Origin: Bacteroidales bacterium
GTDB lineage: Bacteria; Bacteroidota; Bacteroidia; Bacteroidales; UBA932
Reading direction: 5' to 3'
NCBI GenBank assembly: GCA_024402135.1
Contig: JAKSJN010000008.1
Span: 1 to 64,000, forward strand
Length of the DNA stretch: 64,000 nt
Below the pieces are notes generated by a model that saw only the letters and a list, made by a program, of their open reading frames with translations, ran no database searches and was not told where the DNA came from. A program made the position numbers and the translations under genes. Below are positions 1 through 64,000 of the stretch, piece after piece (the stretch's first letter is position 1; each line of letters opens with the position of its first letter).

Positions 1-6
1 GAGGTC

Positions 7-41
7 GGAAAACGAAAGTAGGAAGAAAACTTTCGTTTTCC
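7..41 (-). terminator. Hairpin terminator downstream of the TonB-dependent receptor gene
   Basis: A perfect 12-bp stem, GGAAAACGAAAG at 7-18 pairing with CTTTCGTTTTCC at 30-41, with an 11-nt loop. It lies about 40 nt beyond the receptor stop codon (81-83, minus strand), where an intrinsic terminator would be expected. The stem carries its own A/T-rich ends. Function is inferred from position and structure. Confidence 0.6.
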
Positions 42-60
42 TCCTACTCGATTATGCCCA

Positions 61-71
61 GGGCCAGACCC
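61..71. repeat. Short palindromic 3'-end motif (GGGTCWGACCC-like)
   Basis: GGGCCAGACCC, a near-palindrome just past the receptor stop codon, followed by TTCGTGTCAC. The same layout (palindrome, then CGCGTCAC, then a stop codon on the minus strand) recurs at 27577-27610, and GGGTCAGACCC occurs in both transposase-element copies (5434-5444 and 27446-27456). It may be a dispersed REP-like or termination-associated sequence; the role is unknown. Confidence 0.45.
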
Positions 72-80
72 TTCGTGTCA

Positions 81-2117
81 CTAGAACTGCACCCTCCAGC
101 TGAAGTTCGGGAGGATAGGCAGCAGGGCCATCTCTTTCCAGGTCTCCGTCGAGGCGTCGAAGTAGAGCATGAAAGGATTGAAGTGGTTGGTGAGGTTGCA
201 GACTCCGAGGTTGACCTCATGCGACACCTTCCCCGTCTTGAAATGCATCTCGTAGCCGACATCCATCCTGAACACGGTCGGCATGTGGTAGTTGTTGACT
301 CCGGAATAGTACTCCATGGTCCACTCCTGGCCGGGAACATGCATCTGGCACAGCTGTGCCGCGCCGTTCTCCCAATGGCCGCTCTGGGCCGTCACCGCAA
401 GGCTGAGACCCTTCCATGACGCGGAAGCGTTCAGTATGTGCCTCCTGTCGAAGCGGGCGTGGAACGGAGCACCCTCCATCACGGTCGTGAACCCTTCCCT
501 GGTCGTCTTCGAGAGGGTGTAGGCTGCCCTGGCATAGATGTCTCCCATGACGAATTCGTACAGGAACTCAGCTCCGTACGAGTCGCCGCGGCCGATGTCG
601 ACGTTGTCCTCCCACTCGGCGAGGGCGCCGCTGAAGAGGGTCTGCGCATACTTGTAGTAGATCATGTTCTCCATCTTCTTGGCGAATGCCGATACTGAGA
701 CAGTGCTGTGCCCGAAATTGCCGATCACTCCGAGATTCGCCTGCTGCGCGGTCTCAGGCTTCACGATGCCGATGGATGGAACCATCATGTCAAGGGACCA
801 GCCGACAGGAAGTCCCTCCATGGTATGATAGTACTGGACGGTATGGTCGAGGGTCGCCTCGAACGCCAGATGCCTGTTCACCTCCCACTTGCCAGACAGG
901 CCGATCTCCGGATCCACGCGCTCTGTCTTCTTTTCCTTCACCGAGTACTGATTGCCCCTTATGAAGCCTCTGAGCTCCAGCTTGTCAGGAATTGTGTATG
1001 TGCCCTGGATGTATGCCGAGGCAAGACGGACGCGGTCATCCACCCTGAATCGTATCTGTCCCGGAGCCAGGGCTGCGTATCTGAACCTGACGCCATAGTC
1101 AAGCTGCAGCTTGCCGCGCGTGTAGCGGTGCTGGTCCACTCTGAAGCAGAGCTCGTCGAGGTCGCTCTTGAGGGACATGTCATTGAGGACGCCGTGGTAG
1201 GTCTTCTCCTGGTGCTGGTAGGTCCCGTAGCTGTTCCAGTAGAGCGATGCGTCGGTAACCGACATCCTGCTCTCGTTGTGATAGGCGATCTGCGCTATGC
1301 GGTTGTCCCATCCCATGGCGTCGGATGCTCCGTCAGGAGAGATGAACGCATAGTTGTCCTCGCTTCCCATGATGCTTGCCGTAAGGAGATTGGTCGGAGT
1401 CATCTCCCAGCGTATCTTGCCGTACAGGTCTCCTACGCCTGCCGACAGGTCGCTGATGCCGCCCATCGCGTCCTTCAGGAGACCGCGCGCCGCCTTGTAC
1501 TCCCATGCCAGCGGGGACACCCTCGCCGATAGCGAGTATGTGAGCTTCGGGAGGATCGGGCCCTCGAGGGAGGCCGACGCGAGGAAGGTGTTGAGGCCTG
1601 CGGAGACCTTGGTGCGGGTCGAGGACGGGTCGCGTGTCACGACCTTGAGGTGGGATGACGTGAAATTGCCCTGGGAGCCCTCGAAGCCTCCCTTGGCCAG
1701 GGTGACGGACTCGATGGCGTCCATCGGGATGATGGTGGTCAGGCCGAGGATGTGCGAGAAGCCGTACACAGGCACACCGTCAAGGGTGAAGAGGTTGTTG
1801 CCCATGTTGCCTCCGCGGACGAATATAGCTGACGAGCCGTCCGCTCCGGAAGCGACGCCCGGAAGGCTCTGGACCCATTTGATAGGATCTCCCTCGCCCA
1901 GAGGAGACGCCATGGTGCGGATGGCCTGGCGGCTTGCCTTGAGCTCGCCCAGACTGCGGCGCACGCGCTTCGAGTCGGTCAGCACCGCGGCATCGATCGT
2001 GTCGAGCTGGTCATCCTCAATGAGATAGAATTCAGGCTCCTGGGCGTACGAAACGTTCTGGAAGGCCGTAAATGCGAGCATGGACGCGGCGAGGAGTATT
2101 GATATTCCGTGTTTCAT
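81..2117 (-). CDS. TonB-dependent outer-membrane receptor
   Basis: A 678-residue outer-membrane receptor. The chosen start MKHGISILLAASML gives a clean signal peptide ending near SYAQ; another ATG lies five codons upstream. A plug domain follows at about residues 60-160, with the hallmarks IFVRGGNMGNNLFTLDGVPV and IESVTLAKGGFEG. The rest is a beta-barrel ending in an aromatic residue (RVQF). It lacks the N-terminal carboxypeptidase-regulatory-like domain of SusC proteins, so it is not a SusC. It lies 28 nt downstream of two DUF4249 lipoproteins. TonB receptor plus DUF4249 is a recurrent Bacteroidetes pair, presumably for uptake of an unidentified ligand. Its first codons are nearly identical to those of the upstream DUF4249 gene. 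The substrate cannot be deduced. Confidence 0.9.
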   Translation of the reverse strand: MKHGISILLAASMLAFTAFQNVSYAQEPEFYLIEDDQLDTIDAAVLTDSKRVRRSLGELKASRQAIRTMASPLGEGDPIKWVQSLPGVASGADGSSAIFVRGGNMGNNLFTLDGVPVYGFSHILGLTTIIPMDAIESVTLAKGGFEGSQGNFTSSHLKVVTRDPSSTRTKVSAGLNTFLASASLEGPILPKLTYSLSARVSPLAWEYKAARGLLKDAMGGISDLSAGVGDLYGKIRWEMTPTNLLTASIMGSEDNYAFISPDGASDAMGWDNRIAQIAYHNESRMSVTDASLYWNSYGTYQHQEKTYHGVLNDMSLKSDLDELCFRVDQHRYTRGKLQLDYGVRFRYAALAPGQIRFRVDDRVRLASAYIQGTYTIPDKLELRGFIRGNQYSVKEKKTERVDPEIGLSGKWEVNRHLAFEATLDHTVQYYHTMEGLPVGWSLDMMVPSIGIVKPETAQQANLGVIGNFGHSTVSVSAFAKKMENMIYYKYAQTLFSGALAEWEDNVDIGRGDSYGAEFLYEFVMGDIYARAAYTLSKTTREGFTTVMEGAPFHARFDRRHILNASASWKGLSLAVTAQSGHWENGAAQLCQMHVPGQEWTMEYYSGVNNYHMPTVFRMDVGYEMHFKTGKVSHEVNLGVCNLTNHFNPFMLYFDASTETWKEMALLPILPNFSWRVQF

Positions 2118-2148
2118 AGTGTTGTATTGCATTTGGGCGGTAATCCTA
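2087..2148. repeat. 62-bp direct repeat, copy A (receptor 5' end)
   Basis: Identical by eye to 3417-3478. It spans the intergenic region plus the first codons (MKHGISILLA) of the TonB-dependent receptor. The second copy supplies the same leader to the DUF4249 gene at 2146-3447. This is the footprint of a tandem duplication. Confidence 0.9.
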
Positions 2149-3447
2149 TTTGATCGGCTTTGAGAAGTCGACGAGTGCCGAAGGCACGATTCCTAATCTT
2201 CCTTTCATCCTGGTCGATGTAGCGAAGATTCCTGCACCTCCATTGATGTTGGAGTATGTGTTCTCTCTCATGAAGATGGAAAGCTCAGAGAGGTCTCCAG
2301 ACACATTGCCCTGACGTCTCATCTGGAATAATGCATCTTCGATATACTTGTCATACGTATCGGACACCAGCACGAACTGGAGATAGCCGTCAGAATGTAT
2401 GGGATCGTACTCCTGCTTGTCATTGAGCAGGTATTTGTCCATCACGACTCCATCCAGATCCGTAATATAATGGTGCAGCGACATCAGTCTCGTAGTTCGT
2501 GGAGAAAGGCTATGCTCAGCTGTAGCCGCAGTGCGCATATTGTCCTCTGCCGCATCCGTGTCGTATATGTTCGCCCAGATGTCCAGGGCAGTAAGACGGT
2601 CAAGATCGACACTGAGCCTCAGGTAATTCTTATGGAAAGGACAGCCGTTGAATTGATGATATAATGTCAGGTATGTCAGATACTCTGTTCCTTTATAACT
2701 GTATGGATAGCTGGAATAGGCAACAGGCGCTTCATACACCTCCCCTGTCAGATTGAAGTCATCAGCCTTGTTTCCGTCTATTGGCGAATAGTCGTGAAAG
2801 CATATCTTGTCAGCAAGCTCGTAATCATGCGTGGCATCGTTCCATCTCATGCCATAGACCCAGAGATGCTGTCCATAATACTTTTCCTGACCAAGGTCTT
2901 CTCTAAGGCGAAAAAAGGAACAAAAATCATGTTCATACGTACCTTCGGGTTTCCAGAAAGGAGAGGTTCTTGATTCCGTTCCCCAATCCTCAAGACCAAA
3001 ATAATTTTCATACCACGAATATAGATCGAACATTGCAAAAATAGAAGTGTGGCTCTCAGCTAGAGGCACCTCGATAGGCATGGTGTCCTCGGCGTAGATC
3101 AGGTCGTAGCCGGGAACCTTCACCTCGAGTCTGTACTTGTGGAGCGGTATTGCGGCATAGTCCATCCTCCACTTGCCGTCGGCGTCCCTCCTGAACTCGC
3201 CGACCGTCTTGTTGTCCGTCAGGTCGATGAGCGTGGCGACAGCCTCGGTAAGCTCCATCGCGCTGTCCTCGGACGCACCCTTGGAGAATGACAGACTGAG
3301 TTCCTGCCCCGGCTCGTTGCTCAGCAGGCACTCCACGACGACAGTCCTGTCCCCGGCGTCAAGAGTAACCTCCTTGACACACGAAGACAGCATGCCTGAG
3401 ACCGTCAGAATGGCGACGGCGAGGAGTATTGATATTCCGTGTTTCAT
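2146..3447 (-). CDS. DUF4249 lipoprotein, chimeric copy
   Basis: A 433-residue predicted lipoprotein; the signal peptide MKHGISILLAVAILTVSGMLSSC ends in a lipobox. Residues from the Cys to about 130 match DUF4249 (VTLDAGDRTVVVECLLSNEP, then an Ig-like beta region). The domain is common next to Bacteroidetes TonB-dependent receptors and its function is unknown. The first ten residues are those of the downstream receptor, while the lipobox onward is that of the other DUF4249 gene (3476-4729), so this gene is a junction product. The middle third differs strongly from its paralogue and the C-terminal part is again similar. It probably forms a transcription unit with both neighbours (28-nt gaps). 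An alternative ATG lies five codons upstream. Confidence 0.85.
   Translation of the reverse strand: MKHGISILLAVAILTVSGMLSSCVKEVTLDAGDRTVVVECLLSNEPGQELSLSFSKGASEDSAMELTEAVATLIDLTDNKTVGEFRRDADGKWRMDYAAIPLHKYRLEVKVPGYDLIYAEDTMPIEVPLAESHTSIFAMFDLYSWYENYFGLEDWGTESRTSPFWKPEGTYEHDFCSFFRLREDLGQEKYYGQHLWVYGMRWNDATHDYELADKICFHDYSPIDGNKADDFNLTGEVYEAPVAYSSYPYSYKGTEYLTYLTLYHQFNGCPFHKNYLRLSVDLDRLTALDIWANIYDTDAAEDNMRTAATAEHSLSPRTTRLMSLHHYITDLDGVVMDKYLLNDKQEYDPIHSDGYLQFVLVSDTYDKYIEDALFQMRRQGNVSGDLSELSIFMRENTYSNINGGAGIFATSTRMKGRLGIVPSALVDFSKPIK
3152..3401. repeat. 250-bp identity tract shared by the two DUF4249 genes, copy 1
   Basis: Compared base by base by eye, 3152-3401 is identical to 4434-4683. It encodes the lipobox and the first part of the DUF4249 domain. 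Identity drops sharply on both sides. This suggests recent duplication or gene conversion. Confidence 0.9.
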
Positions 3448-3478
3448 AGTGTTGTATTGCATTTGGGCGGTAATCCTA
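3417..3478. repeat. 62-bp direct repeat, copy B (DUF4249 5' end)
   Basis: Identical to 2087-2148. It includes the untranslated leader and the first ten codons of the DUF4249 gene at 2146-3447, the same as those of the TonB-dependent receptor. Confidence 0.9.
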
Positions 3479-4729
3479 GTTAATCGGATTCGAGAAGTCG
3501 ACTACCATGCTCGGCGCAACTATCAGGGTCCCTTTCTTTCTGGTCGATGTCGCAAAGAATCCAACTCCGCCGTTGATGTTGGAGTATATGTTCTCCCTCA
3601 TGTAAATGGAAAGCTCGGAGAGGTCTCCGGGCACATTGCCGTGCCTCCTTATCTGGAACAGGGCATCCTCGATATACTTGTCGTATACGTCGGAAACGAG
3701 TACGAACTGGATATAGCCGTCAGAGTATTCGGGAACGTACTCCTGGTTCTCATTGAAAAGGAATCTGTCCATCACGACTCCGTCAAGATCCGTAATCCAG
3801 CTGTGATCCGACATCAGGTTTTTTGTGCGTGTACTATATGTATGCTCATCCGTTGCTGCCGAAACCATCTTGTCTACCGCGGCATCCACATCATATATGT
3901 TGGCCCAGACGGCGATGTATGCAGATTGGTTGATATCGGTCTGCAGTCTAAGGTAGTTCCTATGGATAGGGCAGCCATTGAAAGATCGATAATATGTCAG
4001 ATACGTCGGATATTCTTTCCCATCGAGGCGGTATGGATAGTTGGAGTACGCTACTGGAGCTTCATATAACTCCCCCGTCAGATTGAAATCGTCAATTGTC
4101 TCCCCAGCTTCTCTTGCGCAGATCTTGTCAGCAAGTTCATATTTCCCCGAGGTCTTGTTCCATCTCATGCCATATATCCAGAAATGCTGTCTTTTCAGTC
4201 TGCCATGGGCAATTGATTCGCTTGCAACGAACAAAGTTGAAGAATTATGACTATCTCCCCAAGGTCTCCCGGGAGTTAGAGTGAAAGAAGATGAAGAGCC
4301 GGAAGCCATGATCATAGAATAGAGCGACTTCGAATTTTGCTCAAGAGGTACCTCGACAGGCATGGTGTCCTCGGCGTAGATCAGGTCATAGCCGGGCACC
4401 TTCACCTCGAGTCTGTACTTGTGGAGCGGAATCGCGGCATAGTCCATCCTCCACTTGCCGTCGGCGTCCCTCCTGAACTCGCCGACCGTCTTGTTGTCCG
4501 TCAGGTCGATGAGCGTGGCGACAGCCTCGGTAAGCTCCATCGCGCTGTCCTCGGACGCACCCTTGGAGAATGACAGACTGAGTTCCTGCCCCGGCTCGTT
4601 GCTCAGCAGGCACTCCACGACGACAGTCCTGTCCCCGGCGTCAAGAGTAACCTCCTTGACACACGAAGACAGCATGCCTGAGATTATCATCAGACATATC
4701 GCTATATTTAGGAATGGTGGTTTATACAT
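3476..4729 (-). CDS. DUF4249 lipoprotein, paralogue
   Basis: A 417-residue lipoprotein from the start MYKPPFLNIAICLM, with lipobox SGMLSSC. In-frame ATGs at 4750 and 4759 are alternatives; the shorter start gives the best signal peptide. DUF4249 occupies most of the chain. It is nearly identical to the gene at 2146-3447 from the lipobox to EDTMP, diverges through the middle, and resembles it again from ITDLDGVVMD to the end. It is the first gene of a DUF4249-DUF4249-TonB receptor unit. A near-consensus promoter at 4767-4798 lies at the edge of the adjoining transposase element. The likely role is a surface or periplasmic accessory of the receptor; the ligand is unknown. Confidence 0.85.
   Translation of the reverse strand: MYKPPFLNIAICLMIISGMLSSCVKEVTLDAGDRTVVVECLLSNEPGQELSLSFSKGASEDSAMELTEAVATLIDLTDNKTVGEFRRDADGKWRMDYAAIPLHKYRLEVKVPGYDLIYAEDTMPVEVPLEQNSKSLYSMIMASGSSSSFTLTPGRPWGDSHNSSTLFVASESIAHGRLKRQHFWIYGMRWNKTSGKYELADKICAREAGETIDDFNLTGELYEAPVAYSNYPYRLDGKEYPTYLTYYRSFNGCPIHRNYLRLQTDINQSAYIAVWANIYDVDAAVDKMVSAATDEHTYSTRTKNLMSDHSWITDLDGVVMDRFLFNENQEYVPEYSDGYIQFVLVSDVYDKYIEDALFQIRRHGNVPGDLSELSIYMRENIYSNINGGVGFFATSTRKKGTLIVAPSMVVDFSNPIN
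4434..4683. repeat. 250-bp identity tract shared by the two DUF4249 genes, copy 2
   Basis: Partner of 3152-3401, identical by eye. The start of the tract differs only slightly further upstream, and both flanks then become unrelated. Confidence 0.9.
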
Positions 4730-4766
4730 ACTATAGACCTTGGATGTCATTTTTTCCATATATAGG

Positions 4767-4798
4767 TAAATATAGGCAAACATAGCCAATTCCCCAAA
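4767..4798 (-). promoter_or_regulatory. Promoter for the DUF4249-receptor unit at the transposase element edge
   Basis: On the minus strand, TTTG (complement of 4795-4798), a 20-nt spacer, then TATATTTA (complement of 4767-4774), one base off the Bacteroidetes TAnnTTTG -7 box. The -33 box lies inside the repeated element and the -7 box straddles its edge. The equivalent arrangement occurs at 26551-26583. Confidence 0.5.
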
Positions 4799-4992
4799 AA
4801 CGTAATCTAATTATGACCCTGGTCAACATACTGTGACACAATGGTATAATGATAGAACAATCTCACATTCCCTGATTGCCTCTTCGCTGACAGCTTTGCT
4901 GAGCCTATTTGAAAAATACTTCGTACATAATTAAAAACACGATTTGTCGATTTCTTACTTGAAGATATGTTTTCTTGCCTGACCTTGCGTCC

Positions 4993-5372
4993 ATGGAAAA
5001 CTATCGCAGAATACATGCGCCGGAGTCAGACTTCGAGCGCGAGCCTTCAAGGAAGGACAAGTATCAACATCTATTGATTGACGACGCGTTCAAGCGCGTC
5101 TTTTAAGCCGAGGATAAAGAGCCATGGCATCAGAACGCGACATAAGGAACCAAATCAGGTACGGCAGAATTCAGGGCCACAGGGAAGGTCACAAAGAGGG
5201 CCTGGAAGAGGGTATCGTAAAGGGGATTCAGCAAGGACTTGAGCAGGGTCTCCAGCAAGGAATCGAGCAAGGGAAAACCGAAACTGCCATCAAGATGAAG
5301 GCTGCCGGTATTGACTCTGAAACCATTGCAGAATGCACAGGACTCGATATCGAAACAGTGAAATCACTATAG
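4993..5372 (+). pseudogene. Rpn-family PD-(D/E)XK transposase/nuclease, internally deleted
   Basis: The original start gives MENYRRIHAPESDFEREPSR and reaches DDAFKRVF before a TAA at 5104-5106. The nuclease core and most of the middle are missing. Reading resumes in another frame with MASERDIRNQIRYGRIQG and a Gly/Glu/Gln-rich repeat (EGHKEGLEEG...QQGIEQGKTE), ending in the family tail DIETVKSL. Full family members are about 300 residues; this copy cannot make a functional nuclease. Compared with copy 2 it has lost a further segment between two AGAGCCA repeats. The C-terminal 82 residues remain open from an ATG at 5124. Confidence 0.75.
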
Positions 5373-5384
5373 TGAACTATGACA

Positions 5385-5426
5385 ATACGAAAGACGGAGA
5401 CTCGATCGAGCCTCCGTCTTTCGTAT
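5385..5426. terminator. 42-nt near-perfect palindrome after the transposase remnant
   Basis: ATACGAAAGACGGAG and CTCCGTCTTTCGTAT form a 15-bp stem around a self-complementary CTCGATCGAG core with one mismatch pair. It sits 13 nt after the stop codon, so it may act as a terminator, though no T tract follows. The corresponding sequence in copy 2 (27404-27431) has the two non-palindromic bases exchanged, as if the hairpin were inverted. Confidence 0.55.
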
Positions 5427-5570
5427 ATGGCGAGGGTCAGACCCACAGTCTCCAGCTTTCGGAAATCCAGATACCTGAAATTCAAGGAACCCCTCCTTGA
5501 AACCTGCTATTCCGATAAGAACTGACTTCCGGACGGTTTCAATTCCGCTGTTTATTAATAGAGTGATTGG

Positions 5571-6131
5571 CTAGAATCCGATACCGGCATGAAGTCCGAA
5601 ATATCTCGTACCGAACGATGGTCCGGCAAACACATGGAAATTCTTGTTGATTCTGAGTCTTATGCCTGGCTGGATTGCAGCATTCAGCCATGTATCACCT
5701 TTTGCATAGGGACCTGTTCCCCTGTCACTATCAAAGGCATACTCGATTTTATACGCGATTTCTGTACCGACCAGACCATCAACAAACAATGAGATTCTCT
5801 GCTTGGGGCCAAAGTGGATATATCTACGGATATATGCATTGGCGGAGAATGAAGATACGCCAGTCATATCAGCATCATGCCATGTGTTATGGATACCGGG
5901 CATCACTCCGACTGTCCACTTGTCATTGATTCTGACGCCCAGGCTTGCCATCCAGCCCCATCCGGGAATTGTTGCCTCCGCGCGAGCGGTGAATTCAGGT
6001 TTCCACCTTATGTCCTCTTTTGAAAATCCTTTCGACTGCTGATCTCCGGACTGGATCTCCGAGGATGCATCATTAGCCCATGATGACAGCCCCATGAAGA
6101 TTGACAATGTAAGAAGTAAGATACGTTTCAT
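5571..6131 (-). CDS. Small outer-membrane beta-barrel-like protein
   Basis: 186 residues with a signal peptide (MKRILLLTLSIFMGLSSWA). The mature part has alternating short strands rich in aromatic and Gly residues (TARAEATIPGWGWMASLGVR, SANAYIRRYIHFGP) and ends HAGIGF, with the C-terminal Phe typical of outer-membrane barrels. It resembles the small OmpW/porin-like barrels often left as hypothetical in Bacteroidetes, but no specific family was recognised. It is last of three co-oriented genes (C10 protease, lipoprotein, barrel), 70 nt after the lipoprotein. Its 3' end abuts element copy 1. Confidence 0.75.
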   Translation of the reverse strand: MKRILLLTLSIFMGLSSWANDASSEIQSGDQQSKGFSKEDIRWKPEFTARAEATIPGWGWMASLGVRINDKWTVGVMPGIHNTWHDADMTGVSSFSANAYIRRYIHFGPKQRISLFVDGLVGTEIAYKIEYAFDSDRGTGPYAKGDTWLNAAIQPGIRLRINKNFHVFAGPSFGTRYFGLHAGIGF

Positions 6132-6201
6132 GGTAGTGTTATTAAGATTGTCAAGGATTGTATGTCAATAAGATGCGATTCCTGTCCGATTCGTTGCACC
6201 A

Positions 6202-6861
6202 CTACCTGTCGATAGTGATCGCAACAGAATTGGATTTGTATAGCGGACTCTCCCAGTCATGGTTGATGTCATTTATGACCTTGCCCTCAAATTCAACCTT
6301 GTAGCATTCCATGAAGTATTCCTTGTTAACCATACCGTCCTCCTTGCCTTGCTCTTTCCAGTAGGTGGTCACAGCATGCACATCATCGTCACCGAAGATA
6401 TATGGGCAGACAATCTGGTAAGTAAGGATCTCCTGAGGCTCGCATGCATTTGCAAACAAAACGAAATCATTCGCGATGAGGGAAATACCTCCAACCTTTT
6501 TATAGACGAAATAAGGCTGTGTCTCCGGCTCTGGAAGACCGTATGGAGTGTCTGGGAAGAAGCCGATCTCACGGTAATTGTTGTTGTCATACTTGTCTCC
6601 CGGGTTGGAAAGGATGATGTCCAGTCTTGTGCCCTTGTCACTCACCACCCCGAAGGTCGCGTCTTCCCTTGGTACGTTCCTTGGATTCTGATCCACGATG
6701 TCGATGCCTTCCGCCAGGTTGTTTCCATCTGCGTCCAGAAAGATGAAGGAAAAGTCATATCGCATCGGATATCCCAGACCAGAGGTGTCAATGCAGCATG
6801 AGCAGAGGGACGCCAGTCCGAGACTCATCAATAAGATTGTTGAAGCTCTTTTCATAAGCAT
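6202..6861 (-). CDS. Hypothetical lipoprotein
   Basis: 219 residues beginning MLMKRASTILLMSLGLASLCSC; a second ATG two codons in is equally possible. The lipobox LCSC marks an exported lipoprotein. The mature region has no recognised domain. It reads as a beta-rich Ig-like fold with DxDGN-type turns (FLDADGNNLAEG), and similar DUF5034-like lipoproteins exist in Bacteroidetes, though that assignment is only a guess. It starts 16 nt after the C10 protease stop, so the two are probably co-transcribed. A role as a partner or inhibitor of the protease is possible but not shown. Confidence 0.7.
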   Translation of the reverse strand: MLMKRASTILLMSLGLASLCSCCIDTSGLGYPMRYDFSFIFLDADGNNLAEGIDIVDQNPRNVPREDATFGVVSDKGTRLDIILSNPGDKYDNNNYREIGFFPDTPYGLPEPETQPYFVYKKVGGISLIANDFVLFANACEPQEILTYQIVCPYIFGDDDVHAVTTYWKEQGKEDGMVNKEYFMECYKVEFEGKVINDINHDWESPLYKSNSVAITIDR

Positions 6862-6877
6862 ATGGTTTTATTGTTGA

Positions 6878-8338
6878 TTAGTATGAAATAAGGAAGTTCT
6901 GTCGCGAGTATAGGAAACGATTATAATTGAATGCATACCAGGTGTCTTCAGAGCGATTAAGATTTCCCCAATTGCAGTGATAGTACAGATATGAACTTCC
7001 AGACGCCACATATGGGGAGTCAATGGAGCAGTATGACTGAGAGAAGTGACCGTTGTCATATGGCTGCCATTCGGCAAAGCACATGAAGACGTTGGAATCG
7101 ATACTCTCTACTCCATCAACCACCCAGTAATGACTGTTGCCGATGTATGCCAGATTTCCCGGAACAATTGATGTGTTGTTTTGATGTCCCAGCATTATTA
7201 CCGGGCGGTTGTAGTAGAGCAACTCTCGTTTGACATCATTGTAGTTGTCAGGCTGTCTTACTACATTGTACCCAAAGTATTCGATGCCATCCTCCATATC
7301 CTCAGGTGTGCACCATGATCCAGCCGGCCAATAATGCATGTTGGTGACTTCACCAATTTTCCTTATCAATTTACTTTGGTTGGATGTCTCGTCATCATCC
7401 TCCGGGATTGAGTCCCATCCAAAGGTATAACCGCCATACGAAATCTGTGTAGGATATTCATAATACTTCATGACCTGTCCTAATGCAATTGCTCCACAGC
7501 CGGCATCATATCCGTTGCACAAATCCTTGAATGGTGAATACTGGTGCCAGTTTGTAGAAAGGAGCGGTCCGCATACATCAGAAAATGATCCTACCTTCCA
7601 TCCGACAACTGAGGCTGAAGGGCTGGAATGATTGAAGTTCGCGCTATAGCAGAGTTGGTCATATAAATCTGACTGGCCGGCCTCTTCAAAGATGTATTGT
7701 GCCCCAGCCAGGGACGAGAAGTTCCAGCCGTCATAATTGTACTGATCATAGAGCTCCTCACATCTTTCCATACAAGCGATTTCGGCGGGCGTCGAATTAC
7801 TTATGTTTGTAGACTTTGTAGCCATGGGTTTTGTCTGTCCGCTTTCGTAAAGATCCCATAGCCTGTTCATTGATAATCGTACTGAATCTGCCTGGTTTCC
7901 GCTATCCTCAACAGCGGCCATGGTCTCGTCGATCCACATCGAAAGGCCTCCGGAAGCTGATGATATGTCGAAGTGCTCCGTCTTTGAATATGCCAGAATC
8001 GGCAGATAGTCTCTGGATGCTCCGACCAGAACGAAGCCGCCGTCATTATAGTTGACTGCATACATCATGGGCTCCCCGTTCTTGCAGATACTCTTGATTA
8101 CAGCAGCTCCAGGATCCACATTGCTTGCTGCCTTGGTCAAAGGAATGGGATTCTCAGCACCCATGAACATGTTCGCGATGTCCAGGGCCTGTTTTTGAGT
8201 CACGAATGTTTGATCTTCTGAAGTTACCGACTCAAATATATCCGGTAATCTATCTTCAGCAAGATCGAAGTCCCCTTGACATGATGAACTTGCTATCAAA
8301 AGTGCAAAGAAGATAAATGATTTGATGTTTGCTTTCAT
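6878..8338 (-). CDS. C10 (streptopain-like) cysteine protease lipoprotein
   Basis: A 486-residue secreted protease from ATG 8338 (MKANIKSFIFFALLIASSSC, lipobox SSSC); an upstream in-frame TTG is unlikely. Residues about 30-150 look like the Spi-like propeptide (QKQALDIANMFMG... GGFVLVGASRDYLPILAYS). The catalytic region starts near GPLLSTNWHQ. The nucleophile Cys is in DAGCGAIALGQVMKYY (about C281) and the general-base His in GNSHYWVVDG (about H403). In this family the propeptide is removed autocatalytically. It is related in type to, but distinct from, the C10 gene at 20029. It leads a three-gene unit with a lipoprotein and a barrel protein. Targets are unknown; Bacteroides relatives cleave host proteins. 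Confidence 0.9.
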   Translation of the reverse strand: MKANIKSFIFFALLIASSSCQGDFDLAEDRLPDIFESVTSEDQTFVTQKQALDIANMFMGAENPIPLTKAASNVDPGAAVIKSICKNGEPMMYAVNYNDGGFVLVGASRDYLPILAYSKTEHFDISSASGGLSMWIDETMAAVEDSGNQADSVRLSMNRLWDLYESGQTKPMATKSTNISNSTPAEIACMERCEELYDQYNYDGWNFSSLAGAQYIFEEAGQSDLYDQLCYSANFNHSSPSASVVGWKVGSFSDVCGPLLSTNWHQYSPFKDLCNGYDAGCGAIALGQVMKYYEYPTQISYGGYTFGWDSIPEDDDETSNQSKLIRKIGEVTNMHYWPAGSWCTPEDMEDGIEYFGYNVVRQPDNYNDVKRELLYYNRPVIMLGHQNNTSIVPGNLAYIGNSHYWVVDGVESIDSNVFMCFAEWQPYDNGHFSQSYCSIDSPYVASGSSYLYYHCNWGNLNRSEDTWYAFNYNRFLYSRQNFLISY

Positions 8339-8727
8339 ATGTTTGTTTTTCAAATGGGTAGTATTATAAAAATGTAATACATTCCGATCGAATCCAAATC
8401 AAATATCTAATATTTGCATCTGCAAGTGGTTGATTTATATATGGTTATCCGGGGATAATCTAACCCGTACAATTCGCATATAGAAATCGTGATAATCAAA
8501 AGTAATATATAGCGTAAGATACATGATAATTGTATTGCTAGACCTAATTGTCGACGTCGTTGCGCGAATGAAAAAATGCGTCTTTTTCCTTTGACGAAGC
8601 AGCTCTGGGAATAACACAAGTCTGAGTCGCAGACCATGTTGCAAAGAATAGGGACCTCAGGAAGCTGGAATATCCTGATAGTCTATTGCGAAAACGACTG
8701 AAACGACAATTGCAGTAAGCATCAAGT
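8339..8727. other. Intergenic stretch without a recognised gene
   Basis: About 390 bp, AT-rich. It lies upstream of the C10 protease and downstream of the DUF2971 gene. Short open frames on the minus strand (8407-8644) have no family resemblance or sensible starts. No complete TTTG/TAnnTTTG promoter pair for the protease was found. Positions 8650-8690 weakly resemble fragments of the element 3' end, too weakly to call. Confidence 0.5.
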
Positions 8728-9615
8728 TTAGATGCTCGTCACCGGGACATTCAATCCAGACTTTGCAACGAATCTACAGACATCATCTCTGGTTGCCTCT
8801 TCCTTCACATAAATGCTCTTGAGCAAATCTATCGGCAGACGCATTTCGCGATAGAACATGATAGAACCATCCTCTCTTTGGCGAGTGAGCTCATTGGCCA
8901 CCAGTGTCCTTAACTCAGTTGGATCGAGACCAAGCTTTGTGATGGTTTCGTCATGGCCTTCGATCAATGAACTATAATTGGCGACAGGTAATGGAATAAT
9001 AGCACGAGTCTCTTCCTCCATCCAATAGTCTTTCGCATCTTTGATGCGTGGCGCTGTAACGAAAATGAGTCCCAGAGCAATCAATTTCAAGAAGAACAGG
9101 GGACAATCTTTAAGCCAAGTAAAAGCTTGCTCCTTATGAGGACCACCAAGGAATCTGTAACAAACCTCAGTATATTCTTGGCGAAGCATCTCTGTCAGTT
9201 TGTCGTCGGAATTGGCATCAACATATAGGCATGAGGCAAGGCGCAGCAAAGGAGCGTCTGGAACTTCTACGCTCACAGTATCATCAATCTCCAGTACAAC
9301 CCCATCCTCTTTGGCATATTCATGCCACATATAGTCATTGTCCGGCTGCGAAGAGAATGATACGACATAAGGGTATGGAAGATTAATGTTGTCCTTGATC
9401 TCGTTCCAATCAAACATCGGAGTAATTCGCCTGTCCTCCGGCATATCCTTCTCCACCTCCGGCAGCAACCTCCGTATCGTCTCCACACCCAACTTAAACT
9501 CCTCCATATCTGCAAAGCAGTCATACCTCGTCGCCCAGAAGCACATTTGTCCTCTGGTTGCCGCATCCTTCAGGATACTCTTAAATGCAGGTATGGTGGT
9601 GTAGTGGTAGAGCAT
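8728..9615 (-). CDS. DUF2971 domain protein
   Basis: 295 residues, cytosolic, no signal. The start MLYHYTTIPAFKSILKD and the following WATRYDCFADMEEFKLG fit DUF2971 (LYHYT...IL...W....NDxxE-like), a domain seen often in defence islands and of unknown activity; some authors relate it to ADP-ribosyltransferase-like folds. The central part includes a conserved PYVVSFSSQPDNDYMWHEYA, typical of the family. It is the last gene of the defence-like cluster, 138 nt after the receiver-like gene. Eight G residues (9616-9623) touch its start codon, giving C8-ATG on the coding strand, which may make translation or transcription slippage-prone. Confidence 0.75.
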   Translation of the reverse strand: MLYHYTTIPAFKSILKDAATRGQMCFWATRYDCFADMEEFKLGVETIRRLLPEVEKDMPEDRRITPMFDWNEIKDNINLPYPYVVSFSSQPDNDYMWHEYAKEDGVVLEIDDTVSVEVPDAPLLRLASCLYVDANSDDKLTEMLRQEYTEVCYRFLGGPHKEQAFTWLKDCPLFFLKLIALGLIFVTAPRIKDAKDYWMEEETRAIIPLPVANYSSLIEGHDETITKLGLDPTELRTLVANELTRQREDGSIMFYREMRLPIDLLKSIYVKEEATRDDVCRFVAKSGLNVPVTSI

Positions 9616-9623
9616 GGGGGGGG
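9616..9623. repeat. Homopolymeric G8 (C8 on coding strand) immediately before a start codon
   Basis: Eight consecutive G on the plus strand, directly adjoining the ATG (9615) of the DUF2971 gene. Such tracts can vary in length by slipped-strand mispairing. Here a length change would alter the ribosome-binding region, not the reading frame. Confidence 0.7.
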
Positions 9624-9753
9624 TGAGGGGCTTATGGCTTAAAGATTATGGTTTATAGAGATATAGAATACCCTTTCCTTTTTGAGACTCTATTATCTCA
9701 TAGCCCTCCCACGTACGTAGCAGGAGATGGACGTAGAACTCATTACAGACTGA

Positions 9754-11385
9754 TTACTCTAGCCTTAAAGGGAATGCAGGTCTTGATAAATATGACATAA
9801 ATTCTTGCAAATAGGCTTGTGCGTAAGGATCTTTTAAACGCATCACCCTGGATATCTTAAAGTCGACCTTATGCCCCGAAAGGACTGGAGCTTTTAGAAA
9901 ACCACCTTTGCATTGGGGATTCTTAAAACTATTCATAATGCTATCATGCATAACACCAAGAGCCTTTTTAGACTCTTCTGAATCTAATGCTCTATACTTA
10001 TCTACGAATTCCTTCACATAGTTACGGATAATATCATATCGAGCTGCCATGTTAGGACGGGTATTTGGATATGGTTCCTCTAATTCTATATCGCAAATGG
10101 CTTCGCCAGTCTTACAAAACGATACCAAATCAAGTATTGAAGATGATACCAACTTGCAAGCTGAATACCTAATCATCATTTTATTTGAATCGATTTCAAT
10201 TGGACGAGTATATGATTTGCTCTCTTTGAAGGATTCGATTGGAATAAGATACAAATAATCACCAGCTTTTCTTTTTCCAACTTCATGGTCAGCACCTCTT
10301 ATCTCAAGATTACATGGTTGACATAAGAGGATATACAGTTTATTTCCTATTTTGAATATATCACCATTCGATATAGGACTATAAATCTTATTGATAAAAA
10401 TGCCTTGAGCAAATTGCTCTTTCGACATTATCTCTTTTGCCAATTCTGTGTTATCGGGCAACTCCTGTGGACATATATTCTTGATGGTACGTAACGATCC
10501 AAACTGTTTTTGAATTGTAGTGTACATGTCTTCCGTAAGCTGGTCTTCCAATTTTGATTCAAGTACAGAGATTCCTACTCTATGCATTGTTTCATATTCC
10601 CAACAGCCCTCTTTTGATGACTCTGTCATAATTACCTTATCAAACGAGGCTGGATCTATTGTATTAAAATATTCCTCAATGCTCGATACGGCATTAGTGC
10701 ACATAGTTATGTACGAATGTTTGATTTCTGAAATCTGGCTCAGCCAAATAACGTTCCTAATGCCAGGTAGCAGATGTTCACAATCGCCTTCAGAGACTCG
10801 TCTTTTGGATAATGGATACACATTCTTTGTTTTCTCACCATTCTTCCATTGATCTATTTCATTTTCTATACTAAATTTGTCGGAAAACAGACCACAAGAC
10901 ACCCATTCTTGGTCTTTAAAAGAGCTTAGCCGTCTCAACCCGCTATCAGGATCATTTTCATCAAGATACTTATCCATCAAAATTAACAGCTGATTAGTTT
11001 CCGATGGACTGTATCCTTTCGTTTCTACATATTGATGTGTAAACTCAGAGGGAGTAACGCATGTCAGAATTCCATCTGGTAATACCTCACTGAGTTTCTG
11101 CTCTATTGTATTAGCAAGCCTCTCTATGCGATTAGTTGCTATGAAAGTATCGAACTCTTCGTTTGTTGCATTAGCAATCCATTTTTCAAGTTCCATAAGT
11201 GCAATCTCTACACTAACCTCTACAGGAAAAGGCCATTTTACATCTCCCTTTCCAAAGTTGTCTCTAAGGAATCCAAAAAGACTATCCTTATAAACATCCC
11301 TTTCAAACTCATTATCCACATAAATGACTTTTTTTATATTCTTTTGTTCAAAAAGGTTGTGTATATTCTCAGAAATTGTAGCCAT
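9754..11385 (-). CDS. Receiver-like protein partnered with the double-GHKL protein
   Basis: 543 residues, soluble. It opens with NIKKVIYVDNEFERD, resembling the beta1 and acidic pocket of response-regulator receivers, and continues with a charged helical region. The middle and C-terminal parts (VIWLSQISEIKHSYI, LYILLCQPCNLEIRGADHEVGKRKAGDYLYLIPIE) match no domain I can name. It lacks an obvious DNA-binding helix-turn-helix. The ATG is 1 nt past the stop of the double-GHKL gene, so the two are translationally linked, arguing for kinase/receiver partners as in the Response_reg_2-type conflict proteins. CxxC-like Cys are sparse. Effector activity is unknown; this is inference from layout plus the receiver-like N-terminus. 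Confidence 0.6.
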   Translation of the reverse strand: MATISENIHNLFEQKNIKKVIYVDNEFERDVYKDSLFGFLRDNFGKGDVKWPFPVEVSVEIALMELEKWIANATNEEFDTFIATNRIERLANTIEQKLSEVLPDGILTCVTPSEFTHQYVETKGYSPSETNQLLILMDKYLDENDPDSGLRRLSSFKDQEWVSCGLFSDKFSIENEIDQWKNGEKTKNVYPLSKRRVSEGDCEHLLPGIRNVIWLSQISEIKHSYITMCTNAVSSIEEYFNTIDPASFDKVIMTESSKEGCWEYETMHRVGISVLESKLEDQLTEDMYTTIQKQFGSLRTIKNICPQELPDNTELAKEIMSKEQFAQGIFINKIYSPISNGDIFKIGNKLYILLCQPCNLEIRGADHEVGKRKAGDYLYLIPIESFKESKSYTRPIEIDSNKMMIRYSACKLVSSSILDLVSFCKTGEAICDIELEEPYPNTRPNMAARYDIIRNYVKEFVDKYRALDSEESKKALGVMHDSIMNSFKNPQCKGGFLKAPVLSGHKVDFKISRVMRLKDPYAQAYLQEFMSYLSRPAFPLRLE

Positions 11386-11386
11386 A

Positions 11387-13849
11387 TTATTTTGAAATTA
11401 CTTCGTTAAAGTTCAAAGAAAATCTGTACCTGTTACCATAAATATTCAAGCTGTCATCCAAGACGATATCACACTTGTACGTATCAAGAAGTTGTCTGAT
11501 AATAAACAGCCCCAACCCACGCCCTTCACCACGTGGTTTACGTGTCACGAAAGGTTCAAATAGCGTGTTTGAAACAGATTTATCAATACCATCACCATTA
11601 TCTTCAAAATACACCCATGGACTATCCACTCGTATCATAATGCAAGACTTTTGTTCTTTAGACTCTTTCTTGTTTATGAGCCAGTATATCGAGTTATTAA
11701 TCAGATTATCAAAAACCTGCATAAATCGTCCCTTGTTGAACATAATCGAGAAGTCCTTTTCATCCTCTATTATGATATCGATATCATATTTTTTTAATCT
11801 GTCTTCGTAATATGGAATCTCTTCATTTTTCAAGAGACTCACAATACTAAACGTATCACATACCTCTCTGTTATATTTTAGGGATGGATCTAAATGGCGC
11901 ATCTGAGATCGCAGCGACGTTACAACGGAGTTTATAAAATCAACCAAACCATATAATTGGTTCTTAGTTAACTCGACATTATCCTTTAATTGCTTATTCA
12001 AATCCTGGCCCTTCGCAAGGAGTCTGTTTGAAATCTGACTGAGGTCATGAGTCACCATCTCCGATATAAGACCTAACGATGCCAACTCTGAAAAATCGTT
12101 TAGTTGTGCTTCCAGTGCAGAGAGTTTTGGTTCAATCACAACCAATGCCTCATTAAGTAAATATGAATTACTCAAAACCTCATTGGCTTGAGAGAATACC
12201 AATTTTGATTCGGATAAAACCTGCGACACTTCAGTTAATGTCTGGCGTAAAAAATCACTCTCAGGAGTATCAAACAAAGATTTCTCCTGGGACTTTACTA
12301 TTGTACTTACTTTTTTTTCAAGTATAACGAATTTGGTTTGTACCTCTTTGTATGCATTTCGTGTTTGTAATCCCATTTGAGCCTGCTCGCTGATAGTCTG
12401 AAAAGCCTGGGTTATTGTTTTCACTTTTCTATTATCAGAAACAAGGGATTTCTTAAAGTCTGCATAACAGCGTCGGAGATTTTCCATTATTTCTGCATAT
12501 CGATCTACAACCGCATGCATTAAAATGCAAAAATTCAAATAGTATCCATTTTCTATCAACCCCTCTCGGTCTGTTTTATCTTTTAAATTACTATTTACGG
12601 CTTCGTCAATGGCTATATATCCAACAACATTACCTGGTCTCAATCCATAGTATGACGATCCACCTGTTTGCCCCTGACCTAATTGTAACCAATCATTATT
12701 ATTGATGCCATAAGGACGTACAGCAAAACCATTACGATAAATTTTAATTCCAGTCTGAGACTGCACAAAACTTTTGTACTCCTTGAAGTTTTTATATAGT
12801 TCATTCCACCAGTCGCCTTTTTTGTCCTGGACTCCAAAATAAAACTCTTGGATACGACCTTTGAAATCACCAGGGTCGTCAATCTGGGAATCTGTATATG
12901 AAGCAGTATTTATGCTATCGAGTGATATACGATAATCAGCTTGAAGCCAATATGTATCATTAGCCTTTTGGAATGCTTTGCCTCTACCTTTGGAATCTTG
13001 GAAAAGGTATTGTTCAAATCGCTTCCCATTATCAGGTAATATAATACTCTTATAAGTATCATAATCATTACCTATCAATTTCCTCAAATGCACATTGACA
13101 TGTACATTCAGGAATCCTTTTTCATAAGCGAAACTAATGTCACAAAGATTTAATTGCTCCAATTTGCTGATCTCTTGTGAAATATCTATTACTTCACCAT
13201 CGATGGTGAGGTAAATATTAAAGGGTTTCAATTCTTTATATGGTGCAATAATCTGGCAAAGCGCACCTTTTAATCTCTCTAAATCTGCATCTTTCCAGCA
13301 TCCCGGATTCACAAGATCCATAAGAATCATCTTCGTACCGCTAGTTTTGGAGGATACGACGGGCTTGAAATCAACATTAACGTCACTCAGACGTTCCACC
13401 TTATCAAAGTCACTCCATTTGAATCCTACATGGAAAGCCTCTGAATCTTGCTTCTTGGTAAAAATCTCACATCGGTTTGCCAGACGCTGCGTACTTAAAC
13501 GACCTAAACCCTTATCTCCAAGAGGTGTCCTTCCTTTTGGAGTTTTCGGTTTGACACCATTTACAGCTCGCTTTTTCGAATAGGATATAATCAGCCACGA
13601 CTTTAGCAAAGTCTCTTCATCCATACCAAAGCCGTTGTCCTCTACAACTATATACCCTTTATGGTCTTCACTGTTAACATTCGAGTCTTGATATATGCCA
13701 GTAGTATTTATCTCTATGTTAACGTATGTGGCATCAGCATCATAAGAATTCTTTATTAACTCCAACAATGCTGTTACATTATCCGAAACCAACTCTGCTC
13801 CGAGTTGCCTGATGACATGTGGATTTATGTCGAACTTTGCTTTTCCCAT
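11387..13849 (-). CDS. Double-GHKL ATPase (MORC/Hsp90-like plus histidine-kinase-like)
   Basis: 820 residues, no signal or membrane segment. The N-terminal module has a full GHKL site: ELIKNSYDADA (30-40), DNGFGM (71-76) and GDKGLGRLS (111-119), as in HATPase_c_3/MORC/Hsp90 proteins. Residues about 470-590 are predicted coiled coil. A second module looks like a sensor kinase: MVTHDLSQISNRL with a candidate phospho-acceptor His at about 601, N box NLINNSIYW (about 715), DNGDGI (750-755) and GRGLGL (777-782). Two GHKL modules in one soluble chain are unusual. It lies 4 nt after the methyltransferase stop and 1 nt before the receiver-like gene. A phage- or DNA-state sensor that signals to the receiver protein is a reasonable hypothesis. 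Confidence 0.8.
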   Translation of the reverse strand: MGKAKFDINPHVIRQLGAELVSDNVTALLELIKNSYDADATYVNIEINTTGIYQDSNVNSEDHKGYIVVEDNGFGMDEETLLKSWLIISYSKKRAVNGVKPKTPKGRTPLGDKGLGRLSTQRLANRCEIFTKKQDSEAFHVGFKWSDFDKVERLSDVNVDFKPVVSSKTSGTKMILMDLVNPGCWKDADLERLKGALCQIIAPYKELKPFNIYLTIDGEVIDISQEISKLEQLNLCDISFAYEKGFLNVHVNVHLRKLIGNDYDTYKSIILPDNGKRFEQYLFQDSKGRGKAFQKANDTYWLQADYRISLDSINTASYTDSQIDDPGDFKGRIQEFYFGVQDKKGDWWNELYKNFKEYKSFVQSQTGIKIYRNGFAVRPYGINNNDWLQLGQGQTGGSSYYGLRPGNVVGYIAIDEAVNSNLKDKTDREGLIENGYYLNFCILMHAVVDRYAEIMENLRRCYADFKKSLVSDNRKVKTITQAFQTISEQAQMGLQTRNAYKEVQTKFVILEKKVSTIVKSQEKSLFDTPESDFLRQTLTEVSQVLSESKLVFSQANEVLSNSYLLNEALVVIEPKLSALEAQLNDFSELASLGLISEMVTHDLSQISNRLLAKGQDLNKQLKDNVELTKNQLYGLVDFINSVVTSLRSQMRHLDPSLKYNREVCDTFSIVSLLKNEEIPYYEDRLKKYDIDIIIEDEKDFSIMFNKGRFMQVFDNLINNSIYWLINKKESKEQKSCIMIRVDSPWVYFEDNGDGIDKSVSNTLFEPFVTRKPRGEGRGLGLFIIRQLLDTYKCDIVLDDSLNIYGNRYRFSLNFNEVISK

Positions 13850-13853
13850 TATC

Positions 13854-15179
13854 TTATTCTTTATGGAATATCAAAATAACTTCCTTCTCCATCGTTTTGG
13901 AGAAGTTGTTCTTTCTGGGCTGTTTTTTGTTTAATATCTGACGTTCGGCTCTAAAGAAGAGTGAATATCCTCGATATTGCATAAGGTCTTGCAATACCTC
14001 TGCGTTAGGAACCTCCCTTCCTCCTACAAACCTATTGCCTATTGTCCAGATGAAGAACGCATCATTACTCATTGCATTCACAATATGATCAAGGCTATCG
14101 TCAAAATCGATTATGAAAGCAAGAGTCTTATTGTATTTAGGCTTCTCATTGTCAGGAATTGTTTCAATAAAATTCCTAGCACTTTTCGATTTTTTAAAGA
14201 GTACAGAAGATTTTTCTGACAATTTTCTACGGTCAATCCTACCACCTAAACTAAGTCGATCTATTTCCTGTGTAGTCTTTATGTAGTCATAGGGACAACT
14301 CACATCCGCCGGATCTATCCATTGCAGGGGCAGATACGATGACTGACCATAAGTAACAGTTGTATGATTGTCACCATACGGTGGTGAAGAAACAAGAAGG
14401 TTGAACTTATTGTCAGTCTCTATCTTTTGCTGAGTATTCCCCCAAACAATCTTTCTGTTCCCTCTAAAATCAAAGTTATCAGCATGATGTTCTTGTTTTA
14501 ATTTGTTTTTAAACAACACATAGTCATCAATACCTCGTTTTGATATTGAAAAAAACTCTTTGATTACATCTACTTTGCGATGTGACAACTCATCTTCACT
14601 CCGTCTATGTAACTTAAAGGTAGATGTTCTGTCATTTGACCCCACTCTTATTGCCTCAGACATAAGCACCCAAAAGAAATAACGGATACTCTTATCCTCT
14701 ATTGATTGGATGGCTCGTCTTATTTTTGACAAAGAAATCTGGGCTTCACGTGTGAACCACTTATCCAAACTGCCAAAATGTATATCTATTGATTCGCTCA
14801 CATCAGATGATATATGAGAAATGATTTTTAAGTAAGCTTCCTTTAATTCAGTTTCATCATAAGCAGTGGTCTTTGCCTTTGATAATAGTACAGCAAATGG
14901 ATTAATATCTTGTCCAAATACATCTAATCCAAATTCCATACAGGAAAGCAGGGAGGTTCCCGAACCCATAAATGGATCAATGGCATTTTGGATATCACCA
15001 ACAACGTCAGCAAAAACTTTGATGATGGCAGTCTGAGTAGCAGGAACCATCATTGCAGGATACATAAAAAGTCGATGCATATTTTCCCTGCGATCTGCAT
15101 CTTCGCCATCAAGAGTACCTGTTGAACTAATTTCTGCAAGTCTCTTTAATAGTAATTCTTTTTTATCTTTTGTTATCAT
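13854..15179 (-). CDS. DNA methyltransferase (N4-cytosine/N6-adenine type)
   Basis: 441 residues from ATG 15179 (MITKDKKELLLKRLAEISS); an upstream TTG at 15203 is less likely. The AdoMet-binding motif I is DPFMGSGTS (about residues 68-76), followed by GQDINPFAVLLSKAKT. Catalytic motif IV is SPPY in VSSPPYGDNHTT (about 265-268). SPPY favours N4-cytosine, though N6-adenine enzymes also use it. Motif I precedes motif IV by nearly 190 residues, which leaves room for a target-recognition region between them. It lies 30 nt after the PD-(D/E)XK-like gene and directly before the double-GHKL gene. No classical restriction endonuclease lies beside it; the small PD-(D/E)XK-like protein is the only candidate nuclease. 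Confidence 0.85.
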   Translation of the reverse strand: MITKDKKELLLKRLAEISSTGTLDGEDADRRENMHRLFMYPAMMVPATQTAIIKVFADVVGDIQNAIDPFMGSGTSLLSCMEFGLDVFGQDINPFAVLLSKAKTTAYDETELKEAYLKIISHISSDVSESIDIHFGSLDKWFTREAQISLSKIRRAIQSIEDKSIRYFFWVLMSEAIRVGSNDRTSTFKLHRRSEDELSHRKVDVIKEFFSISKRGIDDYVLFKNKLKQEHHADNFDFRGNRKIVWGNTQQKIETDNKFNLLVSSPPYGDNHTTVTYGQSSYLPLQWIDPADVSCPYDYIKTTQEIDRLSLGGRIDRRKLSEKSSVLFKKSKSARNFIETIPDNEKPKYNKTLAFIIDFDDSLDHIVNAMSNDAFFIWTIGNRFVGGREVPNAEVLQDLMQYRGYSLFFRAERQILNKKQPRKNNFSKTMEKEVILIFHKE

Positions 15180-15209
15180 ACTGACGTATCTTTTGAATAT
15201 CAAATTCTT

Positions 15210-15791
15210 TCAAAACCCCTCCCAATACAACTTATCACTGAAGCTGAGTTCGATGCCGGTTTCGTCGAAGAAGCGGAGGATATAATCCTGGCGAGTAGCT
15301 CGGGTACGTGGAAAACGTTCCGAAACCACCACATGACAATAGACTTGGCGCACATCGGTCAGGTTAACACCTTGAGGCGCAAGCTTCTCCACGAACACCT
15401 TGATGGTTTCACTAAGCTGACCAACAGCCTTGTCAAAGGTATCAAAGACTGCCTGCTCTGAATTGCCAAGAGCATTGGTTTTGAACTCTATGAAGTGGAA
15501 CTGCTCAGAATCAAAAAGAGCCCCATCAGTGATACCTCCCTTGCGAGAAGCAACCAACATGTTGTCTATGCTGAGGAGCACAATCTCCTTGTTCTTCTCG
15601 TTGATAACCATTAGTGCACGCCCTGCGTCATCGGCATCGCCCGAAAAGCGGGTGGCATGGGTGTCGTCATCATCTATAACGAGAAGTTCCGAATCCATGC
15701 GCACGCTCCAGCACTCGTCAAAAGGCTTATGGCTCTGTGCAAATGCTTCTGCCAACTTCAATCCGTCTATCGCCTTGTTCCTTCCCGCCAT
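15210..15791 (-). CDS. Small PD-(D/E)XK nuclease-like protein
   Basis: 193 residues from MAGRNKAIDGLKLAEAF. This ATG is one base beyond the ATPase stop and follows a GAGGGG ribosome-binding-like stretch. A longer start at 15851 would overlap the ATPase by 59 nt and is disfavoured. The core reads TDGALFDS...HFIEFKT, consistent with a D-x(n)-EXK active site (D89, E102, K104) in a PD-(D/E)XK fold. No better family was recognised. Its tight coupling to an OLD/Septu-like ATPase suggests an ATPase-controlled nuclease. Alternatively it could be a structural partner that has kept the fold; activity is inferred from one motif only. Confidence 0.6.
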   Translation of the reverse strand: MAGRNKAIDGLKLAEAFAQSHKPFDECWSVRMDSELLVIDDDDTHATRFSGDADDAGRALMVINEKNKEIVLLSIDNMLVASRKGGITDGALFDSEQFHFIEFKTNALGNSEQAVFDTFDKAVGQLSETIKVFVEKLAPQGVNLTDVRQVYCHVVVSERFPRTRATRQDYILRFFDETGIELSFSDKLYWEGF

Positions 15792-15792
15792 A

Positions 15793-16983
15793 TTACTTGC
15801 CCCTCTTGAGTTTGAGATAGAGGCGATAGAGACTGTCATAGTCATCTCCAATCACTTCTGAGACGGCGTCCAAACCATTTATACCAATCAGATGTGTTTT
15901 CTCGTCTATCAGATTTTTGCAATATATATCGGCATCAGGATCGAGCGCATAGACCGAAATGGTCCGTTCGTTGAAATACACTCCCTGGTAAACCTCCTGC
16001 AAGGCCTCTTTACCATCCTGAAACTCGTTGACGATACGCCAAGCCAACAGCATGACATTCAGACATGAGAGAATGTATGGGCTATGGGTTGTTATGATGG
16101 TATTTGTTATTCGGCCTATGCGGTTCAGCAGGAACTGTATCAACTCGCGCTGATTGGTTGGATACAGATTCTGTTCCGGTTCCTCAATTACAAATGCATC
16201 GAAGCAACCTATCTGAAGAGCATAATCAATCACCATCACCAGTGGCAGTACTGATTGCAGTCCTGACGAACAAGCCTGGAGGGGCAATAGGCGCTCGGTC
16301 CCATCATAGCTATCTACTACACGAATGCGCTCCTTGCCATCCTTGATTACGAAATCTGCATTCAAGAAAGGAACATGATACTCACGAAGAGCATTTTTCG
16401 CCTTCTCAAACACACTCATGTATTCTATTAGTGCATCATATAAAGGTACGCGAGCAGCCAGCATACTTGCCAAAGAAGTAGATAACGAGCCAGCTAGATT
16501 GCGCTCTGCCGGAACATAGAGAATTGTTCGAGCATTTGAGTTTATGATCTCGCCATACTTCTCCTGAACAGAAGCATCATTGATATCCGTCACCCCCAAC
16601 TGAGTTAGAAGCGTTTGATTTGACAGCAACAAGAAACTATGAATCTTTACCGCCATCTCTTCTCGAGAGATTTCCCGTACATCAATACCGAACTCTCCTT
16701 TCTCGTAAGTGATTACGTAATGAGCTATTTCATTTTCTGCCTCATATCGAATCACTGTATCGTCATAGAAAAACTCGTCGATACAGAATTTCGCGAAAGG
16801 AGCCTTAAGGTTCTCTGCAGCATTCAGCAGTCGGAGTATCCAGCTCATATCACGGCAAATGGTGAGGACCTTCGATACGGTACTCTTACCACAGCCCTGT
16901 GTTCCGATAAAAACGGTCAGCGGCAATATCTCAACACTCAAGTCCTTGACAGGACCGAAATGACGAATTTTCAATAGCTCCAT
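15793..16983 (-). CDS. ABC/SMC-type AAA ATPase (OLD/Septu-like)
   Basis: 396 residues. Walker A is GTQGCGKST (27-35). A signature-like CSSGLQSVLPL (238-248) follows, then Walker B FDAFVIEEPEQNLYP (about 261-275) and switch His in IITTHSPYIL (about H300). This is the AAA_21/AAA_15 architecture of OLD, PtuA, AriA and RloA ATPases. It has no TOPRIM domain, so the nuclease function must lie in a partner, most likely the adjacent PD-(D/E)XK-like protein. It is the first gene of the six-gene unit, with a consensus promoter upstream (17045-17076). The ATPase-nuclease pair resembles Septu or PARIS in logic but not in partner. Confidence 0.85.
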   Translation of the reverse strand: MELLKIRHFGPVKDLSVEILPLTVFIGTQGCGKSTVSKVLTICRDMSWILRLLNAAENLKAPFAKFCIDEFFYDDTVIRYEAENEIAHYVITYEKGEFGIDVREISREEMAVKIHSFLLLSNQTLLTQLGVTDINDASVQEKYGEIINSNARTILYVPAERNLAGSLSTSLASMLAARVPLYDALIEYMSVFEKAKNALREYHVPFLNADFVIKDGKERIRVVDSYDGTERLLPLQACSSGLQSVLPLVMVIDYALQIGCFDAFVIEEPEQNLYPTNQRELIQFLLNRIGRITNTIITTHSPYILSCLNVMLLAWRIVNEFQDGKEALQEVYQGVYFNERTISVYALDPDADIYCKNLIDEKTHLIGINGLDAVSEVIGDDYDSLYRLYLKLKRGK

Positions 16984-17044
16984 ATGTCGTACTATTAATC
17001 TTTGTTCTCAATTGCAATCAGGCACTAATCCACGCAATTTATTG

Positions 17045-17076
17045 CAAATTTAATATTTTATATTAAGTAGCCCAAA
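17045..17076 (-). promoter_or_regulatory. Promoter of the defence-like gene cluster
   Basis: Read on the minus strand: TTTG (complement of 17073-17076), 20-nt spacer, TAAATTTG (complement of 17045-17052), then a leader of about 60 nt to the ATPase ATG at 16983. Both boxes match the Bacteroidetes housekeeping consensus exactly. Confidence 0.7.
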
Positions 17077-17167
17077 ATGGAAGGGCGTTAAAGACTTTAA
17101 AGCAGCTGATTCTGGTACGAGAAGCAATATTCTGGCTCGACAGGGTGGTTTGGGGGATTATAAATAA

Positions 17168-17195
17168 AAGAGAGTGATCTCAAAGTCACCCTCTT
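17168..17195 (-). terminator. Terminator of the lipoprotein pair
   Basis: A stem of GAGAGTGA and TCACCCTC around a short loop, 23-50 nt downstream of the 17218-17643 lipoprotein stop, with T-rich sequence on both sides. It separates that pair from the defence-like cluster, which has its own promoter at 17045-17076. Confidence 0.5.
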
Positions 17196-17217
17196 CATTA
17201 TTATAATAGGAAAATGG

Positions 17218-17643
17218 CTACTGTCCTTTCGCGTATGACAGCATTCTTGCTATGCTTTCATCAGTTAGGATCAGTTCAAACAGAGGACCGCTTGGCTTTT
17301 CGGTCAACGCCCATCCGTGGACCTGAAAAAAATCCTTCTCCGATGAATCTTTCATCTCATACCTCACACCGTCAACGGTAATCTCCCATGGCCCCAACAC
17401 ATGCCAGTCAGATATGCTTTGGCCTTCTTTCTTGTTTAAGCATAGATTGACATTCCAGGAGACTTTTTCTTCCGTCCCCAGAGAGAAGTAGTTTAACCCA
17501 CCTCTCATCTCTCCTTCCACCTGGCTTGATGACTGGTTGACTATTCTGATTGTCGCTTCGATTTCATCGTAATGATCTACGCAAGCGTTAACCATTGCAA
17601 GCGTACCTAAGATCATCAGAGATATAATAACGATTCTTTTCAT
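17218..17643 (-). CDS. Hypothetical small lipoprotein
   Basis: 141 residues. The signal peptide MKRIVIISLMILGTLAMVNAC has a lipobox VNAC. The mature chain is short, beta-rich and hydrophilic (ATIRIVNQSSSQVEGEMRGG, PWEITVDGVRYEMKDSS). No family was recognised. It begins 10 nt after the stop of the 427-residue lipoprotein, so the pair is almost certainly one operon. The phrase EITVDGVRYE echoes VTIEGVRFVIND in the upstream partner, hinting that both carry a related beta module. Surface location is likely; function unknown. Confidence 0.7.
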   Translation of the reverse strand: MKRIVIISLMILGTLAMVNACVDHYDEIEATIRIVNQSSSQVEGEMRGGLNYFSLGTEEKVSWNVNLCLNKKEGQSISDWHVLGPWEITVDGVRYEMKDSSEKDFFQVHGWALTEKPSGPLFELILTDESIARMLSYAKGQ

Positions 17644-17653
17644 AGTTGCTCCT

Positions 17654-18937
17654 TTAATACCAATAATAATGCCACACCTCTGATCCTTCTATTTCGGATC
17701 CCCTGGTCGATTGCCCATATGCATGGAAACCAACGACGTAGTAGGATGCATAATTTGGAACGAGTGTATTGCCAAGATAAGATTGGCTGACGGTCGTGTC
17801 CCCATCAAGCGGAACTGGCCAGTTATAATCTATTTTATCATAATTTCCAGAGTCTCTTTGATCCACAAAAACTGTAACTGCGTTAGTATCGTTTATTACG
17901 AACCTTACTCCTTCAATGGTAACTTGTAGATTATGACTTGCAGCCAGTGCCTGTCCTTCAGAAAGCCGACCGGTAATGTTTGCTCCTACACGTGACTGAG
18001 GGGAAGATCCACGAGCATTAACAGTGTATATGTATTTCACTGTATTCTCATATTTTACCTTGTTAATATCTGGCGCTCCTACACCGATATTATCAAAAGA
18101 ACCATACTCAAAGACTGAAAAGCCTAGGATTCCACCCTCTATCTGATTTGAAATCTTGTTCCAGATTCCGAGAGAATTCCTTTTCATTGTCTTTGTCTTA
18201 AGTCCACCATCTGATAAAGCGCCGTACCCTTGCTGGAACACTTTGGTATCATTGCAGTATGACTCGTCTGCAAAAGTTACTTTTTGGTCACCAGGCAGTG
18301 GTCTTGTAAAATTACCCAGTGCTCCCTGAAGGTAATAAGTTTCTAGATTTGCAGCGGGCGACTTTGTAGCTACGGGTTCGAAACGCTTGTTGGTGTCGAC
18401 TGAAGTCAAATAATGGAAGGTGTCAAACAGGACGATATCATCATAACCTGAAACTTTATAGAAGGTCTCATTGGGATTCAACTCCTGGCATATTGTTGTT
18501 TCTATACAAAGAGAAAGAAGTTCAGAACTATTGGCAAGCTCTCTAACAAGCTCTTCCTTCTGTTCAGGGCCATATAAGATTCCCCATTCAGTTACCTTCA
18601 GCACGTATGAGCCAAATTCCACTTCTCCTTCCGAATTAAGGATCGATCCAAAACGAGTGCTCAATATTGCATTGGGGCGATCGTCATATCCAGGCTCGTT
18701 CATAACGGTCTCGGCATATGAAACGAAGGACGTCGCTTTTGAATTACCAAAAGGAAGTCCATTCCTCATAGACATTGCCAATGACTCAACAGAATCAAAG
18801 TGTAGAGGTTCAGAAACAGGATACTTGGCAATCAATTCGTTTCCTGTAGTGGCGTTGTTCGTTTCAATGGGTGTCTCTTTGTCGCAAGAGATGCAAGTCG
18901 CAATCAAAAAGGCGGTTAAAAAGAATCTTAGCTTCAT
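17654..18937 (-). CDS. Hypothetical lipoprotein (427 aa)
   Basis: Signal peptide MKLRFFLTAFLIATCISC with lipobox CISC. The N-terminal third (LHFDSVESLAMSMRNGLPFG, through TRFGSILNSEGEVEFGSYVLKVTEWG) is a pattern seen in Bacteroidetes DUF4848-like lipoproteins, an assignment I hold weakly. The C-terminal part (VGANITGRLSEGQALAASHNLQVTIEGVRFVIND) looks like a beta-sandwich. It is first in a two-gene operon with the 141-residue lipoprotein. There is no catalytic motif. It lies between the defence-like cluster and a second C10 protease locus. Function unknown. Confidence 0.7.
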   Translation of the reverse strand: MKLRFFLTAFLIATCISCDKETPIETNNATTGNELIAKYPVSEPLHFDSVESLAMSMRNGLPFGNSKATSFVSYAETVMNEPGYDDRPNAILSTRFGSILNSEGEVEFGSYVLKVTEWGILYGPEQKEELVRELANSSELLSLCIETTICQELNPNETFYKVSGYDDIVLFDTFHYLTSVDTNKRFEPVATKSPAANLETYYLQGALGNFTRPLPGDQKVTFADESYCNDTKVFQQGYGALSDGGLKTKTMKRNSLGIWNKISNQIEGGILGFSVFEYGSFDNIGVGAPDINKVKYENTVKYIYTVNARGSSPQSRVGANITGRLSEGQALAASHNLQVTIEGVRFVINDTNAVTVFVDQRDSGNYDKIDYNWPVPLDGDTTVSQSYLGNTLVPNYASYYVVGFHAYGQSTRGSEIEGSEVWHYYWY

Positions 18938-19516
18938 ATAACGAATGTTTTTTTTGTTTTGTTCTTGTTGCCGGGAATAGTGTGAGTTTATTGATTAGGC
19001 TTTACTTGTATTAAGATCCAAGACAAATATGTGCTTCTTACATATCTCTCAACGTAATTGCGAGATTGGATTTGATTATGGCTTTCAAGTAAAACAAGAG
19101 AGTCCTATATTATCTAATAGCTAGTGGTATTGTGATTATCGAGTAAAGGCTTGTAATAAATCTGTACATGCGTTTCTTAGTTGTTGATATGGAGTCTCTG
19201 AGTATTATTATTCGTTACAAAGATAGGCTACTCATATCTCATTTTGATAATCATAAATCTAATTATCAACTACGTAATATACTGATAATAAGCAAGAAAA
19301 ATTGGCGCCAATCTCATTTGCACCCAATTATGCCTCACCTATTATATCGATCGACTAACCATCGTGGAAATAAGACGAGCCGATGTTTTGATTATCTCAT
19401 GGATTCCTCTAGTTTTTTTTTACATGAATCTGTTCTATTTGATCTGATTCGTCAGAATCCATTTTTTAGCAATTGTGATGATTAGAAATCGACTGCATCA
19501 ATTTTCTCTTTTGCAT
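18938..19516. other. Long AT-rich intergenic stretch
   Basis: About 580 bp between the lipoprotein operon and the radical-SAM remnant. A 105-codon frame at 19168-19485 has no signal, no family features and an unlikely composition, so it was not called. No convincing promoter pair or hairpin was found. It may be decayed coding sequence. Confidence 0.5.
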
Positions 19517-19925
19517 CTACAGATTACTCAACTTCAATCGCTTCATTTCCGCAATTGAGCAGAAGAACTGGTTGATTTCTTTGAAATCACTAATGACACT
19601 TTCGTTGGCATTACGGATTAGACAGATTGAACAATACTGATTGTTATTGCAATGCAGGCAGGTTTGGAAATCCTTAAGTCGAAGAGCCCGCAGTGCATTC
19701 AGTTGTTCGGAATCCTTCCATATAGAAGAAAGACTCTGTGATCGTATGTCCCCTATAGTATGCTGCTGCCATCCCTCGCATGGGTATGCTGATCCATTCC
19801 ATGAGATGCATATGGAACTGGTTCCGACAGGGCAAATCTTTGAATCTACAATATATGAAATACTACATCTCCAAACCATTTGAAACAATATCAGAATCTG
19901 GAAGAAACAATTGATGTTGAATTAT
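19517..19925 (-). pseudogene. Truncated radical-SAM/SPASM peptide-maturase, C-terminal remnant
   Basis: Only the SPASM-type cluster-binding tail survives: ICPVGTSSICISWNGSAYPCEGW, DIRSQSLSSIW, then CLHCNNNQYCSICL with its regularly spaced Cys. The CxxxCxxC radical-SAM core is absent; the open frame runs back only to an in-frame TAA near 19925, and the ATG at 19879 has no leader. Family members are about 350-450 residues, so roughly the first two thirds are lost. The missing part is replaced by the upstream region of the C10 protease operon, suggesting that its arrival truncated this gene. No precursor peptide gene was recognised nearby. Confidence 0.7.
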
Positions 19926-19968
19926 CGACAGTTCATGTAGAGTATAAAAGAATGTCGTGTTTTCTTAT

Positions 19969-19999
19969 TTTGAGATGTATGTCGAGTTTTTCATATTTG
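19969..19999 (+). promoter_or_regulatory. Candidate promoter of the C10 protease operon
   Basis: TTTG at 19969-19972, 19-nt spacer, CATATTTG at 19992-19999 (one base off TAnnTTTG), then about 29 nt to the ATG at 20029. It lies next to the truncated radical-SAM gene. Confidence 0.45.
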
Positions 20000-20028
20000 T
20001 TAATAACATTCATAAAAACAGCGAAGAA

Positions 20029-21306
20029 ATGAAAAAAATGTTATTAGCATCCTGTTTGATCTTATTCTTTTCATGTGAGAAGGCAATGGACTACTCGATT
20101 CACAAATCAAGTGAAAACCTATCAATCAGTTTGGACGAAGCTTTAGAGAACTTAAACACAGCAATAAATACGTTGTATGGATCAGGAACTAAGGCAATGG
20201 GTACATTTTCATATTCTCACTCAAATATCCAAACCTTTACGAGTGACAAACTGATGTGCCAAACGAAGGGTGGTTTCAATGTGATGTCAATCCCTGATAG
20301 TCTATTCTATATAGTAAACTTTGATGATGATCAAGGCTTTGCGATTCTATCAGCTACAAAAAGACTATCTAGTGATGTTTATTGTATTACGGAATCTGGA
20401 CATTTGTCGATTGAAGATTTTAATATCAATTTTCATTCTTCACAGACTAAAAGTTCCGATAGTGATAGTTCTGAGGAAGAGTTTGTCCCTATTGGTCTAG
20501 ATGTGATCCCTGCTCTTCTTATTTCAGATATCATGATTGAATTATCAACAGAACAATCGCAATCCGATAATAATGACTCTATTACAAAAGCCGGAACCCT
20601 CAAATATGGCCCTTACTTAAAAACAAAATGGGAGCAGAAATATAGTAATTATGGTCAGGGTGTAAGAGTGTTTAATCGTTATACTCCACACCATGCTCCT
20701 GCTGGATGTGTTGCTATTGCGACTGCACAGATAATGGAGTCTAAAAAGTATGCTTCTGGTAACAATTACTTCGATGGAGTTCATTGTGACTGGAATAATA
20801 TGGAAACTGTGAATAATTATATGGACATAGGGACGTATCTTTCAGGTGATACTACCTATTTTGATCAAGTCGCACATTTTGTCAGAGAAGTTGGTCGCCA
20901 ATGTGATATCAATTATGGGAACAATGAGTTTGGTTCATCCAGTGGAGGATATGCCGTAGGGGCAAAGCAATGTTTGGAGCATTATGGCTATTCAAACGTG
21001 AAAAGGCTTCTGGGCTTTGGTAGTACTAACCAGAACAAAGCAAGCCTTTGTATAAGAAATGAAAACCCTGTATATTTGGACGGTTATAAGACCGGTTTAG
21101 GTGGACATGCATGGGTGCTAGATGGTGAATTCGGGAACTTTTACCATATTAATTGGGGATATGCAGGTGCTTCGGATGGCTATTATGAAAAAGGAGTTTT
21201 CAAGACAACTTCGCGTTATACAAGAGACCTCGAATATGATAGAAATACATCTGAGTATGATTTAGAATTTACGTGGGATTTTAGACTTGTAACTTATGAG
21301 CTGTAG
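20029..21306 (+). CDS. C10 (streptopain-like) cysteine protease lipoprotein, second locus
   Basis: 425 residues from MKKMLLASCLILFFSC (lipobox FFSC); a longer in-frame start at 19957 would precede the signal peptide and is rejected. The N-terminal 190 residues are a Spi-like propeptide with two acidic linkers (SDSDSSEEE, QSQSDNN). The catalytic domain starts near GPYLKTKWEQ. The nucleophile is in HHAPAGCVAIATAQIM (about C227) and the catalytic His in GGHAWVLDG (about H360), followed by YHINWGYAG. It is closer to the canonical family motif than the first C10 gene. The stop overlaps the start of a small lipoprotein by 11 nt, so the two are translationally coupled. Confidence 0.9.
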   Translation: MKKMLLASCLILFFSCEKAMDYSIHKSSENLSISLDEALENLNTAINTLYGSGTKAMGTFSYSHSNIQTFTSDKLMCQTKGGFNVMSIPDSLFYIVNFDDDQGFAILSATKRLSSDVYCITESGHLSIEDFNINFHSSQTKSSDSDSSEEEFVPIGLDVIPALLISDIMIELSTEQSQSDNNDSITKAGTLKYGPYLKTKWEQKYSNYGQGVRVFNRYTPHHAPAGCVAIATAQIMESKKYASGNNYFDGVHCDWNNMETVNNYMDIGTYLSGDTTYFDQVAHFVREVGRQCDINYGNNEFGSSSGGYAVGAKQCLEHYGYSNVKRLLGFGSTNQNKASLCIRNENPVYLDGYKTGLGGHAWVLDGEFGNFYHINWGYAGASDGYYEKGVFKTTSRYTRDLEYDRNTSEYDLEFTWDFRLVTYEL

Positions 21307-21691
21307 ACGTTCTTGCTTTATTAAAACGTTAGCAATTGCGATTCTGTTGTTCCTTTCTTCCTGTGAAAAAGTAATGCTTCATACGCTGAAATTGTCTGAT
21401 ACAGTGATTTCTTTTGATTATTATGGTGGCGAGAAAAAAGTGACAGGCAACCATGACGAGTTGGTTTTGGTGTGTCTATATGAGTTGGATGCGAACATGT
21501 CTGAAATCGGAGCAGGTTCATCGGTCAGTCGAGAAGAGGCTCGACTTGATTGGTTGACAGTAAGGGTGAGTGGAAACGAGGTAATAATAAGTGCGGAACC
21601 TAATGCAGGCAGTATACCAAGATATGCTCTAGCTGCTATCTGTAGCACTAAAACCATAACTGAGGAAGTAATAAATATCAAACAGGAATAG
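21296..21691 (+). CDS. Small BACON/Ig-like lipoprotein coupled to the C10 protease
   Basis: 131 residues. The start overlaps the protease 3' end by 11 nt (ATGAGCTGTAG). The signal has a lipobox LSSC. The mature part reads as one Ig-like/BACON-type module (SDTVISFDYYGGEKKVTGN..., LDWLTVRVSGNEVIISAEPN...), which in these proteins binds glycans or anchors. Bacteroides C10 proteases are often next to small Spi-like inhibitors; this position fits an inhibitor or surface partner, but sequence resemblance to Spi was not seen. The operon ends at a hairpin (21780-21805). Confidence 0.7.
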   Translation: MSCRRSCFIKTLAIAILLFLSSCEKVMLHTLKLSDTVISFDYYGGEKKVTGNHDELVLVCLYELDANMSEIGAGSSVSREEARLDWLTVRVSGNEVIISAEPNAGSIPRYALAAICSTKTITEEVINIKQE

Positions 21692-21779
21692 AATGCTCAA
21701 GGGAACGATCAATAGTCAAGATAAGTCTTTGATAATTCTGGCTCATGGTTGATTTACATCTTACGTAAAGAAACAAAGT

Positions 21780-21805
21780 GAGGCTGACCGGTAATGGTCA
21801 GCCTC
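21780..21805. terminator. Bidirectional terminator between convergent genes
   Basis: A 10-bp perfect stem GAGGCTGACC / GGTCAGCCTC with a 6-nt loop, between the C10 operon (plus) and the LytTR gene (minus). The same stem core occurs in the SusD terminator (55156-55187). Confidence 0.75.
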
Positions 21806-21809
21806 GCTC

Positions 21810-22166
21810 TTATGCTGTGTCTTCTGATAATATGCTATTTAACGCCTTCTGGCGTATTGTGATGGTTTCGGGAAAGGAATTGCCAAATATAATGGTATAA
21901 CTACCCTCTCTAGTCTTTCTGTATGCCCTGACCTTGGTCAAATTTATGATAGCTTGACGAGATATCTTCATGAATTCAGGGGAATCCAAAGCCTTTTCAA
22001 AGAATTTGAGACTTCTTGTATGATGTCCCCAACGTCCATCTTCCATGAAAACCAATGTGCTACGGTAACTTGTAATAACTGCGCATATGTCAGATATCTT
22101 TGCAGGGATTACATTCTCGGCATATTTGAGGTATATATATTGGATGGGTTTTGAATCAGAATTCAT
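21810..22166 (-). CDS. Stand-alone LytTR DNA-binding protein
   Basis: 118 residues, nearly all of it a LytTR domain: an N-terminal strand pair, then FMKISRQAIINLTKVRAYRKTREGSYTIIFGN, matching the conserved SRxxIVNLxxV segment, and an RQKAL helix. LytTR binds direct repeats in promoters and is usually fused to a receiver; no receiver or transporter domain is attached here. Stand-alone versions act as local regulators in Bacteroidetes. It lies 81 nt from the AIPR gene in the same direction and convergent with the C10 operon, so it could control either. No LytTR target repeats were identified with certainty. Confidence 0.85.
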   Translation of the reverse strand: MNSDSKPIQYIYLKYAENVIPAKISDICAVITSYRSTLVFMEDGRWGHHTRSLKFFEKALDSPEFMKISRQAIINLTKVRAYRKTREGSYTIIFGNSFPETITIRQKALNSILSEDTA

Positions 22167-22247
22167 ATACTATTTGTATAGAAAAATTCAAAAAATAGTC
22201 AACTTGGACATATTGCACACCGTTCACTAAACATAAAGGCCTTCAAA

Positions 22248-24011
22248 TTAGTGCCGTTTATTGATTTGATCCGCTTTTGCTGCTAACTCCTTCATCTTTT
22301 TTGTGAATGATTCTTTCATCCTGTCCGAATCGTTAGGGTCACAGTGGTTCAACGCAGCATTTACAAGTTCAATCGCAGCATTAAATCCTTCTTTACACCT
22401 ATCTGTGTCGCATAGAATCGAACACAGATGGTCGCAGTAATGTTGAACCTTATTACTATTAAATGCTGGCAAACTTGTGCATTGACACATTAGGCGGAAG
22501 GCTAGAAGAACATGAAACTTAACCTTCCTGTATTTTCTATCAATGAAACCGCATGAGAACAACTCCTGCATTTTGTAGGAAGCGAGCGCACATGTGTAAT
22601 ACAATGCAGGGTTTGTCTCCGGAGAGAATACCATATTCCCATTTTTCTCAAATTCTTCAACTATACTACCATAGTATCCACGGACTTTGTCCGGTGCCTC
22701 CATTATCATACTGACAAAAGATATGATTTGGTTTGGAATAGTAACAATTTTATTTTGAGGGACTTTTGCATCTGATGATTTATACTGCTTAGACCTCCTT
22801 TCATAATAGAGTTTCTCGTATGTATTCTGTGCATTGTAATAATCTTCAATAAGTTTTTGGGTCTCTAGTAGCGATATGAGTTGCTCCCTCTTTACCTCTG
22901 TCTGACTATTGTTTCCAATAATAATCTTATCTCTTATCCCTTTGTCTTCCGAGGCAATTAGCTTAACTGTAACTTTCAATTTGTCTATGTCTGGCAGGTC
23001 TTTGTTGATGAATAGAACATTACATGTTTGGCATCCGTTTACGATCTGATAATCCACTAATCTAATGTCATGACCGGTTGGTTGCAGCTTTCTTGCAATT
23101 ACAGTAATACCATTATTCATTGCTGCAAATAGATCAATGTTTCCAGCTTTCAAAGAATCGGATATGGATCTATTAATGAGGTTGAGACCCTGAAATGCTC
23201 TGACGTTATCATAGAACACCTCTTGCATAATTCTCCCATCTGAAATATACAGTTTTTGCAGTTCATTATATGGGAGAATGCATAAATAGGCGTCTGCTAT
23301 TCCTTCAACTTTTGGAAGAGTAATCTTCTGTTCAATATTTATGATTGCTTCAGGTTTTGTCTTCGTACTCTTGTAGTAGTTGACAATCTCTTTTTTATCA
23401 AGAAATGAGAAACGGAAATTTCGAACTAGATCCGTGCTCTCTACGAAATCAGTGGTTTTCTTGACTTTTGATTCAAAGTCTTTTTGTGCATTATAGGTTC
23501 CACAACATACATAGTATCCATGTAATATAGGGTTATTCCCTTCCGAAAAATCAGAACTCTTGCTGTAAATATGTTTGAGTAGGTCTCTATAGTCTTGTAA
23601 ATCGCTGTTGCAAGAAGGAAGCTCTGTTTCCCCTAACACATCACGAAGTAGGTTCTCGATTCCATCCAGAGCCATCCCTAACTCCGCAGCACTGAAACTT
23701 GTTGATGTTTTTGATTGAATGATGACAATCTGTGCATCAATCGATCCATTTGCCGAAAGTAGGTCATCCACTAGTTTTGTATTTGTAACAATCTTTCCAT
23801 TGACAACGATTAAGAAACCATCGATTCCCCAGTCTCCTCCATTTCCTACTTTAATGTCTTCTAGTAAACTCTTGCTGATCGTCTCCGACTTGCAGTACTT
23901 TGATGCGATGGAGTATATAGAAAAGAGTTCAAATGCATCGCTTTCACATATAGAGTTGTATCCATATGTGTTCATAAACTCGTCAAAATGCGATTTGGTA
24001 ACAATATCCAT
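22248..24011 (-). CDS. AIPR-family abortive phage infection protein
   Basis: 587 residues. The N-terminal domain has a PD-(D/E)XK-like site: GDWGIDGFLIVVNGK (about D60-D65) then IVIIQSKTS (about Q99, K101), the restriction-endonuclease-like module often fused to AIPR. The AIPR domain is recognisable by MNNGITVIARK and DYQIVNGCQTCNVLF. AIPR proteins are associated with phage-induced abortive infection, with nuclease activity assumed. It lies alone beside a LytTR regulator. The size is typical and no truncation is visible. Upstream is an unusual inverted repeat at 24250-24303. Confidence 0.85.
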   Translation of the reverse strand: MDIVTKSHFDEFMNTYGYNSICESDAFELFSIYSIASKYCKSETISKSLLEDIKVGNGGDWGIDGFLIVVNGKIVTNTKLVDDLLSANGSIDAQIVIIQSKTSTSFSAAELGMALDGIENLLRDVLGETELPSCNSDLQDYRDLLKHIYSKSSDFSEGNNPILHGYYVCCGTYNAQKDFESKVKKTTDFVESTDLVRNFRFSFLDKKEIVNYYKSTKTKPEAIINIEQKITLPKVEGIADAYLCILPYNELQKLYISDGRIMQEVFYDNVRAFQGLNLINRSISDSLKAGNIDLFAAMNNGITVIARKLQPTGHDIRLVDYQIVNGCQTCNVLFINKDLPDIDKLKVTVKLIASEDKGIRDKIIIGNNSQTEVKREQLISLLETQKLIEDYYNAQNTYEKLYYERRSKQYKSSDAKVPQNKIVTIPNQIISFVSMIMEAPDKVRGYYGSIVEEFEKNGNMVFSPETNPALYYTCALASYKMQELFSCGFIDRKYRKVKFHVLLAFRLMCQCTSLPAFNSNKVQHYCDHLCSILCDTDRCKEGFNAAIELVNAALNHCDPNDSDRMKESFTKKMKELAAKADQINKRH

Positions 24012-24357
24012 TTCCTAATAAAGAGTTTTTTGTAGTTATTGTTTATTATGTTTAATAATGTGTATACTTAACTGTTCCAGATATGGAATTGTATAGGTCC
24101 AGGACGCAAATGAATTATGGAATACTTCGTCATTTGATTGGGTACATGACTTACAATCGGGTAGAAAGACTTTAAGTCGAATATGCTATACAAGTGAGAG
24201 GAGTATGAATACGTATACGAAATACGTTAAATAACGGATAAGAAACAAATCTCATATCTCATTATTTCAAGTGTAATATCTTCGATAATAATGAGATATG
24301 AGAAAGAAACCTAACCTATGCAAATAAGGTTTTCAGCTATGGGATAAAGATGTTCTA
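24012..24357. other. Intergenic stretch holding a 17-bp perfect inverted repeat
   Basis: About 345 bp, AT-rich, between the AIPR gene start and the DUF3244 gene stop. Apart from the inverted repeat at 24250-24303, no genes or promoter pair were recognised. Confidence 0.5.
24250..24303. repeat. 17-bp perfect inverted repeat, 20-nt loop
   Basis: TCTCATATCTCATTATT at 24250-24266 is exactly complementary to AATAATGAGATATGAGA at 24287-24303. It lies about 55 nt downstream of the DUF3244 gene stop and 240 nt upstream of AIPR. It is AT-rich without a GC core, so it is atypical for an intrinsic terminator. It may be a regulator site or cruciform. Confidence 0.8.
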
Positions 24358-24738
24358 TTACTTGACGAAAGATCCCTGAGAATAGCACCTGTCTGAGTTG
24401 ATGACTATGTAGTAAAGACCGGAAGTTTCGGGTACGGAGAGTGTACCAAAGCCGTCTTCTATAGAGATTGTGGTAGAGGAAACCAATGTGCCAGCTCCAT
24501 TATACAGATAAGCAGTGCTGTTGCCGCAACCAAAGGTGTTGATTTCAACGTTTGAAGATGAGGAATTGAAGGCTGCGATTAATAGAAATAGACTTCGTTC
24601 TTCATTTCCTGTGGTTTTTGTTTCAGTTATTTGAAGATCGATAGGTTTGTTATCAGCTTGATTCTGATTAGTCGTTTTGGCATTTAACGGACTTCCCAAA
24701 ACTGCCAGTGCCATGAGTGTGGTAATTAGTTTTTTCAT
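24358..24738 (-). CDS. Small secreted DUF3244-type protein
   Basis: 126 residues with a signal peptide MKKLITTLMALAVLGSPLNA and no lipobox. The mature region (NVEINTFGCGNSTAYLYNGAGTLVSS..., LSVPETSGLYYIVINSDRCY) fits DUF3244, a short Bacteroidetes secreted beta-sandwich found next to TPR regulators. The Cys pair in GCG and RCY may form a disulfide. It follows the TPR regulator on the same strand after 150 nt and has its own promoter (24759-24791). A G10 tract lies further upstream (24843-24852). Confidence 0.7.
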   Translation of the reverse strand: MKKLITTLMALAVLGSPLNAKTTNQNQADNKPIDLQITETKTTGNEERSLFLLIAAFNSSSSNVEINTFGCGNSTAYLYNGAGTLVSSTTISIEDGFGTLSVPETSGLYYIVINSDRCYSQGSFVK

Positions 24739-24758
24739 ATTGGTTTGTTTTTGTTATG

Positions 24759-24791
24759 CAAAGTTAGAGCAAACATAATATAATCATCAAA
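24759..24791 (-). promoter_or_regulatory. Promoter of the DUF3244 gene
   Basis: On the minus strand, TTTG (complement of 24788-24791), 21-nt spacer, TAACTTTG (complement of 24759-24766), then a short leader to the ATG at 24738. Both boxes match the Bacteroidetes consensus. Confidence 0.65.
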
Positions 24792-24842
24792 ACGAAAATC
24801 TAATTATTGGCAATTATAAATATTTGATAAACAATGTTTTAT

Positions 24843-24852
24843 GGGGGGGGGG
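24843..24852. repeat. Homopolymeric G10 tract
   Basis: Ten G on the plus strand, about 105 nt upstream of the DUF3244 start and about 50 nt upstream of its -33 box, and downstream of the TPR gene stop. In an AT-rich region such a tract is conspicuous and prone to slippage. Confidence 0.75.
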
Positions 24853-24888
24853 TAATCTAACATGTCATAAATTAGACTTTGCTGATGC

Positions 24889-26526
24889 CTATTTCCCGCA
24901 GGTTTCGGAGTATTTCTGCGTGAGCCATTTGGCGAGGGTGGAGCGGTTCGATTCGATCTGGAGCTTGGCCCTTATCTTGCTGCTGATGTTGTAATAGGCC
25001 GAATGGCAGATGAAATCGCCGGCTTCCTTGGTGCTGTATCCCATGAGGTGAAGGCAGCAGTAGCCGATCTCGGCAGGGGAGAGCCCCTTGTCGATCAGGA
25101 CTTCGGTAAACTTTGGCGCATAGATGGCGTATATCATGCCGATACTCTCGAGTATGGAGGTTCTGTTACCGGAAAGACGGTCCAGTTCGTTCGCAGCTCT
25201 GTTCTTCTTCTCAAGGAAGTCCTTCAGCGTGAGCATTCTTTCCTTGAGGACGCCAAGAGCCTTCTCGCTTATCTCGTCATTCTCCGCTTTGATGGATTTG
25301 AGCATCTCGTATTCTTCCCGCAAATCATTCAGAGCCGTTTCCGTAATGGCGGCTTTCTTTAGATGCCTTTGAATAACGAATACAAGGATTGATATGACGA
25401 CGAGCGAAAAGAGGAGGATCAGCAAAGAGGCTAGCAGACGGCTATGCGCCTTGGACTGATTCAGTTCATTCTGGAATCGTTCTTCCAAAAACTTGGTATC
25501 CTGATGGTAGATGTCCCAGTCCATAACATTTGAGAGGCGTGTGTACTCCTTGAGGCTTTCATAAGCTCCTTTATAATCACCGCTCCGCACACTCGCCGCC
25601 TCTTGAAGTAAGCAATAGGAAGGGCCCTCCCTACCATTCTGATGACCGTATGAACGCCCCCGATCTAGTGCTTCCTGCATTTCCGGTATCATGTCCAATG
25701 CTTGGTATGCTTGTGCAATTGTACTCCATTCCGTGGTTGCCGGATTAATGTCTGAGAGGTACATGTAGTTGTGCATCAGCTTCTGGAGTGAGTCAATACT
25801 TTCAGTTATTCGTAATACTTTGATGGAAGAAAACAACCACTCGGAATGTATAGAAGGTTTAGTTTTATCCCACATCCTTTTGACTGCTGCAAGACAACTA
25901 TCAGCCTTCTCATAGTTTGAAGGATTGGATCCATCAAGTGTATCATCAAGCATCAGATAGAAAGAGGATTGATCCATCAATGCCCGTGCGTAATTATTCC
26001 AGTGCTTTGCTTCTAGCGAATACTTTGCCGCCAATTCGGCCTCTTCAAGAGCCTTTCTATTTAAGAACAAAAAATTGTAGATTCTCTCTTTCCCGAAATG
26101 CAGTTTTGCAAGGTACAAAGGATCAACCTTCTTCTCCGGAACGGTTTCCGCCAGGATAAATGCCTGCATCGCGTCCTCCTTGCGGTTCGCATTCTCGAAG
26201 ACGCGGCCGTGGTAATAGTGCGAAAGGAAGGCATACCTGTTATTCTTGTGCTTGTAGAAGTCAACAGCAACGTTTATCAGAGTATCTTCTGTCACGTCAA
26301 TGTACATCTTGTCGAGCGCTATGGAGTATAGCAGCGAGAAGTGTGCTACCTCTTCCTTGGTCGTCAAGGTCGATCTGTCGAACGATGAGAGAATCGTGTA
26401 TGCGCTGTCCGGCTGTTCCTGCACCATAGTATCCAGTTCATCCAGCACGGGATTCTTGTGGTTGAATCCAATGCACGACGAAAAGAGAACAAAGAATATG
26501 AGAAGGGGGAATGGCAGTTTATTCAT
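24889..26526 (-). CDS. TPR lipoprotein with transmembrane helix and LuxR-like tail
   Basis: 545 residues from MNKLPFPLLIFFVLFSSC (lipobox LFSSC); an upstream in-frame ATG at 26553 is less likely. Residues about 20-350 are helical TPR-like repeats (HYYHGRVFENANRKEDAMQAFILAE, YARALMDQSSFYLML). A membrane helix LLASLLILLFSLVVISILVFVI follows at about 370, then a coiled coil, then a C-terminal helix-turn-helix-like segment (GLSPAEIGYCCLHLMGYSTKEAGDFI). This is the common Bacteroidetes TPR-TM-LuxR-like regulator, whose periplasmic side is the input. It lies next to a DUF3244 gene, a recurrent pairing. Its promoter overlaps element copy 2. Confidence 0.75.
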   Translation of the reverse strand: MNKLPFPLLIFFVLFSSCIGFNHKNPVLDELDTMVQEQPDSAYTILSSFDRSTLTTKEEVAHFSLLYSIALDKMYIDVTEDTLINVAVDFYKHKNNRYAFLSHYYHGRVFENANRKEDAMQAFILAETVPEKKVDPLYLAKLHFGKERIYNFLFLNRKALEEAELAAKYSLEAKHWNNYARALMDQSSFYLMLDDTLDGSNPSNYEKADSCLAAVKRMWDKTKPSIHSEWLFSSIKVLRITESIDSLQKLMHNYMYLSDINPATTEWSTIAQAYQALDMIPEMQEALDRGRSYGHQNGREGPSYCLLQEAASVRSGDYKGAYESLKEYTRLSNVMDWDIYHQDTKFLEERFQNELNQSKAHSRLLASLLILLFSLVVISILVFVIQRHLKKAAITETALNDLREEYEMLKSIKAENDEISEKALGVLKERMLTLKDFLEKKNRAANELDRLSGNRTSILESIGMIYAIYAPKFTEVLIDKGLSPAEIGYCCLHLMGYSTKEAGDFICHSAYYNISSKIRAKLQIESNRSTLAKWLTQKYSETCGK

Positions 26527-26550
26527 AGAAAGGTCTTGAATGGCATCATT

Positions 26551-26583
26551 CAAATTTAGGTAAACCTAGCCAATTTCCCCAAA
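26551..26583 (-). promoter_or_regulatory. Promoter of the TPR gene at the transposase element edge
   Basis: On the minus strand, TTTG (complement of 26580-26583), 21-nt spacer, TAAATTTG (complement of 26551-26558), then 24 nt to the ATG at 26526. The -33 box and spacer lie in element copy 2; the -7 box straddles its edge, as at 4767-4798. Confidence 0.65.
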
Positions 26584-26777
26584 ACGACATCTAATTATGT
26601 GCTTGGTCAACACAATGATATACAGGGGTATAGAAATGGCACAATCTCACTTCACCCCGAATGCTCTTCGCTGACAGATTTGCTGAGCATATTGGTTAAA
26701 ATAAATTGTACATAATTGAAAACACGATTTGTCGATTTCTTACAAGAAGATATGTTTCCTTCTCTGACCTTGCGGCC

Positions 26778-27378
26778 ATGGACAATTTTAGGAAATCAAT
26801 GGCTCCGGAGTCAGACTTCGAGCGTGAACCTTCAAGGAAGGACAAGTATCTGCATCTATTGTATGATGACGCGTTCAAGCGCGTCTTTTAAGCCGAGGAT
26901 AAAGAGCCACTATATGTTCAGGGATGCCGACGGCAAGGACACGATGACGGACAAACTTCAGTTCGTGTTCATCGAGCTGCAGCGTTTTACAAAAAAGGTC
27001 GAGGAGTGCGAGACTTTCGAGGAAAAGCTATACTTTTGTATGCGGCACATGTTTAAGCTGGAGAGCCGTCCCGAAAACCTTAGGGGAGAATATTTCGACA
27101 ATCTCTTCCAGGTGGCGGACATCGCGAACATGACCGCAAAGGATCACGAAACATACGTAAGAGCCATGGCATCAGAACGCGACATAAGGAACCAGATCAG
27201 ATACGGTCGGATTCAGGGCCACAGGGAAGGCCTGGAAGAGGGTATCGTACAAGGTCTTCAGCAAGGAATCGAGCAAGGGAAAACCGAAACTGCCATCAAG
27301 ATGAAGGCTGCCGGTATTGACTCTGAAACCATTGCAGAATGCACAGGTCTTGATATCGAAACAGTGAAATCACTGTAG
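26778..27378 (+). pseudogene. Rpn-family PD-(D/E)XK transposase/nuclease, internally deleted
   Basis: The start MDNFRKSMAPESDFEREPSR reaches DDAFKRVF and stops (TAA), exactly as in copy 1. Reading continues in another frame as HYMFRDADGKDTMTDKLQFV, FIELQRFTKKVEECETFEEK, YFCMRHMFKLESRPENLRGE and YFDNLFQVADIANMTAKDHE, then MASERDIRNQ and a short GLEEG/QQGIEQG repeat. The nuclease core between FKRVF and HYMFRD is missing, about 80-90 residues by family length. The shared junction in both copies shows that this deletion predates the second, copy-1-specific loss. It has a shorter Gly/Glu/Gln repeat than copy 1. Confidence 0.75.
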
Positions 27379-27403
27379 GGGACATATATTCAAAGAGAAA
27401 GAA

Positions 27404-27431
27404 AGACGGAGGCTCGATCGAGTCTCCGTCT
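27404..27431. terminator. 28-nt palindrome after the copy 2 transposase remnant
   Basis: AGACGGAG...CTCCGTCT around CTCGATCGAG, one wobble pair, 25 nt past the stop. It equals the copy 1 palindrome (5385-5426) read from the opposite strand. A terminator is possible, but there is no T tract. Confidence 0.5.
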
Positions 27432-27576
27432 GTCGTATATGGCGAGGGTCAGACCCACAGTCTCCAGCTTTCGGGAATCCAGATACCTGAAATTCAAGGA
27501 ACCCCTCCTTGAAACCTGCTATTCCGATAAGAACTGACTTCCGGACGGTTTCAATTCCGCTGTTTATATGAGGCAA

Positions 27577-27589
27577 GGGGTCTGACCCC
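27577..27589. repeat. Palindromic 3'-end motif
   Basis: GGGGTCTGACCCC followed by GCGCGTCAC, 20-30 nt past the esterase stop codon (27608-27610, minus strand). It is the same arrangement as at 61-83. Confidence 0.5.
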
Positions 27590-27607
27590 GCGCGTCACGG
27601 TAATCCG

Positions 27608-28831
27608 CTAGAAAGACGAAGAGGAACCGGAAGACGAACTGCCGAATGAGCTTGAGATGAGTTTCGAGCCGAGGGCCAGATAGAACATGGTACCGCTCAA
27701 GGTGTGGTCTCCCATCATTCCGTTAAGCTTGAAATCGTCGAATCCTATGCTTTCAAAATAATCTATGAGCTCTATGGTCATCTCCCATGGCACGATCTCG
27801 TCGTCGTGGGAGTGGTAGAGTTCAATATGATGCGAAGGCGTCCATCCCTTGCAGAGATTGTCTTTTTCAAGGCAATCTCTGATTTTTTCATACACGGTAT
27901 CCTTTGCCAGTACTCTCGGGGAGAAAGCTTCGCTGGCAGTGAGGTGTTCTTCCCTGGTTCCTCTTATTTCATTGAAATGCCTGAAGATCACACTGTTGAT
28001 TTCGCCGCCTTCCAATTCCTTGCTGCGGACGGCCTCGACAGCCCCACTGTCAATGAAATCCTTGGAGAGGCAATCGGAGATATCTATGCCCTTGAACTTG
28101 TCGGGGAAAGTCTCCATGACGCTGTCTATCACCAGAGGAATGGCGCATGGATACGCGATTTTTACTTCGTCATCGACCCACATGTCCATCATCCTGGACA
28201 TGTCATACGGACCGGATGAGATGTATGAGCCTCGGAAATTGACGGCTTTGAGCATCTCCTTGTCTTCTTCCAGGTATCTCTGAGTGGCAAGTGCGACTGC
28301 TCCGCCCTGGGAATGACCGCAAAGATACAGAGGAAGCCTGCCGTAATCGATCCCAAGGGAGTCTCTCATATAGCACAGTCCGACCTTCATCGCGTTCAGC
28401 TGTGCCTTTGCGTTGAGGTATGTCCTGCTGTATGGGTGCGTATGGTCTTTGGAGGTGCCGTATCCTATGTAGTCCGCCGAGATCCATACAGCCTTGAGTA
28501 GCGAATATGAACTGGATACAAGTGTCGGGGTGGTATTGCTGGGAACTTCCTTGTCTGAGAAGACGGTGTAGTGTGCGTCAGAGACAATGCAGTTTGGCTT
28601 CTTAGGCACAGCAAGAAGCATCGATGCACGCACGGTCTTGCCGTCATAGCCAGGTGTGTCATACTCGATCTTGTATTGTTTCAGACCGTCGCTGGACTCG
28701 AGAGGGGTGACCAGGTAGCTAAGTTCTGGCTCTTCCGGATCTTCAGGAAGTTTGCAAAACGGGTCATCCTTGCCGCAGGATATGACAAGAATTGCCGCAA
28801 TAAGCGGGATAATGAAGTGAAGTCTTTTCAT
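27608..28831 (-). CDS. Alpha/beta-hydrolase (esterase/lipase-like) lipoprotein
   Basis: 407 residues from MKRLHFIIPLIAAILVISC (lipobox VISC); a longer start at 28876 would place 15 odd residues before the signal. Nucleophile elbow GHSQGG (about S174). Candidate acid in HSHDDEIVPW and His in GDHTLSGTMFY complete the triad. The fold resembles secreted bacterial lipases (an LIP-like family: YDTPGYDGKTVRASMLLAVP, SADYIGYGTSKDHTHPY). The C-terminus is an odd Ser-rich tail (SSSFGSSSSGSSSSF). A -7 box lies at 28853-28860. It is probably an extracytoplasmic esterase; the substrate is unknown. Confidence 0.85.
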   Translation of the reverse strand: MKRLHFIIPLIAAILVISCGKDDPFCKLPEDPEEPELSYLVTPLESSDGLKQYKIEYDTPGYDGKTVRASMLLAVPKKPNCIVSDAHYTVFSDKEVPSNTTPTLVSSSYSLLKAVWISADYIGYGTSKDHTHPYSRTYLNAKAQLNAMKVGLCYMRDSLGIDYGRLPLYLCGHSQGGAVALATQRYLEEDKEMLKAVNFRGSYISSGPYDMSRMMDMWVDDEVKIAYPCAIPLVIDSVMETFPDKFKGIDISDCLSKDFIDSGAVEAVRSKELEGGEINSVIFRHFNEIRGTREEHLTASEAFSPRVLAKDTVYEKIRDCLEKDNLCKGWTPSHHIELYHSHDDEIVPWEMTIELIDYFESIGFDDFKLNGMMGDHTLSGTMFYLALGSKLISSSFGSSSSGSSSSF

Positions 28832-28852
28832 GTTTTTGAAGTTTTGGTCAGG

Positions 28853-28860
28853 CAAAGATA
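28853..28860 (-). promoter_or_regulatory. -7 box of the esterase gene
   Basis: TATCTTTG on the minus strand (complement of 28853-28860), 21 nt before the ATG at 28831. No clear -33 TTTG at the expected distance; that region is the end of the aldo/keto reductase gene. Confidence 0.45.
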
Positions 28861-28865
28861 CTGCT

Positions 28866-29864
28866 TTATCCGGCAATTTCGGCTATCATTTTCATTTCCT
28901 CAGGACTGAGCGGAGCCGCGGAAACGACCTTGAGGTTGGTCTTGAGCTGCTCGACCGAGCTGGCTCCGAGAAGGATGCTGGTGATTCTCGGATCGCTTTT
29001 GACCCATGTCAGTGCCATCTCGGCAAGACTCTGGCCGCGCTGTGCAGCCATCTCGTTCAGCTTCCTTGCCTTTGCTATGCGTTCATCAGTCATGAAGCCT
29101 GGTCTGAAACGCCCATGTCCTGCTCGTGAATCCGCAGGAATGCCGTCAAGGTAACGGTCGGTCAGCAGCCCCTGGCAGAGCGGACTGAAGGCGATGAAGC
29201 CGACGCCGTTTTCGTCGCATACATCCAGCACTCCATTGTCGGAATGCGGGTGGTCGAAGATATTGTGGCGGCCCTGGTAGATCAGACAAGGAACGTCCCT
29301 TGCTGCCAGATATTCGAATCCCTTTCTTGTTGCGTCTGCCGGCCAGTTGCTGATGCCGATATAGAGCGCCTTGCCGCTGCGGACTATGTCGACAAGGGCC
29401 TGGAGCGTCTCCTCGATCGGAGTTTCAGGGTCGAAACGGTGGGTATAGAAAAGGTCCACATAGTCCAGGTGCATGCGCTTGAGGCTCTGGTCCAGGCTGG
29501 AGATAAGATATTTGCGTGATCCCCAGTTGCCGTATGGGCCAGGCCACATGTCGTAGCCTGCCTTGGAAGAGATGAGCAGTTCGTCGCGGTATGGACGGAA
29601 GCAGCGGTCCATGAGCAGTCCCAGAGTCTCCTCTGCGCTGCCGTATGGCGGACCGTAGTTGTTCGCAAGGTCAAAATGACATACACCATGATCAAAGGCG
29701 TACTTTGCGACAGCCTCGCTCCTTTCGTAGTCATCGACTCCTCCGAAATTCTGCCAGAATCCAAGGGAAACCTCAGGCAGCAGTATGCCGCTTTTCCCAC
29801 ATCTTCTGTATTCCATTCCGTTGGTGTAGCGATCCTCAGCCGCCTGGTATATGCTCTTTATCAT
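28866..29864 (-). CDS. Aldo/keto reductase (YghZ-like)
   Basis: 332 residues from MIKSIYQAAEDRYTNGMEYR; an ATG at 29921 would cover the promoter and is rejected. Catalytic tetrad visible: D65 and Y70 in CHFDLANNYG, K101 in LISSKAGYD, H142 in LFYTHRFD. The phosphate-binding end is LLGASSVEQLKTNL. The LANNYGPPYGSAEE motif and length fit the AKR14/YghZ group, whose E. coli member reduces L-glyceraldehyde 3-phosphate with NADPH. The substrate here is inferred by family. It is divergent from elaA, with a consensus promoter between them (29885-29914). Confidence 0.9.
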   Translation of the reverse strand: MIKSIYQAAEDRYTNGMEYRRCGKSGILLPEVSLGFWQNFGGVDDYERSEAVAKYAFDHGVCHFDLANNYGPPYGSAEETLGLLMDRCFRPYRDELLISSKAGYDMWPGPYGNWGSRKYLISSLDQSLKRMHLDYVDLFYTHRFDPETPIEETLQALVDIVRSGKALYIGISNWPADATRKGFEYLAARDVPCLIYQGRHNIFDHPHSDNGVLDVCDENGVGFIAFSPLCQGLLTDRYLDGIPADSRAGHGRFRPGFMTDERIAKARKLNEMAAQRGQSLAEMALTWVKSDPRITSILLGASSVEQLKTNLKVVSAAPLSPEEMKMIAEIAG

Positions 29865-29873
29865 GGTGCTTGT

Positions 29874-29905
29874 TTTGTGTCTGACAAATATATACATTAT
29901 TTTTA
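29874..29905 (+). promoter_or_regulatory. Candidate promoter of elaA
   Basis: TTTG at 29874-29877, 20-nt spacer, TATTTTTA at 29898-29905 (one base off), 21 nt before the elaA ATG. It overlaps the divergent reductase promoter. Confidence 0.4.
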
Positions 29906-29914
29906 CACGGCAAA
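29885..29914 (-). promoter_or_regulatory. Promoter of the aldo/keto reductase gene
   Basis: On the minus strand, TTTG (complement of 29911-29914), 18-nt spacer, TATATTTG (complement of 29885-29892), then 20 nt to the ATG at 29864. Confidence 0.65.
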
Positions 29915-29926
29915 GCGACACACCGT

Positions 29927-30421
29927 ATGAAAGACATTGACATCAGATGGCAGACCGCCACGTTTGACAAACTGGACCTCAATACCTTATATGAGATACT
30001 GAGGCTTCGCGCCGAGGTTTTCGTGGTCGAACAGGAGTGCCCTTACCAGGATGTGGACGGCATGGATGAGCATTGTCTCCATGTCCTCGGCTGGAACGCT
30101 GATGGACGTCTTGTGGCCTATGCCAGGATCCTCCCTGTCGGCGTAGATGCCTATGAGCTGGTAGGTGAGGGTGACAGCCGTCATGGCGCGATCGGCCGCG
30201 TTGTCGTTGCAAGGGACAGCCGAGGCATAGGCCATCAGCTGATGGACAAGTGCATCGAGGCTTACTCGGAGTTCGTCGGCGCCGACATCCCGTGCATCAT
30301 ACATGCCCAGGCGCATCTCAAGCGTTTCTATGAGTCACATGGTTTCCGCCAGACAAGCGGAATCTGCGTCATCGACGGTATCGATCATATAGAGATGACA
30401 AGGACTCCTGCAGCCGTCTAG
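29927..30421 (+). CDS. elaA: ElaA-family GNAT acetyltransferase
   Basis: 164 residues. ElaA hallmarks: YEILRLRAEVFVVEQECPYQ, then DGMDEHCLHVLG and GRLVAYARILP. The acetyl-CoA-binding loop is GRVVVARDSRGIGHQLM. The last motif is HAQAHLKRFYESHGF. The natural substrate of ElaA is not known; protein or small-molecule amines are presumed. Its 3' end overlaps the convergent acyltransferase gene by 4 nt. No terminator separates the two. Confidence 0.9.
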   Translation: MKDIDIRWQTATFDKLDLNTLYEILRLRAEVFVVEQECPYQDVDGMDEHCLHVLGWNADGRLVAYARILPVGVDAYELVGEGDSRHGAIGRVVVARDSRGIGHQLMDKCIEAYSEFVGADIPCIIHAQAHLKRFYESHGFRQTSGICVIDGIDHIEMTRTPAAV

Positions 30422-31725
30422 ATCGCCAGGAACCTCTTTATCAGCTTTTCTCTTTCTTCCTTGAGTTTCCTGCCGTTGAACAGCAGGCGTACATCCGAGA
30501 TGGTTCTGCGGGCAAATTCCTTGAAGTCATGGAAGAAGTTTAGCATTCCGCTGTAGGCAACTGCAAAAGAAATCAGGATCAACATACTCTTCCAGCCCGC
30601 GAACGGCAGCACAGCCGCACCAATAATCACCCAGATAAGGAATGTCAATGGCGACAGGACTATCCTGAATCCTGCCCTCAGAGAGTTGTGGAATGCTGTA
30701 TCCTCAGTCTTGCTGCATACGATCCACGAAGTCGCCCATACAGGCATGGTAAACAGGGCGCAGATTAGCCAGAACGGAAGCAAAGAAACCACGAATGGCA
30801 GTTTGAGAAGTCCCTTGATTCCCAGGCCCGAGAATGAATGGCTGGAAATCCTCATGTCCTGGCGCTTCTTGTCGAAGCCAAGTACATCGGTGAGGAGTGC
30901 GCGCATCTCATGCTCACGGCTTTCATCCGCGAGATAATCCTCGATGATCTCAGCAATCTTCCTGTTCTCCTTGCGTCTGGTCTCAAGACTGCCTTTTTCA
31001 CCTGCGCATATCATCTTGACAAATGCCCACTTTGCCTCGTAGTCCTCGTTGTCGGGAATGTACGTGATGAGTTTTGACATCCTGTCCTTGAGCTCTTTTG
31101 CAAGGGCGAGATAGATCTCTCCCTGCGGCATGTTGTCATGGTTGTCGACAAACTCGCCGAAATCCATCGGCTCACCGAACTCCATGAGGCAGGTGCTGCG
31201 ATAGCGGAAGTAATCTCCGTATTCAAGGCCTACAGGTACTATATAGACCTTTTTCCCGGGATTCTGGTCAAGTGTGGTCCATGCCGTGCGGAAAATGCCC
31301 TTTTTCAGCGGAAGGAGGGAATGCATTGTCCTGTGAGTACCTTCGCAGAAGACGCAGAACGGAGTTCCGTCACCAAGCGCCTCGCTGATGGTGTTCATTG
31401 TCTCTACGTTTCCGAGGACATTGCGGATGCCATCCCTTTCGCGCACCATTGGAAGGATGCGGAGGAAAGTCATTATTGCAGCAATAGGCTTGCGCTTGAA
31501 CAGGTCAGCCCGGGCTCCGAACACGGTCGCTTCCTTGCGGATGCGAAGCACGTTCAGCGCGTCCATAAGAGCATTCGAGTGGTTAGGCGCGAAAATCACC
31601 GCACCGTCCTTCGGGATGCGCTCCAGGCCGATTGTGACGGTCTTTCTGTAGCTGAGTCGTGTGCGTGAATCCACATACGGTCTCAGCAGGGAATAGACAG
31701 AGTTGTGTTCGTGTATCTTGGCCAA
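30418..31725 (-). CDS. PlsC-type acyltransferase, TTG start
   Basis: 435 residues. The acyltransferase core has HX4D (NHSNALMDA; H49, D54) and FCEGTH in the conserved order, then a C-terminal domain with two hydrophobic helices (LPFVVSLLPFWLICALF, SMLILISFAVAYSGML). It transfers acyl groups to lysophosphatidate or a related lipid at the inner membrane; the exact acceptor is unknown. The only start in frame before the conserved region is TTG (TTGGCCAAG), because a stop lies four codons upstream and the next Met is inside the catalytic motif. It is 12 nt after the BASS transporter gene. Confidence 0.85.
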   Translation of the reverse strand: MAKIHEHNSVYSLLRPYVDSRTRLSYRKTVTIGLERIPKDGAVIFAPNHSNALMDALNVLRIRKEATVFGARADLFKRKPIAAIMTFLRILPMVRERDGIRNVLGNVETMNTISEALGDGTPFCVFCEGTHRTMHSLLPLKKGIFRTAWTTLDQNPGKKVYIVPVGLEYGDYFRYRSTCLMEFGEPMDFGEFVDNHDNMPQGEIYLALAKELKDRMSKLITYIPDNEDYEAKWAFVKMICAGEKGSLETRRKENRKIAEIIEDYLADESREHEMRALLTDVLGFDKKRQDMRISSHSFSGLGIKGLLKLPFVVSLLPFWLICALFTMPVWATSWIVCSKTEDTAFHNSLRAGFRIVLSPLTFLIWVIIGAAVLPFAGWKSMLILISFAVAYSGMLNFFHDFKEFARRTISDVRLLFNGRKLKEEREKLIKRFLAI

Positions 31726-31737
31726 TGTCTGATGCTA

Positions 31738-32676
31738 TTACTTGCTCCGGTTGAAGATGGTTGCAACGGTAAGACCGGAGATGATATGCCAAACTCCCCA
31801 CCATGCGGTGATCACGAGCATTCCACCGTGAGGAGGGAAGCCGGCGAAGATGCTGGTTCCAAGCAGCAGGACAAGTCCCAGGCCGGAGTTCTGGATACCC
31901 GTCTCGATTGTAAGGGTCCTGCGGTCAGGTTTGGGCAGTTTGAAGATCGTACCGACGCTGAAGCCAAGGGCAAGCGCCAGCAGATTGTGGATGAGCACTA
32001 CAAGGAAAATGTACTTCACGCACTGCAGGAATGCCTCTCTGTTTCCCCAGAAAGACAGGATTACCATAGCTATGAAGAATACTATCGACAGCCACTGGAA
32101 AGGCTTCTTGAGCTTGTCTGCGACCTTCGGGAGATACTGCGAGGTAAGGATTCCAAGGGTAAGTGGAATTCCGAGCAGAATGAAGATGGTCTTGAACACG
32201 TCCCAGAGAGGAATGCTGAGCTGAGGGATTCCTGCTGCGATAGGGGATACCTTGAGGAAGAGGTTCCCGTAGAATGCGAAGTTGAATGGTGTGGTGAACA
32301 CTGCAAGGGCTGTACTGATCGCAGTCAAAGAAACAGACAGCTCGATGTTGGCCTTTGACAGCGAAGACATGAAGTTGCTGATGTTTCCACCTGGACATGA
32401 CGCCACGAGCAGCATTCCCAGTGCCATGGTAGGCGAGATTGCGCCGCCAAGGGCAAGGATGAGCAGGAAGGTGAAAAGAGGCAGAAGCAGCAGCTGGCAG
32501 CATACGCCGAGAATGACTGACTTCGGCTGCTTGAAAACATCCACGAACATCCTAGGCCTGATGCCCAGAGCGACTCCGAACATCACGAAGGCCAGTACAA
32601 TGTTGATGGTATTCATTCCTCCGGCATTCAGGGTTACCTGGATGCTGTCGAGGGCCTGGATCGTTTCCTGTGTCAT
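31738..32676 (-). CDS. BASS-family (bile acid:sodium symporter-like) transporter
   Basis: 312 residues with about nine hydrophobic helices. Family marks are LVASCPGGNISNFMSSLSKAN and, later, IETGIQNSGLGLVLL, the crossing motifs of the BASS/ASBT fold. These transporters use sodium to move organic anions; members outside animals carry pantoate, pyruvate, bile acids and others, so the substrate cannot be named. It starts 20 nt after the GH51 arabinofuranosidase stop and is followed 12 nt later by a PlsC acyltransferase. It may be read from the arabinose operon but need not belong to it. Confidence 0.85.
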   Translation of the reverse strand: MTQETIQALDSIQVTLNAGGMNTINIVLAFVMFGVALGIRPRMFVDVFKQPKSVILGVCCQLLLLPLFTFLLILALGGAISPTMALGMLLVASCPGGNISNFMSSLSKANIELSVSLTAISTALAVFTTPFNFAFYGNLFLKVSPIAAGIPQLSIPLWDVFKTIFILLGIPLTLGILTSQYLPKVADKLKKPFQWLSIVFFIAMVILSFWGNREAFLQCVKYIFLVVLIHNLLALALGFSVGTIFKLPKPDRRTLTIETGIQNSGLGLVLLLGTSIFAGFPPHGGMLVITAWWGVWHIISGLTVATIFNRSK

Positions 32677-32696
32677 GGGGGAAAGGTAAGGTTGAC

Positions 32697-34745
32697 TTAG
32701 TACTTGATTCTGTAGACTGCGAAGCTGCGGCCGCCGATTCTGGTCTTGAGGGTGTTGCCGTTGACCTTGACGTCAGTGGTGACTGGTACGACTGCATCAG
32801 GATTCTCGATGGTGTTCTCCTCTATGCGGTTTTCAGAGTGAAGACTGGTGCTGGTAGCCTTTCCGAGCTTGTGGGCTGCAGGAAGATTGTCGAATACCAT
32901 TTCGACCTCCTGGCTGTACTCGCTAAGGTTTGCGACCTTGACGATGTACTCACCGGCCTTGGTGTCCTTGACTGCACTTGCATAAAGCCTGCGCTGTCCG
33001 TCCTTGCCTTCGACAGGCTTGCCGTCCATGGTAAGAGGAAGCACGTCTGTACCCTTGTAGAGTGAGTAGAGCTGCTGTACATAGTAGCTGCAGGTCTTGA
33101 TTGTGCTGAGGTTGTCGAACCAGATGAGGTCCGGACGCCACTGCCAGCCTTCCACGTGCGCGAGAAGCGGTGCATATGTGGCCATCTCGACAACGTCGGC
33201 ATTGCGCTCGAGGCCGGTCATGAAGGCAGCCTCCATGAGGGCCGCGTTGAAGTGGTTGAACTTGTGGCCGTCGGCTCCGTGGCATGCGTATTCTCCTGCG
33301 AATACCTTGGTGCCTCCGCGTGGGTACTTGTCATAGCGGTCTGCATTGTTCTCGAAGAAGGTTTCTGGTGCGTAGAAATGCTCATCGACGAGGTCTGCAC
33401 CGAGACGGCGCATCTCAGGCCAGAGCTCCTCGAACCATTCGCCGCCAAGGTACGGACCTGATGAGCCGACAAGCTTGATATCGGGATACTTTGCGCGGAT
33501 CTGCTTTACGAAAGGCTCGAGTCTCTTGACGTATTCGTCGCTCCACTGCTCATTTCCTACAGCGAGATATTTGAGGTTGAATGGTGCAGGGTGACCCATG
33601 TCTGCGCGGACCTTGCCCCACTTTGAGGTGGCAGGGCCGTTTGCGAACTCGATGAGGTCAAGAGCATCATCGATATATGGCTGAAGCTCGTGGAGAGCGG
33701 CGTGAGGACCTGGACCTTCGTCATTCTGGAACTGACATGCCATACCTACGCTGATGACAGGAAGCGCCTCTGCACCGATCTCCTCGGCAAAACGGAAGTA
33801 CTCATAGAATCCGAGACCGTATGACTGCATATAGTCAGGGAACAGCCTGTAGTCGAAGGTGTACTCCCAGCGGTTCATGTTGATCGGACGATTCTCGACA
33901 GGACCTACAGACTTCTTCCATTCATAGCGGGTCTCGAGGGTCGATCCCTCTACGATACAGCCGCCAGGGAAGCGGAATACGCCCGGCTTGAGGTCTGCGA
34001 TGGTCTGTGCGACATCCTTGCGGAGACCGTTCTCGTCACCGTTGTAAACATCGACAGGGAAGAGCGAGATGTGCTCGAGATCGACGCAACAGTCGGTCCT
34101 GTACCAAGGCTCCTGGTCGATGTCGCTGACGAGAGTGACGCGGAGAGTCGCCTTTGGATCGGTCTTCGGCGATGTGAACACGACCTCGTATTTCTTCCAT
34201 TCGCTGCCGACGATCTCTATGTCTTCAATCACGAATCTCTGGTCCTCCTCCATGGTGTTGTTGTCACAGAGTGCGACGCGTATCCACTCACTTGCCGCAG
34301 GCTTTGCTGCAGACTTCTTTCCCTTCTTTGCAGCGCTCTTGGCCGAAGTCCTTGCCCATACGCTGAAGCGGTACTCCTTGCCTGCCTCGATACCCATGCC
34401 GAAGAAACCTTCGTTCTCGATGCCGCTGAACATCACAGGATGGCCTGCATAGCTGATGCGTACATAGTGTGGGCAGCGCTCGAAAGGACCGTCATTGCGT
34501 ACTTCCACCTCTCCGAATCTCTTCCATCCCATTAGCGGGTCGTCGAATTCGAAGGAACGGTTCTTCACGAGCTCGCCGTACAGACCGCCGTCTGCGGCGA
34601 AATTGATATCCTCGAAGAAGATACCATACATTGTATGAGGGACAGGAATACCTGCGGCACCTGCGTCGATGCGGAACTGTGGAGCCTGTGCTGACGCTGC
34701 AATGGTGGCCATCAGGCCGGCAGCGATGGATACGATCTTTTTCAT
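32697..34745 (-). CDS. GH51 alpha-L-arabinofuranosidase
   Basis: 682 residues from MKKIVSIAAGLMATIAASAQ (signal peptide); in-frame codons further upstream belong to the 3' end of araB and its spacer. An N-terminal beta-sandwich carbohydrate module is followed by the catalytic barrel. Acid/base Glu is E399 in YLAVGNEQW and nucleophile E485 in KVFAGEYACHG, in the order of GH51. It releases terminal arabinofuranose from arabinans, arabinoxylans or arabinogalactans. An odd Lys/Ala-rich insert (about 133-152: TSAKSAAKKGKKSAAKPAAS) interrupts the N-terminal module. It is last in the arabinose operon, 59 nt after araB beyond a hairpin. Confidence 0.92.
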   Translation of the reverse strand: MKKIVSIAAGLMATIAASAQAPQFRIDAGAAGIPVPHTMYGIFFEDINFAADGGLYGELVKNRSFEFDDPLMGWKRFGEVEVRNDGPFERCPHYVRISYAGHPVMFSGIENEGFFGMGIEAGKEYRFSVWARTSAKSAAKKGKKSAAKPAASEWIRVALCDNNTMEEDQRFVIEDIEIVGSEWKKYEVVFTSPKTDPKATLRVTLVSDIDQEPWYRTDCCVDLEHISLFPVDVYNGDENGLRKDVAQTIADLKPGVFRFPGGCIVEGSTLETRYEWKKSVGPVENRPINMNRWEYTFDYRLFPDYMQSYGLGFYEYFRFAEEIGAEALPVISVGMACQFQNDEGPGPHAALHELQPYIDDALDLIEFANGPATSKWGKVRADMGHPAPFNLKYLAVGNEQWSDEYVKRLEPFVKQIRAKYPDIKLVGSSGPYLGGEWFEELWPEMRRLGADLVDEHFYAPETFFENNADRYDKYPRGGTKVFAGEYACHGADGHKFNHFNAALMEAAFMTGLERNADVVEMATYAPLLAHVEGWQWRPDLIWFDNLSTIKTCSYYVQQLYSLYKGTDVLPLTMDGKPVEGKDGQRRLYASAVKDTKAGEYIVKVANLSEYSQEVEMVFDNLPAAHKLGKATSTSLHSENRIEENTIENPDAVVPVTTDVKVNGNTLKTRIGGRSFAVYRIKY

Positions 34746-34763
34746 TGCTTCAAATGTAAATTG

Positions 34764-34796
34764 GTACCGGAGAGAACGGTCAGGCTCTCTCCGGCA
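34764..34796 (-). terminator. Intra-operon hairpin between araB and GH51
   Basis: CCGGAGAG...CTCTCCGG inverted repeat (about 34768-34794) in the araB-GH51 spacer, with no T tract on the minus strand. It may attenuate expression of GH51 or stabilise the araB message. Boundaries are approximate. Confidence 0.45.
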
Positions 34797-34804
34797 AAAG
34801 TGTA

Positions 34805-36397
34805 CTATTTCTTTGACGCTACTGCAGCCTGCTCGATAGGCAGACCTGCCTTGTAGTTCTCGATGTACTTGTTGAAACCTGCAACCTCCTCTGCGGTTGG
34901 TGCGATTTCGAAACCCTTGTCGCCAAGGAATACCTTCTCCTCGAGATAGTCTGCGAGGTTCTGGTTGTCGACGTTGTTGATGAGGTAGCCTGCAAGCAGT
35001 GCTATACCCCATGCTCCGCCTTCTCCAGCGGTCTCCATGACTGAGATAGGTGAGTTGAGAGCTGCAGCGAGCAGTCTCTGGCCTACGCCCTTGGTCTTGA
35101 AGTAACCGCCGTGTCCGGTGATGCGGTCGATGCGGATCATCTCGTCGTTGATGAGGATGTCGTTACCGATCTTGAGCACGCCGATGGCAGCGCAGAGGTT
35201 TGCACGCATGAAATTGGCAAGGTTGAACTTGTCGTTTGCGGAACGCACGAACATAGGACGACCCTCTGCGAGACCTGTGATAGGCTCGCCTGAGATGTAG
35301 TTGTATGCGATGAGTCCGCCGCAGTCAGCATCACCATCGAGAGCCTTGTTGAAGAGCTTGCCGTAGAGCTCGTTCATGTCAACCTTGACTCCGAGAAGCT
35401 CCTGGTACTCCTTGAACAGGCCTACCCATGCGTTGATGTCTGAGGTACAGTTGTTACAGTGTACCATTGCAACGAGCGATCCGTCAGGAGTGGTCACCAT
35501 GTCGATTGCCTCGTATGGCTTTGAAAGTTCCTTTTCGAGGACGATCATAGAGAATGATGATGTACCTGCAGATACGTTGCCGGTACGCTGCTTTACAGCG
35601 TTGGTAGCTACCATACCGGTACCTGCGTCACCCTCTGGAGGGCAGAGCGGGCAGCCTGGCTTGAGGTGACCTGAGATGTCGAGGCGCTCTGCTCCGTGAG
35701 GAGTGAGGACACCTGCATCGGCACCGGCACAGAGGCTCTCAGGGAGAATGTCGAGAAGCTTCCAGTCGTATCCCTTGGGAGCGATGAGCTCGTCGAACTT
35801 CTTCACCATCTCGGCATCATAGGTCTTGGTCTTAGGGTCGACAGGAATCATACCTGATGCGTCGCCTACACCGAGGACCTTCTTGCCGGTCAGTCTCCAG
35901 TGGATGTAGCCTGCCAGGGTGGTGAGGTATGTGATCTCCTTTACGTGTGGAGCGTCCTCGAGGATGCACTGATAGAGGTGCGAGATGCTCCAGCGGAGAG
36001 GAATGTTGTAGTTGAAGAGCTCGGAGAGCTCGGCAGCAGCCTTGCCGGTGTTGGTGTTTCTCCAGGTACGGAAAGGAACGAGGATCTTCTCGTCCTTGCC
36101 GAATGCCATGTAACCGTGCATCATTGCACTGATACCGATGGCAGCAAGGTTCTCGATCTCACAGTCATACTGAGCGATCACGTTCTTGCGGAGGTCTGCA
36201 TAGCAGTCCTGGAGGCCATACCAGATGCGGTCGATATTGTAGGTCCAGAGGCCGTCTACGAGCTGGTTCTCCCACTCGTGGCTTCCCTGGGCGATAGGCT
36301 TGTTCTCCTTGTCGATGAGAACGGCCTTGATACGGGTAGAGCCGAACTCGATTCCGAGAACGGCTTTACCTGATTCAATTGTCTGTTTTGCGGTCAT
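34805..36397 (-). CDS. araB: Ribulokinase-like FGGY sugar kinase
   Basis: 530 residues. The N-terminal FGGY domain has [15 protein letters not shown] and the sugar-side segment [14 protein letters not shown]. The ATP-side domain has [14 protein letters not shown] and [22 protein letters not shown], with the catalytic Asp in the first of these. FGGY kinases phosphorylate ribulose, xylulose or related sugars. The position between araA and the GH51 gene, with araD beyond araA, makes L-ribulose the likely substrate. It is the Bacteroidetes version, not close to enteric AraB. It starts 1 nt after the araA stop. Confidence 0.85.
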
Positions 36398-36398
36398 A

Positions 36399-37940
36399 TT
36401 ACTTCAGCGCCTTGTTGAGCATGTAGTATACCTCGTTGTTGCGAAGGTTCTGCTTGAAACCAGAGATGGTAGTTGACTTGTCGATGTTGATGCACTCGAC
36501 GTCGGTCATCTCTGCGAAGTCCTCCCAGTAATCAGCGGTGACATCATATCCGAATGCGCTGTGGTGGGTACCGCCAGCGAGGATCCATGCACCTGCGCCG
36601 ATCTCGAATGAAGGCTGAGGAACCCAGAGAGCGGAAGCTACAGGAAGCTTAGGCATTGGCTTTGGCTTGATGCACTCAACCTGCTGGGTGATGAGACGGA
36701 AGCGGTTTCCGAGGTCAACGATGGTTGCCTTTACACCTTCACCGGTCTTTGAGGTGAAGACGAGACGTGCTGTCTGCTGCTTGCGGATACCGATACCGAG
36801 GAAGTGAACCTCGAGGGTTGGCTTGTCCACTGCGATGAGTGGAGTAACCTCGAGCATGTGGCTCTGGAGGATTGAAGTCTGGCCTTCTGCGAAGTTGAGG
36901 GTGTAGTCCTCGAGGAACGATACGCCGTTCGCATTGCCCTGGTTCATTACCCAGATAGAGCGGTAGAGACATGCGGTCTTCCAGTCACCCTCGGCACCGA
37001 AGCCGATACCCTCGGCCATGAGACGCTGTGAAGCGAGGCCAGGGATCTGGTCGAAACCGCAGAAGTTTGGATCGTCGATGTCAGCATCTCCGAGGTCATC
37101 GAAGTTGGTGGTGAAAGCGGTAGCGCCTTCGTCCTTGAGGACGCGGCGGATAGCGATCTCAGCCTTTGCTGCATTGCGGACTTTCTCCCAGTAAACTTCC
37201 TCGCCGGATTCGTCGATCTTGATGGTGTACTGCTGCTTGTACTCCTCTACGAGAGCGTCAACCTCAGCGTCGGTAACCTTCTTGAAGTAGTCCATGAGTG
37301 AAGATACAGGATAGTAGTCTACATGGTAGCCGAAGCGCTGCTCGAACTCTACGCGGTCACCGTCGGTAACTGCCACGTTGTTCATGTTCATACCGAACAT
37401 GAGGCAGCGTACGTCGTGAGCGTCAGCGACAGCTGCAGCCACGCGTGCCCATACGGCGATCTTCTTCTGAGCCTCTTCGCTCTTCCAGTAACCTACAACG
37501 ACCTTTCTAGGTACACGCATGCGTGTGCAGATGTGGCCGAACTCGATGTCACCGTGAGCCGACTGGTTGAGGTTCATGAAGTCCATGTCCATGGTATCCC
37601 AAGGAATCTCTGCGTTGTACTGGGTGTGGAAGTGGAGAAGAGGCTTCTTGAGAGCCTGGAGTCCCTTGATCCACATCTTTGCAGGAGAGAAGGTGTGCAT
37701 CCATGTGATGACGCCGACGCACTGAGGTGCGCTGCTGGCCTCGGTCATGATAGCCTCAACCTCCTTTGATGAGTTTGCGGTTCCCTTGTATACGACCTTG
37801 ATAGGGATGATGCCTGACTCGTTGAGGCCGGCAACCATCTCCTGCGAATGTCCGTCAACAATCTTGACAGTTTCTCCTCCGTAGAGGAGCTGCGCTCCGG
37901 TTACCCACCAGAGCTCGATGTTTTCGTAAGCTTTGATCAT
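36399..37940 (-). CDS. araA: L-arabinose isomerase
   Basis: 513 residues, the normal length. The opening [18 protein letters not shown] and [15 protein letters not shown] are family landmarks. Metal-site segments with Glu and His ([26 protein letters not shown]) are in place. It converts L-arabinose to L-ribulose in the cytosol using a divalent metal. It is the centre of the araD-araA-araB run, 9 nt after araD and 1 nt before araB. The run of preferred codons (CTC, GGT, ACC) marks high expression. Confidence 0.95.
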
Positions 37941-37949
37941 AGTGCTGTG

Positions 37950-38654
37950 TTATTTCTTTTTCTGGCCGTAGTAAGCATTTGGACCGTGCTTGCGGTTGTA
38001 ATGCTTCTCGACGAGAAGAGGGTTCATGGTGAGGTCAGGATTGACCGAGAACGCAACGAAAGCCATCTTCGCGCACTGCTCCATCACCTTTGCGTTGTAT
38101 ACGGCATTGTCAGGTGAGGTGCCCCATGAGAACGGACCATGGTTCTTGACGAGAACTGCAGGAGTGTGGTCCGGGTTGATGTTGCGGATGTTCAGGAATT
38201 CGTCCACGATCACGTTTCCTGTCTCGAGCTCGTACTGGCCTTCTACCTCTTCCTTGGTCATGTCGCGGGTGCAAGGGATCTCCTTGTAGAAATAGTCGGC
38301 GTGTGTTGTGCCGATGTTGGGAATGTCCTTGCCTGCCTGTGCGAAAGCGGTGGCGTAGGTCGAGTGGGTGTGTACGACTCCCTTGATGTTAGGGAACGCT
38401 TTATAGAGTACGAGATGGGTAGGGGTGTCGGAGGACGGATTGAGATCGCCCTCCACCACCTTACCTGTCTCAAGGTCTACGACCACCATGTCGGATGCCT
38501 TCATGTCGTCGTAGCTTACTCCTGAAGGCTTGATCACTACGAGGCCCTTCTCGCGGTCGATGCCGGAAACATTGCCCCATGTAAAGATCACCAGACCCTG
38601 CTTTACGAGGTCCAGATTAGCCTTGAATACTTTTTCCTTGAGTTCTTCGAGCAT
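37950..38654 (-). CDS. araD: L-ribulose-5-phosphate 4-epimerase
   Basis: 234 residues, class II aldolase fold. Conserved [33 protein letters not shown] and [14 protein letters not shown] (metal-binding His pair), then TTHADYF. It epimerises L-ribulose 5-phosphate to D-xylulose 5-phosphate, the last step of arabinose entry. It starts 1 nt after the symporter stop, so it is in the same operon. Confidence 0.95.
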
Positions 38655-38655
38655 A

Positions 38656-40608
38656 TTACCAGAGTGCTATGTAAAGGACAGCAAGGAGGATGATGATGCC
38701 GAGAGCGCCGAGATTGAAGTCCTTTGCAGTCTTGAAGAGAGAAAGGTCGACCTTGAGTGCCTTCTTGTCCTGTACCTTGTCCTTTGCGTTAGAGTTGAGA
38801 TAGATGGCAAGAACGCAAAGCATTGCTGCCATGAAGAAGAAGCCCTCGAAACCGAGGTTGCGCATAGGCTCTACGAAGCAGCCTACGAGACCGAGAACAG
38901 CGCAGAGAGCTGCAACGCCAGCGAGGATCTTGCTGTACTTGACCTGGGTCTTGATGTCGTTCTCAGAGATCTCCTGGGTAGCCTCAACGTCCTTGTTGCT
39001 GAGTGAGAGGCCGACGAACATGAGCACGAGCACGATGAATACGTAACCCATACGGATGAGGAATGGAGTCTCAGGAAGGAGAAGCTTGAAGATGATAGAG
39101 AATGCGAAGGTACCGATAGCGGTAGCAACTGCTGCGGTGCCGCTTGAACGCTTCCAGAGAAGACCGAGACCGAAGATCACAACGATACCAGGATAAACGA
39201 ATCCTGAGTACTCCTGGATGATCTGGAATGCCTGGTCAGCGCCGCCCATGATAGGGTAAACAGCGAGGAGAGCGATAACGAGAGCGCAGATAGAGGTAAG
39301 ACGGCCTACGTTTACGAGCTCCTTGTCACCAGCCTCCTTGCGGAAGAACTGCTTGTAGATATCCATGGTGAAGATGGTCGAGGTAGAGTTGAACATCGAA
39401 GCCAGGGATGAGATTACGGCAGCGGTAAGAGCTGCGAATGAGAGACCCTTTACAGCAACTGGAGTGAAGTTGCGGATAAGGAATGGATATGCGTCATCAG
39501 AGATCTTGATGTCACCGCTGAGGAGGCCGCTGCCCATGAGCTTGCCATGGAGGTCAGGGTCGTTCCAGATGAGGTATGCGCATACACCAGGGATACATAC
39601 GATGAAAGGAATGAGGACCTTGAGGAAGCCTGCGAATACGAGACCCTTCTTAGCCTCGTCGATGCTCTTTGCAGCGAGACCCTTCTGGATGATGTACTGG
39701 TTGAAACCCCAGTAGCCGAGGTTGGTGAGCCAGAGGGCACCTACGATGAGGACGATACCAGGAAGAGTGAAGTAAGGGTCGTCGGTGATGCTAGGGAACA
39801 GGTCAGGCTGACGCTTTACAACGAGGTTGAAGTGCTTGTCGCCAGGGATGTTTCCGAGTCTGTCCATAACCTCTCCGAGAGCGCCGATTGCGCCGTTTGC
39901 TCCGAGGTGAGGTGCGATTACGCTGAGGGCTGCATAAGCGGTGATGAGACCACCACCCACGAGGAATACAACCTGCATTACGTCAGTCCATGCAACTGAA
40001 GCAAGACCACCGTAGATAGAATAAACACCTGCTACGAGGTAGAGGAAGAGGATGATGAGCAGACGTACGCTCACTTCCATTCCGAGGATGCTTACAACAA
40101 CGCCTCTGAGGCCGAGGATCTGCTCGATTGCGAGTGCGCCGAGCCAAGCCACTGAGGTAAGGTTGATGAATACGTAGAGGAAGAGCCAGAAGATAGAGAA
40201 TGAGAGACCTACACCCTTGTTGTAACGTGAAGTAAGGAACTGAGGGATGGTGGTCACACCATTCTTGATCATGACAGGCAGGATGAACTTACCTACAACA
40301 ACGAGGGTAAGAGCTGCCATAAGCTCGTAAGCTGCAATAGCGATACCTGCAGCATAAGCAGAACCGGACATACCGATGAACTGCTCTGCAGAGATGTTGG
40401 CGGCGATGAGGGATGCGCCTACAGCCCACCAGGTAAGAGTGTTTCCGGCGAGGAAGTAGTCGTTTGAACTCTTTTCCTTACCGTCCTTGTTTCTTGAGAC
40501 GAAAAGTCCCAGGAAGATGAGAATTGCGAGGTAGATGACGAAGATAACGTAGTCCACAACCTGGAATCCGTTACCTGCGAGAGCCTCGAAGAAAGCTGAT
40601 TTTAACAT
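38656..40608 (-). CDS. Sodium:solute (SSS/SglT) symporter, probable arabinose importer
   Basis: 650 residues, about 14 membrane helices. SSS motifs include [25 protein letters not shown] and the inner helix [17 protein letters not shown]. The extra length and the cytosolic linker fit the sugar branch (SglT-like). As the only inner-membrane transporter in the operon, with araD 1 nt downstream and the epimerase upstream, free L-arabinose is the likely substrate; this is inference. The N-terminus ([20 protein letters not shown]) begins outside a helix. It starts 24 nt after the epimerase stop. Confidence 0.88.
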
Positions 40609-40632
40609 GGTTTATTAGTATTTGTGTTATGA

Positions 40633-41778
40633 TTATTCTGCTGAGAATGCGAATACGCAGTGGCTGTAGTACTTCTCACCTGGCTGGAGGTAAGGGTTGC
40701 TCTCTGCCCACTCCTTGTTTGGAGAATCAGGATACTTCTGAGACTCGAGGCAGAGACCTGCGCGCATGTTGTATACGATACCCTTCTTGCCGGTAACGGT
40801 GCCGTCGAGGAAGTTTCCGGTATAGAACTGGATACCAGGCTCGTTGGTGTAAACCTTGAGGATGATGCCGGTTGCAGGGCTCTTTACGCATGCTGCGAGC
40901 TGGGTGTCGTCACCCTTGGTGTTGAGAACCCAGTTGTGGTCGTAACCGTTTCCGTTTGCGATCTGCTCGTCGGTGGTCTCGTTGATACGGTCGCCGATAG
41001 CGTGAGGTGCAAGGAAGTCGAAAGCGGTGCCGGCAACAGGAGAGAACTCACCTGAGGTCATGCAGGTCTCGTCGATAGGAGTGATGTTGTCTGCGTTGAG
41101 GTAGCAGATGTGGTCGAGAACGGTGGTGTTAGGATCGCCGCTGAGGTTGAAATAAGAGTGGTTGGTCATGTTGATGATCGTGGTCTTATCTGTGGTAGCC
41201 TCGTAGGTGATGTCGATCTTGTTGTCCTCGGTGAGGGTGTAGGTAGTCTTTGCTACTACATTTCCAGGGAAGTTGTTGTCACCGTCAGGAGAGATTCTGG
41301 TGAGTTCGAGCTTGTTTGCTGCTGCGAGATTTGCCTCGTAAACCTGATACTGCCAGCCGGTAGGACCTCCGTGGAGGCAGTGGCCGAAGTTGTTCTGAGG
41401 AAGCTGGATCTCCTGGCCGTCAACGGTGATCTTGCCCTGGTTGATACGGTTTGCATAACGTCCGATTGAAGCGCCGAAGTCGGATGAGTTGTTCTCAGGG
41501 AAGTAGTCGCTTACCTTGTCAAAACCGAGAACCACGTCCTTGAGCTCGCCCTGATTGTCAGGAACCATGATGCTGACGATACGTCCACCGAAGTTGGTGA
41601 TACATACCTCCATGCCGTTGGCATTGGTGAGGGTGTAGAGTGCAGTGGCCTGGCCATTGTACTCGTTTACGAAATCCTGTGGGTCGAGGCCTGACTTTGT
41701 CAGCTCAACCTTAGGCTCGCTGCATGCACATGCTGCGATGGCAGCCGATGCGATGAGGATTTTTGAAAGTGTTTTCAT
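40633..41778 (-). CDS. Aldose 1-epimerase lipoprotein
   Basis: 381 residues from MKTLSKILIASAAIAACAC (lipobox ACAC); an upstream start at 41808 would overlap GH127. GalM fold: GASIGRYANRINQGKI, FNLSGDP, NGYDHNWVLNT (catalytic His/Glu region), GIQFYTGNFLDG. It interconverts alpha and beta anomers of free sugar in the periplasm, feeding the correct anomer to the symporter directly downstream. It follows GH127 by 14 nt. A lipoprotein GalM is usual in Bacteroidetes PULs. Substrate in this setting: L-arabinose or galactose. Confidence 0.9.
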   Translation of the reverse strand: MKTLSKILIASAAIAACACSEPKVELTKSGLDPQDFVNEYNGQATALYTLTNANGMEVCITNFGGRIVSIMVPDNQGELKDVVLGFDKVSDYFPENNSSDFGASIGRYANRINQGKITVDGQEIQLPQNNFGHCLHGGPTGWQYQVYEANLAAANKLELTRISPDGDNNFPGNVVAKTTYTLTEDNKIDITYEATTDKTTIINMTNHSYFNLSGDPNTTVLDHICYLNADNITPIDETCMTSGEFSPVAGTAFDFLAPHAIGDRINETTDEQIANGNGYDHNWVLNTKGDDTQLAACVKSPATGIILKVYTNEPGIQFYTGNFLDGTVTGKKGIVYNMRAGLCLESQKYPDSPNKEWAESNPYLQPGEKYYSHCVFAFSAE

Positions 41779-41792
41779 GTGTATTATTGTAA

Positions 41793-44204
41793 TTATTTGA
41801 TTTCCCACTCATAAAGGCCGGTGCTCATCTCGTCGTACTGCTTTACTTCGAGCTTCATGGCCTTTGTCTTTACAGGTCTGAAACGGACATAGTTGGCACC
41901 CTTCACGTTGACAGGGTAGTCAGCTCTGATAGGCTGCCACTCGCCCTGTGCGTCCTTGTAGAAGAGCTGCCATGACTCTGGAACCTTGCAGCCGCCCCAT
42001 GGCTGGTCATCGAACCAGTAAACGGTGCTCTGGCTTACCTGGCTTTCCTCAGCGAATTCGTAAGCGATCCACTGGGTGCCGCCTGCGGTTGGCCATGTGT
42101 GGTAATAAGGAATCGAGGTGTTGCCACCCTGAGGGATGAGACCGTCGTTCACGGCGCCGAGGGACGCGGTGGTGGTTGAAGCGGTCACCTTGCTGGTTGA
42201 GGTGAGGGTTGCAGGTCTCTTAGGACTGGTGGCACGGAGATCCTGTGGCATCCACACGATCATTTCGCCGCTTCCGCGGTGACACCATGCATAGTAAGGG
42301 ATGAGGGTGAGCTTGACATCCTTTGCGATGAGTCTGCCCTTCTCGTCGTAGTTGAGAGTCTGGGCGTCAGCAACAAGCTGGTTGATGCCGTAAAGGAGGT
42401 CAGGACGCTTTACGACGCTGATCTCAGGGTTGGTGCCGATGAGGACTGAACGTACTGAGAAGTCGTTGTCTGGATGCTCTGCGCAGTAAACGACAGGACC
42501 GCGCTCGAATGCAACGCGACCTTCGTCAGCTGCAACCTCGCTGTGTGCCTTTACCATTCTAGGCTCCATGTCGAAATGGATCTCGACCTTGTCGCCCTTC
42601 TTCCACTTTCTGTTGATGGTGAAGTAACCCTTCTCGAGTTCTGACTCAACTTCCTCGCCATTTACCTTGACACTGTAGCCGAGGGTCTTGCCGTCGTCAT
42701 ATCTGTAGAGATCGCTAGGAACCGGAGCACCCTGTACCCAGCCTGGGATACGGATCTTGAGTGCGAAGTCCTTTGCAGCGGTCTTGTCCACGCTGAGGGT
42801 TACGTCGCCGTCCCATGGATAGTTGGTCTCCTGGCTTACGGTAACTGACTTGCCTGCGATCTTCTGGGTCATGGTGTTGGCCATGAAGAGGTTTACATAG
42901 AGATCCTTGTCCTTGACTGCATAGATGTAGCCAGGAACTGAAGGAATGAAGCGGCAGATGTTTGATGGGCAGCATGCGCAGCCGAACCAAGCCTTTCTCT
43001 GATGCTGACCGATAGACTCGAGCGGGTTAGGATAGAAGAATCCATCGCCTTCGAGAGAAACTCCGCTGAGGAGTCCGTTGTAGAGAGTGCGCTCGAGAAC
43101 GTCGTAGTACTTTGACTCGCCGTGCAGGAGGAACATTCTGTAGTTCACGTACACGTTGCCGATAGCTGCACAGGTCTCGCAGTATGCGCTCATGTTAGGG
43201 AGCTCATAGTTTGCGCCGAAGGCCTCGCCGTTGTTGGTGGCACCGATACCGCCGGTGATGTAGAGCTTCTTGCCTACGATATTCTCCCAGATGCGGTCGA
43301 TTGCTGCGATGTAGTCAGCGTCTCCGGTAAGAGCTGCTACATCTGCGATACCTGAGTACATGTAGGCGGCACGTACTGCGTGGCCGACAGCCTCGTCCTG
43401 CTCCATGATAGGGAGGTGAGCCTGGCTGTAGGCGTCATTGCGCTCGGTGTAGCCGCGCTTGTCGAGGAAGAACTTTGCCTGGTCGAGGTACTTCTTCTCT
43501 CCGGTAACGGTATAGAGCTTTGCAAGAGCCATCTCTGCGATCTGGTGTCCAGGAACGCGTACAACCTGGCCTTCGCCGTCACCGATTGCGCGGATCACGC
43601 AGTCTGCGTATGCCTTTGCGATATCGAGGAAGCTTCGCTTGCCGGTAGCCTGGTAGTGTGCGATGGCACCTTCAACCATGTGGCCGAGGTTGTAGAACTC
43701 GTGGCTGAGGTCCTCAACCATCTCCCATCTCTGGGAACCTGCCCACTCGTGAGGGTGCTCAGGATTCATTGTGCGGGCGGTGTAGAGATATCCGTCTGGC
43801 TCCTGGGCAGCCTTTACGATGACGAGGACGCTGTCGATGTATGCCTCGAGCTTTGCGTCTGGGTAGGTCTGGAGGATGTAGCTTGCACCTTCGATGGTCT
43901 TGTAGACGTCTGTGTCGTCGAATGAGTAGCCACCGACCTTGAATCCGAGGTTGTGGTCTGCGTGCATCTGCTCGGCAGCCTTTACGAAGTTGTCGTAACG
44001 GCCCTCGCTTTCGCACTTGCTGAATGCGAGAGGAATGGTAACCTCACGTGATGCCTTGAGTCTCTGGCCCCAGAAAGCATCGTTAACCTTCACAGAAGTG
44101 AAAGGAACAGGGTCGATAGGGTAGCCTGAAGACTTGCTCTGGGCATTTGCACCCAGTGTAGCTGCCATAATGGCCAGCCCTGCAATCAATCTAGTGTGTT
44201 TCAT
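41793..44204 (-). CDS. GH127 beta-L-arabinofuranosidase
   Basis: 803 residues with a signal peptide (MKHTRLIAGLAIMAATLGANA). The alpha/alpha barrel includes DVYKTIEGASYILQTYPD. The zinc-thiolate active site is complete: acid/base candidate E327 (NNGEAFG), ligands E343 and C345 (YCETCA), and the C411-C412 pair (GCACCPSN), the first Cys being the nucleophile by analogy to HypBA1. It hydrolyses beta-linked arabinofuranose, as in hydroxyproline-linked plant glycans. A C-terminal discoidin-like module follows (TVYWFDDQPWGGCKVPESWQ). It lies between GH97 and the epimerase in the operon. Confidence 0.93.
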   Translation of the reverse strand: MKHTRLIAGLAIMAATLGANAQSKSSGYPIDPVPFTSVKVNDAFWGQRLKASREVTIPLAFSKCESEGRYDNFVKAAEQMHADHNLGFKVGGYSFDDTDVYKTIEGASYILQTYPDAKLEAYIDSVLVIVKAAQEPDGYLYTARTMNPEHPHEWAGSQRWEMVEDLSHEFYNLGHMVEGAIAHYQATGKRSFLDIAKAYADCVIRAIGDGEGQVVRVPGHQIAEMALAKLYTVTGEKKYLDQAKFFLDKRGYTERNDAYSQAHLPIMEQDEAVGHAVRAAYMYSGIADVAALTGDADYIAAIDRIWENIVGKKLYITGGIGATNNGEAFGANYELPNMSAYCETCAAIGNVYVNYRMFLLHGESKYYDVLERTLYNGLLSGVSLEGDGFFYPNPLESIGQHQRKAWFGCACCPSNICRFIPSVPGYIYAVKDKDLYVNLFMANTMTQKIAGKSVTVSQETNYPWDGDVTLSVDKTAAKDFALKIRIPGWVQGAPVPSDLYRYDDGKTLGYSVKVNGEEVESELEKGYFTINRKWKKGDKVEIHFDMEPRMVKAHSEVAADEGRVAFERGPVVYCAEHPDNDFSVRSVLIGTNPEISVVKRPDLLYGINQLVADAQTLNYDEKGRLIAKDVKLTLIPYYAWCHRGSGEMIVWMPQDLRATSPKRPATLTSTSKVTASTTTASLGAVNDGLIPQGGNTSIPYYHTWPTAGGTQWIAYEFAEESQVSQSTVYWFDDQPWGGCKVPESWQLFYKDAQGEWQPIRADYPVNVKGANYVRFRPVKTKAMKLEVKQYDEMSTGLYEWEIK

Positions 44205-44228
44205 GTAGTTATAGTTTTGTTTGTGTTT

Positions 44229-46208
44229 TTATCTCTTCGGAGTGACAGTCATGGCAAATCCGCCGCCTGACTGCATCACTACCTGTTTTTCTGATTTTCT
44301 GTCAACTGTGAACTTCTCGATGGCATAGTCTTCCGCGTTCTTGCCGGCGTTGATTCCATCTCTGTACAGAGTGACGTCATATTCTCCATCACCGAGGAAA
44401 TCGAAGCAGAGGTCAATGGTCCTGCCGTCCCAGTTTGCAAGTCCACCTACATACCACGAGTTGCCGTTCTTGCGGGCTGTCACAATGTATTCGCCGATTT
44501 TTCCGCTCAGTATTCTCTCGCTTTCATAGATTCTTGGGAGTGAGGTTATGAAATCCGTGGTTTCCTGCTCTCGCCTGTAGAGAGACGGTGAGTCGCACAG
44601 CATTGTAAGAGGGGAGTCGAATACGATGTAGGTGGCAACCTGATGTGCCCTGGTTCCCATGGTCATAGGGCTTGAGTAAACGCCCTTGAAATCTGCTTTG
44701 CTGGCGTTCCTCATCGAGCCAGGTGTGTAGTCGGTGTAGCCTGCCATGAGTCTGATGAACGGGAATGTCGTGTTGTAGAGAGGCATGTTGATGTCAACCT
44801 CGCTCCATTTCACCTCTTCCTGACCGAAAACTGATTCGTAGTTCAGTACGTTCGGATATGTCCTGTTGATGCCGACAGGCTTTGAAATGCCGTGGAGGTC
44901 AAGTATCATCTTGTGCTCTGCGGCAAGCCCGGCGAGCCTCCAGACTATCTCGTTTGCTTCCTGGTCGTCCCTGTCGAGGAAATCCACCTTGAAGCCGGCA
45001 ATGCCCATCTTTGAGTATTTGTCAAAAGCTTCAGGCTGGTCGTCCAGAACGTTGAAGACCGTCCAGAGGATGATCCTTACATTTCTCTGGGCGGCATATT
45101 TTACGAGTTCTTCGATATCGAGCTCGGCAATCGGAGTCATCATGTCTCCAGATGATGGAACATACCAGCCTTCGTCGAGAATCATGTATTCGAGACCGTT
45201 CTCGGAAGCAAAGTCGATGTAATGGTGGTAGGTATCCATGTTGATTCCTGCCTCGAAATCAACTCCGCTGAGGTTCCAGTCATTCCACCATTCCCAGGCG
45301 CTGAATCCTGGCTTGATCCAGGAAATGTCGCTCAGTCTTGATGGCTCGGCAAGAGCATAGACCAGATTATTCACAGGCATCTGTGTATCATCGTCGGTAA
45401 TTGCCATGATTCTCCATGGATACGAACGTGTTCCTTCGGAAACTGCTATGTATTCCTCGGTGCCTGTCACAAATCGCTGCTGTCTGCCGCGATATTTGTC
45501 AAACTGGTTTGGATACTGGGCGAAAACGCCTTTGATGCTGTTTCCTTCCGCTTTGATGAACATTCCTGGATAGTCTTTTACATCAGATTCCAGTATTGTC
45601 ACCTTGGGACCGTTTTTGCTTTCAACGGTTGCGGGCAGGAATGCAAGAGTAGGCGATCCTTCAGAAAGTTTCTGGACGGTATAGCTGTTCTGGAACGCCA
45701 TAGCCATCGGCTTTTTCTCGTTGGTCGAGTAAGGAAGCCAGCTTCTGACATCGTCAACGAATCTGAATTCGGCGGTCTCGTCCTGAATGACCGTCTTTCC
45801 CTTTCTCGAAGTCAGATATCTGTATGCAACACCCTCGTTTGAAGCTATCCATTCCATCTGGAAACCATCCCTGAACTCGATGATCATCCTGTTGTACGAA
45901 AATGTGAAAGACTTCTGGCGATAGAAAGGAGCGTCAATGGTCTCCGTCTTCGATTCAGGTCTGCGGCATCTCTCAACCTTGCTGTCGGCAATCCCGATCC
46001 GAGATCCGTCCTCGAGGATAAGTGCTGTCTTTGCCCCTTTGATGAGAAGATCCCCGTCGTGGCTGACATCGTAGCCTTCAGGAGAAATTGAGATGCTGGT
46101 GCGTCCGTCGGGAGATGACAGACTGTAAGTCTTCGTCTTTGCCGCCTGCGACGGCAGGCAGAAAAGTGCTGCGAGAATGGCAAATGCCAGCTTTTTCGAT
46201 GGGTTCAT
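44229..46208 (-). CDS. GH97 glycosidase, retaining type
   Basis: 659 residues from MNPSKKLAFAILAALFCLPS (signal peptide); the frame further upstream precedes the signal and is rejected. The N-terminal beta-sandwich and (beta/alpha)8 barrel of GH97 are clear (YMILDEGWYVPS, MGIAGFKVDFLDRDDQEANE, ILDLHGISKPVGINRTYPN). The Asp in KVDFLDRDDQ is the nucleophile of the retaining, alpha-galactosidase-like branch; the SusB inverting Glu pattern is not seen. Likely substrates are alpha-galactosides or beta-L-arabinopyranosides. It is the first gene of the arabinose operon, divergent from the HTCS. Confidence 0.88.
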   Translation of the reverse strand: MNPSKKLAFAILAALFCLPSQAAKTKTYSLSSPDGRTSISISPEGYDVSHDGDLLIKGAKTALILEDGSRIGIADSKVERCRRPESKTETIDAPFYRQKSFTFSYNRMIIEFRDGFQMEWIASNEGVAYRYLTSRKGKTVIQDETAEFRFVDDVRSWLPYSTNEKKPMAMAFQNSYTVQKLSEGSPTLAFLPATVESKNGPKVTILESDVKDYPGMFIKAEGNSIKGVFAQYPNQFDKYRGRQQRFVTGTEEYIAVSEGTRSYPWRIMAITDDDTQMPVNNLVYALAEPSRLSDISWIKPGFSAWEWWNDWNLSGVDFEAGINMDTYHHYIDFASENGLEYMILDEGWYVPSSGDMMTPIAELDIEELVKYAAQRNVRIILWTVFNVLDDQPEAFDKYSKMGIAGFKVDFLDRDDQEANEIVWRLAGLAAEHKMILDLHGISKPVGINRTYPNVLNYESVFGQEEVKWSEVDINMPLYNTTFPFIRLMAGYTDYTPGSMRNASKADFKGVYSSPMTMGTRAHQVATYIVFDSPLTMLCDSPSLYRREQETTDFITSLPRIYESERILSGKIGEYIVTARKNGNSWYVGGLANWDGRTIDLCFDFLGDGEYDVTLYRDGINAGKNAEDYAIEKFTVDRKSEKQVVMQSGGGFAMTVTPKR

Positions 46209-46373
46209 CGGGTGGTTCAGCTTTAGTGTTACATTTAGTTCACAAAAATACTCATAATATATATGCGATTTTATAATCACAGTCTAATTCTGTGCAAAAA
46301 TAATCCAAGTCCTGGACGATAGTTTGTGTACTTGGATTTATTTGTTACTTTTGACAAGTATTCCTATTTATAT
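46209..46373. promoter_or_regulatory. Divergent regulatory region between GH97 operon and HTCS
   Basis: 165 bp, AT-rich. Plus strand: TTTG at 46323-46326, 19-nt spacer, TACTTTTG at 46346-46353, 20 nt before the HTCS ATG at 46374, a full Bacteroidetes promoter. Minus strand: two candidate -7 boxes TATTTTTG (complements of 46243-46250 and 46295-46302) for the GH97 operon, without a clear -33 box, as expected for an activator-dependent promoter. The HTCS binding site could not be identified. Confidence 0.6.
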
Positions 46374-49300
46374 ATGCTGATGCTTAAGAAATACCTTCTG
46401 GCGATGGCTGTCGCACTGCTCTCGATGAACATTTTGGCAGCTGTTCCGGAATTCAATTTCCGGCGTTATAACATGTCCTCGGGACTGACTTCCGATATGA
46501 TCGGAGCACTGCTTCAGGATTCATCCGGTCTTGTCTGGATAGGACATGGAGAGGGCGTTGACAGTTTTGACGGCCATCGCATGCGCAGTTATGATATGCT
46601 GGATAACGGGAAACGGCTCAATGGCGTTTCGATCAACTGTCTGGCGGAAGATAACGATCATAATCTTTGGGCGGGCAGTGATGACGGCGTATATTTTCAT
46701 TCTCATTCCGATGGCTCCTCAGTATTCAGAAAACTTGCTGCCACTACTGCTTCGGGCCAGAATGTAAGGTCTGTTGTTACTTCGATCGCGATCGATCAGG
46801 ATGGTCTGGTCTGGATGTCGACCCGTGGTCAGGGAGTCCTGTGCTATGACCGGAAATCAGATCTTCTGAAGTCGTATCCGGAAGATTCCTTTGCAACTGA
46901 TCTTGAATCGTTGTTTGTGGATTCTTCCAACACTGTCTGGGCTGCAGTTTCTACCGAGAATAACTGTCTGTATGCCTTTAACCGGGCAGATTCCGCTTTT
47001 CATCGCCTCGATGTTGATCTCGGGCCAGGAGTGAGGTCCAGAATAGGCGTGATGACTGAAGACTCGTCATCGAATCTATGGTTCGCAACCTGGGATACCG
47101 GTATCTACATGTACGACCGCGAATCCGGCAAGACCAAACGTTTCTTTGATGGAGCAAAGGGCTTTTATCATGTTCACTCCATTTTGGAGCTCCGCCCGGG
47201 TGAATTCCTTGTGGGCTCTGATGAAGGTCTTCTCTGGTATAATGTCATCTCCTCGGAATCCAAGCTGTTTACCAATGACCGCGGCAGTGAGGAATCCTTG
47301 TCCGACCGTTTCGTCTATCCTGTGATGAAAGATACAGAAGGCGGACTCTGGGTGGGTACGTATTATGGTGGAGTCAACTATGCAACTCCCGTAGCAAGCC
47401 AGTTTGCGCGTACAACCAGGGTGAATGGTATCGAGACAGATGAGAATTTTGTCGTCAGTTCCTTTGCAATGGATCCTGATGGAACCATATGGGTAGGCTC
47501 GGATAATGCCGGACTGACCCATCTTCTTGAAAATGGAGAATGCGTATCGATTCCGCAGTCGCGTCAGTGGAACGTCCATGCTGTCTGGGCTGATGCCGGC
47601 TATGTATGGGTCGGAACCTACGGAAGCGGCCTTATGCGTATTGACAAGAAAAACAATTCGGTCAGAAACTATTCTCAGCAGAGTGGCCTGGACTATTCCA
47701 GCGTGTATGCAATAAAGCGTGACAGCAAGGGTCGTCTATGGGTGGCCACCTTGACGGGTGTTTTCACATATGCAGAAGATACCGACAGGTTCGTGAACAG
47801 ATATACGACGGGCAGTCTGTGCTATGATATCGAGGAATCCATCGATGGAGACATCTGGTTTGCCACCACAGGCAGGGGAGTACTCAGGTATGTCGACAGG
47901 GAGGACTCCTGGCGCAGCTATGGAGTTGACTCGGGCACGATGACGACCAACACCGTAACCAGTCTGTATGCTTCCGTGGACGGAAATGTCTATGCCACTA
48001 CAGCAGATGGTCTTGCCCGCTATTATGACTCGGACGGGACGTTCAAGTCCCAGGGCCTTCAGGAATATGGCAGCCTGCTCTATGTCACAGGTGACGGAAC
48101 CAACCTCTGGGTTACTTCTACCGACAGACTTATCCGTTATGACCTGGCCGATGGTGCTGTGACAACATATGACTACGGAGACGGCATGCTTGATGGACAG
48201 TTCATTCCGAATGCCGGCCTGATGTCCGCTTCGGGAAGAATATATGTCGGGACGGCAAAGGGCTTCTGCTCATTTGTCCCACAGAACATCGGAATCAATG
48301 AATTCGTCCTTCCTGTGCTTATCACATCCTTCGAGTTCCGCGATAGGAAAGGCACCGCAGCACGTGGAGGCGACCTGTATCATTTCCTTGATCTTGACAA
48401 GGAAATCAGTCTTGACTGGCGCAGGAATGACGTAAGGTTCTCGTTTGTAGGGCTGAGCTACTGCTCTCCTGCCAAGAACCGCTATGCATACAAGCTTGAA
48501 GGTTTCGATTCGCAGTGGACCCGGGCGGCGGATGTATCTACGGCGACCTATACCAACCTGCCTGCCGGCAGATACCGTTTCATGGTCAAGGCGTGCAACA
48601 ACGATGGCGTCTGGAATGATGAGGGGGCTTACATAGATTTCAGGATACGTCAGCATATACTGAGGACCTTTGCGGCAAAGATTCTATATGTCCTGCTTCT
48701 CCTTTCTGCGGCATATATGGTCTACAGAATCTTCAGGAACCGCTCGCTCAGACGGATGCAGCAGAGCTTCGAGATGAAGGAAAGCGAACGCGAGGCGATG
48801 GAACTCGAATCGAAAGTCCAGTTCCTTACGTCCATTGCCCATGAGGTCCGTACTCCTCTTTCACTTATCATGGCTCCTGTCGAGAAACTGAAGGCTTCTA
48901 TGGCAGGCATGAGTGACCAGGACCGTGGTTACCTTGACGTCATTGACCGTAACTGCAGCCGTCTTGGGCGCCTGATAAACCAGCTGCTCGATTTCAGCCG
49001 GTTCAACCAGGAGACAAGCCAGTCTTTCGATTTCCAGAAAGGTGATGTGGCACTGATAGTCCGCTCGGTCTGCTCTTCATTCGTGCCTACATTCGATAAG
49101 GACGGCATTGAATTCACCGAGGAGTATCCCGAGGAGCCGATCATTGCCGACGTCGATATGGAATCATTGACGACAATCGTCATGAACCTGTTGTCAAACG
49201 CGGTAAAATATACAAATGACAAGGTCGGCCTCAAATGTTCTTGCGACGACGATTTCTTTACGGTTGCCGTCTCTGACAACGGCCCTGGCATATCCGAAGA

Positions 49301-50333
49301 ACTTCGAGGAAGGATTTTCCACCCATATTTCCGTGCAGACGAGACTTCTGTCGGCACTGGACTTGGCCTGGCGATATTGAAAAAGCTTGTTGATGCTCTC
49401 GGCGGCAATGTCAGGGTCAGTGATGCCCAGGGAGGCGGAAGCATATTCGCGGTAAGCCTTCCTGTTCATCAGCCGGAAACTTCTTTAGCAGACTCTGTGG
49501 AGGATTCGGAAACGTCGACAACTGCCGACGGCGAAATTAAAGATGAGATGCCGCAACATCTCAAGACAGGTAAAGCTGACCGTCAGACCATCCTCATCGT
49601 GGAGGATGACGTTGACATGCGAACCTTCCTTGTTTCCGATTTCCGCGAAATTTACAATGTGCTTGAGGCACCTGACGCCGAAACGGCGGAGCGCCTGCTG
49701 TTCCAATATGACGTTTCCCTGGTGATCAGTGACTGGATGATGCCGGGCAAGTCGGGCGCGGAACTGTGCCGATTCGTCCGTAGCCGCAAGACGCTCTGCC
49801 AGCTGCCGTTCATCATGCTTACGGCTAAGTCTGACGATGCTTCGCAGCTTGAGAGCCTGGACTGTGGCGCTGATGCTCATGTGAAGAAGCCGTTCTCTCC
49901 TGAACACCTTCGTGCACTCGTTGCCCATCTCATCAAGATGAGGAACATGCTCGCTCAGAGTTATTATGTCATGCAGGTTGCCGATTCGGGCAAGCCGGGA
50001 GCCAAGGATGATTTCTTCTCCCGTCTCACCGAGATTATCGAGTCCAACATTTCAAACACCGAGCTGTCGGTCGAAATGCTGGCAAAGGAACTGTGCGTCA
50101 GCCGTTCCGGCCTGTTCGCAAAGGTCAAGGCTGTTTCGGGAGATACTCCGAACAGGCTGATTATGGACATCAGGTTGAAGGCGGCTGCAAAGATGCTTCT
50201 GGAGTCGAACAACTCGGTAAGCGAGATCAGCTACATGGTCGGTTTCAACTCTCCGTCATACTTCTCGAAATGTTTTTCGGCACAGTACGGAATGACCCCG
50301 CACCAATGGATGGAAAAGCACAGAAACGACTAA
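46374..50333 (+). CDS. Hybrid two-component sensor/regulator (HTCS)
   Basis: 1319 residues from MLMLKKYLLAMAVALLSMN (signal). About 14 Reg_prop beta-propeller repeats (WIGHGEGVDSFDG, WVGTYGSGLMRID, WFATTGRGVLRYVD) form the periplasmic sensor, then Y_Y_Y (YAYKLEGFDSQW, TNLPAGRYRFMVKACN). One membrane helix (ILYVLLLLSAAYMVYRIF). Cytosolic HisKA (FLTSIAHEVRTPLSLIM), HATPase (NLLSNAVKYT, DNGPGI, GTGLGLAI), receiver (ILIVEDD, VISDWMMPG, KKPF) and AraC-type HTH end (VSEISYMVGFNSPSYFSKCF). It senses an oligosaccharide in the periplasm and activates the PUL. Complete; no missing residue seen. Confidence 0.95.
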   Translation: MLMLKKYLLAMAVALLSMNILAAVPEFNFRRYNMSSGLTSDMIGALLQDSSGLVWIGHGEGVDSFDGHRMRSYDMLDNGKRLNGVSINCLAEDNDHNLWAGSDDGVYFHSHSDGSSVFRKLAATTASGQNVRSVVTSIAIDQDGLVWMSTRGQGVLCYDRKSDLLKSYPEDSFATDLESLFVDSSNTVWAAVSTENNCLYAFNRADSAFHRLDVDLGPGVRSRIGVMTEDSSSNLWFATWDTGIYMYDRESGKTKRFFDGAKGFYHVHSILELRPGEFLVGSDEGLLWYNVISSESKLFTNDRGSEESLSDRFVYPVMKDTEGGLWVGTYYGGVNYATPVASQFARTTRVNGIETDENFVVSSFAMDPDGTIWVGSDNAGLTHLLENGECVSIPQSRQWNVHAVWADAGYVWVGTYGSGLMRIDKKNNSVRNYSQQSGLDYSSVYAIKRDSKGRLWVATLTGVFTYAEDTDRFVNRYTTGSLCYDIEESIDGDIWFATTGRGVLRYVDREDSWRSYGVDSGTMTTNTVTSLYASVDGNVYATTADGLARYYDSDGTFKSQGLQEYGSLLYVTGDGTNLWVTSTDRLIRYDLADGAVTTYDYGDGMLDGQFIPNAGLMSASGRIYVGTAKGFCSFVPQNIGINEFVLPVLITSFEFRDRKGTAARGGDLYHFLDLDKEISLDWRRNDVRFSFVGLSYCSPAKNRYAYKLEGFDSQWTRAADVSTATYTNLPAGRYRFMVKACNNDGVWNDEGAYIDFRIRQHILRTFAAKILYVLLLLSAAYMVYRIFRNRSLRRMQQSFEMKESEREAMELESKVQFLTSIAHEVRTPLSLIMAPVEKLKASMAGMSDQDRGYLDVIDRNCSRLGRLINQLLDFSRFNQETSQSFDFQKGDVALIVRSVCSSFVPTFDKDGIEFTEEYPEEPIIADVDMESLTTIVMNLLSNAVKYTNDKVGLKCSCDDDFFTVAVSDNGPGISEELRGRIFHPYFRADETSVGTGLGLAILKKLVDALGGNVRVSDAQGGGSIFAVSLPVHQPETSLADSVEDSETSTTADGEIKDEMPQHLKTGKADRQTILIVEDDVDMRTFLVSDFREIYNVLEAPDAETAERLLFQYDVSLVISDWMMPGKSGAELCRFVRSRKTLCQLPFIMLTAKSDDASQLESLDCGADAHVKKPFSPEHLRALVAHLIKMRNMLAQSYYVMQVADSGKPGAKDDFFSRLTEIIESNISNTELSVEMLAKELCVSRSGLFAKVKAVSGDTPNRLIMDIRLKAAAKMLLESNNSVSEISYMVGFNSPSYFSKCFSAQYGMTPHQWMEKHRND

Positions 50334-50381
50334 AAGGTTTTAATTATTAACAGAAGAGGGCTTTTTTTATTAATTTATTCG

Positions 50382-50389
50382 TATTTTTG
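50382..50389 (+). promoter_or_regulatory. -7 box upstream of susC
   Basis: TATTTTTG, 55 nt before the susC ATG. No exact -33 TTTG at 19-21 nt; a T-run (50362-50368) sits there instead, consistent with activator-dependent transcription. Confidence 0.5.
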
Positions 50390-50444
50390 CGAGCTATTTT
50401 TTGAACGATTATTACCTAACATAATTTATCAAAACATTAATTTC

Positions 50445-53444
50445 ATGATGAGAACTAATGCTATCTCGGCCTTCCTTATGAAGGTTGCTGCCTGCCTTCT
50501 CCTCGCTGCTGGTGCTTCTTTCAGCATGTCAGCTGCCAACGAGACCGCTTTCGCGGAGGCACAGCAGAGCAAGGTTACCGTGAAGGGTGTTGTCAAGGAT
50601 TCCGCAGGAGAGCCTGTAATCGGCGCCAGCGTTATCGAGAAGAGCGCACCTACCAACGGAACAATCGTAGACATGGATGGTAACTTCACTATCACCGTTA
50701 ACAGTGGAGCTACCCTCGTTGTTTCAAGCATCGGCTATGTTACCGTAGAGGTATCTGCAAGCAATGCTTCGACCATCGTCCTCCAGGAGGATTCAGAAAT
50801 GCTCCAGGACGTTGTCGTTATCGGTTACGGTACCCAGAAGAAGGGTGACGTTACCTCAGCTATCACCAGCGTGAAGTCAGACGATTTCGCAAAGGGTGAC
50901 ATCAGAGATGCCGGTGACCTTATCAAGGGTAAGGTTGCAGGTCTTTCAATCACCAACAATTCCGGTGACCCTAACGCTACCTCAAGCATCCGACTCAGAG
51001 GTGTGATCTCTCTTACCGGTACCAACACCCCGCTCGTCCTCATCGACGGTCTCGAGGGTGACCTCGACACTGTAGCTCCAGAGGATATCGAGAGCATCGA
51101 CGTTCTCAAGGACGCTTCTGCTGCCGCTATCTACGGTACCCGTGGTGCTGCCGGTGTCATCATCATCACCACCAAGGGTGGCAAGCGCGATGACTCGGTC
51201 AAGGTCAACTACGCAGGCTATGTTTCAGCATCTGCATTCGGCAAGACCCTTGACATGATGACCCCAGAGGACATCAGAGCAGGCAAGACCAACTTCAAGG
51301 ATCTCGGTTACGAGACCGACTGGCTCAAGGAAATCTCACGCACCGCTTTTACCCACAACCACAACGTATCTATCAGCGGTGGTAACAAGGACACCTCTTA
51401 CAGCGCAGACTTCACCTACCGTGACCAGGAGGGTGTAATCGTGAACACCTTCGGAAACGACATGCGTTTCAACGCATCCCTCTCTCACTGGTTCTTCAAC
51501 GACATGGTGAAGCTCTCTTTCAACGTACAGAAGAGATGGCATGAGAATGGTCCGGTTGATGCAGCCGGCACCCAGGTATATCGTCAGGCTATCATCCGCA
51601 ACCCTACAGCTCCTGTAAAGAACGAGGATGGTTCATGGAATGAGGACACCTCAATCAACTACTACCAGAACCCTCTTGCAATCCTTAACGAGACCAAGGG
51701 TGAGACCAAGTCTGAGAGCACCCGTCTTACCGGTAACCTCACCATCGAGCCTATCCAGGGCTGGCAGACCAACCTCATGCTCAGCACCAACCGTGGAAAC
51801 GGCAACAGCAACAGGTACAATACCTCTAACTCTTACGGCCAGATTGTAAACTATACAACCGGTTACGCTTCAATCTCTCACAGCTCATCGAAGACCGACA
51901 ACCTCGAGCTCACTTCTACATACAAGAAGACCGTTGGTGACCATCGTTTCGAGGGTGTCGCTGGTTACAGCTACCAGTACAGCTTCTACGATTCTTCAAG
52001 CATGAGCAACACCAACTTCATGTCTGACTACTTCCTCTGGCACAACATCGGCCTCGGCCAGTACCTCAAGGACGGTAGAGCAAGCATGTCAAGCTATGCC
52101 GAGGACAGCAAGCTTATCGGTTTCATCGGCCGTGTAAGCTATGGCTACGCTAACAGATACAACGCTCTCGTCAGCATCCGCCGCGAGGGTAGCTCACGCT
52201 TCGGTGACAACCACAAGTGGGGTACTTTCCCTTCAGCATCACTCGGTTGGACCATCAGCAACGAGGAGTTCATGGCAAACGCAACATGGCTTGACAACCT
52301 CAAGCTCCGTGCAGGTTTCGGTGTTACCGGTGTCATCCCTACCTCAAGCTACCTCTCAAAGACCATCTATAAGCTTGGTTCACCATACTACTATGACGAA
52401 GGCACCTGGAAGCAGGGTCTCAACGTTGCATCCAACCCTAACCCAGACCTCCAGTGGGAGAAGAGTGCTGAGTACAACATCGGTCTCGACTGGGCAGTCT
52501 TTGGCAACAGACTCAGCGGTACCATCGACGTATACAACAAGAAGACCACCGGTATGCTCTGGGAGTTCTCAGTTCCTACTCCACCAAACCTCTACAACAG
52601 AACCCTCGCTAACGTGGGTGAGATGCAGAACAAGGGTATCGAGATCGCTATCAACGCTACTCCAGTGGAGACCAAGGACTTCTCATGGAAGACCACCGCT
52701 ACCTTCGCATTCAATGCGAACAAGCTCGTGAGCCTCTCAAATGACCTCTATGAGACTGCAAACACCCAGTACATCGCTTACCTCGGTGAGCCTATCTCTC
52801 TCCCTACCCAGCGTATGGAGGTTGGCCAGGCTCTTGGTCAGTGGTTCGGTCTCAAGGCTGTAGGTGTATCTGACAACGGTCTCTGGCTCATCGAGCATCC
52901 TGAGACCAAGGAAGTCGTAGAACTCAACGATGGTATGCTTACCGACAGAACCTGGCATCAGTACCTCGGCAACGCAATCCCTAAGATGAACGTTGGTTGG
53001 AACCATACCTTCAACTACAAGAACTTCGACCTCAACCTCCAGTTCACCGGTCAGTTCGGCGCAAAGATCCTCAACGAGGCTCGCGCATACTACGAGAACA
53101 ACGCTGTAAACTACAACCGTCTCAAGTCAGCTGCTGACAAGCAGTTCGGCCAGAACGTTCTCTCAGTAGCTCAGAAGCAGACCTTCACAAGCTATCACCT
53201 CGAGAGCGGCAACTACCTCAAGCTTTCAAACATCACCCTCGGTTACAACGTTCCTGTAAAGAAGAACGCTTACATCAGCGGTGCACGTATCTACGCTTCT
53301 GCTGCCAACCTCTTCGCAATCACTGCTTACAAGGGTCTTGATCCGGAAATGTCAAATGCAAGCCCTACCTACTCTGGTATCGACTCACGTGACAAGTATC
53401 CTTCAATCAGAACCTTCACTGCAGGTGTGAACATCAACTTCTAA
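50445..53444 (+). CDS. SusC/RagA TonB-linked outer-membrane transporter
   Basis: 999 residues. Signal peptide, then a carboxypeptidase-like domain (VTVKGVVKDSAGEPVIGASV, VSSIGYVTVEV), the Ton-box-like LQDVVVIGYGTQKKGDV, the plug (GLEGDLDTVAPEDIESIDVL, YGTRGAAGVIIITTKGG) and a 22-strand barrel ending VNINF. It imports oligosaccharides with SusD as the lid. It is 16 nt before susD and 111 nt after the HTCS. Strong codon preference (CTC, GGT, AAG, ACC) indicates high expression. Substrate inferred from the neighbouring arabinose genes. Confidence 0.95.
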   Translation: MMRTNAISAFLMKVAACLLLAAGASFSMSAANETAFAEAQQSKVTVKGVVKDSAGEPVIGASVIEKSAPTNGTIVDMDGNFTITVNSGATLVVSSIGYVTVEVSASNASTIVLQEDSEMLQDVVVIGYGTQKKGDVTSAITSVKSDDFAKGDIRDAGDLIKGKVAGLSITNNSGDPNATSSIRLRGVISLTGTNTPLVLIDGLEGDLDTVAPEDIESIDVLKDASAAAIYGTRGAAGVIIITTKGGKRDDSVKVNYAGYVSASAFGKTLDMMTPEDIRAGKTNFKDLGYETDWLKEISRTAFTHNHNVSISGGNKDTSYSADFTYRDQEGVIVNTFGNDMRFNASLSHWFFNDMVKLSFNVQKRWHENGPVDAAGTQVYRQAIIRNPTAPVKNEDGSWNEDTSINYYQNPLAILNETKGETKSESTRLTGNLTIEPIQGWQTNLMLSTNRGNGNSNRYNTSNSYGQIVNYTTGYASISHSSSKTDNLELTSTYKKTVGDHRFEGVAGYSYQYSFYDSSSMSNTNFMSDYFLWHNIGLGQYLKDGRASMSSYAEDSKLIGFIGRVSYGYANRYNALVSIRREGSSRFGDNHKWGTFPSASLGWTISNEEFMANATWLDNLKLRAGFGVTGVIPTSSYLSKTIYKLGSPYYYDEGTWKQGLNVASNPNPDLQWEKSAEYNIGLDWAVFGNRLSGTIDVYNKKTTGMLWEFSVPTPPNLYNRTLANVGEMQNKGIEIAINATPVETKDFSWKTTATFAFNANKLVSLSNDLYETANTQYIAYLGEPISLPTQRMEVGQALGQWFGLKAVGVSDNGLWLIEHPETKEVVELNDGMLTDRTWHQYLGNAIPKMNVGWNHTFNYKNFDLNLQFTGQFGAKILNEARAYYENNAVNYNRLKSAADKQFGQNVLSVAQKQTFTSYHLESGNYLKLSNITLGYNVPVKKNAYISGARIYASAANLFAITAYKGLDPEMSNASPTYSGIDSRDKYPSIRTFTAGVNINF

Positions 53445-53459
53445 TCGAACGTAAACAAA

Positions 53460-55109
53460 ATGAAGTCAATACTTAACAAAATCATTATTGCAGGTGCCGC
53501 TGCTGCTGTCAGCTTCAGCTGTACCAATCTTGATGAGACTCTCTACTCAGACATCTCTTCGGAGACCCATGAAATGACTGAGCAGGAGCTCGCTGCTACC
53601 ATCGCACCTGTATATAGCTCACTTCGTGACGTATGCTGGGGTTGGTTCGGCTCATTCGACCTCAATGACATGAGCTCTGACGTATGGGGCGTTCCAAACC
53701 GTATCGGTATCGGTTGGGGAGACCTCTACATCCCTATGCACAAGCATGAGTTTAACAGCGAACTCGGTTTCTTCGATGTATCTTGGTATAACAACTATGC
53801 TGGTGTGAATGCCTGCAACAAGATGCTCGCAAACGAGGCTATCGCAAACAACAAGGCAACCGCAGCACAGATCCGTGCTTTCCGTGTCCTTTACTACTAC
53901 AACCTCTTCAGCGCATTCCGCAACATTCCTCTCGACCTCGATTTCGCTCATGAGGATGGCTGGATGCCTGAGCAGTCAGCACCTGAGGCTACCTTCAACT
54001 GGATGGTTGAGGAGCTCAAGGCTGTAGTTGACGACTGCCCAGAGTCTGCTGAACTTGGCAAGATGAGCAAGTATGCTGCACACATGATCCTCGCAAAGCT
54101 CTATCTCAACCACAACGCGTGGTTCAAGAACGACAGCGACAAGTCATGGTACCAGAAGGCTCTCGACGAGATCAACATCGTTATCTCAGGTCCTTTCAGC
54201 CTTTCTGCTACCTACAGCGCAAACTTCCAGGAGTCTCTCGCAGGCAACAAGGAGATCATCTTCGGAGTTCCATTCGAGGAGAAGTACGCAGGTGGTAACT
54301 ACTATGCAAACCTCTGGCATCACACCGCTGTCCGTCAGCGTTGGGGATTCTCAGGCTGGGCTACCAACGGCGGTATCGTATTCCCTCAGTTCCTCGATAT
54401 CTATGAGGAGGGTGACAAGCGTTTCGACGCTACCTGGACCGGTGGTATCCAGTACAAGCAGGACGGTACTCCTATCATGTACGATGGCAAGCCAGCTGAG
54501 TACACCAGAGAGATCCGCTCTATCGACAACCCTGGCTGCTATCCTTTCGAGGGTTATGCACTCGTGAAGTACGCTATCGTTTCAGGTCCTAAGGGTACCT
54601 CTTACGATGACGTTCCTTATTTCCGTCTTTCTGAGGCTTACTACATCAAGGCTGAGTGTCTTCTCCGTCTTGGCAAGGACCTCCAGACCGCTGCTGACCT
54701 TGTAACCGCAGTCCGTAAGAGAGCTTTCGACAATCCTGCTGATGCAGTGATCACTCCAGAGCAGCTTATGGGCGGTTCAAGATACAACTACGGTCACCGA
54801 GAGAATACCGCCGAGATGGGTGAGCCGGACAACTGGATCATCACCGAGGAAGGTGGTGCCGACATCGAGTTCGGTGGCCTCCTCGACGAGTACGCTATCG
54901 AGTTCGTGGCAGAGCAGCATCGTCGTGACTGCCTCATCCGCTTCAACATCAAGGGTACCAACATGAACGTATACTGCGGTAAGTCTTGGTTCTGCAAGGA
55001 TGCTGAGAGCGATCGTCACAGCGACCTCTTCCCAATTCCTATCGATGCACTCAGAGGAAACCCTAAGCTCAAGCAGAACCCTGGTTACGACGGCGTTCCT
55101 GTAGCTTAA
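53460..55109 (+). CDS. SusD-like surface glycan-binding lipoprotein
   Basis: 549 residues; signal peptide and lipobox (SFSC) then TNLDETLYSDISSETHEMTE. Helical SusD/RagB fold with four TPR-like pairs (YNNYAGVNACNKMLANEAIA, AQIRAFRVLYYYNLFSAF, SEAYYIKAECLLRLGK), C-terminal FVAEQHRRDCLIRF and a short tail. It forms a pair with SusC. No extra surface-binding protein follows; transcription ends at a strong hairpin (55156-55187). Confidence 0.95.
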   Translation: MKSILNKIIIAGAAAAVSFSCTNLDETLYSDISSETHEMTEQELAATIAPVYSSLRDVCWGWFGSFDLNDMSSDVWGVPNRIGIGWGDLYIPMHKHEFNSELGFFDVSWYNNYAGVNACNKMLANEAIANNKATAAQIRAFRVLYYYNLFSAFRNIPLDLDFAHEDGWMPEQSAPEATFNWMVEELKAVVDDCPESAELGKMSKYAAHMILAKLYLNHNAWFKNDSDKSWYQKALDEINIVISGPFSLSATYSANFQESLAGNKEIIFGVPFEEKYAGGNYYANLWHHTAVRQRWGFSGWATNGGIVFPQFLDIYEEGDKRFDATWTGGIQYKQDGTPIMYDGKPAEYTREIRSIDNPGCYPFEGYALVKYAIVSGPKGTSYDDVPYFRLSEAYYIKAECLLRLGKDLQTAADLVTAVRKRAFDNPADAVITPEQLMGGSRYNYGHRENTAEMGEPDNWIITEEGGADIEFGGLLDEYAIEFVAEQHRRDCLIRFNIKGTNMNVYCGKSWFCKDAESDRHSDLFPIPIDALRGNPKLKQNPGYDGVPVA

Positions 55110-55155
55110 GAATTGTTTTGGGGAGTGTAAATATTCCCGACACATAAATAGAATC

Positions 55156-55187
55156 GAGGCTGGCCTTCATGGTCAGCCTCTTTTTTT
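55156..55187 (+). terminator. Terminator of the susCD operon
   Basis: GAGGCTGGCC / GGTCAGCCTC stem (one mismatch), loop TTCAT, followed by seven T. The T-run overlaps the -33 box of the metH promoter (55185-55215). Confidence 0.85.
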
Positions 55188-55215
55188 GTTTTCAGCGGTC
55201 AATAAAGTATATTTG
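55185..55215 (+). promoter_or_regulatory. Promoter of metH-metF
   Basis: TTTG at 55185-55188, 19-nt spacer, TATATTTG at 55208-55215, both exact. The first ATG is only 7 nt further on (55223), implying a leaderless or very short-leader message, unless translation starts at ATG 55265 behind GAAGGCA. Confidence 0.7.
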
Positions 55216-55222
55216 TCATCTT

Positions 55223-58200
55223 ATGCACACCGAAAACAAGAAAAGACAGGCCATTTTGAAGGCAATGGCCGAAAAGATACTTATACTGGATGGAGCTCTT
55301 GGCACTCTTCTCCAGACATATGACCTGTGCGAAGAAGATTTCCGCAGCCCTGTCAAGGGCAATAATGATATACTGAACATCACCCGTCCGGACGTCCTTG
55401 AGGATATCCATCGCCGCTATGTTGATGCGGGTGTCGATATTCTTACTACAAATACCTTCTCTTCCAACGTCATCTCCCAGAAGGAGTATGGCTGCCAGGA
55501 CCTGGCAGCCGAGATGGCAAGGGCTGGTGCCAGCATCGCCCGCAAGGTGGCTGATGCCGCTCCGCGTCAGGTTTTTGTCGCCGGAAGCATCGGCCCGACC
55601 GGCAAGTCTCTGACCCTGGTGACCGAGCTTGATGATCCTGCTTACCGCATGTACAGTTTTGACGATATGTCAGCAGCATATCGTACCCAGATCGAAGCTC
55701 TGATCGACGGTGGCGCCGACATGATTCTTTTTGAGACCTGTTTCGATGCGCTGAACGTCAAGGCCGGAATCTATGCCCTGAGACAGCTTGAGCGTGAGCG
55801 TCCTGAATTGAAGGGATTTCCAGTCATGGTGTCGATGTCGGCCAGCGACCGCAGTGGACGCAGCCTTACCGGTCAGACTGTCGAGGCTTTCTTCTATTCG
55901 GTCCGCCATGCTGACCTGATCAGTTTCGGTCTTAACTGCTCGCTTGGAGCCGAGGACCTTGCACCTCTTATGGCTGGTATGACTGAATGGGCAGACTGTC
56001 CGCTCAGCTGCCATCCAAACGCCGGTCTGCCGGACGAGATGGGCGCATATACCCAGACGCCGGAGATGATGGCTGCCCAGATGAGGAAACTCGCCCAGAA
56101 GGGATTGAATATCGCCGGCGGTTGCTGTGGAACGACACCCGAGCATATCAAGGCCGTGGCTGCTGCTGTTGCAGACATTGTACCGCGTCCGATGCCTGAG
56201 AGATGTGACCACCTCTGTGTAAGTGGTCTCGAGCCGGTTCATGTCGACCTTCTCCGCCGCAACTTCACCAACGTCGGCGAACGTACCAATGTGGCAGGTT
56301 CCCGCAAGTTCGCCAAGCTCATCGCGGCAGGCGATTATGACACAGCACTGAACATCGCTGCAGCCCAGATCGACGGCGGCGCGAACATCATAGACATAAA
56401 CATGGACGATGCGATGCTGGACAGCACTGCCCAGATGCGCATCTTCCTCCGCCATATAGCCAACGACCCGGCTGTAAGCCGCGCAGCTGTCATGATTGAC
56501 TCATCCCATTGGGAGACCGTTGCTGAAGGCTTGCGTAATGTACAGGGCAAGAGCATCGTGAATTCTATCAGCCTAAAGGAAGGAGAAGAAGCTTTCCTTC
56601 GCAAGGCACGCGAAATCGCAGATCTGGGAGGTGCAATGGTTGTCATGGCTTTTGACGAACAGGGTCAGGCGACTGTATACGAGCGCAAGATTGAGATCTG
56701 CAAGCGCGCATATGACCTCCTGACTGCCGCCGGAATCCCTTCTACGGACATAGTGTTCGATGTAAATGTTCTGTCGATCGGAACCGGCATCGATGAACAC
56801 AGGAGGTATGCAATCGACTTCATCGAGGCTGTACGCTGGATAAAGACAAATCTTCCGGGAGCGCTTACTTCCGGCGGAGTATCCAACCTTTCTTTCGCTT
56901 TCCGCGGAAACAATCCTGTCCGCGAAGCGATGCATTCCATTTTCCTTTACCATGCCATCAAGGCTGGACTGGACATGGCCATCGTCAATCCTGGAATGCT
57001 CCAGGTTTATGACGACATCGATCCAAAGCTGCTCGGGTATATCGAGGACGTGATCTTCGACCGCAGTGATGAGGCGACCGGTGCTCTTGTCGAACTGGCT
57101 TCGGAGATGCTCGAGAAAGCCGCAGCCGAAAAGGAAGGCCGCGCTGTTGCAAAGCCGGTGGAGACCGCTCCTTTGAATGTTGCGGAAAGACTCTCCAATG
57201 CACTTGTCAAAGGTGTTTCGGTCAATCTTGAGGCCGATGTGCTGCAGTGTCTGGAGGAATGTGGAGGCAAGGCTGTCGATGTCATCGAGGGACCTCTCAT
57301 GACCGGAATGGAGAAGGTCGGAGAACTTTTCGGCGCAGGACGCATGTTCCTGCCCCAGGTTGTGAAGTCAGCCCGCATCATGCGCGATGCCGTTGCCGTC
57401 CTGGAACCATACATGGGCTCGGATGAGAGCGGCTCAGTCCAGCGTCCGAAGGTTGTCATTGCGACAGTCAAGGGTGACGTTCATGACATAGGAAAGAACA
57501 TTACGGCAATAGTTCTGCGCTGCAACGGCTTCGAAGTGCGCGATCTTGGCGTCATGGTCGACAAGGAAACAATAATAGACACGGCTCTGGAATGTAGAGC
57601 AGACATCATCGCGGTGAGCGGTCTCATCACTCCGTCGCTTTTCCAGATGGAGGAGATATGCCGTGACCTCAATGCGCGAGGACTGGACATTCCTCTGTTT
57701 ATCGGCGGAGCAACCACGTCACCTTTGCATACAGCAGTAAAACTTGCTCCGCTCTACGATCATGTCTTCTATGGTCCAGATGCGTCAGCCAGCGCTGTTA
57801 TGGCGAAGCGTTGCCTGTCCGACCGTCGGGCTTTCGAGTCTGCTGAGCATGCCCGTCAGGAAGAGATCCGCGGCCTGTACGCCAGAGGCAAGGACATGGA
57901 TACGGAAGCCAAGGCTGTTGCCGAATATGATGAGTCAGCCTTCATGCCGTACGGGGAAGGGGAGACCTTCGCTGCCGACATGCCGCTCCGCGAATATTCT
58001 GTCGCTGAGCTGATGCCTGAGTTTGACTGGCGCATGTTCTTCCAGATCTGGGGAATCAAGGCTGCTGACCAGGATTCCGAGCAGGCGCTGTCACTGAAGT
58101 CCGATGCAATCCGGATGCTGGAGCATATAAAGATTCATCGTGACTGTCGTGTCGTTGCAGCTATGCATTTCGAGCCTGTACTGCGTCAGGATGATGATTC

Positions 58201-58765
58201 CCTCCTTCTCGTCCGCTCCGGAAAGACCATACCGATGATGCGCAAGAACAGGTCGTTGGCCGATTTCGTGTCAAATAAGACAGCTTCCGCAGTCGGTTTC
58301 TTCGCAGTATGTGCTGATGAAATTCCTGAGTTCACCTGTGACTGCTGCGGTCCGCGCATTAAGGCAGAGCGTGGAGAATATGAGGAACTTCTGCGGCGTT
58401 CAGTCCTCAATACCTTGGCAGAGGCGGCATCATGCAAGCTGGACAAGTTCATCGCTGCCGGACTTGCACTGGATGGAAAAAAGATAATAAAGCCGGCTGC
58501 CGGATACTACAGCCTTCCGGACCACTCGCTGAAGGTTGATATCATGGAAATGATTCCTGGCAGCGACAAGCTTGGAATCAAGCTCACAGAGAGCTACGGA
58601 ATGATCCCGGATGCTTCTATCTGCGGAATGGTGATGATACATGAGGCCGCGGAGTATCTGGACCTCAGAAACCTTGATGCCGCAGTCGTCAATGTGTACG
58701 CAGAGCAGAGAGGCATGGATGAAACAATGAAGAACAGGCTGCTCAGCCACCTGATAAAAGCATAG
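55223..58765 (+). CDS. metH: Cobalamin-dependent methionine synthase
   Basis: 1180 residues from MHTENKKRQAILKAM. Homocysteine domain (ILILDGALGTLLQTY; zinc Cys in FGLNCSLGA and GGCCGTTPEH), pterin-binding domain (NFTNVGERTNVAGSRKF), B12 domain (GDVHDIGKNI with the axial His) and activation domain (SYGMIPDASICGMVMIHEAA). It transfers methyl from methyltetrahydrofolate to homocysteine. Full length compared with E. coli MetH (about 1227). In the AdoMet motif, normally RPAPGY, this protein reads KPAAGY, a conservative R-to-K change. ATG 55265 is an alternative start. It is 3 nt before metF. Confidence 0.95.
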   Translation: MHTENKKRQAILKAMAEKILILDGALGTLLQTYDLCEEDFRSPVKGNNDILNITRPDVLEDIHRRYVDAGVDILTTNTFSSNVISQKEYGCQDLAAEMARAGASIARKVADAAPRQVFVAGSIGPTGKSLTLVTELDDPAYRMYSFDDMSAAYRTQIEALIDGGADMILFETCFDALNVKAGIYALRQLERERPELKGFPVMVSMSASDRSGRSLTGQTVEAFFYSVRHADLISFGLNCSLGAEDLAPLMAGMTEWADCPLSCHPNAGLPDEMGAYTQTPEMMAAQMRKLAQKGLNIAGGCCGTTPEHIKAVAAAVADIVPRPMPERCDHLCVSGLEPVHVDLLRRNFTNVGERTNVAGSRKFAKLIAAGDYDTALNIAAAQIDGGANIIDINMDDAMLDSTAQMRIFLRHIANDPAVSRAAVMIDSSHWETVAEGLRNVQGKSIVNSISLKEGEEAFLRKAREIADLGGAMVVMAFDEQGQATVYERKIEICKRAYDLLTAAGIPSTDIVFDVNVLSIGTGIDEHRRYAIDFIEAVRWIKTNLPGALTSGGVSNLSFAFRGNNPVREAMHSIFLYHAIKAGLDMAIVNPGMLQVYDDIDPKLLGYIEDVIFDRSDEATGALVELASEMLEKAAAEKEGRAVAKPVETAPLNVAERLSNALVKGVSVNLEADVLQCLEECGGKAVDVIEGPLMTGMEKVGELFGAGRMFLPQVVKSARIMRDAVAVLEPYMGSDESGSVQRPKVVIATVKGDVHDIGKNITAIVLRCNGFEVRDLGVMVDKETIIDTALECRADIIAVSGLITPSLFQMEEICRDLNARGLDIPLFIGGATTSPLHTAVKLAPLYDHVFYGPDASASAVMAKRCLSDRRAFESAEHARQEEIRGLYARGKDMDTEAKAVAEYDESAFMPYGEGETFAADMPLREYSVAELMPEFDWRMFFQIWGIKAADQDSEQALSLKSDAIRMLEHIKIHRDCRVVAAMHFEPVLRQDDDSLLLVRSGKTIPMMRKNRSLADFVSNKTASAVGFFAVCADEIPEFTCDCCGPRIKAERGEYEELLRRSVLNTLAEAASCKLDKFIAAGLALDGKKIIKPAAGYYSLPDHSLKVDIMEMIPGSDKLGIKLTESYGMIPDASICGMVMIHEAAEYLDLRNLDAAVVNVYAEQRGMDETMKNRLLSHLIKA

Positions 58766-58768
58766 CAT

Positions 58769-59698
58769 ATGAAAATCTCGGAAATACTCAAGTCTAGTGA
58801 CAAACCTTTCGCATCGATAGAAATCGTACCGCCTCTGAAAGGAATACGTAAGGATGAATTGCTCAAGAACGTAGGCCGCTTCATGGACTACGCTCCAAAG
58901 TACATCAATGTGACCAGCCACCGCGATGATTTCGAGTTCGTGGCCAAGGCAGACGGTACTTATGAGAAGCATCTGGTAAGGAACAGAATCAGCGAGATTT
59001 CAGTGTGCTCGGTCATCCGTGAGGCTTTCGATGTCGAGGTAGTGCCTCATCTTATCTGTGGAGGTTCATCAAAGGATGAGATAGAGAGCAAGCTTTACAA
59101 CATGCGCTTCCTCGGATTCGAGAACGTCCTTGCCCTTCGCGGAGACTGTCTGAGCGGCGAGAAGCGTTTCACTCCTCAGCCCGACGGCTATGCATATGCA
59201 TCCGAACTTGTTGAAGGCATAAGGAAATTTGAGGCTGGATGTGGAGAGGACATATTCAGCATCGGTGTCGGTGCCTATCCCGAGAAGCATTTCGAGGCCC
59301 CTAACCTGGAGATGGACATCGCGAACCTTAAGAAGAAGGTCGATGCAGGAGCTGACTATGTCATAACCCAGATGTTCTTCGACAACGAGGTTTTCTATGA
59401 GTATGAGCGCAGATGCCGCGAGGCCGGCATAAATGTGCCGATCATTCCTGGACTGAAACCTCTCTCGACCCCGGCCCAGATCAACCGTCTTCCAGAGGCT
59501 TTCTCCATAGACATCCCTAACGATCTTGCCTCAGAGGTCAGCACCCATGCCAACGACCGCAAGGCTGTCTTCCAGATCGGTACTGAATGGTGCCGAATGC
59601 AGTGCCGTGACCTCATCGCGCATGGAGTCCCTGCCGTGCATTTCTACACAATGGGTAATCCGGACAATGTCACTTCTATCTTGAAGGATTGTTTCTAA
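58769..59698 (+). CDS. metF: Methylenetetrahydrofolate reductase
   Basis: 309 residues. The N-terminal strand FASIEIVPPLKG carries the Glu of the active site. Other marks: VNVTSH-like YINVTSHRDDFEF, HLICGGSSKDEI, NVLALRGD (folate-binding Asp), FSIGVGAYPEKH and YVITQMFFDN. It reduces 5,10-methylenetetrahydrofolate to the 5-methyl form used by MetH, with which it is operonic. Cytosolic, complete. Confidence 0.95.
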   Translation: MKISEILKSSDKPFASIEIVPPLKGIRKDELLKNVGRFMDYAPKYINVTSHRDDFEFVAKADGTYEKHLVRNRISEISVCSVIREAFDVEVVPHLICGGSSKDEIESKLYNMRFLGFENVLALRGDCLSGEKRFTPQPDGYAYASELVEGIRKFEAGCGEDIFSIGVGAYPEKHFEAPNLEMDIANLKKKVDAGADYVITQMFFDNEVFYEYERRCREAGINVPIIPGLKPLSTPAQINRLPEAFSIDIPNDLASEVSTHANDRKAVFQIGTEWCRMQCRDLIAHGVPAVHFYTMGNPDNVTSILKDCF

Positions 59699-59786
59699 AA
59701 ACCGGAAAATCGTCCATATAGTCCAGTTTGCGATTATTGTTATATAAGCTTGGACTTTTTTGTAATCCTTGGTTGATGCATTTTTC

Positions 59787-59794
59787 TACCTTTG
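59787..59794 (+). promoter_or_regulatory. -7 box of the GH27 gene
   Basis: TACCTTTG, 26 nt before the ATG. The nearest upstream TTTG (59759-59762) is 24 nt away, a little long, so the promoter may be weak or regulated. Confidence 0.5.
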
Positions 59795-59820
59795 CATCAA
59801 CCGCAAACCGTTTTGACGCA

Positions 59821-61071
59821 ATGAAAACCAATTTAAAAGCCTGCTTGCTGATAGCTGCCTCACTTCTTGTATCCTTCAATGCTTCTGCCCAGAAGAAGTC
59901 AAAGGCAGAGCCTGAGTTCAAACCTTTGACCGACGAGGAGTATGAGTCGCTTGCTGCTACTCCTCCTATGGGATGGAACAGCTGGAACAAGTTCGGCTGC
60001 AATGTAAGCGAGACCCTCATCAAAGAGATGGCGGACGCCATGGTTTCATCAGGCATGAGGGATGCGGGTTACCAGTACATCGTCATCGATGACTGCTGGC
60101 AGGTTGACCGCGACAGGGACGGCAATATCGTATGCGATCCCGAGAGATTTCCTCACGGCATGAAAGCCGTTGCAGACTATGTCCACAGCAAGGGTCTCAA
60201 GTTCGGCATCTATTCCTGTGCCGGCTCATATACCTGTCAGGGCCGTCCAGGCAGCAAGGGTCATCAGTTCCAGGATGCCCGTACCTATGCTTCATGGGGA
60301 GTCGATTATCTCAAGTACGACTGGTGCTCCAATGACGGCCAGAACGCAAAGGCTGCTTACCAGACTATGTCTGAAGCCATCAAGGCTGCCGGCAGACCGA
60401 TTGTCCTCAGCATCTGTGAATGGGGCGAGGGCGAGCCTTGGAAGTGGGGCAAGGGAATCGGCCACCTCTGGAGAGTTACTCCTGATATCCGCGACATATA
60501 TGACTGTACCTTCGACTGGGGTGGTGTAGGTGTCCTTCAGTGCATCGACGCCATGGCAGATCTTCAGCGATATGCCGGCCCTGGTCATTGGAATGATGCT
60601 GAGATGCTCGAGGTAGGCAACGGTGGCATGACCCGTGACGAGTATATCACACATTTCAGCATGTGGTCCCTTCTGGCTGCTCCGCTCATGTCGGGCAATG
60701 ATCTCAGAAGCATGACTCCCGAGACCATCGAAATACTCTGCAATACCGAAGTGATCGAGGTGAACCAGGATCCCAAGGGAGAGCAGGGAACCCGCTGGAT
60801 GGATATGGGAGACAAGGAGATCTGGGCTAAGCCTCTCTCAGGTGGTGAGGTTGCCATATGCTTCATGAACCGTTCGGATGTTGAGTGGAACCTTGATCAT
60901 AACTGGCTCAAGCAGACCATGTACTTTGCAACCGAGATCAACATGAAGACCACCGAATATGTTGTCCGTGACCTCTGGGAGCACTGTGACCTTGGTACCA
61001 CCAAGTCAAATCTTGTCAAGACAATTCCGGCGCACGGAACCCTGATGGTCCGTCTGTCGCCTAAGAAATAG
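59821..61071 (+). CDS. GH27 alpha-galactosidase (or beta-L-arabinopyranosidase)
   Basis: 416 residues from MKTNLKACLLIAASLLVSF (signal peptide). GH27 signatures: TPPMGWNSWNKFGCNVSE, YIVIDDCWQ, VDYLKYDWCSND with the nucleophile Asp, and GHLWRVTPDI with the acid/base Asp. C-terminal beta domain ends VRLSPKK. It removes alpha-1,6-galactose; some GH27 members also act on beta-L-arabinopyranose, which would fit the nearby arabinose PUL. It has its own promoter and a hairpin terminator (61123-61156). Confidence 0.93.
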   Translation: MKTNLKACLLIAASLLVSFNASAQKKSKAEPEFKPLTDEEYESLAATPPMGWNSWNKFGCNVSETLIKEMADAMVSSGMRDAGYQYIVIDDCWQVDRDRDGNIVCDPERFPHGMKAVADYVHSKGLKFGIYSCAGSYTCQGRPGSKGHQFQDARTYASWGVDYLKYDWCSNDGQNAKAAYQTMSEAIKAAGRPIVLSICEWGEGEPWKWGKGIGHLWRVTPDIRDIYDCTFDWGGVGVLQCIDAMADLQRYAGPGHWNDAEMLEVGNGGMTRDEYITHFSMWSLLAAPLMSGNDLRSMTPETIEILCNTEVIEVNQDPKGEQGTRWMDMGDKEIWAKPLSGGEVAICFMNRSDVEWNLDHNWLKQTMYFATEINMKTTEYVVRDLWEHCDLGTTKSNLVKTIPAHGTLMVRLSPKK

Positions 61072-61122
61072 ATTGGTTGTTAATGGTTGTAATGATTAGT
61101 ATTAATGTGTATTTATTGGCAG

Positions 61123-61156
61123 AAAAAGGTCTCGACGTGAGTCGCGGCCTTTTTTT
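61123..61156 (+). terminator. Terminator of the GH27 gene
   Basis: AAAAAGGTCTCGAC / GTCGCGGCCTTTTT hairpin with GTGA loop and terminal T-run; one mismatch and one wobble. Confidence 0.8.
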
Positions 61157-61204
61157 CAATTACACTTTTCTGGAAAGAATGTATCATACGAACAATAATA
61201 AAAC

Positions 61205-62566
61205 ATGAAAAAGTTATTCACCACAGCGGTAATCCTTGCCGCCGCGCTTGCATCGATCTTATCCTGTACCGAGATTAATCCCTATGGCCTCAAGATAGAC
61301 AGGAACGGCAGCGTGATTATGCCGGAAGGCAAGGAAATCTACATTCAGCAGGAATGGAAGGACAGCCTTAAGCTGGATCTCCAGGACCCTGAGAGCGATT
61401 GGAGCTATCATCGCATGTACTGCACCAAGGATATCTCCATTTTCTGGCAGAAGGGATTTGGAGCGGATCCTGCAATGGCTCCTGACCTTGACGGCCATCC
61501 TATGACCTTTGATGTGTTCAGGGTTGCCGACCGAATCCAGTATTTCTATGACTATTTCTACGAGCACATGGGCTTTATCCTGCCTGGATCGAAGGCAGAG
61601 AAGTATCGTATGCTCTGCTTTGTCAAGTACGATCTCGAGGCCACAGCATATGGTGGCAATGTCGACGACACCATCGGTGCGCTATGGGTCACCCCTGTCC
61701 GCATCCAGGACGAGGCGATGAACTGCATCGCCCATGAACTCGGTCATGCCTTCCAGTTCCAGATCATGAGCGACGGAACAGGCGACGGATGGGGAGGCTC
61801 AGGCTTCTATGAGATGACTTCCCAGTGGATGCTCTGGACCGTCAACAATGACTGGATGACTTCCGAGAAATACCATTGGGACGACTTCAACAAGCTTACC
61901 CACAAGGCTTATCTGGACGGCGTCAACATCTATCACTCTCCTTATGTGCTCATGTGGTGGTCACAGCAGCACGGAGAACCGATAATTGCCGATCTCTATC
62001 GTGAGGGCAAGCGTGGTGACGATCCTGTAATCACTTACAAGGAGCATTTCAACATGAACCAGGAGCAGTTCAATGATGATATGTACGAGGGCGTAAGGAC
62101 CTTCATCAACTGGGACTGGAAGAATGAGAATATCTACAACGAGGCACGTCCATATGCCAACAAGAACGTGACTGCGCTTGTTGACGCCGGAAGCGGCTGG
62201 CAGAGAGTATCACCGGATAATTGCCCGGAGAATTATGGATACAACGGTATTGCGCTTCCACTGCCAAAGCAGGGAGAGACCGTGTCGGTAAGTTTCCGCG
62301 GTGAGGCTGGAATCAAGGGATACAGCAACTCTCACGTCGACAATGCAGGTTGGCGCTATGGCTTCGTGGCAGTTGACAAGGACGGCAAGGCCAGCTATGG
62401 AGAGACTCACTCGGAGAAAGAGGCGACCATAAGCTATACAGCAGAAACCGAGCTCAGCTATCTCTGGTTCGTGGTCATGGGCGCACCGACCGAGCATGTC
62501 CAGCTTCCTGGCTGGCGCTCGAACGGCCCGAACGACCAGTGGCCATACTCGATCAGAATCAACTAA
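61205..62566 (+). CDS. DUF6055-like putative zinc metallopeptidase lipoprotein
   Basis: 453 residues; signal and lipobox ILSC. A metallopeptidase motif HELGH (177-181) follows QDEAMNCIA, and the downstream WGGSGFYEMTSQWMLW supplies a candidate third ligand (Glu in YEMTSQW). The catalytic part resembles DUF6055 proteins; the C-terminal 150 residues are a beta-sandwich (VSFRGEAGIKGYSNS, LSYLWFVVMGAP). Surface or periplasmic. Substrate unknown; a mucin or glycoprotein target is possible by analogy. It is flanked by GH27 and the convergent NamZ gene. Confidence 0.75.
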   Translation: MKKLFTTAVILAAALASILSCTEINPYGLKIDRNGSVIMPEGKEIYIQQEWKDSLKLDLQDPESDWSYHRMYCTKDISIFWQKGFGADPAMAPDLDGHPMTFDVFRVADRIQYFYDYFYEHMGFILPGSKAEKYRMLCFVKYDLEATAYGGNVDDTIGALWVTPVRIQDEAMNCIAHELGHAFQFQIMSDGTGDGWGGSGFYEMTSQWMLWTVNNDWMTSEKYHWDDFNKLTHKAYLDGVNIYHSPYVLMWWSQQHGEPIIADLYREGKRGDDPVITYKEHFNMNQEQFNDDMYEGVRTFINWDWKNENIYNEARPYANKNVTALVDAGSGWQRVSPDNCPENYGYNGIALPLPKQGETVSVSFRGEAGIKGYSNSHVDNAGWRYGFVAVDKDGKASYGETHSEKEATISYTAETELSYLWFVVMGAPTEHVQLPGWRSNGPNDQWPYSIRIN

Positions 62567-62582
62567 GTCACTCAAAAAAGAT

Positions 62583-62606
62583 AAAGGGGCCGGACAGGCC
62601 CCTTTT
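62583..62606. terminator. Bidirectional terminator between DUF6055 and NamZ genes
   Basis: AAAGGGGCC / GGCCCCTTTT stem with a 5-nt loop; A-run on one side and T-run on the other serve both convergent genes. Confidence 0.85.
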
Positions 62607-62612
62607 CTTGTA

Positions 62613-63824
62613 TTACTCAGCGTAGAGCAGGTAAGGCTTTCTCTGTGCCTTGAAGGCGGTGACGTCGTCCTGCCAGCGCGCCTTGATCTCGTCGGCGGTA
62701 TTTCCGGCCTCGATCATCTCGCGGACCCAAGATACACCGGTAAGAAGGTTGAAGAATCCGTTCTTGAGGAAGAATGACTCGGAGTTGAGGTCATGGTAGG
62801 CGTCGATGATGTACTCGAGATTGATTCCGTTCGCCCAGATCTCTTCGTACGGCATGTCGCGCAGGTCACGGCCATGGCATTCCTGGTCCATGCATACCGG
62901 ACTTTTTGCCCCTGGCATGCTGCGAGGAGTGAAGCTGAAACCCGAACCCTTCATATCCGGATGACCGTACATCTCGAAAGGATGGTCGGTTCCGCGGCCG
63001 AGAGATACTTCCGTTCCCTCGAAGAAACAGGTGGATGCGTAAAGATAGATGGCTCTCATGTCCTTGAGGTTAGGTGAAGGAGGCATGATCAGGTCATATC
63101 TGGTCTGGTGACCGTAGTTGAGGCAAGGAACTACCTTGAGGTCGCATTTGAGTCCACCTGGAATCCAGCCTTCGCCGTTTATCATCTGTGCAAGCTCGCC
63201 CAGGGTCATGCCGTGTACGATAGGGATAGGCAGACGGCCGATTCCGCTGCTGTAGTTCTCTGTGTCAAGTATAGGACCATCCACGTAGAATCCGTTGGGG
63301 TTCGGACGGTCGAGCAGAACGACCTCCTTGCCTTTCTCGGCGCAGGCGGTCATGAGATTGTACATGGTGATGTAGTAGGTGTAGTATCTCAGTCCTACGT
63401 CCTGGATATCCATGACAAGTACATCGAAACTGTCCATAGCCTCGTCGCTTGGACTGTAGCCTTTGCCTCCATATAGCGACAGAATCGGAACTCCGGTCTT
63501 CGGGTCGGTGGAACTGCTTACATGCTCGCCGGCGTCAGCATCTCCTCTGAAACCATGCTCGGGGGAGAATATTGCCTTTACGTTCATTCCCTTTTCCATC
63601 AGCAAGTCAAGCAGGTGAGGTCCGAAGACTCCGTTCTCGGCATCGACGACAACGTCTCCGACGATGCCGCTCATATTGCTGAATATCGCGACTCTCTTGC
63701 CCTCCAGCATAGGCATGTACACATCGCTTCTTTCGTCACCAAGGATGACACGGGTGTCCTCTGACGCACCTGAGCATGCCAGGGCTGTCAGGACCATTGT
63801 GAATAATGCAATCAGTTTCTTCAT
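62613..63824 (-). CDS. namZ: NamZ-type exo-beta-N-acetylmuramidase (GH171, DUF1343)
   Basis: 403 residues; signal MKKLIALFTMVLTALAC is a lipoprotein signal. GH171/DUF1343 landmarks: FSPEHGFRGDADAGEH, GVPILSLYG, MDIQDVGLRYYTYY and LDRPNPNGFYVDGPIL, then CFFEGTEVSLGRGTDHPFEMYG. NamZ removes N-acetylmuramic acid from peptidoglycan fragments, here in the periplasm. Length is typical. The -7-like TATATTTG (complement of 63829-63836) is only 4 nt before the ATG. The gene is divergent from the partial one at 63926. Confidence 0.9.
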   Translation of the reverse strand: MKKLIALFTMVLTALACSGASEDTRVILGDERSDVYMPMLEGKRVAIFSNMSGIVGDVVVDAENGVFGPHLLDLLMEKGMNVKAIFSPEHGFRGDADAGEHVSSSTDPKTGVPILSLYGGKGYSPSDEAMDSFDVLVMDIQDVGLRYYTYYITMYNLMTACAEKGKEVVLLDRPNPNGFYVDGPILDTENYSSGIGRLPIPIVHGMTLGELAQMINGEGWIPGGLKCDLKVVPCLNYGHQTRYDLIMPPSPNLKDMRAIYLYASTCFFEGTEVSLGRGTDHPFEMYGHPDMKGSGFSFTPRSMPGAKSPVCMDQECHGRDLRDMPYEEIWANGINLEYIIDAYHDLNSESFFLKNGFFNLLTGVSWVREMIEAGNTADEIKARWQDDVTAFKAQRKPYLLYAE

Positions 63825-63867
63825 ATGGCAAATATAATAATTTTCGGCGCGGTTGAGGATAATGTCT

Positions 63868-63875
63868 TATATTTG
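63868..63875 (+). promoter_or_regulatory. -7 box upstream of the partial gene
   Basis: TATATTTG, 50 nt before the ATG at 63926. TTTC at the -33 position (63842-63845) is near consensus. Confidence 0.4.
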
Positions 63876-63925
63876 CGGCTGAATTGCCGTTTTCTTGCGA
63901 GAACGGCTGCCAATAGAAACGAACG

Positions 63926-64000
63926 ATGAGCATCCTTCCTCAAGACCTTCTTCAACCGACAGTAATCCAGACAGTTTTCGTCATATCTCTGGTGAGTGTG
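63926..64000 (+). CDS. N-terminal part of a membrane protein, cut by the window edge
   Basis: The first 25 codons, MSILPQDLLQPTVIQTVFVISLVSV, show a hydrophilic start and then a hydrophobic helix, as in many inner-membrane transporters (AspT/YidE-like starts look similar, but this is a guess). Open to the end of the window. Confidence 0.5.
   Translation, partial: MSILPQDLLQPTVIQTVFVISLVSV

Follow-up and report, generated by a model that had tools for sequence, protein, structure and literature searches.

Six genes packed on one strand raise the question of whether they act as a single defence system or are separate units that have come to lie side by side. They are found in a 64-kb window, the whole stretch of DNA analysed here, and a preliminary description had taken them for one defence-like cassette, in which a methylation-guarded nuclease is joined to an ATPase sensor and a kinase-like signalling arm. 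The features discussed below are as follows.

8728-16983, minus strand: six co-oriented open reading frames in the 64-kb window from a Bacteroidales bacterium
17045-17076, minus strand: Bacteroidales-type promoter TTTG-N20-TAAATTTG, an exact match to the pattern, ahead of the first gene
15793-16983, minus strand: first gene of a separate module, an OLD-like ABC/AAA ATPase (PDC-M29A), 396 aa
15210-15851, minus strand: second gene of that module, a small PD-(D/E)xK-like protein (PDC-M29B), 213 aa from TTG, with an ATG at about 15791
9754-15203, minus strand: conserved trio of amino-DNA-methyltransferase, MORC-like GHKL-histidine kinase and receiver protein
13854-15203, minus strand: trio gene 1, amino-DNA-methyltransferase, 449 aa from TTG, or 441 aa from the ATG at 15179
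11387-13849, minus strand: trio gene 2, MORC-like GHKL domain, middle region and histidine kinase, 820 aa
9754-11385, minus strand: trio gene 3, receiver, helical linker and predicted C-terminal MazF/CcdB-fold domain, 543 aa (model pLDDT 81)
8728-9615, minus strand: third unit, a protein outside known Pfam families, 295 aa

One locus, three units

The open reading frame map bore out six minus-strand genes with short gaps of 1-30 nt and 138 nt before the last; the longest reading frames of genes 2 and 3 open with TTG, and the short gaps hold only if ATG is taken as the start of each. The promoter described ahead of the first gene was likewise recovered at its exact position, and its pattern is in excess within the window, with 8 occurrences against 0.40 expected. 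We take this pattern to be the Bacteroidetes -33/-7 consensus. A sigma-70 scan of the window gave no excess (23 found, 25.7 expected).

The block had also been called AT-richer than the rest of the window. Its GC content is indeed 0.399 compared with 0.483 for the window, but the segment at 17-26 kb is equally AT-rich (0.392) and composition differs among the six genes. The trio genes have a GC content of 0.364-0.371 (GC3 0.32-0.35), and the ATPase, PD-like and last genes have values of 0.446, 0.491 and 0.464 (GC3 0.48-0.55). These shifts coincide with the boundaries of three units, and dinucleotide signatures are also unlike between the modules. No empty insertion site was found, and four flanking genes are without a close homologue in 20 relatives.

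The stretch is three units and not one conserved six-gene cassette. In 16 related loci that carry the trio, 14 of them with at least 2.7 kb of upstream sequence, the middle three genes are conserved as a block, whereas the ATPase, the PD-like gene and the last gene occur in none. The ATPase was absent at E ≤ 1e-20 from all 13 trio-bearing genomes, with a query that does match other genomes, and in 5/5 other loci the ATPase and a small open reading frame behind it stand without the trio. Because these three genes are missing from the trio loci and the ATPase pair stands without the trio, we reject a six-gene system. All six could still be read as one composite system in which the ATPase senses, the PD-(D/E)xK protein cuts, the methyltransferase protects, and the kinase and receiver tune; the single promoter, common strand and short gaps would suit it, as the modules meet in an apparent single transcription unit. 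Given the absences above, the free-standing ATPase pair and the unlike GC and dinucleotide signatures, however, this reading is highly improbable and already largely refuted. Varying neighbours, or genes of described systems, had been named in advance as what would speak against the cassette, and this is what we find for the six; the middle three pass as a block. What survives of the earlier logic is the methylation guard and the kinase-like arm, since the methyltransferase is inherited together with the double-GHKL kinase and the receiver as one module, whereas the ATPase sensor and its PD-(D/E)xK partner make up a separate one.

By its profile matches, the upstream pair appears to belong to the PADLOC candidate system PDC-M29, which likewise places a small PD-(D/E)xK-like protein behind an OLD-like ABC ATPase and of which the trio is not part. 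The ATPase matches AAA_15 (2.8e-19; AAA_15 and AAA_21 are over the Pfam cut-off) and PDC-M29A (5.9e-39), and its partner matches PDC-M29B (5.9e-11). A D...E[FLI]K motif is common to six aligned proteins of the partner's type; a small open reading frame with this motif lies behind the ATPase in all five other loci, and phmmer ties two of these to gene 2. Septu was rejected, as the PtuA score of the ATPase (2.5e-11) is weaker than that for PDC-M29A and the partner has D...E[FLI]K and no HNH match. PARIS was also set aside: the ATPase matches AriA at 1.1e-21, but the partner's sole PADLOC match is PDC-M29B and it has no Pfam match. The pair would be a WonAB-like module sharing a transcription unit with the trio by chance, and the last gene, seen in 0/16 trio loci, may be a passenger or accessory. 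The latter had been labelled DUF2971, a name we could not uphold, as it matches no Pfam family at E ≤ 10. The remaining labels held, namely the ATPase, the two HATPase domains, the methylase (by PADLOC, with Pfam below cut-off), the receiver (as a predicted fold) and the D...E[FLI]K of gene 2.

The methyltransferase, kinase and receiver trio

The three trio genes form a single conserved module and are inherited together. They are contiguous on one strand in 15 of the 16 related loci with context, and over 17 loci their protein distance matrices are correlated with one another (r 0.71-0.84; 0/5000 permutations). Hosts of the trio include Bacteroidota, a Rhizobium plasmid, a Deltaproteobacteria MAG, MAGs labelled Nanoarchaeia and a viral contig. 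BREX, Hma, GajB-like, GmrSD and HNH genes are found among the neighbours (best 25 of 117 and of 123 families), with an HNH gene within 10 kb in 3/16 trio loci by probes and scans.

The methyltransferase carries the motifs DPFMGSGT and SPPYGDN, and D76, G80 and S273-N279 (SPPYGDN) are invariant in 17 rows while the remainder of DPFMGSGT varies. It matches PADLOC MTase_II at 1e-84 and a Pfam DNA methylase at 20.1 bits, under the 26.7 cut-off. Its gene is directly upstream of the kinase gene in 15/16 related loci.

Two ATPase domains of the kinase score over the Pfam cut-off, HATPase_c_3 at residues 26-151 (5.3e-18) and HATPase_c at 708-800 (1.9e-16), and positions 554-814 of the kinase profile match the histidine kinase LvrB (8vc9, 1.2e-20). 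The H, N and G boxes are conserved. His601 is invariant in 18 kinase rows, and among 150 wider rows the H-box position is His in 145, Ser in 4 and Gly in 1; the residue that follows, Asp602 in the window, is E in 127/150 and D in 11/150. At the other end, residues 6-181 match the BbrUII/HgiDII family NF050001 (2.8e-24). BbrUII/HgiDII and, as far as the available part of PMC12137116 describes it, the GHKL-Shedu protein VcSduA are likewise defence or restriction proteins with a GHKL ATPase at the N terminus, but the C-terminal half of the trio protein is a histidine kinase and not a nuclease.

The receiver tail and its sister classes

Two domains of the receiver protein are predicted from its model.

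10735-11340, minus strand: receiver domain, residues 16-217, predicted receiver fold
9775-10380, minus strand: C-terminal MazF/CcdB-like domain, residues 336-537, predicted fold and proposed effector

Residues of the receiver are intact, as are those of the kinase. D24, D138 and K194 are invariant in 18 receiver rows, and with two more distant rows added D138 and K194 remain so and D24 is conserved in at least 90%. The acidic pair reads D24 then N25 in the window and is mostly D at the second position elsewhere; Ser/Thr was judged by eye. The Response_reg_2 profile PF19192 has no match at E ≤ 1 in the window receiver, and in 23 genomes with related loci it gave 0/23 matches over cut-off and 10/23 below it, one of which (E 0.011) sits where the receiver of locus L018 fits.

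The C-terminal domain is predicted to adopt a MazF/CcdB toxin fold, which is new here. The fold was recovered from two predicted models, and a PemK/MazF protein ranks second in a BFVD search (E 0.049). The tail shares this predicted fold with the MazF/PemK and CcdB toxins but has no sequence-family match to them: the window row matched 0 Pfam families at E ≤ 5 (best 25 of 32 families), and MazF was absent at E ≤ 10 when the tail profile was compared with the PDB. Nor did the trio loci contain a conserved fourth gene as a candidate antitoxin. G341, D342, F344, Q356, C358, R363, D419 and R513 are invariant in the tail, and its G-D-x-F...Q-x-C-[DN]...R pattern differs from those toxins; we know of no MazF catalytic motif of the form Q-x-C-D/N. 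The fold matches listed for the receiver protein, in which its helical middle is barely covered, show no DNA-binding output domain. Dynamins, the top Foldseek match for the whole protein, were discarded (probability about 0.2 or less, rmsd 28-38).

A wider survey covered 152 loci including near-duplicates (141 at 80% kinase identity), with receiver classes defined from the same loci later counted. A strict C[DN][LIVCA] pattern after residue 150 was found in 17/18 receivers of class 2, 7/7 of class 5 and 3/3 of class 10, in 7/33, 10/20 and 1/2 of classes 0, 1 and 11, and in 0/43 of classes 3, 4, 7 and 8. Classes 0 and 1 were counted as tail-bearing because of profile alignments, which gave 97.3% for classes 0-1, 96.1% for 1-2 and 99.0% for 1-5; direct alignments gave 12.4% for class 0 vs 2, 71.9% for 2 vs 5 and 9.3% for 5 vs 10.

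Sister loci with tailless receivers carry an adjacent HNH or other gene instead of the tail, an arrangement that is new here. A third gene on the same strand comes immediately after the receiver in 2/16 loci of the window's class compared with 32/34 of classes 3 and 4, whose receivers have no tail. In class 3 this gene matches HNH probes in 16/17 loci, a count favoured by two of the four probes being derived from that class, and Pfam HNH was confirmed in both class 3 genes examined; in class 4 another adjacent gene is present in 16/17. A methyltransferase lies within 6 kb in 74/79 loci of the tail-bearing classes (0, 1, 2, 5 and 10), 16/17 of class 3 and 15/17 of class 4. An apparent restriction of methyltransferases to tail-bearing receivers (75/80 vs 0/34) came from the use of two narrow probes and proved spurious: Eco57I/N6-type methyltransferases are present in classes 3 and 4.

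A proposed phosphorelay-gated defence

Bacteria very commonly sense through histidine-kinase signalling. We think it probable that the trio is a restriction or abortive-infection system that is associated with methylation and gated by a phosphorelay, with the MazF-like tail of the receiver as its effector. The methyltransferase would mark the host genome, and the histidine kinase, with the MORC/MutL-like ATPase to which it is fused, would survey DNA. If the DNA it meets is in an improper state, whether unmethylated or phage-like in some other way, the kinase would autophosphorylate on His601 and hand the phosphate on to the receiver at Asp138, and this would free or activate the receiver's MazF/CcdB-fold domain to cleave nucleic acid or poison an essential machine, stopping the phage or the cell. 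Phosphotransfer, trigger, toxicity and anti-phage function are what we infer. More tentatively, a whole class of immune system can be envisaged in which the phosphorelay itself is the sensor: a MORC/MutL-like clamp-kinase may read DNA modification, with His-to-Asp transfer firing an interchangeable effector (a receiver-fused MazF/CcdB-fold toxin or, beside a tailless receiver, an HNH or other protein encoded separately) and the methyltransferase serving as self-mark.

Two other readings of the trio were weighed. In one, which is unlikely, it is regulatory, with kinase and receiver controlling how the methyltransferase, or restriction enzymes elsewhere, are expressed or how active they are, and the tail acting as a binding or regulatory barrel and not a toxin. 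A two-component system regulating restriction-modification has been proposed (PMC8011034) and a kinase/regulator pair giving phage resistance through CRISPR-Cas regulation reported (PMC8523701), in the parts of those papers available; a methyltransferase is near the kinase in most loci, and the invariant Q-x-C-D/N of the tail is not known as a MazF catalytic motif. However, HNH was not found by probes and scans in 13/16 trio loci and a third gene is absent after the receiver in 14/16, so there is usually no recognised nuclease to regulate; classes 3 and 4 swap the tail for an adjacent gene, HNH in class 3, and the listed fold matches, which barely cover the helical middle, include no DNA-binding output domain. 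In the other, far less probable still, the trio is a Type II restriction-modification remnant, comprising an orphan methyltransferase, a BbrUII/HgiDII-like restriction enzyme and a receiver-like protein with no signalling role. A methyltransferase is present, an HNH gene lies within 10 kb in 3/16 trio loci, and the PD-like neighbour in the window is part of the other module. The NF050001 match that suggests this reading spans model positions 3-169 of 659, at 85.6 bits against a 550-bit cut-off, and the C-terminal half of the protein matches solved histidine kinases with conserved boxes, while the receiver residues are invariant.

The phosphorelay-gated system we favour has relatives in the literature. 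PMC8011034 (2021) described in silico a paraMORC kinase and receiver beside restriction-modification genes and, in the part available, left the output unknown. Its HEF_HK/Response_reg_2 pairs (PF19191/PF19192) resemble ours in a kinase of HATPase_c_3, H-box and HATPase_c, an adjoining receiver gene, nearby restriction-modification and paraMORC kinship. Unlike them, the window kinase and receiver fail both profiles, PF19191 reaching 12.4 bits against a 24.1 cut-off on the kinase, at residues 474-515 and away from the H-box. The methyltransferase is of the amino type here, whereas C5 enzymes prevail there, and as far as that text goes Response_reg_2 proteins have no other known domains and no named effector, whereas the window receiver has a predicted MazF/CcdB-fold tail whose sister-class alternatives are mapped here. 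The paraMORC1/MORC operons of PMC2292703 also combine GHKL and S5 ATPases with methylases and endonucleases, and paraMORC1 can co-occur with HNH; the available text does not use the term receiver or give paraMORC1 a kinase function. Among the open-access PMC papers covered, none describes a tested defence system whose trigger is joined to its effector by a phosphorelay. The nearest is the Marinomonas pair of PMC8523701, a two-component pair also tied to phage resistance, but it reportedly regulates another immune system, CRISPR-Cas, and the portion available does not indicate a fused effector or methyltransferase.

The three-gene unit suggests that some bacteria may trigger a defence effector by phosphate relay. 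The MazF/CcdB-fold effector predicted on the receiver, together with the HNH gene of a sister class, makes this a specific hypothesis on His601, Asp138 and Cys358, and the receiver-effector scheme offers a new route to finding such systems.

Three units among six co-oriented genes

Six ORFs, all on the minus strand and spaced as in the preliminary description, were found at 8728-16983 of the window, which lies on contig C33 of a 2.6 Mb genome. The promoter proposed for them was also recovered: TTTG-N20-TAAATTTG matches exactly on the minus strand at 17045-17076, and the window has 8 such matches where 0.40 would be expected. The reading of these genes as a single defence-like cassette gave way to a different arrangement. 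The six genes are instead three units, as the ATPase, the PD-like gene and the last gene were matched in 0 of 16 related trio loci (phmmer, E<=1e-3).

Gene units and neighbouring features in the window
2146-3462 and 3476-4789, minus: tandem paralogues with 69% identity across their matched portion, resembling lipoproteins by eye
4913-5555 and 26698-27567, direct repeats: a PDDEXK_2 transposase-like gene region, present twice
6878-8353 (minus) and 19957-21306 (plus): two C10 peptidases with Spi inhibitor prodomains (Peptidase_C10, Inhibitor_I69)
8728-9615, minus: last gene
9754-15203, minus: trio of amino-DNA-methyltransferase, MORC-like GHKL and histidine kinase, and receiver protein
15210-16983, minus: OLD-like ATPase and small PD-(D/E)xK-like protein (ATPase/PD pair)
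19517-19888, minus: 123-aa ORF, mostly SPASM domain (1.1e-12), perhaps a piece of a larger radical-SAM protein
22248-24011, minus: AIPR (abortive infection phage resistance) protein (PF10592, 1e-36)

Base composition differs between the modules and agrees with the three-unit split. The GC content of the trio genes is 0.365, 0.371 and 0.364, and that of the ATPase, PD-like and last genes 0.446, 0.491 and 0.464; GC3 is 0.32-0.35 in the trio versus 0.48-0.55 in the other three. By dinucleotide distance (x1000), the trio is close to the region at 17-26 kb (18) and further from the ATPase/PD pair (82) and from 28-64 kb (91). The PDDEXK_2 repeats, ~22 kb apart and consisting of four pieces of 120-212 nt with 79-98% identity, flank an AT-rich stretch containing the trio, the C10 peptidases and AIPR, and resemble the edges of an acquired island. 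The AIPR gene is a second defence-type gene in this stretch, ~5 kb from the six genes, and the C10 peptidase genes lie one on each side of them.

Conservation of the units in other genomes

Relatives of the ATPase (E<=1e-25) are present in 5 of 295 genomes, counting the window's own. In five other loci from four genomes (L158-L162) the ATPase is directly followed by a small D...E[FLI]K ORF, linked to the PD-like gene by phmmer in two and by position and motif in three; trio genes are absent from the 2.6-4.2 kb read around each ATPase. PADLOC names the ATPase/PD pair PDC-M29. The pair is WonAB-like, and WonAB is reported to act by abortive infection. In one genome (G057, L162 998-3686) a methyltransferase-like fragment, recognized by eye, and a 252-aa ORF stand beside the ATPase and its small partner. 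The ATPase/PD pair can thus itself join R-M-like loci. The last gene matched no Pfam family at E<=10.

A profile built on the double-GHKL protein was run against public genomes, and the best 80 of 283 confirmed matches were kept; 70 further loci came from viral contigs, and two plasmid loci, found via the receiver, were added. The window's class, receiver cluster 2, comprises 16 loci with context (L005-L019 and L087, the last an IMG/VR viral contig). Methyltransferase, kinase and receiver are contiguous and on the same strand in 15 of these; by longest ORFs, -8 to +30 nt separate methyltransferase from kinase and -86 to +57 nt kinase from receiver. In the exception, L019, a related methyltransferase sits just downstream in convergent orientation. 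Fourteen of the 16 have 2.7 kb or more of upstream sequence; the contigs of L007 and L008 start 0.6 and 0.3 kb ahead of the methyltransferase. The ATPase was unmatched at E<=1e-20 in the whole genomes of 13 trio carriers. Distances of the trio proteins correlate pairwise across 17 loci (r 0.73, 0.71 and 0.84; 0 of 5000 permutations each).

The class is rare: of 295 genomes in the order, two give a full-strength kinase match, the window's own and G119, where kinase and receiver were read. Two trio loci (L016 8590-14210, L018 8617-14181) belong to MAGs labelled Nanoarchaeia, reflecting an archaeal host or a binning error; in both, a 91-aa ORF, winged-helix-like by eye, precedes and overlaps the methyltransferase. 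In scans of the 91 proteins encoded around the 16 trios, no more than three genes away on either side, the 25 families listed of 117 and of 123 include BREX, Hma, GajB-like, GmrSD, HNH and resolvase, with 1-4 members each, and a terminase family.

Receiver classes and the putative effector tail

A co-oriented ORF lies directly downstream of the kinase in 150 of 155 loci (median gap -3 nt, range -99 to 102). These ORFs are receivers and sort into several classes. Profile comparisons join classes 0-1, 1-2, 1-5, 2-10 and 2-11, links that rest partly on the G-D-[ILV]-[FV]...C-[DN] region of the C-terminal tail, which in the window's receiver is predicted to have a MazF/CcdB fold. Class 0 connects to class 2 solely via class 1, some pairs being without a link (0-2, 12.4%; 5-10, 9.3%), and classes 3 and 4 join the remainder through the receiver part only. 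By eye, the tail motif also occurs in receivers of A. baumannii, Agrobacterium and Campylobacter plasmids.

Class 3 receivers, ~210 aa, are without the tail, and a 184-222 aa gene adjoins them that matches HNH probes in 16 of 17 loci, two of the four probes deriving from class 3 itself; both members tested matched Pfam HNH. Class 4 receivers are adjoined by a gene of 232-268 aa in 16 of 17 loci. Two members tested matched no Pfam family, apart from one weak match under the cut-off, and this gene is possibly another effector type. Class 4 systems have a longer receiver protein and lie near an Eco57I-type methyltransferase; L043, L046, L083 and L124 are examples of class 3/4 loci.

Of the 16 loci of the window's class, two have an adjacent third gene, and the HNH probes match neither. 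For the other tail-bearing classes the figures are 15 of 33 loci in class 0 (two of these genes being HNH), 13 of 20 in class 1, 2 of 7 in class 5 and 1 of 3 in class 10. Three of the 16 trio loci (L012, L014, L017) have HNH genes no more than 10 kb away, which agrees with the four HNH_2 members that the neighbour scan gave without naming their loci. Within 6 kb, 74 of 79 loci of classes 0, 1, 2, 5 and 10 have a methyltransferase, as do 16 of 17 of class 3 and 15 of 17 of class 4; it was often undetected in single-member classes. Because the tailless class 3/4 receivers adjoin a separate gene and those of the window's class rarely do, the most economical reading is that the tail does the separate nuclease's job in the window's class and is thus the putative effector.

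Relation to described systems and a proposed mechanism

The literature comparison covered open-access PMC text. PMC8011034, in the parts consulted, describes a kinase/receiver pair (linkage of 91.6% across 644 regions) that is associated with R-M and akin to paraMORC, and suggests that the pair regulates R-M; those parts contain no effector and no functional experiment on the pair, noting only transcriptional activation of the Pectobacterium genes. The window's kinase/receiver pair fails the cut-offs of PF19191 and PF19192 and is therefore not placed in these families; weak matches below the cut-offs exist. In its predicted working it is plainly like them. Elsewhere, a HATPase and REC appear in a legend on E. 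coli systems that are predictions with as yet unvalidated domains (PMC13092281), and a kinase/regulator pair is reported to work via CRISPR-Cas regulation (PMC8523701).

The trio is a gene unit with intact ATPase, kinase and receiver residues and predicted folds. We propose that the MORC/MutL-like clamp would engage DNA. DNA looping between sites has been proposed for MORC/paraMORC proteins of R-M operons in PMC2292703, which fits a role as a DNA-state sensor. Phage DNA or an aberrant methylation state may then stimulate autophosphorylation of the kinase at His601; the phosphate would pass to Asp138 of the receiver and release the tail, and the released tail would kill or block.
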